A stretch of DNA of 64,000 bases, from assembly GCA_947561395.2 (NCBI GenBank), contig OX387183.1:11087402-11151401 (forward strand), given 5' to 3'. Positions 1 to 64,000 of this stretch are shown here, one piece after another. The notes beneath the pieces are model-generated. The model was given only the letters and a program-made list of their open reading frames with translations, was not told the DNA's origin and did not search any database. Within the stretch, counting starts at the first letter, position 1; each line of letters starts with the position of its first letter. Source of the DNA: Buxus sempervirens. Its lineage: Eukaryota; Streptophyta; Magnoliopsida; Buxales; Buxaceae. The position numbers were made by a program, and so were the translations under genes.

Positions 1-1619
1 TTTTCCAATTCAAAGTGCTTCATGGCCCGGCTGTAGTCTTGTTGCATCTCCAAATATATCTCGTTCAGCCTGATCTGCTTCTGATGCACTGCTTTTAGTG
101 TGTCATCAGAATTCCATACTGTTGACCTCACCCAACTCAACTTGTTGTCAATTTGTGCAAACTTCGGCTTAATCACTTCTCGTACATCCTTTCTCACAGA
201 GTAGGTGTCACTTTCTACGTTCTGAAGAAGATGTTCCATCTTAGCAACGTGGCGATCAGTTTCATGCTTGTATGCAAGCTGACCATCGTACAATTGTTTT
301 ATTTGCTGCTTCATCGTCTCCTGGTTCTCAAGAAGTAGCTTGGTTTGATTCATCAACTCACATTGCATGCCCATAACCTGTGAAAGGATTGATGCGAGTC
401 CACGAGGAAATTGGGAAGAAGTTGTTTGGTCTATAGGAGCAGTAGCAGGAGCAGGCGTCGATGAGGATGGAATATCATGTTCCACAGGTTGATCATGTGT
501 AGCAGACTCCAGAAGAGGAAGATCATGCTCATGTCCTATAGAAACATTGGGGGGAGGAGATGGAGGAGCAGGAGCATCTGCACCAGCAGGGGGAGGAGAT
601 GGAGGAGCAGCAGCATCCTCACCAGCAGGGGGAGGAGATGGAGGAGAAGGCGCATGGACCCCTGAAACAGGGGGAGGGGGTGGAGGAGCAGGAGCATCTT
701 CACCAGCAGGGGGAGGAGATGGAGGAGAAGGCGCATGGACCCCTGGAACAGGGGGAGGGGGTGGAGGAGGAGGATGAGACTTGTTGTATTGTCCCTTGGA
801 CTTATTGTATGTTGCAGTATTGATAGGAGGAAGGGGAGCAAGTAACTCATACTCGGGGAAGTCAATTTGATGCATCTTGACTATCTTTGCAATGGCACAC
901 CCGAGAGGAAGTCCACACCTACGTTTGGTATCGAGAAAACAGTCAAGCATAGTCGAAATCATGATGGTGGGAACATCAATTGAATGCCTGTTGACCAATG
1001 CATAAAGCAAGAGTGCCCTCATAGAAGGCACAGTTGATCTGTGACTCACCGGCGCAACGTTAGAGCATTGGATTTTGTATATGAATGAGGTGTCAAATGT
1101 AAACTTGGAGGAATCCAGAGCTTTGCCCTCATAGTCCCCCTCCCTCTCAGTGGTCAGTAAACAAGCAGCCACTTCATTGAGCAATTGTGGTAAGGGAGCA
1201 TCAACATACGGGAATTCAGGATTCTCAACTCTCGGAATACCTAGGGCCCCAGCGATGGTATCAGAATCTACATGGATGGGCTGCCTTCTGAGAGAGGTAT
1301 CGAAGGATGGACCGTCTGCGATGTTGTGGATGTTTGAATAGAATTCATATACTAGGTGTTGGGATGGGAGCAGGAAGTTGGTGAAGAGGTTATCCCATCC
1401 TCTCCCGGTAAATGCTGCACTAATAGACTCGGGGAAGTCTTCTAGAATAACCCCTCTTTCAAGCAAGATTTGTCTGTGGCTGACATCATTCTCGTACAGC
1501 TTCTTGGCCTGCCGATCGATGAAGATTGAATTATCAAATGAATCAATCCTGCGTTTCTTATTGGCTGTCCTGGAGGATTTCTTAGGTTTAGAAGATGAGG
1601 CTCTGGTCTTAGGGGCCAT
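1..1619 (-). CDS. Putative plant transposon protein, 3' end outside window
   Basis: An uninterrupted minus-strand frame of 539 codons starts at an ATG at 1619 and runs off the window edge without a stop. The N-terminus is basic and Ser/Lys-rich (MAPKTRASSSKPKK). Residues about 30-250 resemble the 'putative plant transposon protein' family (IPR046796/PF20167): a VYEFYSNI stretch, a segment ending in GALGIPRVENPEFPY, then a helical RALLLYALVNRHSIDVPT region. Residues about 282-358 are a proline-rich tandem repeat (PPSPPPAGEDAPAPP-type units), and the rest is Glu/Gln/Lys-rich and probably coiled coil. The family is known only as transposon-associated; no enzymatic activity is established. A minus-strand TATA box lies about 155 bp upstream. 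It is a diverged relative of the gene at 9594-10889, pointing the opposite way with the palindrome between them. The frame is from direct translation; the family is from remembered pattern. Confidence 0.75.
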   Translation of the reverse strand, partial: MAPKTRASSSKPKKSSRTANKKRRIDSFDNSIFIDRQAKKLYENDVSHRQILLERGVILEDFPESISAAFTGRGWDNLFTNFLLPSQHLVYEFYSNIHNIADGPSFDTSLRRQPIHVDSDTIAGALGIPRVENPEFPYVDAPLPQLLNEVAACLLTTEREGDYEGKALDSSKFTFDTSFIYKIQCSNVAPVSHRSTVPSMRALLLYALVNRHSIDVPTIMISTMLDCFLDTKRRCGLPLGCAIAKIVKMHQIDFPEYELLAPLPPINTATYNKSKGQYNKSHPPPPPPPPVPGVHAPSPPSPPPAGEDAPAPPPPPPVSGVHAPSPPSPPPAGEDAAAPPSPPPAGADAPAPPSPPPNVSIGHEHDLPLLESATHDQPVEHDIPSSSTPAPATAPIDQTTSSQFPRGLASILSQVMGMQCELMNQTKLLLENQETMKQQIKQLYDGQLAYKHETDRHVAKMEHLLQNVESDTYSVRKDVREVIKPKFAQIDNKLSWVRSTVWNSDDTLKAVHQKQIRLNEIYLEMQQDYSRAMKHFELE

Positions 1620-1773
1620 CTAAGATTTCAGAAGAAGAGAGGAAGAAAAATAAATATGCACAAAACAACACATAGCAAACGATAATGTTAGACACAGAAA
1701 AGATGAGTGCTACCGAATGCAAATAATATAGAATGTGAATAATATGAATAATTGTGTGGAAAAAACCCACTCC

Positions 1774-1780
1774 CTATATA
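1774..1780 (-). promoter_or_regulatory. TATA box of the leftward gene
   Basis: The minus strand reads TGTATATAGGGAG here, about 155 bp upstream of the ATG at 1619. The gene at 9594 has a similar arrangement (GTATAAATAGAGGG). Assignment is by motif and distance only. Confidence 0.5.
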
Positions 1781-2587
1781 CATAAAAAAAAACCCCAACA
1801 CTTGAGGAAAAAGTGCAGGCGTTATTCACGCGTCAGGGAGATAACAATAGGGATGTGTACTTGTCAAAGGCTTATAGGAAAAGTGAATAGTAACTTGATT
1901 GCAACCGATAATATAAACCATTCCGACGAAGATAAACCAAAATGTACCTCTTGAAGACATTAGAATAAACACATAGATCGGAAACCCTAAATGAACAAAT
2001 TAATACCCTAATCGTAACATATAAAATCAAAGCAGTAAAGTTCGTAAAGCATCTCGTCAGTCCTACGAACCAGAAATATAGGCTTTGGAACTCTTCCAGA
2101 AGAGAAGTGGTACCCACCCTGAGAAGACTTTATCGCAATGAAGATGAAGCGCTTCGGATGGCTTTGATTCGCATGGACGAAATAACGCGCCAGACCTGTT
2201 TCTTTGTAAATATAGGCAAACGCCCGAACGCACGCGCCCAGCACGTGCGCGCGTTGATATTAAATATGTGCCAAAACATAAGGAATTCTTCAAAGGGTAC
2301 CTTCGGTTTATGATTGGGGTACCCCAGGCAAAATGTGGGGATACCTCATGCAAAAACACGGCGGTACCCAAACCCGAAGCGAACGTCCGAGCGTTCACGA
2401 GAACGTGCGCGCGTTCATATTAAATATGTGTCGTCCCCAGAGCCTCTTAACTTTTTTAAAGTGTCCCAACGGGTTTTGTTCACGAGAACGTCCGAGCGTT
2501 CATGTATGTACATTTGTATATGTGTGTACACATGATTGTACACATGTGTGTACATGTTCACACATGTACATGTATATATGTGTACAC
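1781..2587. other. Spacer with first GGTACC and AACG..CGTT motifs
   Basis: No gene is supported. From about 2230 it carries the same words as the palindrome: CACGCGC at 2231-2237, CGTGCGCGCGTT near 2246, GGTACC near 2300, 2320 and 2363, and near-palindromic 14-mers at 2382-2395 and 2402-2415. A TGTACA-rich run begins near 2499. Motif spacing is less regular than inside the palindrome. Short open frames here are fortuitous. Confidence 0.6.
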
Positions 2588-2905
2588 ATGTACCCAGGTC
2601 TGTACATGTGTACACATGTACATGATATATGTGTACACAAGTACATGTTCTTTAACGTGTACATGTACGGACATGTGTGCACATGTACACACATGTCTAC
2701 ATCTGTTCAAATGCATGTAAATGTACATGTATGTGTACAAATGTACACACATGTACATGTGTACTCATATTGATATGTGTAAGCGTGTACACATGCACAC
2801 ACATGGGCACATGTGTGTACACACACGCACATGTGTACACATATACATATGTGTAAATGTGTACACAGATGACAATGTCCATGTGTACATTTGTAAGGTA
2901 CATCA
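2499..2905. repeat. TGTACA/ACATGT array, left outer
   Basis: A dense run of overlapping palindromic words (TGTACA, ACATGT, GTGTACAC). A full ACATGTGTACACATGT lies at 2604-2619. The mirror copy is about 7612-7929. Cys/His/Thr/Val-rich open frames across it on both strands are artefacts of the repeat. Confidence 0.85.
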
Positions 2906-3040
2906 GCAAACAAGCCAGAGGTGCCCCCAAATGATAACTTACGGTAGGGACAATTACGAAAACAAGTACGTCATAGGTACCCCACATAAAACGTGGGTAC
3001 CCAAACAATAACATGACGGTACCCCATTCTGATGGCGAAG

Positions 3041-4577
3041 GTACCATATATAAGGAATTACTAGGAAACATTAACGCGCGGACGTTAAGGTGCAACGCGC
3101 GCGCGTTAAAGCTATTAATGCGCGTCCGACAGCTGTCTTCTTCGGCAGGAACGTTCGCGCGTTCATGACCAACGTCCGCGCGTTGACGTCTCTTCCACTT
3201 TCCTTCTACAGGGTACCTTCGCTTTTAAAACAGGGGTACCTACGTATTATATCCTTGGGTACCCCCTTATATTTGGGGTACCTGTGTCCTACACTAATTT
3301 ACGCTCCTGTGCTTGTACATACATGTGTACAAATACATGAAAGCAGCCGATACACATCAAAAAATGTAATAACACGTGTGCACAGATGACAATGTCATAG
3401 GAACCCCAACTAATACGTGGGTACCCAAGGATAGGGAATGAAGCTACCCCACACGTAAGGCGAAGGTACCATATATAAGGAATTACTAGGAAACATTAAC
3501 GCGCGGACGTTAAGGTGCAACGCGCGCGCGTTAAAGCTATTAATGCGCGTCCGACAGCTGTCTTCTTCGGCAGGAACGTTCGCGCGTTCATGACCAACGT
3601 CCGCGCGTTGACGTCTCTTCCACTTTCCTTCTACAGGGTACCTTCGCTTTTAAAACAGGGGTACCTTCGTATTATATCCTTGGGTACCCCCCTAATATTT
3701 GGGGTACCTGTGTCCTACACTAATTTAGGCTCCTGTGCTTGTACATACATGTGTACAAATACATGAAAGCAGCCGATACACATCAAAAAATGTACTAACA
3801 CGTGTGCACAGATGACAATGTCATAGGAACCCCAACTAATACGTGGGTACCCAAGGATAGGGAATGAAGCTACCCCACACGTAAGGCGAAGGTACCATAT
3901 ATAAGGAATTACTAGGAAACATTAACGCGCGGACGTTAAGGTCCAACGCGCGCGCGTTAAAGCTATTAATGCGCGTCCGACAGCTGTCTTCTTCGGCAGG
4001 AACGTTCGCGCGTTCATGACCAACGTCCGCGCGTTGACGTCTCTTCCACTTTCCTTCTACAGGGTACCTTCGCTTTTAAAACAGGGGTACCTTCGTATTA
4101 TATCCTTGGGTACCCCCCTAATATTTGGGGTACCTGTGTCCTACACTAATTTACGCACCTGTGCTTGTACATACATGTGTACAAATACATGAAAGCAGCC
4201 GATACACATCAAAAAATGTAGTAACATGTGTGCACAGATGACAATGTCATGGAACCCCAACTACTACGTGGGTACCCAAGGATAGGGAATGAAGCTACCC
4301 CACACGTAAGGCGAAGGTACCCAATATGAGGAATTACTAGGAAACGTTAACGCGCGGACGTTAATGTCGAACGCGCGAGCGTGAAAGTTATTATTGCGTG
4401 TGCGACAGCTCTCTTCTTCGGCCGGAACGTTCGCGCGTTAGAGACCAACGTCCGCGCGTTAACGTCTGTAGCCCTTTCCTTCTACTCGGGTACCTTCGTT
4501 TTAACCCCGGGGTACCTTCGTATTATATCTTGTGCTACCTTAGGTTTAAGTGGGGTACCCTAAGATATGCTTCGGTA
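3041..4577. repeat. Left-arm tandem units of ~425 bp (3 full, 1 partial)
   Basis: The GTACCATATATAAGG-type start recurs at 3041, 3466 and 3892 and in variant form at 4317, giving periods of 425, 426 and 425 bp. The first three are nearly identical; the fourth is diverged and shorter. Each unit has two near-palindromic 14-mers on each side of a CAGCTG core (perfect GACAGCTGTC at 3128-3137), flanked by GGTACC boxes. In unit 1 the 14-mers are at 3073-3086, 3094-3107, 3150-3163 and 3171-3184, with GGTACC at 3040-3045 and 3212-3217. All are symmetric about 3128.5. Confidence 0.92.
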
Positions 4578-5065
4578 CATGTGTTTACATGTGTACAAAT
4601 ACATACAAGCAAGCCTATACACATCAAAGAATGTTCTTACATTTGTGCACACAAGTACACATTTTCCTGTGTGCGTGGGTACACGTACATGTACATGTGT
4701 ACACACATTTACCTGTACCTGTGCACACACATGTAGATGTTTACAAATGTACACACATGGGCACATGTTTATACACATATACATGTGTAGACATTGGTAC
4801 ATGTCTACTCATATATAAATGCACATGTACATGTATATATGCGTGCACACACATGTACACATGTGTATATGTGTAAACATGGAGATGTATATATGAGTAG
4901 ACATGTTCACATGTGTATATGTGCACACATGTATATGTGTGTAAACATGTTCCCATGTGTGTACAGGTATAAACATGTACATGTATGTACAAAGGTAAAG
5001 GTACATGTGTGTACACATGTACATGTACATACATGTTTACACATGTACACATGTATGGACATGCA
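4578..5065. repeat. TGTACA/ACATGT array, left inner
   Basis: A second run of the ACATGTGTACACATGT word family, ending at the central spacer. It pairs with the mirror array at about 5422-5940. No coding content is credible despite long open frames on both strands. Confidence 0.85.
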
Positions 5066-5421
5066 CAGAAGCGTATATTAGGGTTGGCCACAGGTACCCC
5101 AATTAAAACAAAGGTACCTCAATATATAATACGAAGGTAACCCGGCTTCAAAACGAAGGTACCCAGTAGAGGGTAAGGGGAACCGACGTCAAGGCGCGGA
5201 CGTTGGTCTCTAACGCGCGAACGTTTCGGCCGAAGAAGACCGTTGTCGCTTTATTAGCTTTAACGCTCGCGCGTTTGACTTTAACGTCCGCGCGTTAACT
5301 TTTCTTAGTAATTCCTCATATTGGGTACCTTCGCCTTACGCATGGGGTACCTTCATTCCCTATGCTTGGGTACCAACGTAGTAGTTGGGGTTCCTATGAC
5401 GTACTTTTCTTCGTAACTGTG
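5066..5421. repeat. Central spacer: a single motif module
   Basis: The spacer between the arms is a module of the same kind: GGTACC at 5158-5163, 14-mers at 5191-5204, 5212-5225, 5262-5275 and 5283-5296, GGTACC at 5324-5329. It is symmetric about 5243.5 with centre spacings 37-21-50-21-37. GGTACC-like boxes continue outward at 5346 and 5369. A direct repeat of it lies at about 8020-8345. Confidence 0.88.
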
Positions 5422-5939
5422 CCTAACCATACATTTGTACACATACATGTACATTTATATGCATTTGAACAGATGTAGACATGTGTGTACATGTGTACTC
5501 ATATATGTGTAAACATGTACATTTATATATAAGTAGACATGTACCAATGTGCACACATGTAGATGTGTGTAAACATGTGCCCATGTGTGTACATTTGTAA
5601 ACATGTACATGTGTGTACACAGGTACAGGTACATGTGTGTACACATGTACATGTACATACATGTTTACACATGTACATGTGTGTACACAGGTACAGGTAC
5701 ATGTGTGTACACATGTACATGTACATACATGTTAACACATGTACACATGTGTACATGTACACACATGTCTGTACATGTCTACAAATTTCTGTACCTGTAA
5801 ACATGTACTTGTGTACATGTACGTATACCCACGCACACACATGTGTGTAATTGTGTACACACATGTAAGTACATTCTTTGATGTGTATAGGCTTGCTTGT
5901 ATGTATGTGTACACAAGTAGACACATGTACCGAAGCGTA
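5422..5939. repeat. TGTACA/ACATGT array, right inner
   Basis: Reverse-complement counterpart of the left inner array, with the same word family and the same inner boundary relative to the centre near 5258. Confidence 0.85.
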
Positions 5940-7476
5940 TATTAGGGTAGGCCACAGGTACCCCACTTAAACCTAAGGTACCACAAAATATAATATGAAG
6001 GTACCCAGGTGTTAAGGCGAAGGTACCCCAGTAGAAGGAAAGGGCAACAGACGTTAACCCGCGGATGTTGGTCTCTAACGCCCGAGCGTTCCGGTCGAAG
6101 AAGTGAGCTGTCGCACGCGCATTAATAACTTTCACGCTCGCGCGTTCGACATTAACGTCCGCGCGTTAACGTTTCCTAGTAAATCCTCATATTGGGTACC
6201 TTCGTCTTACGTATGGGGTAGCTTCATTCCTTATCCTTGGGTACCCACGTTTTAGTTGGGGTTCCTATGACATTGTCAACTGTGCTCACGTGTTACTACA
6301 TTTTTTGATGTGTATCGGCTTCTTTCATGTATTTGTACACATGTATGTACAAGCACAGGTGCGTAAATTAGTGTAGGACACAGGTACCCCAAATATTAGG
6401 GGGGTACCCAAGGATATAATACGAAGGTACCCCTGTTTTAAAAGCGAAGGTACCCTGTAGAAGGAAAGTGGAAGAGACGTCAACGCGCGGACGTTGGTCA
6501 TGAACGCGCGAACGTTCCTGCCGAAAAAGACAGCTGTCGGACGCGCATTAATAGCTTTAACGCGCGCGCGTTGCACCTTAACGTCCGTGCGTTAATGTTT
6601 CCTAGTAATTCCTTATATATGGTACCTTCGCCTTACGTGTGGGGTAGCTTCATTCCCTATCCTTGGGTACCCACGTATTAGTTGGGGTTCCTATGACATT
6701 GTCAACTGTGCACACGTGTTACTACATTTTTTGATGTGTATCGGCTGCTTTCATGTATTTGTACACATGTATGTACAAGCACAGGAGCATAAATTAGTGT
6801 AGGACACAGGTACCCCAAATATTAGGGGGGTACCCAAGGATATAATACGAAGGTACCCCTGTTTTAAAAGCGAAGGTACCCTGTAGAAGGAAAGTGGAAG
6901 AGACGTCAACGCGCGGACGTTGGTCATGAATGCGCGAACGTTCCTGCCGAAGAAGACAGCTGTCGGACGCGCATTAATAGCTTTAACGCGCGCGCGTTGC
7001 ACCTTAACGTCCGCGCGTTAATGTTTCCTAGTAATTCCTTATATATGGTACCTTCGCCTTACGTGTGGGGTAGCTTCATTCCCTATCCTTGGGTACCCAC
7101 GTATTAGTTGGGGTTCCTATGACATTGTCAACTGTGCACACGTGTTACTACATTTTTTGATGTGTATCGGCTGCTTTCATGTATTTGTACACATGTATGT
7201 ACAAGCACAGGAGCGTAAATTAGTGTAGAACACAGGTACCCCAAATATAAGGGGGTACCCAAGGATATAATACGAAGGTACCCCTGTTTTAAAAGCGAAG
7301 GTACCCTGTAGAAGGAAAGTGGAAGAGACGTCAACGCGCGGACGTTGGTCATGAACGCGCGAACGTTCCTGCCGAAGAAGACAGCTGTCGGACGCGCATT
7401 AATAGCTTTAACGCGCGCGCGTTGGACCTTAACGTCCGCACGGTAATGTTTCCTAGTAATTCCTTATATATGGTAC
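5940..7476. repeat. Right-arm tandem units of ~425 bp
   Basis: Mirror image of 3041-4577: one diverged unit (about 5940-6200), then three near-identical units (about 6201-6625, 6626-7051, 7052-7476). Frame fragments translate to the same peptides as in the left arm (for example MQRARVKAINARPTAV on minus), so arm-to-arm identity is very high. Those frames have no codon-level support and are read as non-coding. Confidence 0.9.
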
Positions 7477-7611
7477 CTTCGCCATTAGAATGGGGTACCG
7501 TCATGTTATTGGTTGGGTACCCACGTTTTATGTGGGGTACCTATGACGTACTTGTTTTCGTAATTGTCCCTACCGTAAGTTATCATTTGGGGGCACCTCT
7601 GGCTTGTTTGC

Positions 7612-8019
7612 TGATGTACCTTACAAATGTACACGTGGACATTGTCATCTGTGTACACATTTACACATATGTATATGTGTACACATGTGCGTGTGTGTAC
7701 ACACATGTGCCCATGTGTGTGCATGTGTACACGCTTACACATGTCAATATGAGCACACATGTACATGTGTGTACATTTGTACACATACATGTACATTTAC
7801 ATGCATTTGAATAGATGTAGACATGTGTGTACATGTGCACACATGTCCGTACATGTACACGTTAAAGAACATGTACTTGTGTACACATATATCATGTACA
7901 TGTGTACACATGTACAGACCTGGGTACATGTGTGTTCTTGTTTGCACACATGTAAGTACATTGTTTGGTGTGTACCGGCTTGCTTGTATGTATGTGTACA
8001 CATGTATGTACATGCATAG
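7612..8019. repeat. TGTACA/ACATGT array, right outer
   Basis: Mirror of the left outer array as far as 7929. Beyond that it continues with related words (to about 8019) that do not match the left flank, which sets the palindrome edge. Confidence 0.8.
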
Positions 8020-8345
8020 ACGCGTATATTATGGTTGGCCCCTGGTACCCCAATTAAAACTAAGGTACTGCACTATATAATACGAAGGTACCCCGGTTTC
8101 AAAACGACGGTACCAGGTAGAGGGTGAGGGGAACAGAAGTGAACGCGCGGACGTTGGTCTTTAACGCGCGAACGTTCTGGCCGAAGAAGATCGTTGCCGC
8201 TTTATTAGCTTTAACGCTCGCGCGTTTAACTTTAACGTCCGCGCGTTAACTTTTCTTAGTAATTCCTCATATTGGGTACCTTCGCCTTACGTATGGGGTA
8301 CCTTCATTCCCTATGCGTGGGTATCCACGTATTAGTTGGGGTACC
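8020..8345. repeat. Extra motif module, direct repeat of the spacer
   Basis: Same orientation and order as 5066-5395: GGTACC at 8109-8114, 14-mers at 8142-8155, 8163-8176, 8213-8226 and 8234-8247, GGTACC at 8275-8280. Centre spacings are 37-21-50-21-37, identical to the spacer. A further half module (GGTACC 8601-8606, 14-mers 8634-8647 and 8655-8668; spacings 37 and 21) follows. Confidence 0.88.
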
Positions 8346-8730
8346 TATGACGTACTTGGCATGTGTACACATGTCTGTACGTGTACCCACGCACACACAT
8401 ATATACCTGCGTTTATATGTGTGTGTGTTCCTGTTTGCACACTTGTAAGTACATTTTTTGTTGTGTATCGGCTGCTTGTATGTATTTGTACACATGTATG
8501 TACAAGCACAGACGCGCATATTAGGGTAGGCCACAGGTACCCCAGTTAAAACTAAGGTAGCCATTGATATAATAAGAAGGTACCCCTGTGTTACAGGTAA
8601 GGTACCCCGTAGAAGGAAAGGGGCACAGACGTCAACGCGCGGACGTTTGTCTTTAACGCCCGCACGTTCCAGATTAAGAGGACAACTGAAGCGCGCGCTT
8701 TCTGAAGGACCTTTCGCGCGCTATTGTATG

Positions 8731-9015
8731 GGGTACCTTCATATGTTTTTTTGGGTACCTGCGTTTTATGTGGGGTACCCATACAGTACCTGGCTTCTTA
8801 ATTGTGGCAACCGTAAGGCATTATTGGGGGGCACCTTTGGCTTTTTTCCTGATGTACCTTAGAATTTTTTGAGGGGTGCCGTGGTCGTATTTCTTGGGTT
8901 ACCTCGCTACAACTCTGTGCTATTGGTTCTCTCTTCATGGGGTCACGTTTTGGAAAACTTTGCACAGTACCTTGGGCTTAAGTCTGGGGTAGCATGGCCT
9001 TCTTTAGGGGGTACT
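8731..9015 (+). promoter_or_regulatory. Helically phased GGGGTACC box array
   Basis: TACC, or a one-base variant, preceded by G-runs starts at 8734, 8756, 8776, 8787, 8809, 8832, 8855, 8877 and 8900, then 8968, 8990 and 9012. Steps are 20-25 bp with one 11 bp step, so sites stay on about the same DNA face. It ends about 310 bp before the TATA box of the rightward gene. Promoter or origin-like function is inference. Confidence 0.7.
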
Positions 9016-9179
9016 CAGATTTGTATGTATTGAAGGTTCAAAAATACGTGCACATATCTTACATGAGTCACATTCATAACGTGACATGAATGTTATAAAC
9101 TCTCACATCATTCAATACCTTTCCCATGATTTCTAGACACATTATTATATCATAAAAATATAATATTTTCATACAGCAA

Positions 9180-9265
9180 GTCGCTGTTTCATCAGGGTTA
9201 GGTCCCATGCGTAATCGGAACATGGCGATTAAGCATGCGATTAATCTATTGATTTGTACGACTAA
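9180..9265. promoter_or_regulatory. GATTAAT cluster upstream of the rightward gene
   Basis: Contains GTAATCGG, GCGATTAAG, GCGATTAATC and CGACTAATCGT within about 80 bp, directly upstream of the TATA box at 9322. The same palindromic word (CGATTAATCG) forms a cluster beside the transposase gene at 14880-15050. Confidence 0.55.
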
Positions 9266-9321
9266 TCGTGCGGCCGTATGTATTATTTGTATGCGCACAA
9301 GCGAGGGTTTATGTTTGGGTG

Positions 9322-9329
9322 TATAAATA
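9322..9329 (+). promoter_or_regulatory. TATA box of the rightward gene
   Basis: TATAAATA followed by GAGGGTTTCGC, 265 bp before the chosen ATG at 9594. The 5' leader would be about 235 nt. No intron signals were needed. Confidence 0.6.
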
Positions 9330-9593
9330 GAGGGTTTCGCTCCACTTCGTACTCACGAGTAATCTAGGGTTTCCTACGCATGGGTCCCCTTATTCCACTG
9401 TTCTCCTGCTGCCTCTCGCCTCCAAATCACGATTAATCTACGGTATACGCACTTCCTGTTTCTTCCAGGGTTCTCCAAGTCTGTATACTCTCCAACTCAA
9501 GGCCAAATATACGGGGTTTACGGTTTGGCTCCACCAAGTTTCCACTGTGAGTTGTGTTGAACATTGTTTTGTTCTCTGTCATTTTCTCAAATC

Positions 9594-10889
9594 ATGCCTC
9601 GAACAAAGAATTCTAGCATGCGCCATAAGAGGAGAAGGGATAGGACTCCTGCACCTGCAAGTCCCTTATTATCTTCCGGCTCTCATTACAGCCCTTCTGA
9701 GACAGAGGAACCCAATCCCTCTCAGTCTACCATCCACAGGGAGCCTTATTCTCCTGATAATTCATCGTCTGCACCTTCTGAAGCCGAGCAGATTCGGCAG
9801 CGACCCTTGATTGTTGAGAAACCGGTTCTTAGATCATGTTTAGAACCATATGGTATTGTACAGATTCTGGAAGCTGTTGGTTGGTCCGGCATTCTAGATT
9901 GGGGGGATGCTGCCAACTCCTCGACTGTTGCTCAACTTTATGCCGGATCCCGTAACTTGTCCACCCCTCCTTTTCGTGAGCCTGCATTTGAGATCAAAGT
10001 GGCAGACTCTACATATACTGTCACACCTGACTTGATAAGTGATCTAATGGGTATACCTAGATCAGAGATCCGTTTCCTGAACCCACCAACGCAAGAGGAA
10101 CTTGCTGAGGCCACTCAATGTCTGTGTGGGATTGATGCACCATGGAAAAAGACTGTGCTTCAAGCTAATCAGCTCTTCCCTGCGTATAGAATACTCCATC
10201 TCATCTTCACATTCAATGTCTATCCTAGGTGCGGTAATAAGTTCGAGCTGACCAAGCCCATGGTCTTCCTTCTCTACCGTCTCATTACTCGGACGCGCCT
10301 TTGTCTGCCCACATTCATTTGCAGACATATATGTCAAGTTGTCCATTCATCTCGTCCCAGAGCCCTTCCGTTTGCCTATCTTATGACCAGGATTGGGATG
10401 AGGTTTGGTTTACGTGGACCTCCTGATTCCATGGTTATTTCAAGGCAATTTTCACAGATGAATCTAAATCAAATGCAACTTGCACCTTTGCACCACCACT
10501 GTCACGTGGCTCAGAGATCCGAAGAATCAATGGCGCACCAACAGCAGCCACAACAAAGAGAGGAAGCAGAGCCAGCACAACCTTCGTCATCACATCCTCG
10601 TCCACCCACTTCTCAACCCAGCTCTTTCAAGACATATTCACGACGTGGACCGTCGTCAGAAGCCTTTCGTAGGCTTAGCCAAGATGTTGGAGAGATTCGA
10701 GAGGATTTTGGCAGTCTACGACGTGATTTTGGAATGTTTCAGGAATCTATCACTCATGAAGTTGGTGGACTAAAGAAGCTGGTCAAGAAAGCCGTGAAGA
10801 TAGTGACTCATCTCTTCACTTGCTCCACTCAGCAGACTCCATCCCTCCCACCACTTCCCGGGTCTGATGACGATGACATTGCACCATAG
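9594..10889 (+). CDS. Putative plant transposon protein (431 aa)
   Basis: Complete frame ending at TAG 10887-10889. An upstream in-frame ATG exists at 9564, but 9594 gives an N-terminus (MPRTKNSSMRHKRRRDR) matching the basic start of the homologue at 1-1619. Residues about 80-300 carry the family region: GWSGILDWGD, AQLYAGSRNL, FEIKVADSTYTVTP, DLISDLMGIP, then a helical FELTKPMVFLLYRLITR segment. The tail is Gln/Pro/Ser-rich, with a probable coiled coil (VGEIREDFGSLRRDFGMF) and an acidic end (GSDDDDIAP). The family (IPR046796/PF20167) is transposon-associated with no proven biochemical role. It lies downstream of a TATA box and the phased GGTACC array and convergent with the transposase at 12011-14555. 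It may be an accessory gene of the same mobile element. Confidence 0.8.
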   Translation: MPRTKNSSMRHKRRRDRTPAPASPLLSSGSHYSPSETEEPNPSQSTIHREPYSPDNSSSAPSEAEQIRQRPLIVEKPVLRSCLEPYGIVQILEAVGWSGILDWGDAANSSTVAQLYAGSRNLSTPPFREPAFEIKVADSTYTVTPDLISDLMGIPRSEIRFLNPPTQEELAEATQCLCGIDAPWKKTVLQANQLFPAYRILHLIFTFNVYPRCGNKFELTKPMVFLLYRLITRTRLCLPTFICRHICQVVHSSRPRALPFAYLMTRIGMRFGLRGPPDSMVISRQFSQMNLNQMQLAPLHHHCHVAQRSEESMAHQQQPQQREEAEPAQPSSSHPRPPTSQPSSFKTYSRRGPSSEAFRRLSQDVGEIREDFGSLRRDFGMFQESITHEVGGLKKLVKKAVKIVTHLFTCSTQQTPSLPPLPGSDDDDIAP

Positions 10890-12010
10890 TGTGCTGATTT
10901 TAGACGTACTTCTATGTTTTGGATATAAATGTCTTTATCTCAACGCAACTCAGATGTGTAGAATGTACTCATTTCCCATAGTAAAAGTATTCGTAATTAC
11001 AGCATCATAATCCTCTGTTGTTTCCATTTGATATAACTTTGTCCATCAATTTACTCCGAATCAGTTCCTTCTTTGAAAAGATGATTGGCGGTGCACCGTA
11101 GGCCTCATTTGGGGGCTACCTAAGGCATCATTGGGAGGATTCCTTGAGGACAAGGGCATAATTACAGGGAACAAAGTGGTACATTAGGAAGTAGGAAGAA
11201 TTTCCTTATAACGCGCGGACGTTACGAACCAACGTTCGCGCGTTGAAATCTCAATCACCAATTCGTACTGCAACGTTCGGGCGTTGATATCCCAGGTACG
11301 CGCGTCATGCTATTTGTGCAGAGGGTACCTTGCGCTTATTTGTGGGGTACCTAAAGCATGATTGTGGGTACCTAACGCGTAATCTACGGTACCTAAGGTC
11401 CAGATGGGTGGGTTCTTATTGTTGTTTCAGGGGATACCTTAACTCTTCAATTGGGGTGTACAAAATTTATATATTGGGGGGTTTTGGGAGCCATTATGGG
11501 TGGCGCCTAAGGGTTGATGTTGGATGTACCTGTGTTATTAATGGGGGAACCTTATTTTTATTTGGGATGTACTTGCAAGAGGAACAGCAAGAAGCTCTGA
11601 AAATATTAACCAATTAACAGAACTAAATAATTAACTCAAAATTGCGATTCTCATTCCACTGGAAGTATACATTTGGTACATACACATCCTTGTACAATTA
11701 GAAAAAATGAACACTTACATTGCACTACATGAACAATATAATTACAGGACTAACACTGTCAACACATTCAATACACACAATTCACTCCCCCTTTCTTGTC
11801 GTATCAATATACAAAAGAATCACAAATCTCCAGGGAAATGATCTAAATCTCCTTCTTGACGATATACGCTCCCATCTCGACTATAAACTCCTGGAGATCT
11901 CCCTACAGTAGAGCTTGAACAGGAGCCAAATTGATTCTGGCCAACAGTATTGCTTGAGTTGGATTCTTGGAATATGTTTGGACTCATTGATTCCTGTCAT
12001 TAATGGAATG
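10890..12010. other. Convergent 3' spacer with a GGTACC array
   Basis: No gene. It repeats the element's motifs: GGTACC-type boxes from about 11090 to 11580 (GGGGTACCTAA-type, all in one direction), and near-palindromic 14-mers at 11210-11223 and 11231-11244 (centres 21 bp apart, as in the palindrome), with another at 11272-11285. From 11600 to 12010 it is AT-rich with no recognisable content apart from probable 3' UTR of the transposase. Confidence 0.6.
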
Positions 12011-14555
12011 TCATTGCAAAGCATTGAAAGTCTTCAAAAAGTATTGAAGAGTAGGATCTTCTAGAAAATATACCCGCAGTAGCTGTGTGTAAGTACCAGG
12101 TTGTTGGAATGGAGACAAAATTGCATATTCAGCCATAGGATATGTTCTCGATTGCATTCCCGTCACCACTCCATCTGTTCGAAACTGATGAGAGGCCTAT
12201 GGAATACATAAAATTCATAAAAAATAAGAAATCCCCCATAAAACCATAATCATGATATGATAAAACAAATACATTAGTATGAGGTAAGTATTATACCATT
12301 GTCTCACTCCATCCAGAGCTTTGACTTGCATATTGTGTTTGTGGTGGAGTTTGAGTCTGAATTGTATTTGCCGTTTGAGCTGGTCTGTCATGGTTCCTCT
12401 TGCTCTTTGGAGCCCTTTCTGAAAAATGTTTTGGTCGACGTCCACTACGACCTCGACCCGGCTTCCTCTTCAGTCCAGCAACGGTGATTTGGATATTTTC
12501 AGATAAATTCTCTCCTTCATTCACATCCACTGTGCTCGGAGGCTTGTTCTTCAGCACATTTCCAACTTCAGTCATTAAAATGGCCAGCCCATTCGCAGCA
12601 CATTCATATGCCTCGAAAGTTTCGGCAGCAATTGCTGATAATTTAACGGCATTATGGCAAAGTTCTCTGTACCGTTTAACCAAGGACAGTTTTGCCACTT
12701 CCTCATCTGACATACGACTATAACTTGGGCTGCAACCCTTTGCATCCTTTGTCCACCGCTTTAATATGTATTGACTTGGGATCCTCTTAATATTTCGCAT
12801 GTCAAGTACTTTGAGTGCATGGCTACACAAAATCCTAACAAATTCAAACTTACGGCAACTGCATTTCAACATATCATCCTCAGTGTTAACTGTAACAACA
12901 TGCCCTCGAGGATTATCAAATAAGCTAACTTTATAGATTTTGGATGTCTCAGTATGTGAAGTCTCATTAACAACAAGATTCTGAGCTTTTGCATATTCCG
13001 ATTGAAAAATCTCAAACAGCTTCGGTGTGTATACCTCCCTTGCATGCTTTAATATGATGATTTCCGCCATCATTCTTGGAATACGCTGGCTCATATTATA
13101 ATTGTCTTCCTGTTCCTTGTAACGGATATCATCCAAAAGCCTTGCAAAATGCTGGAAAAAACACGAGACGTCCATGTTGTACTTCGTGTATTTCTTTAAC
13201 CGGCTGTTGAAGCTTTCACTCAGTTGGGTGCTCTTCATGTCAGCACAAAATGTAGTTCTTCCATATACAAGGGCCCATTTCTCCTTTATCTTAAATATGC
13301 CCTTCAGCCACTCATTGTCTTGGAGATCGTATTTTTGAATCATTGCATCCCACGCTTCCAAGAACTCAGCCTCTTCCTCGTAATCATATATACACCGATT
13401 GAAATCAGATGAAAAGGAGGTTCTCGTTTGGAATATGTGACCGAGATGCTTCAATGAATTTTGGTGCAAATGCCATACACATAACCGATGATACGTGTTC
13501 GGCAAAACAAAAGCAATTGCAGCTGACATAGCTGCATCTTGGTCTGTCAAGATGGTAACTGGCCCTTTCCCATTCATTGCCTTTATAAATGTTTCAAACA
13601 ACCAAACAAAGGATGCCTTCGTCTCATCATAAAGCATTGCGGCTCCGAACACTACCATTCGTCTGTGATGGTTGACTCCAACCAATGGTGCAAATGGCCT
13701 TTGAGCTTCGTTTGTCCTATAAGTTGTATCAAAACAAACAACATCTCCAAAATTATTGTAGTCTTCTTGCATCTTCCGATCAGCCCAGAAAAAGTTTGTT
13801 ATTTCATTGTTCTCATCAACTTGTACAGCATAAAAGAAAGACGGATCGTCAATCAGTTGTCCTTCAAAATAAATTAATAACCTTGATCCGTCTCCTACTT
13901 TCATTGCTCTCCGTCTGTCACGAATCTGGTTCTTATGGTCAATAGGTAGGAAGCCCAAATTCTCTCTTCCGTCGGCTTCTCTACCCATGAACTCAAAAGC
14001 ATGCTTTGGTCGTATGCCACTGCTTTCTGCTAATACAATTTCTGCTAATTGCGCCTCTGTAACTTTCCTCTGTGAAGGTAGCATGTGGACCTTACTTGGG
14101 GTAACAACCTCATGATTATGCTCGTCCTCAAAGCTCGCTACAAAATACATGCCATTGTCTTGAGCTTTCACACTCATGTGTGCCAAACAACCCGTACGTG
14201 TTTCCTTTCTAGGGTTCTTCACATCTTTATCCCGTTTGTCTATTCCCTTCTTCCCTTCTTTATAGCAACAAAACTTCCTACACAACTCCTTACCATCTTT
14301 CCGACTTTTCCAGCTCGTACTCTTTCGAATACTGAAGCCCTTCTGTGCTGCATAAGCATTGTAAAATCTATACGCTTCATCGGTAGATGGGAACTCCATT
14401 CCCACGGATGGCCTAAAATTTTGAGTATGCCCTTCGCCGTCATCGAACCTTAGTGCTCTTACAACTCTAGGCACTGTATTTATATCCGCTATATCATCAC
14501 TAACCTCATCTCCACTTAATTGCTCACTTCCACTTGTACAAATGACTTGCTCCAT
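12011..14555 (-). CDS. Mutator-like transposase, FAR1/FHY3 type
   Basis: Exon 1 is 14555-12297 (753 codons). Read alone it ends MV-stop. A GT donor after 12297 and a CCATAG acceptor at 12197 join in frame to exon 2 (12196-12011), adding 61 residues (including AEYAILSPFQQPGTYTQLLR) and a TGA, for about 814 aa. Domains: FAR1-type zinc-binding DNA-binding domain about 50-150 (C92, C97, C123, H146, H148), MULE transposase domain about 270-370 with D276 (CFDTTYR), D338 (LTDQD) and a CVWH motif at 359-362, SWIM zinc finger 565-579 (CSC...CSH), then a basic GRGRSGRRPK stretch. An acceptor-like TTGTAG just before the ATG suggests a 5' UTR intron. It would bind element ends and cut DNA in the nucleus. 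No frame break is visible. The alternative is a domesticated FRS regulator, but the repeat-rich setting favours a transposase. Confidence 0.85.
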
Positions 14556-14664
14556 TTGTCCCTACAACATAAAACAGATATTCCACTTAGAATATCATAC
14601 AAATAACAATATATAGTACCCATGAACATCACAGGGTAACCATTCTCTTCAACCATGTGCCAAG

Positions 14665-15235
14665 TTGGTGTATTTTGACGGCTTATTACAAAACTTGAGT
14701 ACGTCGGAATAATTTCTTAGTACCTACACACATGGTACCTACGAATTATTTTTACGGTACGCCAAGGGTACGAAGGTGGTACATAAGTTTTGGACCTTCT
14801 TCATTCCCATAGGTTTGGTTAAAATAAGATAGAATATACTGGCAACAAATAAAGTCAAAAAAAAGACAAAACATGTCCGCGCGATTAGCCCAGAGATTAA
14901 TCGTGAGATCCGCGATTAGCATCCACGACTAATCGCCCAGTCAAGATTAGGTCTCGCGATTAATCTCAAGATTAATCGCGACTGTCCCGATTAACTCTCC
15001 AGAGAACATGAAGTCTCTGTTTCATCACGATTAAATCCCAGGATTAATCGGTGCCAGACGATTTGGGATACCTACGACAATTTCTTGGGTACCTATGCCT
15101 TATTTTGGCTTAATTGGGGGTACCTAGGGCATTATTGGCTGTTTTTTGGTGGGTACCTACAGGTTCTTATGGTGTGTACCTAAGGCTTAATTGTGGTGAA
15201 CCTCACATTTTTTCGGTGGGTACCTAAGGCTTGTT
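14665..15235. promoter_or_regulatory. GGTACC and ATTAATCG arrays beside the transposase 5' end
   Basis: From about 14680 to 14790 there are GTACC boxes. At 14880-15050 a cluster of GATTA/TAATC words (14883, 14895, 14914, 14945, 14958, 14970, 14989, 15029, 15042), several as CGATTAATC, is CpG-rich. From 15067 GGGTACC boxes recur at 21-33 bp steps (TACC at 15069, 15090, 15121, 15154, 15177, about 15199, 15221). Lying upstream of the transposase, they may be its promoter or terminal transposase-binding sites; this is inference. Confidence 0.6.
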
Positions 15236-15439
15236 CGGGGGTGGTAATGGCTTATTTGACAGCTGTTTATTTCTGGGCGTACCCTGTTGATGTGTGGCGG
15301 CGCGGCATTGTTCGCCCGACCATCATTTCAATTTATTTAAGGTTCCACCATCTTCGGGGGTTGACATTAATGGAAAAGGCCAAAAATCTGTTTATGTACC
15401 TGGTTTACATTGGTTGTTGGAGTCTTAAATAGAAACCCA

Positions 15440-18400
15440 TAATGGTGGAGTGAGTGGTGGTCCCTTCTTCTTTAACACTTGGAAGTGGAACTGTGGTAGC
15501 TGCCTTCCTTTTCTTCGAAGTGAGAGTAAAGACAGCACCTTTCCCGCCAATGTCGGAGTAAACACAGAAATGTCTGAGTAAGAACAGAGAAAGTTCGGAC
15601 GTGGACAAGATTATAAGTTAAATAATATAAATGTTTCGCGCGTTTTCGTCTTGCCGAGGAGAGAGCCGAGGAGAGTTTTAATAGTTTTTTAAGTGTTTGG
15701 ATCAAAATTACTATTATAACCTTCGCTTATTCTGGTCCGTTGGATTGCGCTTCACAGAGGATGCCTTTGCTTCACAGGCGATGTGCTTCACAGAGGATCC
15801 GCGCGCATTTTAAACAGGGTTTGAGATCTAAGCTGGTTGCTCTTTCTATTCTATCGGCATGCTTCACTTATATCAATGGTTTACGTCTTCTATTGAGGTG
15901 CTCTCCCCGCCAGCCGCTTTCTTTGATCGAGCTGCTCGGTTCCTCGCCCACACCTGCTTGACGTTTTTTTGCCTAAAATCACAACACGTTATGTGCTCAA
16001 TCCCTAAAATCAAACCACGTTGGCTGCTGCATAAACAAAGGTTTGCTCAGGCGATGCGACGTCGCCGACTTCTCAAATCTGTAAGCAAAGAGGAGAAGGC
16101 GGTCCTTCCTTATCGATGGTCTTCAGCTGTCTATTTGCTTCTCAAATTTCTCCAATTCTTCAGCCGTCTATTTACTTCCCAAAATTTCCACCTCAAATTT
16201 CTTTTTTACTGCTGCATGTAACGTGCCATGAGCCAGTCATGGGAATTCCTTACTGGGATCGGTAATAGTTGAGATTCTTGAGAATGCTGTGGTTACCATC
16301 CCTCCAAGTCAATATATATATATACCTGTAAGTATTCCTAGGTCCCATTTCTTTTTGTTTGTTAAACTTCTTTACAAAATGTAATCGTAGATCACTTGTT
16401 CGATGAAATTCTTGAAAGAGTATACATATAAAGAAACCCATTTCCAGCTGTTCATATAAAGAAGAACAATTGAAGATGGTGTTTTGAATGGTAGATAATA
16501 GAAAATAGAGATATCCTTTTCATCTTATTAAGGGTGTTACTAATTGGTTTATGATTTCATTACATTTTGAGTTTTAGTTTGAGTTAAAATACATTATTTG
16601 GAAAGCAAAAGAAAAAGGAAATAATCTCAGTGAATTTGGGTTGTATTCTAAGCACATATTTATGTGATTTCTGTGGTCATTACAATTTCAGTTTTAATTT
16701 CCGTTAAAATACATTATTTAGAAAGGAAAAGTAAAGGAAATAATCTCTGAAAGGATACTGCCCAATGTTTAATCATATTCTTGAGTGGGTTTCTGATATC
16801 TATTCCTTATTATTGGCTTCTTAAAAGGTTATTGTTTTGTAGTGCCTAGCCTAGATATCAAAGCAAATTATTAGTTTTATCAGCTCCATCCTTGGATTAG
16901 ACTTATCGTATATATTACAGAAAAATACAATGATTTGAATTCCAAATAGGCTACTGTTTGATGGCCCTTGGCCTAGACATTGTTGCAAAGCTATTAATCC
17001 TCAAATTAGATATGGGGAACAAATATTATAGAGATTTAATTTTTGGTAATCAGAACTGACTACATTTTATACTTGATTTCTTTGTATGTATTAGTATACA
17101 TCAGCATCCAGAAAATATTATTTTTAAACACAATCATGTGGAATGCATCTTCATTTTATCAAAGTTGAAACCATTAGAAAGTAAGAAAGTTTAACCCTGT
17201 ATTACAAAAAATCATTGGAAAGTAAGAAAGTTGAAACCATCCAATTTAATGTATAAGCCCTCAAAATTTCTAATTAATATGGATATTCCTTTTGGTAGAA
17301 ATCAGTAGTTTCTTGTCTTGTCAATAAATCCAAATTCTATATAATGCAGTGAACATAGAAGCCCATATGTGTGGATGAGTACTAAAAGTTTTCCTTCAGA
17401 ATGTTGAACTATAGAAATCTTCCAATCTGGTGATATTCCGAATTTTTAATACATCTGACTGATTATTATGCTGAGAGGTAAATCAAAGGGTAAAAACCCA
17501 TACAAACCTTCAAAGAATATTGAGTAGAAATAAATGTACTTAGTGGGAGGAAAGCCAATTGGGACTTGAATTGCTAGAAAGCATTTAAGAATAATAATAT
17601 TAGAGGGCAAGAAGAGAAATACTGTCTGATTAAAGAAAACCAAAAAAGGACTACTCAAATTGTACTGCAAAAAGCAAAAAGAGTAATAGATTCATGGAAG
17701 ATGAATTCTATGACGGAGGAAAACAATACAAGCTAAGTTTTTGGAGAATAAAATAAAGCTGATTTAACAGGAGAGATTCTTTTTCCCTTTCTCCAAGAAA
17801 ACCCTCCACCAAAATTTGTTGCAAGTAGGTTACAACAGATGGACACGACATAAAATTTGTGATTTCCTTGAAAATCTAAAGTCGAACTTAAACTTACCAA
17901 TTAATATAAAGAAGAATTACACATTCTATATAATATAAGAAGACCAGAATCAGTAGGGTTTTTTTGAAAAGCTTGATACGAAAGGTAAAAGAACAAACAA
18001 AAGAAAACAAATAGGGATTTTGGAAATAAGGATATGCATACATTGGAACTTGTGGAATGGTGGATGTGGTCTTTAACCAGGATCATGTTAAATACAAAGG
18101 AGATTTCCTCTGGAGGTTATACTTCAGTAGCGTGTATAACTTGAGCATCCTATCCAAGAAAGATTTTCTTTGCTTTGTCACTGAATTATGTTATCCTCCA
18201 ATCATCCCTTATTTGTGTCTGGTTCATCCAACAGGCACTCCAGCATTTTCATGGCTGCATTGAATTACATCCTATGTTGCTTTGTTTGATCTTGAGCATT
18301 ACAATGCATATCTTCTTTAGTTTACATTATGTAGTCAGTAAATCATGTAATTCAATTTCATTATGCGGTGGAAAACCTTGTTTAAAATTGTTATGGATTT

Positions 18401-19559
18401 GCTTCTGTTGTGGCTGTTTGCTTCGTCTAAAAAATCGAAAATGCTGTCGATAATATATATATATATATATAGTACTCCTGTGATAGCTTTTTATGTCTGC
18501 AGGCACAGCTGCCATTGATAAGGAAAAGTATCATTTAGACAATGCTGTATTTTCTAGCAGCTGAGGCAAAATGCCATGCATGTCTACAATGTTGCATTTT
18601 TCCAGCTCATCGACACACTGATTGCCCCTGCTTTAGGTGTACATGGGCAAACCCATGTTTACATATCAAAATCCTTTTCATACAAATTTATTCAAAGACA
18701 GAGAGCATCACACTTATTATTTGCTTCTTCATTAACTTAACCAATGCAATGTCAAAAAATACACCAGGTACTCTACATCTCCTCAATTTAAGCCATTAAA
18801 AATTTATGTAACTGATACTAATCTGTTTAATTTTCCATATGAACAGAACTTTATAGAACAAAATGTAGATAATCATACAGGTACACATGCATACTACAAA
18901 CATCCTATGTTTTTTTTTTGGGTCATTTGTTACTTTGTCTCGAATTATTTTTAATTTGTCAAATTCAACCTATTTCTACCACTATGATATCTAACTATCA
19001 ACTATTAATGATATTACTTTCCAAATTTGAACATGTTTTTCATGTCCAAGGTTGGGTTCGTGGAAAATTCACTCCATTGACCAATGGTGCCCCGTTTGTT
19101 GTAACATTAAAGGTGTTTGAATGTGTTTTTGTGTCAAAGATTTTTGCCATGTTAAAATTAACTTTTTTCTTTTTATATCTGTTCACAATAATGTCAGTCA
19201 GAATTGCTACTGATTGATTCCTGATTGTTTATGTGGCCTGGGATTTTATATTTATTCTTTAGAGGGTTTTCTCCTTGTAACTATGCCACTTCGAATTTGA
19301 AGGAGCTAAGGCCCCCATTGTTCAGAAGCTGTTTACTATTGGTTCAGACTTAGAGGAGAACTTATCTAGGGATGAGTTGTTGCCTGGATTCATTTGGCCT
19401 TCCCTCAACTGAATATTTAATATTTGAATTGGTGCCATTCTTTCTGCCATTTGTCTATTCTCACCCCTTTGATAACATGGTTTCAGAATTACAAGAAGAC
19501 ATCTACCAAAAAAAAAAGAATTACAAGAAGACAACATTTGCGACTTCAGCACGTGCCCC
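15440..19559. other. Intergenic, no supported gene
   Basis: Mostly AT-rich. Noted content: a short CTTCACAGAGGAT-type triplicate at 15749-15800, pyrimidine-rich sequence to 16220, a ~85 bp direct repeat near 16546 and 16672, and (TA)n at 18451-18470. Open frames up to 120 aa (15859-16221) lack recognisable domains. A short frame at 19045-19120 (QGWVRGKFTPLTNGAPFV) looks protein-like but matches nothing I know, so it is not called. Confidence 0.5.
16546..16750 (+). repeat. Two ~85 bp direct repeats
   Basis: The segment at about 16550-16632 (TGAGTTAAAATACATTATTT followed by an A/G-rich tract and AAATAATCTC) recurs at about 16672-16752 with small changes. It is a simple local duplication. Confidence 0.6.
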
Positions 19560-19565
19560 ACTCTA

Positions 19566-19690
19566 GTTTAAAAAAAAAATCCTTTTTTATTAGCGCATCC
19601 CACATTCCACCTTCCCGTGTCCCCTGCCCCTGCCCCTGCCCCTGCCCGTACCCCTCACCTCAAAGGCCCTGCTCTCTCCACGCACCCACC
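19566..19690 (+). repeat. CACTA-like fragment upstream of BAHD copy 1
   Basis: An A-run, then TTATTAGCGCATCCCACATT, a CCTGCC-rich tract and CTCTCCACGCACCC. The same order occurs at about 24360-24470 upstream of BAHD copy 2, and a diverged version at 25325-25480 just inside the left end of the CACTA element. The upstream regions of both genes therefore seem to contain an older CACTA end fragment. Confidence 0.55.
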
Positions 19691-19943
19691 TAACGCAGCC
19701 GTGCGGAAACCCTAGCTAACGCAGTCGCCCTTCTTTTCGTTTTTTTGGTAGGCATCAGCCGCCCCTTCTTCACAGCAGGAAGTATTGAAGAGTCATTTAA
19801 ACACAACAATATCTAAGACGAAGTCATAACCATGGCCCAGCCACTGATTATAGAGTCGTGAAGTCTCATTCCACCATTACAATAATTCTCTTTAAGAGCC
19901 ATAGGAACTCAATATTTCCATTATCCAAGGAAGCAAGAAGAAG

Positions 19944-21278
19944 ATGAAAGTTGAAATCATCTCAAGAGAGACCATCAAACCATCTTCCCCAACTCCTCTT
20001 CACCTTAGAACCTTGAAACTCTCCCTTCTTGATCAGATCCTTTCTCCAGTTTATGTTCCCATCGTTTTGTTTTACAATACCAAGAACAATGAAGGAATAA
20101 CTGGAACCGCCAAAAGGGCAGAGCAGCTCAAGAAATCCTTATCGGATGCCTTAACCATATACTACCCACTTGCAGGAAGGACCAAAGATGGCTTCACCAT
20201 CGACTGTAACGATGAGGGGGTTGATTTTTTGGAAGCGCAAGTCAACTGCAAGCTCTCAGAAGTTTTAACGGAACCTGAATTGGAGGTCTTCAAGCTTTTT
20301 ATTCCAAGTGATTATCCAATCATTGGACCAGATAACGTAGTTCAATTAGCCGTTCAAGTAAACCACTTTGATTGTGGAGGACTCGCAATTGGTATGAGCT
20401 TTTTACACAAGATCATTGATGCATCATCGTTGACGGCGTTTGTTAATTATTGGGCCTCCATCGCTCGTGGTTCTACTGAAGCTTCGTATCCCATCTTCAT
20501 ACAAGATTCTCTCTTCCCATCAAGAGATTTAGCAGGATTCATGCCAAATTTTGGTACATCCAAATTGGTGTCCCCTTCAAGTATAAGGACAAGCAGGTTT
20601 GTGTTTGATGGCTCAAACATAGCTGCTGTAAAGGCGAAGGTGGCTGACATCGGCTATTTGAGTGCTGTGAAGCAACCCAGTCGGGTTGAAGTGGTGTCAT
20701 CGTTGATCTGGCAACGTATAATAGCTGCGTCTCGAGCAAAACCAGGTTCGAAAAAGCTTGTTTTCATGGCGAATCATGCAATCAACATGCGGAAGAAGCT
20801 AGTTCCACCGTTGCCGGAAACTTCTATCGGGAACCTCGTCTGGCGGGTGATTGTATCATCAAAGAGTGAGGAGGAGATTGAGTTGGGTGACTTGGTGCGT
20901 CAGCTGAGTGAAGCTATTCACAAAGTTGATGATGGGCAACTGAAAGAACTTCAAGGTGATGATGGGGCCTTGATGATTTTTGAAGGCATGAAAAAGTTGG
21001 GCAATTTCTTTTCAGCAGATGAAGTGGATTCTTATACCTTCTCCAGTTGGTGTAGGTTCCCTGTGTATGAAGCTGATTTTGGGTGGGGAAAGCCTACATG
21101 GATGACTGATGTTATTTTAGCAGCCCCGGGTCTGAGCAATGTGGTTATTCTGATGGATACCAGATTGGGAGATGGGATACAAGCTTGGATCACCTTGGAT
21201 GAACAAGTCATGGCAACGTTTGAAAATGACAAGGAGCTCCTTAGGTTTGCTTCATCCAATCCCAGTGCTCTAGACTAG
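19944..21278 (+). CDS. BAHD acyltransferase, vinorine synthase-like
   Basis: Single-exon frame of 444 aa, the usual BAHD length. These cytosolic enzymes transfer acyl groups from acyl-CoA to alcohols or amines of specialised metabolites. The catalytic HXXXD motif is HKIID at 155-159 (H155, D159) and the structural DFGWG motif is at 378-382. The start (MKVEIISRETIKPSSPTP) and the YYPLAGR segment at 73-79 are typical. Overall it resembles the vinorine synthase/deacetylvindoline acetyltransferase-like clade, which is commonly intronless; the substrate cannot be told. It has no break and looks functional. A second copy lies 4.6 kb downstream. Its upstream region carries a CACTA-like fragment (19566-19690), which may influence expression. 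Confidence 0.9.
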   Translation: MKVEIISRETIKPSSPTPLHLRTLKLSLLDQILSPVYVPIVLFYNTKNNEGITGTAKRAEQLKKSLSDALTIYYPLAGRTKDGFTIDCNDEGVDFLEAQVNCKLSEVLTEPELEVFKLFIPSDYPIIGPDNVVQLAVQVNHFDCGGLAIGMSFLHKIIDASSLTAFVNYWASIARGSTEASYPIFIQDSLFPSRDLAGFMPNFGTSKLVSPSSIRTSRFVFDGSNIAAVKAKVADIGYLSAVKQPSRVEVVSSLIWQRIIAASRAKPGSKKLVFMANHAINMRKKLVPPLPETSIGNLVWRVIVSSKSEEEIELGDLVRQLSEAIHKVDDGQLKELQGDDGALMIFEGMKKLGNFFSADEVDSYTFSSWCRFPVYEADFGWGKPTWMTDVILAAPGLSNVVILMDTRLGDGIQAWITLDEQVMATFENDKELLRFASSNPSALD

Positions 21279-21614
21279 CAAGGTACCTAATTGAAATCCT
21301 GTAGACCGTCTATCTCCACCCATTAGGTGGATCCTCCACTAGATTGTTCCATATGACCCTTGAATGGTGTAAACGTAATTTTCTTAAGTGCTTCAAGGGG
21401 TACATATGGCACAATCCTGTGGAGGTTCGTTGCCAATGAAGGTTATGATGCATTCTACTAATATTTTGTTTATTTGTTTTGTACTTGGTAAAATAAATCT
21501 CTTGTTGAGACATTAACGTAGGGAGGTTTTGATATCTCCTACTTATTAGAAAAGACAAGTTGCGGGGCCCTTCTATGTAGGGAAAATTATGAAAAGGATT
21601 GCCTTTTTCTGTGT
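21279..21614. other. 3' flank of BAHD copy 1
   Basis: Probable 3' UTR. It includes a short dyad near 21318-21335 (CCACCCATTAGGTGG). Nothing else is recognised. Confidence 0.5.
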
Positions 21615-22263
21615 ATTTTTAAAAACATGCTTTGAGAAGTTAAATGTTATGAAACGTGCAACTTTTCCTATGTAATTGCGTTCCAGTCCGAAATCACTGT
21701 AGCTTGATTAATTGCAAATTTTGCGATTAATCGACAAAATATTCAATTACACCAATCGAGCAATCAATATTGAGATTTGTCAATTAATCGAGTAGTATTT
21801 TCGATTAATCGAAAAATCACGACGATTATCGAAGATTCACGATGAACTAATGTGTATCCGTGGATTATTAAACTTGTATCTTTCTAAGATGTAATTTGTA
21901 TCCTACAATGATCATGTTTTCCATGATGGTCAACCTAATATTGTATGTATCCCACGAAGATCATACTTATATCCGTCGATGATTCGTCTGATATCCTTCA
22001 AGATCTAACATGTATACTTCTATAATTTGAAATATCCTTCAAGATCTAACATGTATCCTTCTATGATTTGAAATGTCGATTAATCGGAATCTTAAATCAT
22101 TGTTTTGCGATTAATCGAAAGATATTCGATCGATCAAAATTCATGGACGCATGATAAGCGCACGATTAAAGCTTGATTCAACGTTCGTACGTTCATTCGA
22201 TTTTGATTAATCGTACGTTTGTACGATTAATCGAAGGGAAATTTTTTAACTTTGAAAAGTGTT

Positions 22264-23580
22264 AAGCCCCGATTGGTTCAATGAATTGGAATTAAGAATT
22301 ATAATTCCAATTCTAATTCATCAAGAATTGATTAGAATTGGAATTGAGTAAAATTAAAATTATTGTGATTGGATGGCAAGAGAATTGAAATTTGGAATTA
22401 CAATTCCATAAAGGATATATTTAAAATCCAATTCCATTGATTGGATGAACTTATGAAGAATTGATTTGTATCATTTCCATGTTAATAATAAGAACACAAG
22501 TGATTGATTATCATGACTTATCAATTCTATATTTTAAAAACTAATAATAATATAAACTTTATCACTAAAATTAAAAGAACAATGTATTTGTCGGCATTAT
22601 TAATATTCATAAACTACAAAAGTGTGTTTCTTAGCATGGATAATGCCACCCATCTCTTATGGATAAACTTCCTTTGTACGATTAGACTTTTCAAAATTGT
22701 TGAAGAACATGGATGCATGAAAGTCTCAGCACTTTGGCTGAAACTTTCAATATGAAGGTGTTCCTTGAAACCATCTAGGTTTCTAAAAGTTTTGGATGAT
22801 GAACATAGCTTAGGTACATATCTAACAATAACCCCATGCCAAACCCATGAAAACAAATTAATTAAACCCATCAAGCTAATTAATCATTTATGGGAAGGTT
22901 CTGATTAGTTATCTTAGCTTTTCTAATAATCCATTCTCCGCAACCAAAATCAAAACAACATTACTGGGTTTTAATAATATTTTTGTCTTAATCAAGTCCT
23001 CCATGTGAGACCAGAGGATTATGATAAGCTTGATAGGTCAATGCAAGTGGAAACTTGTGATCACATTTAAGATATAAAATATTACAACAAGGATAATAAT
23101 GCATGTCAGTATGATCTCAACACGAATGGGATATTCCTCTTTGAAACTCTGGTTCCGTTGTATAATTAACTATATATTATTCATCACCAATTCACCATCA
23201 TGCAATATTGAAGAAATTAAGAGTGAAAAGTGGTTGAATAGAATTGAAATCCGTGTCGTGTTAGATGGGGTGGTTGAGTTGCTGTTGTGATTTTCTCTAA
23301 CTTGGTTAGTTATGTATTGTGCAACATTTGACTTCTTGTACATATAACGATAATAAAGATTGGACTTCCTGTACATAAAACGATAATAAAGATCGGTTCA
23401 TGGTTGTGTGGGGTTTGTTTTTTATGATTTCTGTTGAGCTTACTGTATGTATAGTTTATATATTTAGTTACGTTTAGTTGGGTATTCTAAGAACGGAATC
23501 ATGGGTTCTTATAGGAGTTGCGGAAGAGAGAGAAAAGGGGAGAGAGGAAATGGAAGAGAGAAATCGGGGGAGAGAGAAAC

Positions 23581-23658
<78 letters not shown>

Positions 23659-23951
23659 ACGTATCAGTCTCTGCACTAACGAAGAAGAGGAGAACGAGAT
23701 TTGGTAGCTTCGCAACACCAGCGAGGAAGAGGAGAACGACATTTGGTAGCTTCTTTATCAGGCTTCTATCGTGCTTCTAATTCTCTATCTTGTATCCCCG
23801 ATTTTTCTCGATATAGTAGGGAATTAGGCAACTTAAAAAATAGCCTATAAAGCTAATTCTTTTCAATTCAAATTCCAAATGCCAAATGTTTAACCAATCA
23901 TAAGAATTGGAATTGGGAATTACCCCAATTCCGTGAACCAATTGGGCCCCT
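22264..23951. mobile_element. Nested MITE-like element
   Basis: The left end reads GCCCCGATTGGTTCAATGAA. The right end, reverse-complemented, reads GGGGCCCAATTGGTTCACGG, and both continue as GAATTGG with AATTCCAATT-rich subterminal sequence. The right end abuts the outer element's repeat directly, showing insertion into it. The GGGCC-NNN-TTGGTT start resembles PIF/Harbinger MITEs, but no clean TTA duplication is seen. It contains the GA microsatellite and no gene. Confidence 0.6.
23584..23654 (+). repeat. (GA)n microsatellite
   Basis: About 34 uninterrupted GA repeats. The Arg/Glu and Ser/Leu open frames across it are artefacts. Confidence 0.95.
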
Positions 23952-24078
23952 ACAGTAATTTCGATTAATCGTAAATATGCGATTAATTGAGCCACAATGA
24001 TTTCGGATTGAAACTCAATTACACATGAAAAGTTGCACGTTTTTTAACATTAGACTTTTTTAAAGCATATTTTTGTAA

Positions 24079-24359
24079 ATTTCAAAGCAACTGCTTGGCC
24101 AGCTTAGGATAGGCTTGCTTGATCGGATATGTGAACAGCATATATGATCACAGTAGCAGCTACCTCTTCCTAAGAGGAGAAAGAAGGCGGACCCTTTGGT
24201 TCGCTTCTGACTGTCTTGCCCAAAATGACTCTAACTACTTGGGAAAAGGCGATCCTCACAATAATTTTACTATTAAAGACCCATGATAAAATTCATGGCG
24301 TGCTTGGTTGTGCCGTGCCCGGGCTCGCAGGGCCACTTAGCAACCCTAACGTGCCCCAC
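24079..24359. other. Spacer upstream of BAHD copy 2
   Basis: No gene or clear repeat is seen in this interval. Confidence 0.4.
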
Positions 24360-25156
24360 TCTAGTTTCAAAAAAATCTTTTTTTATTAGCGCATCCCACA
24401 TTCCACCTTCCCGTGTCCCCTGCCCCTGCCCCTCACCTCAAAGGCCCTGCTTTCTCTCTCGATGCACCCACTGATTATAGAGTCGTGAAGTCTCATTCCA
24501 CCATTACGATAATTCTCTTAAGACTTAAGAGCCATAGGAAGTTAGAACTCAATATTTCCATTATCCAAGGAAGCAAGAAGAAGATGGAAGTTGAAATCAT
24601 CTCAAGAGAGACCATCAAACCATCTTCTCCAACTCCTCTTCACCTTAGAGCCTTAAAACTTTCCCTTGGTGATCAGATCGTTCCTCCAGTTTATGTTCCC
24701 ATCGTTTTGTTTTACAATACCAAAAACAATGAAGGAATAACTGGAACCGCCAAAAGGGCAGAGCAGCTTAGGAAATCCTTATCGGATGCCTTGACCATAT
24801 ACTACCCACTTGCAGGAAGGACCAAAGATGGCTTCACCATCGACTGTAACGATGAGGGGGTTGACTTTTTGGAAGCGCAAGTCAACTGTGAGCTCTCAGA
24901 AGTTTTAACGGGACCTGAATTGGAGGTAATCAAGCGTTTTATTCCAAGTGATTATCCAATCTTTGGACCAGATAACGTAGTTCAATTAGCCGTTCAAGTA
25001 AACCACTTTGACTGTGGAGGACTTGCAATTGGTATGAGCCTTTTACACAAGATTATTGATGCATCATCGTTGACGGCGTTTGTTAATTATTGGGCCTCCA
25101 TCACTCGTGGTTCTACTGAGGCTGCGTGTCCCATCTTCACAACAAAAATTCACACT

Positions 25157-25185
25157 TTTACCGGCGGACTATGACCGCCGGTAAA
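25157..25185. repeat. CACTA subterminal hairpin
   Basis: TTTACCGGCGG and its exact reverse complement are separated by 7 bp, 20 bp inside the left terminus. A related sequence (TTTACCGGCGGTAAAG) occurs alone near 58038, probably an old end fragment of the same family. Confidence 0.75.
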
Positions 25186-27542
25186 GCTTCAAAGACGCCA
25201 CTAAAAGGCACTAGCACCGACAGTAGTCCTTCGGAAAAGGTCCCGTCGCTGAATCTTTTAGCGGCGGTCTTTTCATGTTTTAGCGGCGGCGGTTTAAGAC
25301 CGCTGCACAATGTTTCATTTTTTTAAAAAAAAATAATTTTTAACAGCGCTCCCCCTCATTCCAGCTTCCCGCGTCCCATGCCCCTGCCCCCTGCCCGCTG
25401 CCCGCTACCCTACCCCCTGCCCCTTGCCCCTTGCCCCTGCCCATTCCCCCAACCACCCTCATCTCTCCACGCACCCACTTACCTTGCGAATTAAAAAAAA
25501 ATATGGCACATATATCTAAAAAAAGTGCTTCCATACCAAAAAAAAATATATATCTAGAAAAGTGCTTGACAAAATGCTTATTTAAAAGGTCTTGTTACAA
25601 AGCATTATAAAAAAAACACAACAGTTAAAAATTTAAAAGGTCCAATGAGAGAGGCCTGAGAGAAAATTTCAACCATACTCTTGTTAACCTTGGCTGGGAT
25701 ATTAAGTACCTGAAAGAGGATTAAGCACCTGAAAGAGGATAAATAAGGAAGAACAATCAGATAAAGGCATTAATAGAAGGTTGATACAAGGTGTGAAAAA
25801 CATGAAAGAAAGAGATCTGAGAAGGGTAAGTCTTGTGTTTCCAGGTGGGGAAAAAGTCCAATGCGGCTAGGGCAGCAACCTGTGACGCAAAAATGGTGGT
25901 TCTTATCCAAAAGCCTAGCTGGAAGCGTTTATGATTGAAACAACAAAAAAAGAATATGAGTTTAGGTGCACCTATTCTTGATATCAGCTTCCCTGCGTAG
26001 TATTGGGATATCAACAGTAGTCAGGTCAATTGCTTTAAATCTTGCCCCTTAAGCTCTTCTCACAATCTGTGCAACTATATTTCTGTCTTTATATACCTGA
26101 ATGAAAAGGCAAAGAACTTATTGAGCATTCAGAAAGTACAAAGCATTGAATAAAGATGTCCAGTCAATTTGAGATTCCATCAAGTACCAAACAGAATCAG
26201 AGAATGGAGTTCATCAAATCTGGGGAAAATTTTTTCATCCTAAACATTTCTCCAAACATGCAATAGGAAAGATCTCAAGGGGACAAGAGGGGCTTCCATA
26301 ATTCGTGCTTAAGTTATATACCTGAAAACATAAAGCAAGACACTAAATGCAAGGAAAACATAATGCAGAACAAATGAATCAGCATGTCATTAAGACCTCT
26401 GCTAAATGATATAATCCTTCAAACTTGTTTCATTCTGAAAAAAAAAATTTTAAAGAATATCCTCAAGCATGTTAAGAAGACATCAGCACAGCACAATGCA
26501 GTAACACATAACATTTGTGTCCATTTACAAAAGATCTAAAGATTCAAATTGTATTGTGGCAGCCAACAGTTCCTTGTTCCTTACTCCCAATAACTACACT
26601 GGATCAAACCTAGCAAGCTGCCCAAAAATTTAGCATGTTAACACTCGTGTTATCCTAATATCACCAACTTTCTCCCAGAAAAAACATTAGATAACTAACA
26701 AAGATACAATAGACCCCATGAAGACATCTAGAAAGTTTAACAGTTTTATTGTCTGAAACAAACTAGATTAGAAAGTCCTTGCTTCTATAATTAGAAAACA
26801 AAAAGCAAAGAACTTCTAAAAGAGTTCGGGAATCCTAAATTGCAACAGCTGAATTTCAATTAATATGGAAAAAGTCTATAAAATGATTAACTCACCATAA
26901 TTAAGAAATAGTGTTGAAACTCGCGCTTCTCCAACTTGTTCTTGTTCTCCCCAATCCAACTTATTATGCCCTACATGTTTTAGCATTCGGTTTTTAACAG
27001 CAGCATATGGTATAATAAGAACTCAAATAAGTTTAGAAACTACTGCAATGTCCATCATTTCTTTATTTGTATGTTATGAACCTTTATTAGTAAGATAATT
27101 TAACATAGCCATCATTAACCTATATTAGCTAGGATGATTTTCTTTAAATTTTTCCTGTAATTTTCTCCTTTCTTGATCATCAAAACAAGAAGAAGAAAAA
27201 GAAGTACGAACTAATGAATGAATAAAAGCAGATCCCCTTATAGGTAGTCCCAGGTTCATGAGATAATTAAGCTAGAACTAAGATGCAACAATTAATCAAG
27301 AAGAACAACAAAAAAATGAAGTAATTTTTTAACATGACAAAGATACTGAATCATGTTTTTGATTCCAGCATCCATGATTTCTCAAGATAAGGAGCTGAAA
27401 ATAAGTATCCATGACTCAAAAGAGACTCCCATATTATTGAATAGAAAAACCTCCAGAGAAAAACCCTAATTTATCCATGTCATGAATAACAGAAACCATT
27501 AGTAGGTCAAGAGATAGGAGTCACAAGGACGAATTTATTTAC

Positions 27543-27645
27543 CTTGAAACATGCTCCCAAGTGAAGTCCGGAAACCAATTCTCCATGTTAGATTTGATCC
27601 TCAACAGCGCATGGACTTCATCATTAGACCACGGATCCATGGAGT
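27543..27645 (-). pseudogene. Captured trihelix (GT-2-like) factor exon
   Basis: The minus strand has an acceptor (CCTTTCAG before 27645), a frame from ATG 27640 reading MDPWSNDEVHALLRIKSNME then NWFPDFTWEHVSR, and a donor (GTAAAT after 27543). The WSNDEVHALLRI...WEHVSR pattern is the first half of a trihelix DNA-binding domain as in GT-2/GTL-type factors. The following exon was not found. It lies inside CACTA element A, so it is read as a captured host-gene fragment rather than a functional gene. Confidence 0.65.
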
Positions 27646-28169
27646 CTGAAAGGGATCTCAGTTTAGCTTAACGAAATTAGTTATGAAAAATTATAGAAAT
27701 CAGAACTAAAAATTCGAAAACAGATCTAAATCATTGGATAAGATGAACTTAGAGAAGAGATTTAGAAAATTACCTCATATGAAAAAAAATCTGTTTAAGA
27801 AATCGAAACTCTATAAATGTACATTGAGAAAAGAGATGATTATAGTTGTAAATCTTCAGTATATGGACTCACGAAGCAGCTGACAGGCGAGCAAAAACCA
27901 ATCGATAGCCATCGTTTGAGAAATCGCAAGTTGCAGGAATCAATTTATCAGCCAGATCTGGACCGAATTTTTTCTTTTTTGTGATCTTCTGCACCAAAAG
28001 AGATCAGCATGGAAATATATCTGCCCTGAACAAATTGTATGACCATCGAAGCTCTCTGATCTAGGATTTCGCAACAGAGGGAACAGAGAATGGAGAAAGA
28101 CAGAGAGAGAGAGATAGAGGAGACATGGAAGAGAGAGAGAGAGAGAGAGTGATCGAGATAGAGGAGACA

Positions 28170-29070
28170 GAAGAAAACTAAAAAAACGATGGAATGAGAA
28201 ATCTCACCCACACAAATGATGTGGTAGTTTGCTTTATTTATAGTAAAAGTGGAGCATCCATTTACATGGTAATGTATTCAAACAAGGCAAGGATCAAGGA
28301 ATACATCCAATAGTACTAAAAATTAGGAGAAAAATCAGCAAGGTGATTAGCTAAAATCATGCAGAATATCCAATAGGATCTGATCTGTTAATATCCCCCC
28401 GCAAACTATGCACGGTAGTGAGGCAAAGTTTGTGTTGCAGTTGCTCCAAATCAGCCTGAGTTTGTGGCTTTGAGAAGACATGGTAGTGAGGCAAAGTTTG
28501 TGTTGTAGTTGCTCCAAATCAGCCTGAGTTTGTGGCTTTGAGAAGACATGGTAGTGAGGCAAAGTTTGTGTTGTAGTTGCTCCAAATCAGCCTGAGTTTG
28601 TGGCTTTGAGAAGACATGGTAGTGAGTGTATGTTGGAGCATTCGAACCCTCTGAAACTGGAAATACAGCAGCAGGAGCAGGAACATCACCATATAGATAG
28701 GCAACAAGCTCTTGGCTTTTGACTAAGACAAGAACCTGGTTACGCCAGAGAAGATAATGGAATGTGACAAAATTGCCAACATTCAGTGCAGCGGAAGACA
28801 TAGTTGCTCAGAGGAAAAGCCCCTCCTCACATGGCTCCGATACCAAGAAGAAAACTAAAAAAACGATGGAATGAGAAATCTTACCCACACAAATGATGTG
28901 GTAGTTTGCTTTATTTATAGTAAAAGTGGAGCATCCATTTACATGGTAATGTATTCAAACAAGGCAAGGATCAAGGAATACATCCAATAGTACTAAAAAT
29001 TAGGAGAAAAATCAGCAAGGTGATTAGCTAAAATCATGCAGAATATCCAATAGGATCTGATCTGTTAATA
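28170..29070 (-). mobile_element. Mini LTR retrotransposon (TRIM-like, Copia-derived)
   Basis: Two 224 bp direct repeats (28170-28393 and 28847-29070) differ at one visible base. On minus the 5' LTR is followed at once by TTGGTATCGGAGCC, close to the initiator-tRNA-Met primer site, and the 3' LTR is preceded by a GCGGGGGGA polypurine tract. GAGACA flanks both sides (28164-28169, 29071-29076) as target duplication. The LTRs start TATTAACAG rather than TG. The ~450 bp interior encodes only a Copia Gag N-terminal remnant (HYLLWRNQVLVLVKSQELV), degraded by 68 bp repeats. Near-identical LTRs imply a recent insertion. Confidence 0.88.
28411..28624. repeat. 68 bp tandem repeat in the mini LTR element
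   Basis: The CA(T/C)GGTAGTGAGGC start recurs at 28411, 28479, 28547 and 28615, exactly 68 bp apart; the last copy is partial. The repeat sits in the decayed Gag remnant. Confidence 0.92.
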
Positions 29071-30041
29071 GAGACATGGTAGAGAGACACCGAGAGAGAA
29101 GGAGAGAGAGTCGCCAGGGAAAGAATAGAGATGAAGAGAGACAGATAGAATGGAGGATGGAGGGAGGGAAGTGAAAAAATAGATTTTAGCGGCAGTCGTT
29201 TAAGGACCGCTGCAAGAAGCCCAATAACGTCCGCCACTAAATCACTTAATTTTTGTAGTGCTTCATACAAGATTCTCTCTTCCCATCAAGAGATTTGTCA
29301 GGATTCATGACAAATATTGTTCCATTCAAAATAGTGTTCGCTTCAAGTATAAGAACAAGAAGGTTTGTATTTGATGGCCCAAACATAGCAGCGCTAAAGG
29401 CGAAGCTGGCCGATAACGGCTATTTGAGTGCTGTGAAGCAACCCAGTCGAGTTAAAGTGGTGTCATCATTGATCTGGCAACGTATAATAGCTGCATCTCG
29501 AGCAAAACTAGGTTCGAAAAAGCTTGTTTTCATGGCGAATCATGCAATCAACATGCGGAGGAAGATGGTTCCACCATTGCCGGAAACTTCTATCGGGAAC
29601 CTCATCTGGCCCGCGATTGTATCATCAAAGAATGAGGGGGAGATTGAGTTGGGTGACTTGGTGGTTCAGCTGAGTGAAGCTATTCAGGAAGTTGATGGGC
29701 GACTGAAAGAACTTCGAGGTGATGATGTGGCCTTGAGGATTTTTGAAGGCATGAAAGAGTTGGACAATTTGTTTTCTGCAGATGAAGTGGCTTCCTATAC
29801 CTTCACTAGTTGGTGTAGGTTCCCTCTGTATGAAGCTGATTTTGGGTGGGGAAAGCCTACATGGGTGACTGAGCTTATATCAGCAGCTCCGGGTCTGAGC
29901 AATGTTGTTGTGATGATGGATACCAGATTGGGAGATGGGATACAAGCTTGGATCACCTTGGATGAACAAATCATGGCAACGTTTGAAAATGACGAGGAGC
30001 TCCTTAGGTTTGCTTCGTCCAATCCCAGTGCTTTAGACTAG

Positions 30042-30821
30042 CAAGGTTCCTACACCACTTAGGAATCTTGCTTTAGACTAGCAAGATTCCTAATTACATT
30101 TGAATGGTATAAATGTAATAGTGGATGAAATCGTCTATGCGTAGATAGTACCGCTTCCTTGAAATGCTTCCACGTGGAGTATCCCACGGCTTTTGTTTTT
30201 TCATTGTGAAAATTTCTTTTCAATCCATATAACAGAGGCCGGAATATATTAAGCGGAAGAACTTATCGCCGGAGTTACTGGTAATAATTATATTTTACTG
30301 GCGGGTACCGCTTATTTTGAAGTGTGGACTCAACAGAATGTGCAGTTCAAAAACTCCACTACAACTTCAAAGTGCAAAAGCATGAGTTTGTAGAGAAAAA
30401 TGTTATTCACTGCGCACAAGATGCCATTGCAAATCTAGTTTTATTGAAGAGTATTCTTTGAAAAGTGAAAAAAATTATTAACTTACACTTATTTAGGTAT
30501 ATCATAACATGGCATTATAAGTTTTTTTTTTCTTAAAAGAAAAAAAAATAATGTGCTTAGGTCGTATCAAAGGAGAAACATGAACCTTCCAACGTTTCAC
30601 TTTCAAGTTAGATTATATTATGGACAGATAATATAGAAAATAAAAAAAATATAGATCGTGATACGTTTTCATTTTCTATTACCTTTTGTTTTTTGGATAG
30701 GTGTGGACCTATAATAGGCTGCATTTGATATAGTCAATATAAATTAATTGTTCGATTTAGACAAAATGTTACATGTCCCTTCCGTGCTGGACGCGTTGGA
30801 AGATCATGAAAGGGTTATCAA
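30042..30821. other. 3' flank of BAHD copy 2
   Basis: It includes a duplicated GACTAGCAAG 3' segment right after the stop. The stretch around 30560-30650 is a diverged relative of the tandem repeat at 31250-31817 (similar TTTCACTTTCAAGTTAGATT and GATAATAT words). No gene. Confidence 0.45.
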
Positions 30822-31199
30822 TAGAGCCGGAAAAATGCGACCCGACAGGTCAACCCGATTATAAACGGGTTGGGTTGACCCGTTTATTAATTGGGTTGGG
30901 GTTTCCCCAACCCAACGGATAACCTGATTTTTTTAAAAAATTAAAAGGTGACAAAAGTATCCGACCCGAACCCGGTACAGCCCGATCCAATTAACCTCCA
31001 AACCCTATTTTAATCATATTTTTTTAAAAATAAAAAATAAAAAAAAATAAATGGGTTGGTAGGTTAAACATGTTTATTGGCGAGTTGGGGGTTTTCCAAC
31101 CCGCCTTAATTTAGTCCAACCCGAACCCGACTCGATTAACCTCCAACCCCATTATGACCCGACCCGAACCCGACACAACTCGACCCGTTGCCAGCTCTA
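30822..31199. mobile_element. hAT-type MITE
   Basis: 378 bp. Ends are TAGAGCCGGAAAAATGCG and, reverse-complemented on the right, TAGAGCTGGCAACGGGTCG. The interior is made of GGGTTGGGTT/AACCCGACCCG blocks typical of a widespread plant hAT MITE. The 8 bp duplication GTTATCAA (30814-30821) versus GTTATCAC (31200-31207) matches 7 of 8. Confidence 0.85.
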
Positions 31200-31249
31200 G
31201 TTATCACAAACTTAAGAAAGGCTCGGATGCCTGGTCGTTGGGCGGCGTT

Positions 31250-31399
31250 TTATATATATATATATATATAATTTAATAGATAACACTATAAAATAAAGCT
31301 TTCAATCAATAATTCAAAGCTTGTGCCGTGTCAAAGAAGAAATAGGGTGCTTTCACAATTTCACTTTTATATTATGTTAGGCATAGATAATATGAATAA

Positions 31400-31452
<53 letters not shown>

Positions 31453-31582
31453 AATTTAATAGATAACACTATAAAATAAAGCTTTCAATCAATAATTCAA
31501 AGCTTGTGCCGTGTCAAAGAAGAAATAGGGTGCTTTCACAATTTCACTTTTATATTATGTTAGGCATAGATAATATGAATAA

Positions 31583-31671
<89 letters not shown>

Positions 31672-31817
31672 AATTTAATAGATAACACTATAAAATAAAG
31701 CTTTCAATCAATAATTCAAAGCTTGTGCCGTGTCAAAGAAGAAATAGGGTGCTTTCACAATTTCACTTTTATATTATGTTAGGCATAGATAATATGAATA
31801 AAATAATAATAATAATA
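31250..31817. repeat. Three AT-rich tandem copies with (TA)n tracts
   Basis: A ~135 bp block (AGATAACACTATAAAATAAA ... GGCATAGATAATATGAAT) occurs three times, near 31276, 31462 and 31680. Copies are separated by (TA)n tracts that lengthen from copy to copy (about 31250-31270, 31404-31447, 31588-31667). The blocks look almost identical. Confidence 0.9.
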
Positions 31818-33609
31818 TAGATGTGGAATATAGATTGAGACACGCTTACAATAATTCATGTCTTGTCTTTTTTTTCCACATTTCTATGGTGATCCTAAAC
31901 CATACCTATAGTTACAAATTCTATCTTCGCTGCTATTCGCCTTATGCGGAAGGCCCAAGTTTAGTTTCAATCCCTCAATTCATGTCTTTGCTGCTTTTCG
32001 CCTTATGTGGAAGGCCCAAGTTTAGTTTCAATCCGTCAATTTCATTTTAATTTATTTCTAAAGTAACGATTTCACCCCTCCTAATGGATGATTAATACAT
32101 TGACTTTGCTTATTTTAATCTAAGTACTGGAGTGTCTAAATTCATTCCTTCCATGGTATTTCATGTCATTGGCCTTGGTTTCTTAGGTAAGATGATATCC
32201 AGTGCAAGAAGATGGTAGAATTTGCAATTTTCTTTCCTTCTTTCATCATTTTCTGAGGAAAACATCTTGTACAACATACTAAACCTACAACAAGCCAACG
32301 ATTTAGGTTAGAAGATAATCTACTGGTAGGTTTACATGTTAAAACAAACATCTGTAAGTTATAAACAAATTAAACAAGAAAGAAGCTTGTATCCCATGTG
32401 AAATGTGCTTGTGTGCCAATTAAGTTGTTTTTATCTATACTATTATATAAAGCAAACACCTTGTTTTCTGCTTGTCCTTCTATATCAAAACACCCTCAAA
32501 ATGTTTTCAAATTACTCCTTCACTCAAGTCTATTAACACCGTGTGTGTTAATGCTTCTTTGTTTCTAATTCATTTCCTATGCACATAGCGCTTGCACTCC
32601 ATTAGTGTTTTTAGAAATAAGCTAGTGAAAAAAAATACCAATTATAATTTTACAAATAAGTAAAAATGCGTTTGATAAAGTTTTCAAACTAGTTTGTCAT
32701 TATACTAGTTGTGATAGTTGATATTAGGGGTGCAACTTAGGCTAGTTTGGTCTGGTTTGAGCTCCAAGACCAAACCGAAAGCATTGGACATTAACCCAAA
32801 ACTAAACCGAACCGAAATTGATAAACCAAAAACCAAATAGATTTAAAATAGGAAACTCTAAACCCAAACCAAACCAAATCGAATTTACATTCAGTTCAGT
32901 TTTTTTATTGTGGAGATGGGAATTTAAATGATTTATGTTGGGATCAAGCACTTACCACTAGACCAATAGCTTAAGTTATTAGTTAGAGCGTAACTTTATT
33001 TCCTTGTACCATAGCAGGATGTTGGGATTTAGCCTAACACCCCCAATAACCTTCTCCCCAACCAACCTAGAACTTGGTTAAAGCTTGCCACAGCAGCATG
33101 CTTTCTTAGGATTCCCTGGTGGGACTCAAACCCACAATCTTTTTGGGGTCCCACCTTATACTTGTGAGCCGTAGGCGGACAGCTAACACCCACCACAACC
33201 ATAGTGTGCAATATTGAGAGATTGAACCCCTGACATCTGTGCACTATAAGCAGGGGATACACCTACATAAACCGCACAGCATGTTCTCTAGGGAACCTAA
33301 ACTCGAGACCTGGACTACGTTACCAATTGTTATGTTCTTCTTCTTCTCCTCTAATTATTTTCTATTCACATTGCACAATACACAATAGTCAAGTTAAATT
33401 TGGTTCAGCATTTAAGTTGGTTCACCTTTATGGCTGGACCGATTGAAGCCAAAAGGGCTTTGAGCCTAAGGCTAAGGAGTCGACCGGGGAAGAATGCCTG
33501 CCAAGCTAATGCCTACATATGAAGCATACGTGGAACTAAGTTTCACTTAGTCCCTAATCGGCTAGGGAAGGCATTCTTCCTACTGACTCTCTAGAAAGGC
33601 CTTAAGGCC
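31818..33609. other. Intergenic, repeat relics only
   Basis: A short duplication with TTCGCCTTATG(C/T)GGAAGGCC lies near 31938 and 31998. A low-complexity AACCAAACCGAA-rich stretch is at 32700-32900. Around 33110-33150 a GGGACTCAAACCCAC run resembles a tRNA B-box on minus, possibly a SINE relic, with no A-box recognised. No gene is supported. Confidence 0.45.
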
Positions 33610-33774
33610 TTAGAGCACTAGCAGCAGCTTACTCATTCAAATTCCTTATTTTGAAGAATCTGGGTCATTTTTCTATTATAGGGATTGTTTTCTCAGCAAG
33701 TCACTACATCAGATTCCATATTTTTTTCCCTAAATCATTAAAATATTAATTTTTTTAAAAATAAAAAATATTTC

Positions 33775-34110
33775 TAACGGTTATATTCTCCAACGATATT
33801 ATATTTAATTTTTTAAATAAAATAGTTTTTTAAAAAAATATTTTTTTTAAATTCACATAATGTTTTTAACAGTTCTATTCTCCAACTATATTATATTTAA
33901 AAAAAACTCTAAAAATCATTTTCAACAGCTATATTCTCCAACGGGTATAATTTGAACGATTATATTCTCCAACAGTCATATTTCTAACGGCTATATTCTC
34001 CAACAGTCATATTTCCAACAGCTATATTCTCCAACAGTCATATTCTTGAAAAGACATTTCCAATAGTTATATTCTCAAACGGTCATATTTCCAACGGCTA
34101 TATTTTTTCC
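33775..34110 (+). repeat. ATTCTCCAAC subterminal repeats, copy 1
   Basis: Short units of the form TATATTCTCCAACAGTCATA and TTTCCAACGGC alternate just upstream of the transposase. The same array in the other orientation is at about 51480-51790 in element 2. It may hold transposase-binding sites. Confidence 0.7.
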
Positions 34111-34186
34111 CTATAAAATTGAGTGATTTCTTTGCAAATCATTCTCCATCTCAAATTGTGATAATAATTATACTTACATTGTCTTT

Positions 34187-35487
34187 ATGGATTTCTTTTC
34201 TGATGATGACATTGTCTATGAATCTTCTTCTGATGATGAAGAGGAGGTCGCAATAGCAACTGCATTGAACAAGAACATTTGAAGACAAAAAGAGGCTCAA
34301 CATCTGATCATGGTTCTATTCAAAGGTGTATGTTCATCAATTGCAATTCGATGGCTGGTCACCAACGTCTAATTCAAGATTATTTTGCTGAGCCATCAGT
34401 TTATCCTAAAAATATATTTCGAAGGAGATTTCGTATGCACCGTGAGTTATTCCTTCGTATTAAATATGCAGTAGAAGCGTATGACCCATATTTTTTGCAA
34501 AAAAGGAATGCCGCTGGGAAGCTTGGGTTATCCTCTTTGCAAAAGATAACTGCTGCATTTAGAATGCTTGCTTATGGAGTAACAGTTGACTTGACAGATG
34601 AGTATGTTAGGATTGGAGAAACCACCGCAAGAGAAAGCATGAAGAAATTTGTAAAAGCAGTGGTTGCAATTTTTTCAGATGAGTACTTGAGAAAACCGAA
34701 CAACAATGACATAGCTAGATTGCTAGCTGAAGGCTCACGACGAGGAAACCCGGGAATGTTGGGGAGTATTGATTGCATGCACTGGGAATGGAAGAATTGT
34801 TCCACTCAATGGTCAGGTATGTATACTGGTCGTGGTGGTAAGCCAACACTTATTTTGGAAGCTGTTGCTTCATGTGATACTTGGATATGGCATGCATTTT
34901 TTGGTTTACTAGGGTCTCATAATGACATCAATGTGCTAGAACGATTTTCTTTGTTTAATGATCTTGCTCAAGGGCGGGCTCCTCAGGTTAACTATTCAAT
35001 TAATGGTCATGATTATAATATGGGATACTATCTAGCAGATGGTATATATCCCACTTGGGCAACTTTTGTAAAAACAATTCCAATACCGATAGGGGTGAAG
35101 AAGAAAAATTTTGCTGCAACTCATGAAGCTTTGAGGAAGGATGTTGAGCGTGCATTTGGAGAGTTACAATCAAGATTTGCAATTGTTCGTGGACCTGCAT
35201 GTTATTTTAATCAGGATGATCTAAAAGAAATCATGATGGCGTGCATAATTATGCATAACATGATTGTTGAAGATGAGAGACATTTGTATCAAAATGGAGC
35301 AGCCTTCTCAAACCATGAGTATGATCAAGACAATGAGGGTCCACCCCAAGTAGCAATTTTGACTACAAAGACAAATGAAGTTCGAAATTTCATTATGCGC
35401 CACCTGGAAATTAGAGATAGAGAGGTTTATACTAGACTCCAAGAAGACCTCATCGAGCATTTATGGAAAATTTATAGTGAATCTTAG
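34187..35487 (+). pseudogene. Harbinger transposase 1, frameshifted near the start
   Basis: HARBI1-like DDE nuclease. The ATG at 34187 begins as in the intact copy (MDFFSDDDIVYESSSDDEEE), but one T is missing in the ACTGC-ATTG stretch near 34262, giving a stop soon after. From 34279 a 402 aa frame continues (MKTKRGSTSDHGSIQ) to 35487 with the core motifs: SIDCMHWEW, GSHNDINVLE, YYLADGIYP and DVERAFGELQSRF. A protein started at 34279 would still hold the whole nuclease domain, so residual function is possible. Position substitutions against copy 2 are few. It converges with the second Harbinger gene. Confidence 0.85.
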
Positions 35488-35783
35488 GAAAAGAAGATTA
35501 GAGTATAAGAACTACTACTATCCATCTTGTCTGTTTTTAATTTATTCAATTCAAGCATGTCATTTTATTCCAGCATAACTTGTCTCAATATTTCTGTGTA
35601 AATGAACAAAAATATCCCATCAGCAAAGAGTATTGCATCTGAAGCTATGTGGTTTCTAACTTCAAAATTAAAATCAAGCTATGCTCATTGTAGTGTGACA
35701 AATCAATATCTTTATGAGACCTAATTAAAGTTAAGGTTCACATAATTACAAAAAAAAAACTTTAAATAACTAACACAAATAGA

Positions 35784-36896
35784 TTAACTATGAGTATTCT
35801 GTCTTTGCTTTTCCAAAATGTCCCTGCAAAGTAATTGAAAATATTCTCTAGTTTCAGATTCCAACATGCTTGTATCTTTTATCATGATCTCAGCCTCATG
35901 GCACGCTCTTTCGGTCTCTTGACGCGATCGCTCAAGTTGAAGTTTCTCATTTTTTATACGGTTCGCTTCTTGTGTTTCCAATAGTTGCGCTTGTTGGATT
36001 TGAAGAAGCTTTTCTCGTTGTTCAGCGTTTGCGTTAAGTTTTCCCATTTTCTCTTCATGAGCTTTTTTGTTCTCATTTCTCAACTTAACTAGAACACTTG
36101 AAAGTTGAGTACCATCACCTAGCAAGCTCTTTCCATGTTTTTTCCTCTGCTTCGCAACCTTTCTTCCCATAGATCTCTCCAATTCCACAAAACTACTTGG
36201 TTCGGATTGGTCTTTGCCTAAATCTGTGGATTCTGGAGTTGAAGGAGAAGATGGTATAACAGATCTTCTTTTAGAACATGCTTGCTTATTAGGCTGAGAC
36301 CGTTGGTTCCATTTAGGTTGGTCCTTCAAAAGAACCCAACAATGATCATACCGAAAATGTTGTTTGGTCAAAGCATGGAACATTTTTCGAGCTTCTTGAA
36401 CCTATGAATATTTAACAAAACAAATTAGAAACCCTTAAATTGTAAAAGAGTAGTTAACGAAATGATGAATCAAAATACTTACATTGTCTTCCTCACTAAC
36501 CCCGCTTCTATGTTGTGCTTCAACTTGACTTAAGGAACCACAAAACTTATTCACTGCTTGTTGAATATTTGACCACCGATGGCTTAACGATATGAGTGAG
36601 CGTGCAGGCCAACCCGTCTTTTTCTCTTGATTATAGCTGTTTTCAATTCTTTTCCAAAAAGTATCCCATTTTGCATTAGTTCCAATTATAGGATCCAAAC
36701 TTGTATTGAGCCAACAAGAAACTAGTAGTTTGTCTTCATCCGGATTGAAGTTTTGACCACGTTTTTTATTAGAAGACCCTACTTCATGAACTTTAGGTGA
36801 AGTTTGTTCAACTTGTGTAGAATCCTCATTAAATAATTGGGAACCATCTTGCAAAGGGGAGCTCATTGTAGAACCTTCTTGTGTTTGTATGTTCAT
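35784..36896 (-). CDS. Harbinger accessory protein 1 (Myb/SANT-like)
   Basis: Two exons on minus: 36896-36483 (138 codons) and 36401-35784. The intron has GTAAGT and CATAG borders, and the joined frame reads SEEDN-VQEARKMF. The N-terminal half holds a Myb/SANT-like trihelical domain (NFNPDEDKLLVSCW ... HRWSNIQQAVNKF). The C-terminal half is Lys/Glu/Gln-rich coiled coil like the NAM-associated C-terminal domain. In PIF/Harbinger elements this second protein binds DNA and assists transposase nuclear import and end recognition. An acceptor (TTCTCTAG) just before the ATG indicates a 5' UTR intron; CACTA element B sits in that upstream intron. Confidence 0.85.
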
Positions 36897-39800
36897 TCCT
36901 AGAGAAGAAACAATTAGCTACTTGATCAATAAGAGGGTCATGAAAAAATTAATGTATTATATTAATATCACTACAAAAAATTAATTTTTTAGTGACACAA
37001 ATTTTGCGGCAAATATAAATATGTGTCGCGATATATATCATATGGTGACATACTTGAATGCTCGTCGTTAAAGAAAATATATTTGCATTAATAAAAAAAT
37101 CCTAAATAGATATTTGTGGCATTCACTTAAAATCGCCGTTAATTAGAAAAATATTTGCGGGCATTTGTTAAGTTTCGTGGCTTTAACGCTACAATACGCG
37201 CTTTCTGTTTCCCGCTGCCGCTGAGATAGGCAGAAGAGCATAGACGATCAAAACAGAGGCGCTCTTTCTGCTTTGATCAAAACGATTTATCTTCTTTTGT
37301 CTGAAACCTATCCCTCTAAACCAGCATCTTCCCTATTAGTCGATTCGTCTCAGGGGATCAAGGCCATATCAGGTAAGTGTTTAGAATCTTAGGCCAGAAA
37401 CAGCCGACTGCTCGTCTTGCTGTTAACGGCACTTTACTTTTCTCTTTTGGAGGTTTTAGGCATAGCTTGACGTAGCATAAGGGATTGCACAGAGCTCCTA
37501 CCAATCGGCTTCTGTGTTCCGCTATATTCAGTCGATCAGAGCTCGTTCTGCTATAAATTCAATAGATCGGAATGCACAGAGCTCGTTCCGCTATAAATTC
37601 AGTCGATCGATCAAGCATTTCCTCCTTGCTTCTCTAACAACAAGGAGATTCGCTGCCTTAGGCCCTCAGTGGGCGCATCTGCTAGAAAGTAACATTGAGA
37701 ATGACAAGGATTCCACTAAGGGCAAAGACTTGGAACTTCTTGGGCAGATCGGCCGTTATCACCTTCTAACACCTGGTCAGTTTATTTCCCTATCTGGCTT
37801 CTAATTTTTATAGTCAAAGCAATCCACTTCAATTCGAAGAGCGAAGTTGAATTTAGAGATACGAATGCCCAAATCGGGAAATACTTGAACGTGGATGCTG
37901 AAATTAGGTTGAAGCTAAGGGGATTGGTTCCACAAATCTGGAATTCCAGGGTTTGGATTCAATTCCATCTGCAAGGAACCGGTTATTAGTTGTAATTCGA
38001 TTTGTGAAATTCGTGTTCTGATGTGGAGATCTTGTTGTGGAATTTTCTGATGGTTTCTACAAATCTGGATGTGATTTTAAGAAACTGGATCAGATTTACA
38101 GTGGGTGGTAGAAAATGAAGAAGAAAATTCATGTGGTTCGGCAATGATTTTTACATCCATGGTCGATTAGATTCGTTTCACTAAACTGTGAAAGTAGTGT
38201 TACAACTGTTCTCACTCTCTGCCTATCCAAAAAAAAAAACCTCATCTCAGTCTACAATAATACAAGTCCATCTCAACAGTGATTAAGAATTTAAGTAGTC
38301 AATTTCTCATTTGCATTAGCTGAAGATTGGTTTTGACGATATTGTGCTCTCTAAATTGGTTTAAAATTTTAAAAATATTTGGCAACGAATTGTGTATTAT
38401 TTCATATTATAATTGGAATACTAGATCCTAATAATTTCTTTTTCTTTTATGTAAAATATATTCTGAAACGAGATGAAATCATTGTGTCGGGCCATTGCTA
38501 CAATCATATTGGATCAGGCCACCCGCCTTTATGGGTTTATTTTCGGTGAAATTTGCTTGTTTTTCATAATAAAATAAGTGATTCCATATTACCACTAAGC
38601 AATACCCTTGCTAGTAACCCACAATCTTGGTTCTTCTCAGAATATTTGTATCAATAGGAATGCCTTTCATATATGAAAGTTTTGCTGCACAGCCACAAAC
38701 AGATTTTTATCTGGCATCATGTCTACACTTTGCATGCTCATTCTTACATCAATTATCTAATATGATTTTCTCTGTCTTTTTGTTAAGTTTTTCAGTTGTA
38801 GGTGTTGGATTTTCTGGGTCTTTGGCTAGTCTACGTCCAAAACTTGGGGATCACAGGTATCATTGTTTTCCTTATTAATTTTATTTTTGTTACATCACTC
38901 ATCACTTTCTTATCATTGTTTATTCTTGTTAATATTTCATTGAAATTCGTTCTTTTGGTTAAAAAAGGATTTTTCAATTATTGTTCAGCATCTTTATTCA
39001 TATAAGCTGGAAATTTATCTATCAATTTAGATGACACCTGAATTTAAAAAGGGAATTTTATATATATGTTTTGTCTCAATATGATGGTTCTCTGTGAATC
39101 ACTATAATTTTTCTCCTCAAACATGGTTCACTATATTTTTTCTCCTTAAAAAGTGTATTGTATCGGTTAGATGCTGTTATTATTTAGGAGAGCACCTTGT
39201 TCTATAATGGTCATGGGTTGTCCATCCGGGCAATGTTATGTTGTTCTTGGTGGGCTGCTAGGATTCTTTAAAAAGGGAATTTCATATATATGTTATAAGC
39301 CCTATGCATTTTGACTCTCAACCCTCATTGACCAATCTCTTCTTCAGACTCTAAAGTATCCAGTAGACAAGAGGGAATTCTGAATAGTGGCTTTAAGGAC
39401 CAAGTTGTTCTGAATAGTGGCTTTAAGGAATTCGTTGGAATAAGTAATTTTTTGAATAAAAGGAGGACTCCCTTTATAGTGAACTAGAAAGCCTTCTATT
39501 TTGAAAGAAAAGTAGCTCCTGTTCTTTGCATTATAATGCTTAGTAACAGAAAGGCTCTTTTCTGGTTTTTGCCTTTATGTTTTCCTTTACTGATTCTTTG
39601 GGGTCGCTTCTTGTTTGAAACAAGAGAAAAGCAATATTTGTTTAGTAATACATGAATCAGTTTCTGAGATAACAAATTTTAATTTATGTAAATGTTTCAG
39701 TATATGTGTGTGTGTACATGTTTTTGAAGGCAAAATGGATTAAATGAGAAGAATGCAACTCAGATGTGGTGGAAGTGCTTATTTGGGTTGTCAATGTCAA

Positions 39801-41488
39801 TAAGGCAGCTCTCTTCATTGGTTGATTCAATAACTAAAACCCTTGTGATTATGTGATACTTGCAGGATTGGTAATTTACATCAATTCCTACTTAATAACA
39901 TCCTGAAAGTAACTATCTCACTTTATTAATTTACTCACTATATCATTTTATTTGAGTTTATCTTTGAAATATTAAAACCGTTTTAGTATGTAATAAAAAT
40001 TTAAGTTAGATTATTTATAATTTTATATTATGCTTTAAGTAAGATTTGTCAAGTAAGTTGAAATTCTGATAGGATAAGGATTTTTTGAATAAGAAATTCC
40101 AAAAAAGTACACTTAATTAGGACTAAGAATGGATTTTTGGAATTATAATTTTAAAATAATTAGTGATAATAACTTTATAGAGATGAAAAGATCATTCACT
40201 TTTTCCTATTATTTAATAAATAGGAGTCATATTTTCTTTTGATTTAATCAAAATTTTGGAAGTGAAGTAGTAGTTTTGTAGAATTCTCTAGGCTTCATTC
40301 CATTAAATTAGCACTCCAATGATTGTCTTATTGGTTTTTTCTTGAGGATTTATTATTGTAGTAGTATATTTTTCCTTTTCTTGAGAATTAGTTCTAATTG
40401 GATTTCAAATAGGAAAGTCAAGTTTTGAAAATAAAAATTCTAAACAAGGATATTTCAGGCATGTGAAAGTGGTCTAGATTCGTGTCTCCTTTCCATCAAA
40501 TCATTCTTCTTTAATTCATCAACATTTTTAGGCTTTTGATTTACATTACTAGGAAAGAAAGGTTGATTAGTACTTCATTTATTCTCTGCAGTTATGGTCT
40601 CCTAATTAAAATTCAATTGCATATATGGTGAAGAGAATGGGCAAATGTAGAAGTTTGTCCTATTCTTAGCAAAGGAATACTGGCCTATGTAAAATTTCAA
40701 TTGCATATATGGGCAAAGGAATCAAGAACTTTGAGGATTTATTACTGCATATGTATAAAACAAATAAATTTTAGAATACTGGCCTCCTACAATGGCAAGT
40801 CTGTTGTCAAGCTTAAAAAGGAAGGAAAAAGAAAAAGGGAGAATGTGTGGGTTTTTTAAATGAAGACCTAGAACAACTAATGGTGAGAATGTGCAAATGA
40901 AAGCTAGTACGGAAAAATTAAGTGGACATGGATGGATCACGTGGGAAAAGGTTTGGAAGCATAGGTATTGTCAAACTTTTGATTCTTGATAGGTATGAAA
41001 GAGGAAAAGTACTCAAGATCTAGACTCATAGTGGTTTATTAAAGACCGGATCTCAAAGAGAATACAAGAAAATTCTGCATATACATGTATCATTAATCAT
41101 GTGTGATTGATGACAGGTAAATTCAGTCCTTTTAATTTTGTTGGAATTTTACAGGGCATATGAGTCATATGGCATATCTTGAGCTAGTTTAAAAAAAAAA
41201 AAATTTCTAGATAATTTCACCAGTGTCATGCTATTTTTGATTGGTAATTTAGTTAGCTGCCAATGTTTCCTTATACTTACGACATCTTTCAAGACAATGT
41301 TGCAATTAAGTACATGGTTGCTTGAGTAGGGCATGCATTAAAGACAAAATCACCATTTTTTGTTGAGAAATACCCTAAGGTTTGCATTACAGATCAATCT
41401 ATTACTTTCTTTCATCAAATTAAAGTTAAATCTTATACCGTGAATTATTTTGTTTGAAAATGTCCTAAATGCCTTTTTTTGGCTCCAG

Positions 41489-41656
41489 GATGAGGATGTA
41501 TTTTTTGCTGACTATGGAGAAGCTCATATGAAGCTCTCAGAGCTGGGGTAAGTACAATATTAACATATTGCTTTACATAATTATATTCGCATTTTCAGAT
41601 ATTTGAGTTCTGAGAATTCTTTGAAATCTTTGCTTGTCAGATTTGCTGAAGCCTAG
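41489..41656 (+). pseudogene. Captured cytosolic ascorbate peroxidase 3' exons
   Basis: After an acceptor (GGCTCCAG) an exon at 41489-41547 reads DEDVFFADYGEAHMKLSELG. A GTAAGT donor and a TTGTCAG acceptor join it to 41641-41656 (FAEA, TAG). This is the characteristic C-terminus of cytosolic plant ascorbate peroxidase, with its native final intron and an apparent 3' UTR after the stop. The catalytic haem-binding exons are absent. It is a gene fragment captured by CACTA element B and oriented with the window. Confidence 0.85.
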
Positions 41657-41861
41657 CAAGGGACATGGAGAAATGGCAGCTGGTTGAATTTAGTAATGTC
41701 TGTTTTTTATGACGAAATTGGAATGTTCTTCAAGAATTTCGTCAAGTCTGTTTTTGATTATGTAATTGGAATGTTTTGCAAGTTTTGCTGGATGTGACTA
41801 AGAAATATCATCATGCATCATTACAATCCACAGTACGTTGGAATTCTATTGGATTTATTGG

Positions 41862-42937
41862 TGTTTACAGCCTATAAAACCAACCAATGAGAGAGGGACA
41901 CGTAGCGCCCAGGTGGCTTATTTAGGCCATGACAACAAAGCATGTAGGCCTTAAACAGTTGGACAGGCCACGTCAGCATACACGCAAAACCAAGGCAACA
42001 GAAACGCACTCACAAATATCAGAAGATCGTGCCATCGGTCGTTCAACAGTAACCTATTTTTTGAAGATCGTGGCCAAGCGGTTATCTATCTGGAGCGGGA
42101 GACTGAAAACGGCCAACCACCATGAAGATCGTGCAAAGTGGGATGTGGAGCAACCGTCAAAGATTCGCTATAAAAGGCACCAATTCGAAGGGCTTGAGGA
42201 CACAATCCAAGCAACCGCAACCGGTTATTATATTATTTTGATCATCCGTGATCGTTTATCCCCTCTCCTACACCGTAGCAAGAAGGATAAATTAGGACTT
42301 CCCTCACTGCTTCCAGTTGTAGTGACATCTTAGACCCCTTTTTACTCCGATTAAACACCAGAATCCTGCCACCAGAGGATAAGTTAAGGCCGCCCCTGAC
42401 TCGTAGTTCTGTGTTCACAGAATCCCGAGCAGCCGGTCCCGAGACTCGCTCTGTTCAAGCCAGGTGTTAAACAGTAATCCAAGGTGAACCACCTGAATTG
42501 GCTTTGCTAGCAGCCGCCCCTTCCTCCTGCGTTTATACCCGATTACGGCTATAAGACCAAGACAGGCCGGTCCTGCGAGCCCTGTCAATTTTCGTTTTAC
42601 ATTTTGTTTCCTTTGTGAGGATTATCTGTTGTTATTCTCGGCCGACGGCCGATTTTATAATAAAGGAAGTTTTGTGTGCCATTAGTGTCTTTCGCTTTCA
42701 AACACTTGCAAGAACCCAAACGAAGACCAAACCCCTAGTCTTCATATTATCGCCTGACCCATTTATATTACAGGTGGCTTGCAGTACGACTGAACCGACC
42801 CTGGTTTAGATTCGGAACAGGTGCTCGGGGTCAGGACCCGACCCGAAATCATTGTATCAAACGATACTGGCACGCCCGCGTAGAGACACATCATCAACAC
42901 CACCACGTGTCCACATCGGCCCAATTTCGGAGCAACA
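41862..42937 (+). mobile_element. Solo LTR (1.08 kb) inside CACTA B
   Basis: Starts TGTTTACAGCC and ends GAGCAACA (TG...CA), flanked by 5 bp ATTGG at 41857-41861 and 42938-42942. The related CACTA element C has the uninterrupted site near 60070-60085 (reads CTATTGGATTTATTGGTTAA on minus), which proves the insertion. A TATA-like CTATAAAAGG lies near 42169. The retrotransposon family is not certain; coding regions are absent. Confidence 0.88.
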
Positions 42938-43378
42938 ATTGGTTAATTAATTCTTACATAGGTTCAAATTAAGGAAGCTACAAAATAAACTTTTTAAAAA
43001 AAAAAAAGAGAATTTAAATCTATAATGTCGTACATTTGTTCATCGTTAAATAACACTTATCGCGGCATTCACAAGTGTGTCACTAAATTAAGCAAATTGC
43101 GGCATTCATATGTGTGTTGCTAAAAAAATAAATAGCGGCATTCATATGAGTGTCGTTGTACTACATTTACAGTGGCAAACATCACGACACTCATAGAATG
43201 TCACAAATGTTTAGTTTTGGCGACGAACTCAAAGAACGTCGGTAAATTATTTGCGACACGGCCTTTAGCGATAAAAGTAAGTTCACCGCAATGTTCGTTG
43301 CGAATAGCTATAGCGACATTTATTTTAGATTTTGCGGCATTCTTATGAACCCCGCAAAAAATCTAATTTTTTGTAGTG

Positions 43379-45543
43379 TATATAAAGTGTTATTGGGGCA
43401 TGTTCCCCTATAAACAATATGCATAAAAAGAGCTAGCTAACAAAGAAAAGATAGTTAAGAACATGGTCAACTTTCAAAGAGCTAACAAAGACTACAGGTT
43501 GATGAACATGCATAAAGCAGAATGAAGAATGCAACACTAGGATATGCTCCTTGATCAGGATAGAAGTTTCAAAAGTCATGAGAAATCTCCGTGGAAATTT
43601 CTGTTTGTAGGATCAATTAGTCGGTATAATAATGTCAATTAATCGATGGCCAACCCAGAAACTTGCTTTTTTTCTGGGGTTTTCTAATTGACAATTTGTC
43701 AATCAATCTCCACGATTAATCAGGGGAGGTTTAATAAACGTTAGTAATCTTACTCGGTGGAAATATCTGCAAAAGTTTGTTCTTGAGTTTCTTAATCGAG
43801 ACTTATCAATTAACCAATAGAATCTACGAAAATGAAAAGGGGGTTACCAAATGTTCAAGTGGATCTTCTCCTCGTGCAAAGCCATTGAGAATGAACGAAC
43901 TCATTACCCAGATTGAGAATGAAAACGAGGCCCAAGTGTCCAGCCCACTCCATAAAAAGGATGTGAAATCTACCCCAACTACCGTCAAGTGTGCTAACAG
44001 ATAGATAATCAAGATAGCAGCCTGTGCATGATCTGAGAGATTCTTATCAAGACCACAAAACAGAGGGATGTTAAAAATCCTCCAGTAAACCTCATTAGGG
44101 ATCATAACATGAAAATAAATGAAAAGCTAAGGCCAACATTGATTTCAACATATCAGGAATAGCTCCCTTGTATGAATAGAAAACCTCCTCTTTAGCATCA
44201 GATAAGGAGTTAAAGTTAGTGAGTTCTCTAAACATTTGTTTCTCAATCCAACCAATAATGTCCATCCACCTTCATTACTTCATAGGAAGCTTCCCATCTC
44301 TGTACTCTTCTATTTTCTTACCCTCTCTCCTTTATTTCTAATACACCATTCTCATTAACGATCAAAAAAAAAAAAAGGGAATATCAAAGAGATCCTTCTC
44401 TAATCAATCCCTCTTTTTAAACTTTTGGAAAGAAGTAGAAGGAAACAAGAGCAAGATCAGAAATATACAACACATGTGCCAATATAGTGCAGATTTATAA
44501 ATAATAAATAAATAAAATAGTGGATAGGTATCATATTAGCTTTTATATACTTTCCAGCTGATTCATCCATGCATAAAACTTGCCCATTCACATCCATTTC
44601 ATGGATGATTTTTCATAGGTTCGAAAAAAAAATTCATTTCAAGACTAACAAACCATAAATTATAATGATTTAACCTATACTATGTCCTCAATCCTCTTTT
44701 CATCCAATCACCGTTTCATCATCCATTCCACCTATATTTCATCAAACATTAACTTTTATAACATATATCACCTTTTCAAATTGTTCATAAATTCTTATTT
44801 TCTCGTACATAACCAAGACCCTACCACAAACATTCATTCAAGAATGAGAAAAAGAAAGAGCTTTATCTCACTGATTCTGCTAAAGTCCAACAGAACCTCT
44901 CGACCTTGCTTATTTGCCATAGCATCAATTGTCCAACCAAACTCATACGTTATTTCACCCTCTAGTACCCGTTTTTCTTCTTTAACATGCTATCAATTTT
45001 CAAAATATATCAAGCCTATACAAAATTTCTAGCTATTTTAAAAGTTAATGCATCTAAATAAAGGTAAAGCGCGCAGAAAATAATTCACAAGCCATTTTCC
45101 CGTTCAAAGGCAACTAAACAAAAAGGCTATGGTCCAATGAACGTAATAACAAAGATAAAAATGCGAAAATCCAAGAATATGAAGAAGATCAAAACGGAAT
45201 TCCATGGTTTTGCTCTCAGTATAATCAGGGCGTACCTTGTATTAAAGAAGAAATTCCCGGGTAGAGAAGACGATCATTGAAGATGCCCTAGAAGCTATGG
45301 CAGTGACTGATGATACAAAACTTGAAAAGCCCACACAAGCTCCACTACAAATAAAAGGGAAAAATAATACCCAAATCACTCAAATGCTTGAACGATGGAT
45401 GAACTGTTCCAAGTGCAATGAGTTCCCAAAATCAACGCCAAAGCGATGTAAGTTATCTCAATCAACGAGTTTTGACAAAGCGGGCACTTGCCGAAAAATG
45501 GAAGCTGACTGGCGGGAGGGAGAGAGGGAGGGAGAGAAAGAGG

Positions 45544-45580
<37 letters not shown>

Positions 45581-45740
45581 TTGGGCTTACCGTCGACGGC
45601 AGCTGACCGGGGGTTGATATTCGAAGGAGGAGAGCTGCGTTCTTTTCTTCCGCAAGCTCCGTTCAGAATTTTCTGCGCAAGAGGCCTTTTGTTTTCTCCT
45701 TTGAAGAGTCGCGCAAGTCGCAATCTCATGTTTAAGTCGC
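43379..45740. other. 5' region of Harbinger 1 beyond CACTA B
   Basis: No coding support. It holds several ATTAATCG-type words (about 43632-43800), A-runs, and a GA-rich tract at 45516-45576. Pyrimidine-rich sequence on minus near the end probably represents 5' UTR of the accessory gene. It does not resemble the corresponding region of element 2. Confidence 0.5.
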
Positions 45741-45778
45741 GCTACAGTGACAACCTAAAATTAGGTCGCTACTGTAGC
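45741..45778. repeat. Subterminal hairpin of Harbinger 1
   Basis: GCTACAGTGACAACCTA and TAGGTCGCTACTGTAGC form a 17 bp stem (3 mismatches) around AAAT. It ends 129 bp from the right terminus (45907). Confidence 0.75.
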
Positions 45779-46039
45779 ACAAGTTAAAATTTTAGGTTTT
45801 TAAATAGGGATGGGTAATCTACTGCACGATAATTTTTGCCAAAATCCTTATTTTCATTCCTTGTTTTAAGGATGAGGAGGATTATGGGTAGGTTGTTGCT
45901 AGTGCTCTTAGAGTACTAGCGGCAGCTTCCTTATTCACATCCCTATCCTTAAAAAAAGAAAGGAAATAGAGATTTTGTCAAAAAACACTCGCCAGTAGCT
46001 TCCCTATTAGTATTTCATTCCCCTAAATTTTTAGAATAT

Positions 46040-46077
46040 GCTACAGTGCTTCCTCAAATGTGAGGAGGCACTGTAGC
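46040..46077. repeat. Subterminal hairpin of Harbinger 2
   Basis: GCTACAGTGCTTCCTCA and TGAGGAGGCACTGTAGC form a 17 bp stem with one mismatch around AATG, starting 129 bp from the left terminus (45911). The outer 8 bp match the hairpin of element 1; the inner part differs but still pairs. Confidence 0.8.
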
Positions 46078-46089
46078 TCCCTAAACACG

Positions 46090-48674
46090 AGACCCATTCT
46101 CACGATCACGACCCCGCAGCAGCTCCAACGAACAGGACCACCTCTCTTTCTCTCCTTCTCCTTTCCTCTCTCCCTCGAGAACCTTACAATATTGGCAATG
46201 TTCATCGGCGAAGCAGTGGTTTGAAGAGTCAGGTGCATTTTAATCCTTTTTCTTCTTCGTCTTCTTCTTCTTGTTCTTTCTTTGTCGCATAAATTTGTAG
46301 GGTTTAGTGAGCAAGGGGGAGGAATCAACCATGAAACCACTAATAGGGACGAGCAACATTTTGGGCTGGTTTTTATGTTAACACTCTTCTTCTTGTTTTC
46401 CTCCTTTGAGAGAAACCCCATTCCGTCTCTACCTCTTATTTTCTCCCTTTCTATGCTCCCTTCGAGACTTCAGATCTCCTTTCCGTTTATGGATTCCAGA
46501 GGCAGATGTTCATCACCTTCGATATTTGCTGTCCAGACATTTTTCCCTCTGATTGTTTCATCTCAATCCTTTATCTTCGCTTCCTTAGCTCGATTGACGC
46601 CATGGTTTTGGGAACTTTGGTTTATTACTCCCAAATAGCAGAAGAAGCAATTGGGTCATAAAGTATTATAGACTTGATTTGGGTGGTTTAGAGCTTTAGA
46701 TGCTTAGATTTCTCAATATGGATATTGTGAGCTTTCCAGATTTGATGTTTTAAATTGAGAACTTGTCAAAATATCTGTTAGGTTAAATTCTGTAAAAATT
46801 TTGAAAAACTTATAGCATTATAACAGAAATTTAGATTGTGAGATATTGATTTTGTGGGGTAGTTATCAGTTTGATGATTTTTTTTGGGATTCCTTTGGTG
46901 ATGTTTGAACTGTTGTAGTATAGATTTTAGTGACATTTTGAATGATTTTGTGCTTAATTGATGCCCCTTTTCAAGAGTAATTACCATTTGTATTGTATGC
47001 TTATACCCATAACAGTTGCAAGTCAAGTAAATGTTATAGACTTGAAAGGATTATGGTTTGAATTAAAACAGTCTGTTTGATCTTGTTTGGGGATCTGTTG
47101 TTTGAAGTTGATTATTATATATACGGTTGTCGTATTGGCTGTTTTATAGCAAAGTTTAAATTGTCATTTGCAGAGATGACCTTTAATTTGGAGTGGTGAC
47201 AGACTTCAATTCTTTTCTCTCATATCTTGTTGCCTTTTTCAAGCATTTGTGGTTGAAGTTGCAAGTAAGCATGAGAATAGTTGCCTTATTTGACCATGCA
47301 ATGGCACGTTAAAGTCATGAAAACATTTTGTTTAGGTTTGATCCTAGTACCTGCCTCTAATTCATTCCACTATTTAAACATAGGTGAATTGTGCTTATAA
47401 AATGTATATTTTATAACTATGTATGTTAAAGAAATTATATATTTCACTTGAAAAACTGCATTGTATATGTAATGTATTATAGTAGAATTCTAGCTTGCAT
47501 GCATCTGGGTTGGAGCTGGTTGGTTTATGGCCACATTATAGTGAGCAGCTTGTGAATGTGTTGGGGTGTTAGGTTACTTTTTGTGGATTTATATCATGCC
47601 TCCTATGGGTGTATAGTGTTTTTTTTTGGATGTAGGGGTATTCTTGTGGGCTCTTCTTGTGTGAGGAGGGGGGTTGTATGGAGTAGTTCCTCCCACACAT
47701 ACATACTTCTTTTGTACCTTCCATCCTTTTGATTTAATCTATATTTTCATTACTCATATAAAAAAAATAAAAAAACAAAGGCGTTGTCCACACTAGAGAG
47801 AAATAAGGACATAAATGATAGCATTCCTTCCTTGTCTTTTATTAATAAATTTCTTTTTTTGGGTGATGGCTATCATTCCTTGCTTGTCTCTTGCAGAGAC
47901 TCTGCCGTCTACTCCGTTTTTTTAATTTGGCAGCATACAGTGAGGCTTGAAATTTTTCCATGGAATCCATCTTCCAGTCAAAGATTGTTATATTCGAAAA
48001 TACCTTTAATAAGGCTCTTGACCTTGATGACTTGTTTTCTACTTCCACATAGATGTCCAGGAATTTAAATGCCAACTGTTTCTTTGTCCACAACACAGCA
48101 GTTGTAGAGAAGCATTTCCCCTTTACGAGTAAATACACCTGAGATGGTCTTCCAAAGAGTCAGACCATGGGAACATATCACTTCACAATATTCTATATTT
48201 TGTTGCAATAATCTTCCTGCAGAGATCTCCCCAAATCTCCAAATCCACTATTAAGTAGACTTTATTGAAATTGACTGTTATTCTTAGGTCCGTCCCTCAT
48301 CTTCATATGGTTTCCATAATACCACTCTTTGTACCAAATAATACTTGTATAATTTCATACAATTGTCATGCTTACTCTTGTGATTGGTTTTGTTGGTCTT
48401 TGTTATATTTTGAGTTATTATTACATAATCATTTACCGTTTGACGTTTATAAAATTGCATTGAATGATATGATTTTTCTCTTTTCCCCCAATTTACCCTT
48501 AGCTATTAAAAAATGGTAGATTTCCTCAGGATTTATTTTTTACCAAGGGGGTAAATATCCTACGAGTTTGGAATTAAAGCCTTAAGTTGCCCTGATTTTG
48601 TAAAACATTTGACAGGGTTGGATTAAGGTCAAGTGGTGATATATTTCCTCAAGATTTAATTGTTTTTTCTCTAG
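46090..48674 (+). other. Upstream leader and intron of the accessory gene 2
   Basis: Pyrimidine-rich sequence to about 46640 could be a 5' UTR exon. The rest is AT-rich, intron-like, and ends TTTTTCTCTAG just before the ATG at 48677. Open frames in it (for example 47842-48138 minus) have no recognised domain. Confidence 0.45.
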
Positions 48675-48676
48675 GA

Positions 48677-49795
48677 ATGAACATACAAACACAAGAAGGT
48701 TCCACAATGAGCTCCCCTTTGCAAGATGGCATCCAATTATTTAATGAGGATTCTACACAAGTTGAACAAACTTCACTTGAAGTTCATGAAGTAGGGTCAT
48801 CAAATAAAAAACGTGGTCAAAACTTCAGTCCAGATGAAGACAAACTATTAGTTTCTTGTTGGCTCAATACAAGTTTGGATTCGATAAATGGAACTAATGC
48901 AAAATGGGATAATTTTTGGAAAAGAATTGAAAACAACTATAACCAAGAGAAAAAGACGGGTTGGCCTACACGCTTAGTCGCCTTGTTAAGCTATCGATGG
49001 TCGAATATCCAACAAGCTGTCAATAAGTTTTGCGGTTTCTTAAGTCAAGTTGAAGCACAACATAGAAGCGGGGTTAGTGAGGAAGACAATGTAAGTATTT
49101 TGATTCATCATTTCGTTAACTACTCTTTTACAATTTAAGGATTTCTAATTTGTTTTGTTAAATATTCATAGGTTCAAGAAGCTCGAAAAATGTTCCATGC
49201 TTTGACCAAACAACATTTTCGGTATGATCATTGTTGGGTTCTTTTGAAGGACCAATCTAAATGGAACCAACGGTCTCAGCCTAATAAGCAAGCATGTTCT
49301 AAAAGAAGATCTGTTACACCATCTTCTCCTTCAACTCCAGAATCCACAAATTTAGGCGAAGACCAATCCGAACCAAGTAGTTTTGTGGAATTGGAGAGAC
49401 CTATGGGAAGAAAGGCTGCGAAGGAGAGGAAAAAACAAGGAAAGAGCTTGCTAGGTGATGGTACTCAACTTTCAGGTGTTCTAGTTGAGTTGAGAGATGA
49501 GAAGAAAAAAGCTCATGAAGAGAAAATGGAAAAACTTAATGCAAATGCCGAACAACGAGAAAAGCTTCTTCAAATCCAACAAGCGCAACTATTGGAAACA
49601 AAAGAAGCGAACCGTATAAAAAATGAGAAACTTCAACTTGAGCGATTGCGTCAAGAGACCGAAAGAGCGCGTCAAGACATCGAAAGAGCGCGCCATGAGA
49701 CTGAGATCATGATAAAAGATACAAGCACGATGGACCCTGAAACTAGAGAATATTTTCAATTACTTCGCAGGGACATTTTGGAAAAGCAAAGATAG
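48677..49795 (+). CDS. Harbinger accessory protein 2 (Myb/SANT-like)
   Basis: Exons 48677-49090 and 49172-49795; donor GTAAGT, acceptor TTCATAG, joined frame SEEDN-VQEARKMF, 345 aa. The Myb/SANT-like region is about residues 45-130 (FSPDEDKLLVSCWLNTS ... YRWSNIQQAVNKFC). A Ser/Pro linker follows, then a Lys/Glu/Arg-rich coiled coil about 230-330 resembling the NAM-associated C-terminal domain. Known partners of this class are the PIF/Harbinger transposase and the terminal repeats. It differs from copy 1 by scattered substitutions and a short ERAR-type duplication near the C-terminus. It converges with the transposase at 50106-51407. Confidence 0.88.
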
Positions 49796-50105
49796 AATAC
49801 TCGAAGTTAGTCTATTTGTGTTAGTTATTTAAAGTTGTTTTTTGTAATTATGTGAACCTTAACTTTGATTAGGTCTCACAAAGATATTGATTTGTCACAC
49901 TACTACGAGCATAACTTGATTTTAATTTTGAAGTTAGAAATCATATAGCTTCAGATGCAATACTCTTTGCTGATGGGATATTTTTGTTCATTTACACAGA
50001 AATATTGAGACGAGTTATGCTGGAATAAAATGACATGCTTGAATTGAATAAATTAAAAACATACAAGATGGATAGTAGTAGTTCTTATACTCTACTCTTC
50101 TTTTC

Positions 50106-51407
50106 CTAAGATTCACTATAAATTTTCCATAAATGCTCGATGAGGTCTTCTTGGAGTCTAGTATGAACCTCTTTATCTCTAATTTCCAGGTGGCGCATAA
50201 TGAAATTTCGAACTTCATTGGTCTTTGTAGTCGAAATCGCTACTTGGGGTGGACCCTCATTGTCTTGATCATACTCATGGTTTGAGAAGGCTGCTCCATT
50301 TTGATACAAATGTCTCTCATCTTCAACAATCATGTTATGCATAATTATGCACGCCATCATGATTTCTTTTAGATCATCCTGATTAAAATAACGTGCAGGT
50401 CCACGAACAATTGCAAATCTTGATTGTAACACTCCAAATGCACGTTCAACATCCTTCCTCAAAGCTTCATGAGTTGCAGCAAAATTTTTCTTCTTCACCC
50501 CTACCGGTATTGGAATTGTTTTTACAAAAGTTACCCAAGTGGGATATATACCATCTGCTAGATAGTATCCCATATTATAATCATGACCATTAATTGAATA
50601 GTTAACCTGAGGAGCCCGCCCTTGAGCAAGATCATTAAACAAAGAAGATCGTTCCAGTACATTGATGTCATTATGAGACCCTGGTAAACCAAAAAATGCA
50701 TGCCATATCCAAGTATCATATGAAGCAACAGCTTCCAAAATAAGTGTTGGCTTACCACCACGACCAGTATACATACCTGACCATTGAGTGGGACAATTCT
50801 TCCATTCCCAGTGCATGCAATCAATACTCCCCAACATTCCCGGGTTTCCTCGTCGTGAGCCTTCAGCTAGCAATCTAGCTGTGTCATTGTTGTTCGGTTT
50901 TCTCAAGTACTCATCTGAAAAGATTGCAACCACTGCTTTCACAAATTTCTTCATGCTTTTTCTTGCAGTGGTTTCTCCAATCCTAACATACTCATCTGTC
51001 AAGTCAGCTGTTACTCCATAAGCAAGCATTCTAAATGCAGCAGTTATCTTTTGCAAAGAGGATAACCCAAGCTTCCCAGCGGCATTCCTTTTTTGCAAAA
51101 AATATGGGTCATACGCTTCTATTGCATATTTAATACAAAGGAATAACTCACGGCGCATACGAAATCTCCTTCGAAATATATTTTCAGGATAAACTGATGG
51201 CTCAGCAAAATAATCTTGAATTAGACGTTGGTGGCCAGCCATCGAATTGCGATTGATGAACATACGCCTTTGAATAGAACCATGATCAGATGTTGAGCCT
51301 CTTTTTGTCTTCAAATGTTCTTGTTCAATAGCAGTTGCTATTGCGACCTCCTCTTCATCATCAGAAGAAGATTCATAGACAATATCATCATCAGAAAAGA
51401 AATCCAT
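50106..51407 (-). CDS. PIF/Harbinger transposase 2 (intact)
   Basis: Single frame of 433 aa, close to the usual length for plant Harbinger transposases. The acidic start (MDFFSDDDIVYESSS) precedes a helical region, then a DDE_Tnp_4-type nuclease: D196 in GSIDCMHWEW, D247 in GSHNDINVLE, D285 in YYLADGIYP and E321 in DVERAFGVLQSRF are the candidate catalytic acids. Active transposases of this class cut at terminal repeats and duplicate TTA. The AT-rich ATTCTCCAAC array lies upstream. This copy keeps the frame that element 1 has lost, so element 2 could supply activity to both if expressed. Confidence 0.92.
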   Translation of the reverse strand: MDFFSDDDIVYESSSDDEEEVAIATAIEQEHLKTKRGSTSDHGSIQRRMFINRNSMAGHQRLIQDYFAEPSVYPENIFRRRFRMRRELFLCIKYAIEAYDPYFLQKRNAAGKLGLSSLQKITAAFRMLAYGVTADLTDEYVRIGETTARKSMKKFVKAVVAIFSDEYLRKPNNNDTARLLAEGSRRGNPGMLGSIDCMHWEWKNCPTQWSGMYTGRGGKPTLILEAVASYDTWIWHAFFGLPGSHNDINVLERSSLFNDLAQGRAPQVNYSINGHDYNMGYYLADGIYPTWVTFVKTIPIPVGVKKKNFAATHEALRKDVERAFGVLQSRFAIVRGPARYFNQDDLKEIMMACIIMHNMIVEDERHLYQNGAAFSNHEYDQDNEGPPQVAISTTKTNEVRNFIMRHLEIRDKEVHTRLQEDLIEHLWKIYSES

Positions 51408-51479
51408 AAAGACAATGTAAGTATAATTATTATTACAATTTGAGATGGAGAATGATTTGCAAAGAAATCACTCAATTTT

Positions 51480-51790
51480 ATAGGGAAAAAATATAGCCGT
51501 TGGAAATATGACCGTTTGAGAATATAGCTGTTGGAAATGTCTTTTCGAGAATATGACTCTTGGAGAATATAGCCGTTGGAAATATGACTGTTGGAGAATA
51601 TAGCCGTTAGAAATATGACTGTTGGAGAATATAATCGTTCAAATTATACCCGTTGGAGAATATAGCTGTTGAAAATGATTTTTAGAGTTTTTTTTTTAAA
51701 TATAATATAGTTGGAGAATATAACTGTTAAAAACATTATTTGAATTTTAAAAAAATTAAATATAATATCGTTGGAGAATATAACCGTTAG
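51480..51790 (-). repeat. ATTCTCCAAC subterminal repeats, copy 2
   Basis: Inverse copy of the array at 33775-34110: units such as GTTGGAGAATATAGCCGTTG and GAAATATGACTGTTGG. It lies between the transposase start and the right terminus. Confidence 0.7.
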
Positions 51791-51966
51791 AAATATTTTT
51801 TATAATAAAAAATATTTTTTAAAAAAAATTAATATTTTAATGATTTAGGGAAAAAAAATAGGGAATCTGATGTAGTGACTTGCTGAGAAAACAATCCCTA
51901 TAATAGAAAAATAACCCAGATTCCTCAAAATAAGGAATTTGAATGAGTAAGCTGCTGCTAGTGCTC

Positions 51967-52189
51967 TAGGGGTGATATATAAGTGATTTCACATTTGAAA
52001 TCTATGGGACGTCGGTCATCAGGCGCCATGTGGATATTATTAAAAAATAATTAAATTTGATTTGATTTGGTTATGCACAAAAACCAAAGTAATTTGGTTT
52101 TGAAACTTTTAAGAACAAAACCAAACCAAATCTTTTAAAACTCAACCCAAACCAAACGAAAGTCAGTTTGAATTTTGTTTTCACTTTTT
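51967..52189. other. Spacer between Harbinger 2 and the LINE
   Basis: AT-rich with AACCAAACCAAA low-complexity sequence resembling 32760-32890. It ends in a T-run (about 52183-52190) that is probably the poly(A) tail of the minus-strand LINE. Confidence 0.45.
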
Positions 52190-55100
52190 TTTGGTGAACA
52201 ACCAGGAAATACTATTTATTTAATAGATCTAGAATATACAAAGTTTCTAGCTTCGTCAAAAAGGATTCTACGTAATACACTTGGAGGTCTCTGTATCCAG
52301 AAACACGAATAAGAGTCTAAACTAAAATTAGCTAGGGAATCCGCCGCCATATTGCGCTCCCTGTAAGTGTGCTGAGTTTGAATGCTTTGAAACAGCTCCC
52401 AAATATTCCTAATTTCAATGAATTGTGGTAGTATTCTCCATGGGATATCATCTTCCCGTAAAAGACCCTGTCTCCACTTCTGCAACAGCCTAATAATAGT
52501 TAGAGAATCACCCTCTAAAGTGATGTTGGGAAATCCCATTGCTACTGCCATTCTAACCGCCTCCAAAACTGCTGCAGCTTCTGCTTGCAGTGAAGATTCA
52601 GAATAACACAAACTCGCCACCGCTGCAATAAACTTGGCATCATGGTTCCGAGCGATGATTCCGATCCCCGCATGCTGGCTTCCCCTCCTTAGAGCACCAT
52701 CGAAGTTCAGCTTAATCGTTGAATGATATGGAGCTTTCCATTGTACCGGAATGTGTTGTGAACAAGGTAACACACCTGCCATGGCTTGCTGTGAATTTAG
52801 AATTTCACAGCTCAGTTTATTAAAGTGTCTGATTACAAGATAGACGTTGGGTTTAACGTGGTTAAATAATACATCGTTTCTGTGTGACCATATCACCCAA
52901 CCAAAGATAACAACTTTTCACTAGCACGATCTCCCAAGGATTTTGATGTCGACTTTACCATATTTCCGAACCAGTGATTGAAGGAATTCTGGGGACCAAA
53001 CTCCTGATATGAACCACCAATTGTTGCCAACCAAACGGCACGTGAGAAATGGCAATGAAGCCATAAGTGTTCCACTGTTTCCCCCGTATCCTTGTATAAA
53101 CAACACATATCAGTTACGGCAGGCAATCTACTTGATAAAAGACTTGCAGCGGGGAGAACTCTGTGAATGCTCTTCCATAGGAATAATTTAAAACGTATGG
53201 GGCATTGAATGTGCCAAACCTTTAACCAAAAGCTGTCGTCTTGAGATAAATTTGAGTTGAACATCCTATAGGCTGATGCGACTGAGAATTTACCATTTGA
53301 AGTGAATCGCCACACTGCTTTATCTTGGTGGAGTGAAGGAGACAGGGGGTACCAAGAATTTGGGAAGCAATTGACGGTGGCCAAATGAAAGTAATAGTAA
53401 GTCCCAATACCCAGTTGAAGAAACAATAATGGAACTTACCCGGGATAGGTTGCTGTGTTCTTGACTCCCTTGAGGTCGTGGTACAAGATCTCCATTACCC
53501 ATCCATCTATGATTGAAAATATGTATCTTTTCACCATTGGCAATAAGCCATCTGCATCCCTGCACAATAAAATCTTTTAATTTTTTCAATTGTCTCCAAA
53601 CATACGACTGACCTGGTCGAGCAACTGCCTCTAGGAAAGAGGAAAGTGGAAAGTAAAGATCTCGCGTTAAGTGTAGCCCACGAACTAGAGTGATTCTCAT
53701 GCAAATGCCAAGCAGCTTTTAATAGGAGGGCTTTATTCATTAAGTCCGCTCTTTTGATGTTCAGGCCTTGTCACGCCTTGAAATCTGTACATTGTGTATG
53801 ATTATACACGTGTAGAACCGAAGGTGACCCTGCTTGTAAGCGAACCCAAATATACACATTCCAACACAAGGATTGCATATATAAATAAAAACACAAATCC
53901 AGAGTACAGCGGAAATTAAAAACTTTTAATCCTTACATGAGCCAAATTCTAAAAGACGAAGTCACATACTCTAATACCTGTGTCACAATTTACACAACCA
54001 TATAAAAGCAACTAACATTAAATTATAAATAGTTCTCAATTCTCATAAAACACTATCCTGAATTCCCATATCTCACTTTCTTCCATTTCCCCAATTATGG
54101 TTATTTCTTGCAAAATGGAAATGGGTGAATTTTCACAAACCCAGTAAGTAGGGCTAATTTACCTTATATGATTAAATGCACTACGCCTCTTTATCTTAAT
54201 ATAATTACACACAAAACTAATATATATTTATAAAGATAACCATGCTATGTTTTTCCTATGGTTTTGTTCATAAACGATAGCGTATTAACTTATTTATTTT
54301 TACTAATGTGTGAACATGCTTTTCTAATAGAAACAAGACTAACAGAATAATTTAAAAAGAATACAATTTAACAATAACGTAGCCAGATACGAGAGATGTA
54401 ATAATAAATTTTAAACATTTAAGAAACATAATAATCAAGCAAGCAAATGCAATAGCATGCAAGTAAACTGGAATATAAAGAGTTATGTAATTTATTTCCA
54501 CCACTCATCCCTTTTTAAATTAATAACAATTATAAACAATTATACACAATTAACATGACCTGGTTCCCCAATCAAATCTAGACGGTCTTACAGTCAAGCA
54601 CGCTACTAGAGCGATCCAACTTATGGCTAGGATCAAACGCCCTTGGATCCCACTTTAGCGATCAGCAAGGATCAGAATTTCTAGCATTCCCATGAGTACT
54701 TGTATGGGGTTTAGGGTATTGCAACCCACAGGGCTCCTTGGTCCCCGACTATTTTAATTTAAGGGACTCAAACCCCAGGAATTCCAACCTTCGGAGCAGT
54801 TGTAAACACCATGTAGGGAACCGATCACATTAATTGTCTAGGGTAGAGTACTCGACTCACCCTTTTCCAGAACACCATGGATTAGGTAAAATATTAACCG
54901 CCTCCAATGGGTCTGTCAATCATCCAGCGGATTAGTATCACGCTAGGTATACACATGCTAAAGCATGCCAGTCTATTTAATGTTGTTCCATTAATAGGAT
55001 CATTAATATGATCATAGAGTTCACAAGTATATCATAAAATGAACTTGACATTCCACATTCTGTGTAACATATTTGTGTTTCAAGAATTAACCCATTCACT

Positions 55101-57143
55101 GTTAAACATATATAAATACACTTTGAAACTTACAATTTCAACTGATTAACCAACACAACCCCAAATACCCAAATTTTGAATTGTAATCATGAAAGTACCC
55201 CAATTTACATATATTTACACCAATATGACTTTTGTTTTATTCAATACATGAAAATATGAAACAATCATTCTTTGATTCCATTGTCTAAAAAAAATTCAAT
55301 ACAAAATACTATCAACTCAACCGCATACCATATAACACTAAAAATGAATTACAAATCTGCATACGCCCTAATTTATAAGCATGCATAACACTCAAATGGA
55401 ATTATAATTCTGCATAACCCCAATTTCAAAATAAGTAGAACAATCCGAATTGTTTTTTTTTTTTTTTTTTACAAACAAAAGACTGTGAATAGGACGGACA
55501 CCACTACCTTATAAAAAATATTTCATAAAATAATCCATGAATAACTACGTTTGCATTCGGTCCTCACCCATATGTTCCAACAAAGTTTCTGCAACCTTTC
55601 AACGGAATCAAATAAAAAAATTTCATAAAATATTCAATGTTTTAAAGGTTTCTGTAAGCATGTATAACAAGTTAACAACCTGAATTGCTTTTCCTACAAC
55701 TAAAATTGAAATATAATTTAGCATATACCCAATTCACAATTATTCACAACAATGTGAATTCTTCTACAAACAAAAAATGCAAAGAAATAACCAAACACCA
55801 TTCACTGTTGCACTGTAATTCGTGTCTGAAAGCAAGAACTCTCTCTACAGTATTCACACCTTTTCACTATTACAAAGCAATTTGTCTCAAAAGCAACCCC
55901 ATGTCATGCCATCGATCAAGCAACCCCACATGCTTCATTCGATCATGACGATTTAAATTTAAATCAATAGAAAGTAACTCATTTGATTAAAAACAATAAA
56001 GAACCTTGAACTCTCAACCAAGAAGGGTTTCGTGTACAACAAGAAGGGTTCATGAACTTCAAATCAGAAGATTTAAGAATGAAAAAGTAGAAGAAGTCTA
56101 GAAGATTAAGCGCAAATAATCATAAAAAGTTGATTAACCTACTTACCTCAACACTAGTTGAATTTTCCCCACCTTCTTCTTCTCCAAGACCCTAGCAACA
56201 GTCCAAAACCTCTTGCAGCCACCAACAATACATTTTTAGGGTTTTTTCACCCTAAAAGTCCTTCAATAAAGAAGATTAAATCTTAGCCATCAATTTCTTT
56301 TTGATCTAAAGAGACACGAGGTGTGATATGGTGTGTCCTCATGCACACAAATCCCATAGCATCTCCTGTCAAAGTTTCAAAATAAGATTGACTAGGACCT
56401 TACAGGCCTCCTCCTCTCCATGACATGGCTATTCTGTCCCAGCAAATTGTTGGGACACTTTGTTTGTTAGAACTGCTCTGCCACAAAAAACTCCTAGCAA
56501 TTTGATCTAACCTGTGAAGAATGGAGTTAGGCAACATAAAACATTGCATAAAATGAACAGGTATAGCAGAAGTACTGATTGAATGAGGGTTGCACGACCC
56601 ATCTGAGACAACAGAAGAGCTTTCCAGCTTGCCAATCTATTGGTAATTCGAGAAACCAGTTCACGGCAATCTCTAAAAGATGGCTTCTTGTTAAGGATAG
56701 GGATACCAAGGTATTTATCCACCTTCTTATTTTCATGGATGTTAAAAAGAGATTTAATTGCTGCCCTCTGAGCATGCTTGGTATTTTTGCTGAAAAGGAT
56801 TGAAGATTTAGAGTAGTTGATCTCCTGACCTGATTCACAACAATACATGTGCAATAGTCTGACCATACCATGTGCTTCCTGGCTGGATGTGTAACCATAG
56901 AGAGTAATATCGTCAGCAAACAAAAGGTGGGATAATGAGGGGCTACGACGTTTAATTTTTATACCATGAAATCTCCCATCCAACTCAGCCATAGTTATTG
57001 CTAGACTGAGCACTTGCTAGCATAGAATAAATAAATAGGGAGATAGTGGGTCTCCTTGACGAAGTCCCCTCGTGGCATGAAAGTCCCCAATCGGAGATCC
57101 ATTAAACAAAACACTGAAGGATGTAGATTGCACACAACTCATT
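52190..57143 (-). pseudogene. Decayed LINE (reverse transcriptase to RNase H)
   Basis: Minus-strand fragments in order: reverse transcriptase with [13 protein letters not shown] and the catalytic HLLFADDITLYGY (57143-56507), connection region (GRATLIQSVLL; LPNSILHRLDQIARSF), then after a solo LTR LNIKRADLMNKALLLKAAW, the zf-RVT zinc-binding segment (SAYRMFNSN ... WKSIHRVLPAA; 53426-52893) and a C-terminal RNase H domain (IKLNFDGALRRGSQHAG; 52896-52216) followed by a T-run on plus. An in-frame stop in the reverse transcriptase (about 57018) and several frameshifts make it inactive. The endonuclease and ORF1 are missing, so it is 5' truncated or interrupted at 57143. Confidence 0.88.
53769..56404 (+). 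mobile_element. Solo LTR (2.6 kb) inside the LINE
   Basis: Starts TGTCACGCCTTG and ends GGACCTTACA (TG...CA), flanked by GGCCT at 53764-53768 and 56405-56409. The LINE reading frame continues across the site (AMSWRGG then LNIKRADLMNK), confirming insertion. The TGTCACGCC start and CACAAACCCAGTAAGTA block resemble Ty3/Gypsy LTRs of plants. No coding domain or internal second LTR is seen. Small frames (55685-55948) are not supported. Confidence 0.8.
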
Positions 57144-57280
57144 ATAAGATGGGTAAATTACACTTAACTTCCTTGAGGTATGCTATAATTACACTTACCT
57201 CCCCTGAGGTTTCTGAAATAACACTTTCCTCCTTGAGATTTGTGTATGGGCCAAAATAACACTCTTTCATTTAAGTTTCC
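57144..57280. repeat. ACACTTACCTCC-GAGGTTT tandem repeat (MITE-like)
   Basis: Three ~30-32 bp units (ATTACACTT-AACTTCC-TTGAGG, ATTACACTTACCTCCCCTGA, AATAACACTTTCCTCCTTGA) start near 57157, 57188 and 57218, directly at the broken 5' edge of the LINE. This word is common in plant MITEs; the element's other end is not resolved. Confidence 0.6.
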
Positions 57281-58524
57281 TTCAAAACAGTAGTGATAGT
57301 TAGTAAAATAATTTAAACTGGATAAGATTACCGCCATTTAAGTTAAATGATAGTTATGCCTTAGGCCATTAAAATTTTTGTTTTCATCTTTATGAAGGAG
57401 TAATTTTGTCTAGATGAGTATGAGCAACATGTCCGTGCATATCAGAGAAAATACAGATTTCAGATGGGATGAAAGCGCTACTGTCATTTTATTTGCGAGA
57501 GATTAGGGTTTGAGCCACGTCGTTCATTTCATTTTTGATTCGATGGTATGATTCTATGTTTTTTACTTTATATATTGTTGTTTTAGTTTTATTTAAAATT
57601 TGGATCCTCTTTCTCATTTTTTATTTAAAGTTTAAACACAGTGCACACAGCATCACCCCGATGGACTCGATCATTACATTTACATGCCACATTGTGTTTT
57701 CATGATTTTTGAGATATATTATTGATGCTTGAGGTAATTTAAGTGCAATTTTGAAGTATATAACTGATGCTTGTTAAGTTGTTGTAAATCTAGCATTTTT
57801 TTTTTGAAAAAAATGTAGCCAAAACTGTTTCCGGTGACAATTTCGTTCGATTCGCCGAAAACCATTGGAAAATATGTTTTCCGGTGAATCGTCGGCATTT
57901 CGCCGGCGTGTAGACGAAATGCCGTTCAGTGCCCTGGGCAGCACGCCCAGGTGCACCAAAATTCAAAACTTTGTTTAAAATGCCTTTTACCTGCAGTACT
58001 TACTACCACTAAAAGCAAAGCACGTGAATTCCCTAAACCTTTTACCGGCGGTAAAGTACCCCGCTAAAGGTGGTATAACAGAGGCGGGGCGGGGGAATAT
58101 TATTACTATATATCGCTAAAAGATTTTGCGACAAGATATATTAAGGCGGGTCAGCCAAGGTTCTAGGGTCTTCTCGAGAGCTGTTTGAGTGGATCGAGAG
58201 AGATATTTTCTAGGGTTTTGATTGTGCGAAGATTGACTTCCCCGGTGGTGTGTGTCATCTCCGATCATCCTTGGAATCTTTTGGCAACGACAGTCTTGGC
58301 TTCTTGATGCTGATCTTGGAATAATCATCCAGTCCCTTTTTCTGATTAGCTTAGTGTTGCTGGTATAGATGGTATTTTGGGCGGTTACTAACCCTGGTTT
58401 ATCTACAGGGCTTTGGGTTCAAAAGTCGTCGATCTTCTTAGTTTTTTTCCACTTATCTGTTGATCCTTATTCGGGATCTGAATCTGTTTGGGGCGTTTTT
58501 GGGGCTGCTTGTTTTTTTTTATCT
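57281..58524. other. Intergenic with TE relics
   Basis: Around 57800-57960 a region rich in TTTCGCCG/TTCCGGTG dyads ends in GCAGCACGCCCAGGTGCACC, similar in style to the small element at 58645-59024. Near 58038 lies a CACTA-like TTTACCGGCGGTAAAG. No gene is supported. Confidence 0.45.
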
Positions 58525-58644
58525 ATGGAAGATGTCATGGTCAAGCTTGATAAGCTTCTCATACCATCCTGTCCGGAGAGGGTTATCTCCGTAAGTAGTG
58601 AAGAGAAGCATCGGATCCTCCCAGATGGCGTCATTTGCAGTTAT

Positions 58645-59024
58645 CAAGGTTTACAGTTTCGACGGTACGCCGAAATTTCGGTTTTTGGACCCTGGCGATG
58701 CGTTTCGCCGGGGAAATCGTTGGGGGCGCATCATTGAGGACTCATCGAAATTTCGAAGATTTGTCACCGGCACGAAGCGACGTGCCGAGCAAAACGGAAC
58801 GAAACGGGTGAAACAAAGAAAAATTTATTTTTTATTGACGAAACTGGGCGGCGTGCCGCCGAAACGAAGCGACGTGCCGCCGAAATTTCCCCAAAATCCA
58901 GAAAAATCAATTTTTTGTCGATTTTTTGCTTTTTTATTTTTTCCATCGTTTTGCCCATTTTTCCCCGAAATTTCGTCTTCGCCAATGGGCGGCACGCCCA
59001 CCAGCATCGAAACACAGAACCTTG
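58645..59024. mobile_element. Small hAT-like MITE
   Basis: 380 bp. The left end is CAAGGTTTACAGTTTCGACG and the right, reverse-complemented, is CAAGGTTCTGTGTTTCGATG. The 8 bp duplication GCAGTTAT is at 58637-58644 and 59025-59032. The interior is rich in GCCGAAATTTCGG-type dyads and repeated GAAGCGACGTGCCG (near 58775 and 58864). Class is inferred from the 8 bp duplication. Confidence 0.75.
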
Positions 59025-59649
59025 GCAGTTATTAGAACCGATGGGTGGCAAGGTTTCTCTTAGTGCTGTTAAGAGTTTTGTTGAAAGAGCATGGAAATCT
59101 TGTCAAATTTCAGATATTTCTACCATTTCTCCATCTTGGTTCCTAGTCTGTTTTGCTTCCAAGGAAGGTCTTGAGTTTGTTCTCGAAAGGAGGCCATGGT
59201 TTATTACTAATGTTTTGTGCAATATTCAATAGATTAGATCACCAAAGGAAGCCGGATCTTTCTCCTTCTCATCCTTCATTGGCTGGTTCAACTATAGGAT
59301 CTTCCAATTTCATTAATGGATCGAAAATTTATTTGGAGGTTGGGAGATGAATTTGGTGAAACCATTGATGTGGACCTACCCAAAGATGCGGATTACCCAC
59401 TGGCTTCTCTGAATGGAAGTTATCATTGTCAACTCCAATCCCAGCAGGTGTTTATGTTGAAGACATTGATGAGACAAAGATTTGGGTAAATTTTGGCTAC
59501 GAGGGCCTACCTGACTTGTGTTTTCCATGTGGTTTTTAGGACATACCCTGAATTTGTGTTCGAATATTCAATCTCCTGAATTTTCTAACATTTTCTGCGG
59601 AGGATTTGTTTCCAAATATTCCTCGAGAAACCAAGTTCCGTTCGGACGA

Positions 59650-62600
59650 CACTACAAAAAATTAGGTTTTTCGCGGAGTTCATAAGAATGTTTCGAAATC
59701 TAAAATGAATGTCGCTATAGCTATTCGCGGCGAACATTGCGACAAATTTACTTTTGTCACCAAAGGCTGTGTCGCGAATAATTTGTTGACGTTTTTTGCG
59801 TTCGTCGCCAAAGCTGAACATTTGCGACATTCCATGAGTGTCGCTATATTTGCCACTGTAAATGTAGTATAGTGACACTCATATGAATGCCGCTATTTAT
59901 TTATTTTAGCGACACACATATGAATGTCGCAATTTGCTTAATCTAGTGACACTTGTGAATGCCGCAATAAGTGTTATTTAACAACGAACAAATGTACACC
60001 ACTATAAATTTAAATTCTCTTTTAAAAAAAAAAATCATTTTGTAGTTTCTTTTGAACCTATAATAATTAATTAACCAATAAATCCAATAGAACTCCAACC
60101 ACCACCATAAAATAATACATTCAACAAATTAAAATAAGCTTCTCAATTCTTCTAAATCAATGTCAATACAAATAACATCTTCATATCAACAAAGAAAAGA
60201 AACAAAAAATTATAAGCCATATGAATGGCTCTAAATAACAATTCCATAGCAAAAAAAAAAGGAACTTATCAAAAAAATAAAAAGATAGTCTCTAAGTGCG
60301 TTGTTTCCCCTTATTAGCGGATCCTCAATGAAATTTCTGTAAAGAAAATTGAAGGGGAGAATATGCATTAGGAAAGCAACAAATGTCTATTATAATATGT
60401 AAATTTATACACTTTCAATAAAATTTAAAGTATACTTCATACCATTGTTTTCTCCACTTATGCTAATCGTTGCGTAAGCATTGCCAAGCAGCCTCAGCTG
60501 AATGACCTAACCAAATACTGTGCATCTACCATGTTCTGCTACATAAATAAATCCCTATACAAAGTAGCCACTTGGCATGTTTGCCAGTGAATGCACTGCA
60601 AATGAATTTAATGCCTATTGAATGATGCTTCAATTATTCTATACCATTAACACTGATTTACAACTTCGTAAATTTTAATATCTCTGTAAACTGTACCTTA
60701 ATAATATCTGCTTGATCCCGTACACTCATGATGCCTTGCCGAGTAGCCTCAACTGACGGCCATAGTGGCAACATCAAATTTGGATCATACGAGAGGATGC
60801 TACCTGAGTTTTTAGCAATATTCATTGCAGCAAGATGAGTTGGCCTACTAGGTTCTTCAATCAAAGTATCAAACTAATCGAGCCACAGTGAAAGATACTT
60901 GCCTGCATTTTGAAATTGCAAACATGTTGACAAATCAGGTAGTATCATAAATATCTCATGTTACCATAGCAGTAAACGATTAAGATGCCAATATGCTAAA
61001 TTTACCTTCTTAATAAGATTAGCATTCAGTTCTGATTCACGAAATAGTATATCAGCACTTGGATTTCGAAAAAAAAGGAATTCGCGTTCACTATCGGCTC
61101 TGAGTGTTATAAATGCAAGTGCTGTCCTGGTGTTGTGATCAAAACGCATGTGAGAATTATTTATAGAGTAGATAGTTTTTCAAAATCATGTTGCCAGACC
61201 AAAAACATATTCGTGTAAATTTCAAGATCGATTAAATGAATCAATGCCCCAGAGAACCAATGCAATAATTTGCACAGCAAATAGAAAAGCAAAATTGCTA
61301 GCATAAAATAGATAAAAATCAAAATAACCTGCCACATAAAATTGATGGGAAAAAAAAAATTAAAAATCCTGAGTTTTGGGAGTAAAATGAATGTGACTCA
61401 ACAATAATTAATGACGGAAATTTAAAATGAAAGGGTAAATCTTCAATTACTTGAGCTACAATTGTCCTGGGTTTTTCAAATACTTCAAGGGCTGTGAAAC
61501 ATAGGATATTAAGGTATAACATAGGGTCACCTTAGGGACAAAATAAAAACATTCAAACAGTACAATAATTATGAGAATGAAATCTGGTGTCTTCTTTTAT
61601 TCATCCTTAACACAGTACTGATATTGGAAAAAGAAAAAGGCAGAGATCCTACACATTTCATCAAACAAACCAGAACCCATTCATGGAGAATGACAACAAA
61701 GCACTAGAATCAGCCCCCTTTTTTTTTACTTTTAAAAAAACATAGGCAACAACTTGGCCTCAAAAGAGAATAAATAGCAAACAAAATTATGGCAAGTAAT
61801 TGGCATGAGCAAGCTTATCTGGATAGCATCATTTCTATACATGTAGGTCACATTCCAAGTTCCAAAATAAAATGAAGTTTCCACCTCGTGTAGATATCAG
61901 ACATCAATCAAATTAGATAAAGGACCTCATACAACCCAAGTTTACAAGGACTACAATTTTTCTCAAATGTTAATCATGTTGTTTCTATGACAATCTCAAA
62001 CAAATAAATCAGATAGTTTCATCTGACTCAATCAAAGTTTGATGTAAAAGATCTCTTAAGTGGGACCCTCCCACGGTTTCCAATCTTCTACTTCAAATTG
62101 TTACATGTAAAGGCTTTCCATTTTGGCATGTCAAATATCAGGTAGTTTATTAAATTTCCTCAACCTTTATGCTACTAATACTTCTGACTCTAAACAATAT
62201 GGTAACCAACTCTTTAAATCCAAACTAAGAGGTTGGAAACACCCACTAGCATAACTTGTAGCTATGCTCCATCAAATAGCTGATCAAACAAATAAACAGA
62301 TATAAAACAAAAAGCTTTCGAAAAAAACTTGTGCTTTCTCCCATGTCTTATCAAGGTTTATTGCGAAGTAAAATCATGTTTATGAGATTGGATTAAACAT
62401 TGCTAAGAAGTTTCATGTAATAATTTTGTATATCCAGTTGCAGTACAGTGTTGTCTCTATTTATTTCAAACATAGTATAGAAGAAGTGTCTATCATCCTT
62501 GGTGTAAAGGGGGAGGCATCGCTAATTGTTGATCTACATAAGAGTTAAATTGTTCTGAAATGCTAGGATCTTGATGAGATTCAAAATGCAGGGAAAGTGT

Positions 62601-63908
62601 TCTGCCCAAGTGCTTTACTTCCAAAATATCTGAAAAATAACTTATACTACTGTCTACCCTCTAAAATCTACTTCATCCAAAACAAAGAGGAGATCAAAGA
62701 AAAATGAGACTGAAAATAATCAAAGAATGAGATATAGAGCAATCAAGACTATATTCGTCAATTTGCGGTTGTAGCAAGGCTACCAAAGAGCCGATTGATT
62801 CTTGTCTTGGCAATTTTTTTTGAAGATGTCTAGATCTTCGCAATGTGTATTAACTAATCAATTATTGACAGAAAATAATAATTGTCACATCCAAAAAGGA
62901 AAATTCATTTATTTGGATTCAAATTGTGAACAAAATTTTGGATTCAAAACAGAATTTTCATGGTGCAAAAAGAGTGATCGATTCCATAGAAAACATTCTC
63001 CAACAAAAGGCACGAATCTTAAAAGAAACCCAAAACGAACAAATAATAATCTTAACGTCTAAATGAAAAAAAGGAAACCCTAAAAAATCCTACCCTAATC
63101 CTAAAACAAAGATAAGCATCCAAAAGAATCACAGATCAAGTTACATACTCTTATCAAACGAAATCCGGATCCAACGATGGAATCGCCATTTCAAAATCAA
63201 AATTCGTAGGATGCAAAAAAATAAATAAAATGAGACACAAACATGCAAGCAAACAAAGAAACAAAATAACACAAACATGCCTTTCGATCTACTGAGAATA
63301 GCAGGCGTGCCATTTGATCCACTTAGTGTAGCGGTTGAAGGAAGACGTTCGGCAAGTGCTGAGCGTACGCAAGAATATATCACACAAAAAAAAATGGTTG
63401 AAATAGAGGGCGGCGTTATTGTTCTAATCGAATGAATTGCTCTGTAGTTTTAGTTTTGATCGATATAACAAAGACCGAAAAAAAAAAGCCACAAATGCAC
63501 CTTTTGATTGATCGACTGATTTTATCGGGCGTAGAATCCGATTGAACAAGGAAGCCGATTGGTGGGAGCTGAGGAGTTGCCCTAGATAAGTAGGTGTGCG
63601 CGATATCGATGAGAACGGAAAGTGCAACTCTGTTTTGATCATCTACACTTCTCCGATTTTAAGTTTTTGAGCCGGCGCGGGAAACAAAAGGCGCGTATTT
63701 GTCATGTGTTACAGCGGCGAAACTTAACAAGCACCGCAAATAACATTTTAATTGACACAAATAATTTAATAGGATTTTTTTTATTAATGTAAAATTTTTT
63801 TCTTTAACGGCAAACATTCAAGTACGCCACTACATGATATATATCGCGACATATATATTTATGTTCGTCGCAAAATTTGTATTGCTAAAAAATTAATTTT
63901 TTGTAGTG
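59650..63908. mobile_element. CACTA element C (4.3 kb, non-autonomous)
   Basis: Starts CACTACAAAAAATTAGG and ends TTAATTTTTTGTAGTG, with target duplication CGA at 59647-59649 and 63909-63911. Its ends match element B in inverse orientation, with the same GCGACATTC/GTGTCGC subterminal words. It carries two fructokinase exons (60697-61170, minus). The rest (61200-63100) is AT-rich, with a run of CTT/TTC-rich sequence and no identified coding domain. No transposase is found. Confidence 0.93.
60697..61170 (-). pseudogene. Captured fructokinase exons
   Basis: Exon 1, about 61170-61006, reads NNSHMRFDHNTRTALAFITL ... FFRNPSADILF then ESELNANLIKK, followed by a GTAAAT donor. Exon 2, 60902-60697, begins ASIFHCGSISLI after an AATGCAG acceptor, then EEPSRPTHLAAMNIAK ... 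LSYDPNLMLPLWPS ... DQADIIK and a GTACAG donor. This is the pfkB-family fructokinase order with native intron phase. An 8 bp duplication (ACTTTGAT) in exon 2 shifts the frame, and the N-terminal and catalytic C-terminal exons are absent, so it is a captured fragment. Fructokinases phosphorylate fructose to fructose 6-phosphate; this copy cannot. Confidence 0.88.
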
Positions 63909-64000
63909 CGAAGACATTTACAGGAAAGGAAAGAGGCATTACCCTTGGGCTCTAACCCTAGTTTCAGCAAGAAAGATGATCCAGTTGTCATATGAGTCCG

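Follow-up and report, generated by a model that had tools for sequence, protein, structure and literature searches.

The transposon and its genes

The window, by which we mean the whole 64,000-nucleotide stretch of Buxus sempervirens contig OX387183.1 that was analysed, carries an array of repeated box modules, here called platforms, inside a 22.0-kb Mutator-like transposon that extends from window position -6190 to 15806. The element encodes a FAR1/MULE/SWIM transposase, two PF20167 (Transposase_32) proteins and a fourth, Ulp1/DUF1985-like product. The left PF20167 gene (1 to 1619, minus strand; Pfam score 74.9 bits, cut-off 45) runs off the window edge, its frame extending to window position -183 in L021 and comprising 601 codons, and the right one (9594 to 10889, plus strand; 50.8 bits, cut-off 45) encodes 431 amino acids. 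The transposase gene (12291 to 14555, minus strand) is an open frame of 754 amino acids, with Pfam scores of 94.5 bits for PF10551 (MULE), 93.1 for FAR1 and 28.9 for SWIM, all above cut-off. As for the fourth gene, which was scanned in pieces, one exon piece matches Ulp1 C48 (24.8 bits, cut-off 20.7), the similarity to DUF1985 is weak (24.3 bits, below the curated cut-off of 35.1), and the gene is present, at least partly, in all six copies examined.

Comparison of ends places the right terminal inverted repeat (TIR) at 15596 to 15806 on the minus strand, the last position being the element end, followed at 15807 to 15815 by the target-site duplication ATTTTAAAC, which is identical to the left flank over all 9 bp. 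Duplications of 9 bp occur in all five copies whose ends were examined, E1 allowing two registers; the definition of MULEs includes target-site duplications of 8-11 bp in the available text of PMC6446971. The TIRs are about 200 bp long, and in five copies the two ends match each other at 79-95% identity over 157-231 columns (87% for the copy in the window). What is more, the genome contains at least 59 copies of the transposase at 90-100% identity, 33 of these 59 without an internal stop, and 98 matches to the right PF20167 protein. The transposase domain, the target duplications, the TIRs and the dispersed copies make this a Mutator-like element, and the dispersed transposase copies suggest that it was recently active. 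For three genes compared between the window's copy and five others, dN/dS lies between 0.30 and 1.35, values based on few changes, by which selection is neither proven nor excluded. Protein searches at E 0.001 gave no relatives of either PF20167 protein, the left one matched no solved structure at E 1, and the transposase matched solved structures only weakly (E 0.019 for the top match, a Mutator family transposase). A structure predicted for the right PF20167 protein from an alignment with just one further row, the left protein, had a mean pLDDT of 35.9 and could not be used.

The main array sits between two divergent genes, and in the window's copy platforms occupy all three intergenic regions between the four genes. 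Two of these regions lie between convergent 3' ends, a position for which a plain promoter role gives no explanation.

Architecture of the platforms

A box scan of the array finds 12 boxes per full module, namely four K boxes (GGTACC), four M boxes (AACG-N2-CGCGCGTT, a near-palindromic 14-mer) and four further K boxes, with box-to-box steps of 20-23-22-37-21-[centre]-21-37-22-23-20 bp, each to within 1 bp, and a module length of about 300 bp. The preliminary description of this DNA had recognised the M boxes and the GGTACC on either side; these motifs are indeed there, and the complete module is larger, with the outer K boxes in mirrored 20-23-22 spacing. Its rigid unit is the half platform, four K and two M boxes in about 133 bp. 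The DNA between the boxes is rich in TGTACA, which contains GTAC, as does K.

On the plus strand, platform U1 (2976 to 3282) has the steps 20-22-22-37-21-56-21-37-23-23-19, with M centres at 3079.5, 3100.5, 3156.5 and 3177.5 and the flanking GGTACC at 3042.5 and 3214.5, exactly where they had been reported. U2 (3400 to 3708) and U3 (3826 to 4134) share the geometry 20-23-22-37-21-56-21-37-23-23-20, and U4 (4251 to 4559) reads 20-23-22-37-21-56-21-38-22-23-20, its inner 37-21-56-21-38 again as first read; U1-U3 are nearly identical to one another. On the minus strand follow S5 (5093 to 5394), U6 (5957 to 6265), U7 (6383 to 6691), U8 (6809 to 7117), U9 (7235 to 7541) and S10 (8044 to 8345). S5 and S10 both read 20-23-22-37-21-50-21-37-22-23-20, the centre being shorter by 6 bp, which reproduces the 37-21-50-21-37 reported for the spacer module and for the module at 8109-8280. 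H11 (8536 to 8779, minus strand) keeps a single intact half, 20-23-22-37-21, including the 37-21 noted earlier at 8601; its second half has M-like sites at 3 mismatches only. Two satellites, scored without strand, flank the series. The left one (2296 to 2415) has the variant geometry K-22-K-22-k-23-K-23-M-20-M, and the right one (11115 to 11393) reads k-63-k-36-M-21-M-41-M-21-m-27-K-22-K-21-K-21-K, the last m having 3 mismatches. The latter contains the M pair at 11210, whose 21-bp step holds, and which is part of this diverged platform and not isolated as had been thought.

Is the module, then, a single rigid dyad, as the initial 37-21-56-21-37 geometry implied? The distances do not support this. 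Within the array the centre measures 50 or 56 bp; across the fetched stretches it takes the values 31, 32, 33, 41, 50 and 56, and 49 and 52 occur among the 50 genome-wide places listed. The spacing is thus not universal, the exceptions being the centre and the pair at 2388.5/2408.5 (20 bp, with a K-M step of 23). Since the centre varies without a common helical phase, the two half platforms are loosely coupled. Platform-to-platform distances range from 327 to 979 bp in the same DNA in which the half-platform steps hold. The idea that the spacing corresponds to two helical turns fits the K-K and M-M steps of 20-23 bp; the K-M step of 37 bp, by contrast, is about 3.5 turns.

Spacing and conservation across copies

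In the 676.5-Mb genome, the M 14-mer has 1094 forward and 1096 reverse matches, far more than chance would give, since its reversed control has 8 and 6. Among exact same-orientation M pairs with gaps of 0-30 bp, 459 of 505 genome-wide stand at 21 bp (control: 0), and of the 133 M boxes in 14 fetched copies that follow another at no more than 30 bp, up to 2 mismatches being allowed, 132 do so at 20 or 21 bp. In a related count over fetched stretches, 131 of 132 distinct pairs stand at these two steps. The inter-motif distances thus do not scatter, and the early reading of a fixed step stands. Pairwise diversity among 93 distinct half platforms is 0.08 in M, 0.07 in K and 0.39 in spacers, and when the box labels are shifted circularly, none of the 132 shifts gives a contrast as strong as the observed one. 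In the most diverged pairs of half platforms (n = 439), spacers differ by 53% on average and boxes by 8%, while half-platform length differs by at most 2 bp in 401 of the 439 (one divergence bin lower, 678 of 826). Aligning left against right halves gives 3-5 indel events with a lenient gap cost and 0-1 with a stricter one, and because the count depends on this cost, it is the box-to-box distances, and not the alignments, that carry the claim of constant spacing. We judge it unusual that non-coding DNA should hold its spacing over such deep divergence, the half platforms keeping their length to about 1-2 bp, and this points to an ordered protein assembly.

That said, young copies tell a different story. 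The array contains a large inverted duplication, with a left arm at 2584 to 4500 (plus orientation, platforms U1-U4) and a right arm at 6016 to 7933 (minus), arm-to-arm identity in 100-bp bins being 95-100% at 2600-4199 and 91-95% at 4200-4499. With 21 differences over 1617 gap-free bases, the modules on the right arose recently by inverted copying of those on the left and for this reason do not count as independent evidence. Between the arms, M changed at 4 of 168 bp and other DNA at 17 of 1449; between the window's copy and E6, the figures are 10 of 630 for M, 2 of 428 for K and 81 of 5442 for the rest (E2 had no alignment above 96% and gave no count). M thus changes about as fast as other DNA in both comparisons, with no clear constraint among young copies, and the expectation that motifs evolve more slowly than spacers is borne out over deep divergence only. 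Equal rates, which the preliminary description had named as speaking against its reading, are confined to shallow depth.

CpG has an observed/expected ratio of 0.62 at window positions 16001-64000, which rises to 1.08 in the array (2501-8870) and to 1.62 at 3018-3240. The CpG-rich boxes are kept despite their location in a transposon, which we count in favour of the model proposed below. One copy, L037, whose right protein is 72% identical, was considered as a carrier of a new motif and set aside, decay explaining it equally well; the differences at its M-like sites are transitions of the CpG type, and three stops interrupt its right gene.

Candidate binders and function

Held at nearly fixed distances and conserved while the DNA between them changes, the boxes are very probably protein docking sites. 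The array lies in non-coding sequence of a Mutator-like transposon of FAR1 type with many copies and is built of half platforms set head to head; we propose that proteins would bind their K and M boxes at steps of about two turns, assembling side by side. Both boxes are palindromic or nearly so, and dimeric binders are for this reason the most likely. The platform is probably bound by an element-encoded protein in a VANC-like role; the M-box binder would be the product of the Ulp1/DUF1985-like gene or of one of the PF20167 genes. Such binding would keep the intergenic DNA of the element unsilenced and its genes expressed, as VANC does for Arabidopsis VANDAL transposons, and, by this analogy, the transposon may perhaps use docking proteins to escape silencing. 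Starting from the demonstrated element, boxes, spacing and conservation, we infer the binding, the identity of the binder and the anti-silencing, and we give the whole model, half platforms bound by an element-encoded anti-silencing protein, a probability of roughly one half. A stronger version, in which the accessory proteins would build on a stereospecific 12-box docking platform an ordered complex shielding or opening the whole element, is more tentative, and we hold it to be possible rather than probable.

VANDAL elements, too, are multi-gene Mutator-like elements with short motifs clustered in tandem repeats of non-coding DNA (PMC5735166, PMC13317346), and some VANC (KIU) genes carry an Ulp1 domain in the available text of PMC13317346, as does, in an Ulp1-like form, the fourth gene here. 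The Buxus element differs in its FAR1-type transposase, its two PF20167 genes, its motifs and its TIRs of about 200 bp; VANDALs are defined by absent or short degenerate TIRs, yet the table in the same source gives 46-174 bp for the group (PMC6446971). Nearly fixed multi-box spacing is also undescribed for VANC targets in the text available for them, so that the analogy leaves the rigid geometry unexplained. Judging by its FAR1 domain, the element would fall into a MULE group other than VANDAL. FAR1-type MULEs (the Jittery group, by table position) resemble our element in the N-terminal FAR1, in SWIM and in TIRs of 39-292 bp in the dicot/monocot sub-group; as tabulated, that sub-group has one ORF and target-site duplications of 8 bp or not indicated (PMC6446971), as opposed to four genes, a 6-kb platform array and 9 bp here. 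For TnpA/Spm subterminal sites, the literature search gave a tool review only.

Could the transposase itself be the binder, controlling its own genes or folding the element during transposition? The M form AACGCGCG matches 6 of the 7 letters of the FHY3/FAR1 binding site CACGCGC as given in the available text of PMC8599713, and CGCGCG is absent from window positions 16001-64000. M contains ACGCGC, although as AACGCGC, with a different first base, and within a near-palindromic 14-mer; exact CACGCGC occurs just twice in window positions 1-16000. The TIR end GCGCGCGGATCC and one M form have CGCGCGGA in common, but the TIR end varies, the terminal CGCGCG being missing in 4 of 10 TIRs (E1R, E3L, E3R and E6R), and we give the resemblance little weight for that reason. 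In the ten TIR sequences the best M match has 3-4 mismatches and the best K match 2, and the region upstream of the transposase is without M, since none with up to 2 mismatches occurs from 11286 to the element end. We thus consider this reading unlikely, and of the preliminary proposal of a protein-binding platform, the platform is supported by spacing and deep conservation while the transposase is not singled out as its binder. Improbable, too, is a role for host transcription factors as binders, with the array serving its two divergent genes as a bidirectional enhancer. SPL proteins, for example, bind GTAC, found in K and in the intervening TGTACA-rich DNA, and CAMTA or similar factors bind CGCG; moreover, among 100 listed places of the 14-mer in the genome about 15 are solitary, so that sites outside the element may exist. 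Most of these 100 places, however, lie in dense clusters, and single platforms are also found between convergent 3' ends.

It is very unlikely that the array is a satellite without function, multiplied by tandem and inverted duplication, in which the spacing was inherited and not selected. The recent inverted arm, the near identity of U1-U3, the recent changes that hit M about as often as spacers and the descent that relates all copies would agree with such an origin, but not the old lineages, in which spacers differ by 0.53, boxes by 0.08 and length stays within 2 bp in 401 of 439 pairs, nor the varying centres (31-56 bp) and platform distances in the same DNA, nor the failure of every circular label shift to give an equally strong contrast. 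Least probable of all is an origin or tethering site for replication or open chromatin, since a Mutator-like element transposes as DNA and can do without an origin of its own, and the gene products and exon pieces scanned (the fourth gene in pieces) have no EBNA1- or LANA-like Pfam domain. Its appeal is the EBV oriP dyad-symmetry element, where, as in KSHV LANA sites, two pairs of sites stand 21 bp centre to centre within each pair (PMC3798644, in its available text), the same step as in 459 of the 505 exact M pairs, although the Buxus platform, which lies in a DNA transposon of a plant, has extra K boxes and occurs in many repeats.

To our knowledge, few plant transposons fight silencing with proteins of their own, and a literature search, mostly of papers outside subscription, found no described element of this kind. 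If the stronger version is true, this would be an anti-silencing system whose architecture is fixed, in contrast to the VANC motif repeats as far as the available descriptions go, and in a different MULE branch. With many copies, several open genes and a putative binding platform of a geometry testable base by base, the identity of the binder, its cooperativity and its effect on methylation are directly testable.

Platforms, element and genes

Remeasured in the window, the box centres and distances of the preliminary description proved correct; its module, however, was drawn too small, and the true unit has 12 boxes once GGTACC (K) and its one-mismatch form (k) are added to the near-palindromic 14-mer (M). 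Scanning with at most one mismatch for K and two for M, we found the order K20K23K22K37M21M[56 or 50]M21M37K22K23K20K (numbers are centre-to-centre distances in bp) in ten full modules (U1-U4, S5, U6-U9 and S10), which deviate from this spacing by 1 bp only. Each such platform comprises two half platforms, head to head around a variable centre. S5 carries an additional k between K and M, H11 retains one half, and a left satellite at 2296-2415 is spaced 22-22-23-23-20. The pair at 11210/11231, previously taken as isolated, is the first pair of a diverged platform at 11115-11393. Positions 2584-4500 and 6016-7933 are inverted copies (identity 95-100% per 100-bp bin to 4199, 91-95% to 4499), the two arms showing 21 differences in 1617 bases, and U1-U3 are almost identical to one another; U1-3, U4, S5/S10, H11 and the satellites count as independent lineages within the window. 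Between platforms, TGTACA-rich blocks (2500-2890, 4560-5080, 5400-5940) have a CpG observed/expected ratio of about 0.3 and TpG/CpA above 2.2, with GTAC mainly at even distances.

The array lies in a Mutator-like element of 21,997 bp, whose terminal inverted repeats end at -6190 and 15806 (negative positions being flanking DNA of the same contig). The 9-bp target duplication, ATTTTAAAC here, recurs as TTCGAAAAC or CTTCGAAAA, GGTTGGTCT, CAAATCGGG and TGGAATAGC in four further copies, the count covering five copies with ends examined and leaving out a sixth, E5. Two accessory genes of the family PF20167, at -183 to 1619 (minus strand) and 9594-10889 (plus), encode proteins 20% identical over 207 columns, and a FAR1-MULE-SWIM transposase gene occupies 12291-14555 (minus). 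A fourth gene, outside the window at about -4705 to -1649 (L021:3295-6354, plus strand), apparently has several exons; one exon piece matches Ulp1 C48, and the gene shows weak DUF1985/PMD similarity. The order of the three searched proteins is identical in copies E0, E1, E2, E5 and E6 over the fetched parts. The transposase has at least 59 genomic copies (59 of 1255 candidates scored), 33 of them without internal stop, and the right PF20167 protein has 98 matches at 100 down to 72% identity, fragments counted. Among 120 transposase relatives listed from elsewhere, the best reaches 53% identity, and those named are mainly FAR1-RELATED SEQUENCE-like proteins of flowering plants.

Of the three platform sites in this element, one is the array, which separates the divergent PF20167 genes; the two outer sites, one at 11.2 kb and one starting at about -947 (k21K23k22K36M21M21M33M21M39K22K22K21k), are flanked by convergent gene ends. 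K boxes occur upstream of both the fourth gene and the transposase gene, where a scan of the window's element found no platform. A third motif, CGATTAA/TTAATCG, appears three times near the start of the right gene and six times upstream of the transposase gene (9226-9430, 14897-15044), and elsewhere in the window too. The window also holds two inverted copies of a transposon (34240-36917, 48596-51467) with a Plant_tran/DDE_Tnp_4 transposase (PF04827, PF13359) and adjoining ORFs, which we take to be of PIF/Harbinger type; a complete Transferase-family frame (PF02458) at 19905-21278, with a second copy broken into two parts some 4 kb from each other (24365-25174, 29259-30041); and a 68-bp repeat unit in 3.1 copies at 99% (28414-28626).

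Spacing across copies and genome

Across the 676.5-Mb genome the M pattern, AACG-N2-CGCGCGTT or its reverse complement, matches at 1094 sites on the forward and 1096 on the reverse strand, exactly palindromic sites counting once per strand, as against 8 and 6 for the same pattern read backwards. Most of 100 places listed lie in dense clusters, and about 15 are solitary. The first ten fetched copies (F3 has no M, F4 only four) give 193 successive M distances of 130 bp or less. Of these, 124 measure 20 (16) or 21 (108), and about 53 more are 32, 33, 41, 50 or 56; the remaining classes of the full distribution are 23 (1), 31 (1), 32 (9), 33 (9), 41 (8), 50 (8), 53 (1), 54 (1), 56 (24), 77 (1), 78 (2), 85 (3) and 98 (1). 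Nor do distances scatter when four more diverged copies are added: 132 of 133 successive M within 30 bp lie at a distance of 20 or 21 bp. In the half platforms with upstream K (146 rows representing 132 distinct pairs, found in 11 of 14 copies, F3, L037 and L038 giving none), searched over 12-30 bp for M-M, 12-60 for K-M and 12-34 for K-K, K4-M1 is 36-38 in 110/146, K3-K4 21-23 in 113/124, K2-K3 22-23 in 116/122 and K1-K2 19-21 in 113/120. Their centres measure 31 (1), 32 (9), 33 (8), 41 (1), 50 (8) and 56 (23), and platforms follow one another at 327 to 979 bp in fetched copies.

The genome-wide check agrees: a gap of 7, or 21 bp between centres, separates 459 of 505 exact same-orientation M pairs with gaps of 0-30, the control giving none, although neither these nor the fetched copies, being related by descent, make the spacing counts independent trials. 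Head-to-head exact pairs (gap 14-44) number 229 per strand, again with none in the control; among 50 distinct places listed, the centre measures 56 at 26, 50 at 14, 49 at 4, 52 at 1 and 32 at 1, and the other 4 have a further M lying in between. One copy (G000:C1:54326215-54331170) has a further centre length, 49 bp, in all four of its listed places.

Conservation of boxes and spacers

When the left half of a module is aligned to its right half, which was done for four modules, 29-35 of 75-80 spacer columns differ, compared with 0-1 of 24 in M and 2-3 of 24 in K. A profile search, which was built on window half platforms and hence misses strongly altered ones, returned 116 half platforms, of which 103 approach full length. 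Those that are distinct number 93, drawn from 8 of 10 copies, and their pairwise diversity is 0.070 for K, 0.081 for M and 0.387 for spacers, a contrast equalled by none of 132 circular shifts of the box labels. The M figure splits into 0.113 at CpG positions and 0.016 at others; the two free M positions stand at 0.294. Length is 130-135 bp in 68 of 70 distinct half platforms having both ends and at most three gap columns. Mean box mismatch is 0.029 at a spacer difference of 0.044 and 0.06-0.08 from 0.16 to 0.53, one pair being exceptional (0.167 at 0.61).

Whether boxes evolve as fast as spacers, a possibility raised at the outset, depends on depth. Namely, boxes are slower in deep comparisons, whereas in young copies M is about as fast: the two arms differ in boxes at no lower a rate than in other DNA (4/168 versus 17/1449), and when the window copy is compared with E6, M (10/630) resembles other DNA (81/5442), K being somewhat slower (2/428). 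This is most simply explained if individual inserts decay freely while boxes were retained in lineages that went on transposing. K chains persist in L037, the oldest copy examined; L038 holds remnants only. At L037:3701-3753, sites resembling M are spaced about 21 bp and depart from it through CpG-type transitions, which may equally reflect decay or a changed motif.

Proposed assembly and precedents

The near-palindromic boxes suggest that the bound proteins would be dimers. Of the helical phasing proposed earlier, the 20-23 bp steps from M to M (and from K to K) do approximate two turns, but K4-M1, at 37 bp, makes 3.5, and centres of 32, 41, 50 and 56 bp share no common phase. From the two-turn steps and phase-free centres we propose that proteins would assemble in ordered fashion within each half platform, the two halves being only loosely coupled.

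PMC3798644 describes paired EBNA1 sites in EBV oriP at a 21-bp step, the same as the M-M step here. The closest biological precedent is VANC, an element-encoded protein that, according to PMC5735166 and PMC10398659, binds short motifs lying in tandemly repeated, non-coding parts of VANDAL elements and brings about loss of methylation; an Ulp1 domain is present in some VANC genes (PMC13317346). Judged by its terminal inverted repeats, the Buxus element falls outside VANDAL, and the fourth gene no more than hints at a likeness to VANC. The platform's binder and purpose are inferred. The geometric observation itself was right, and stronger than first stated; the predicted protein platform is, on comparative evidence, a well-supported reading of the boxes.
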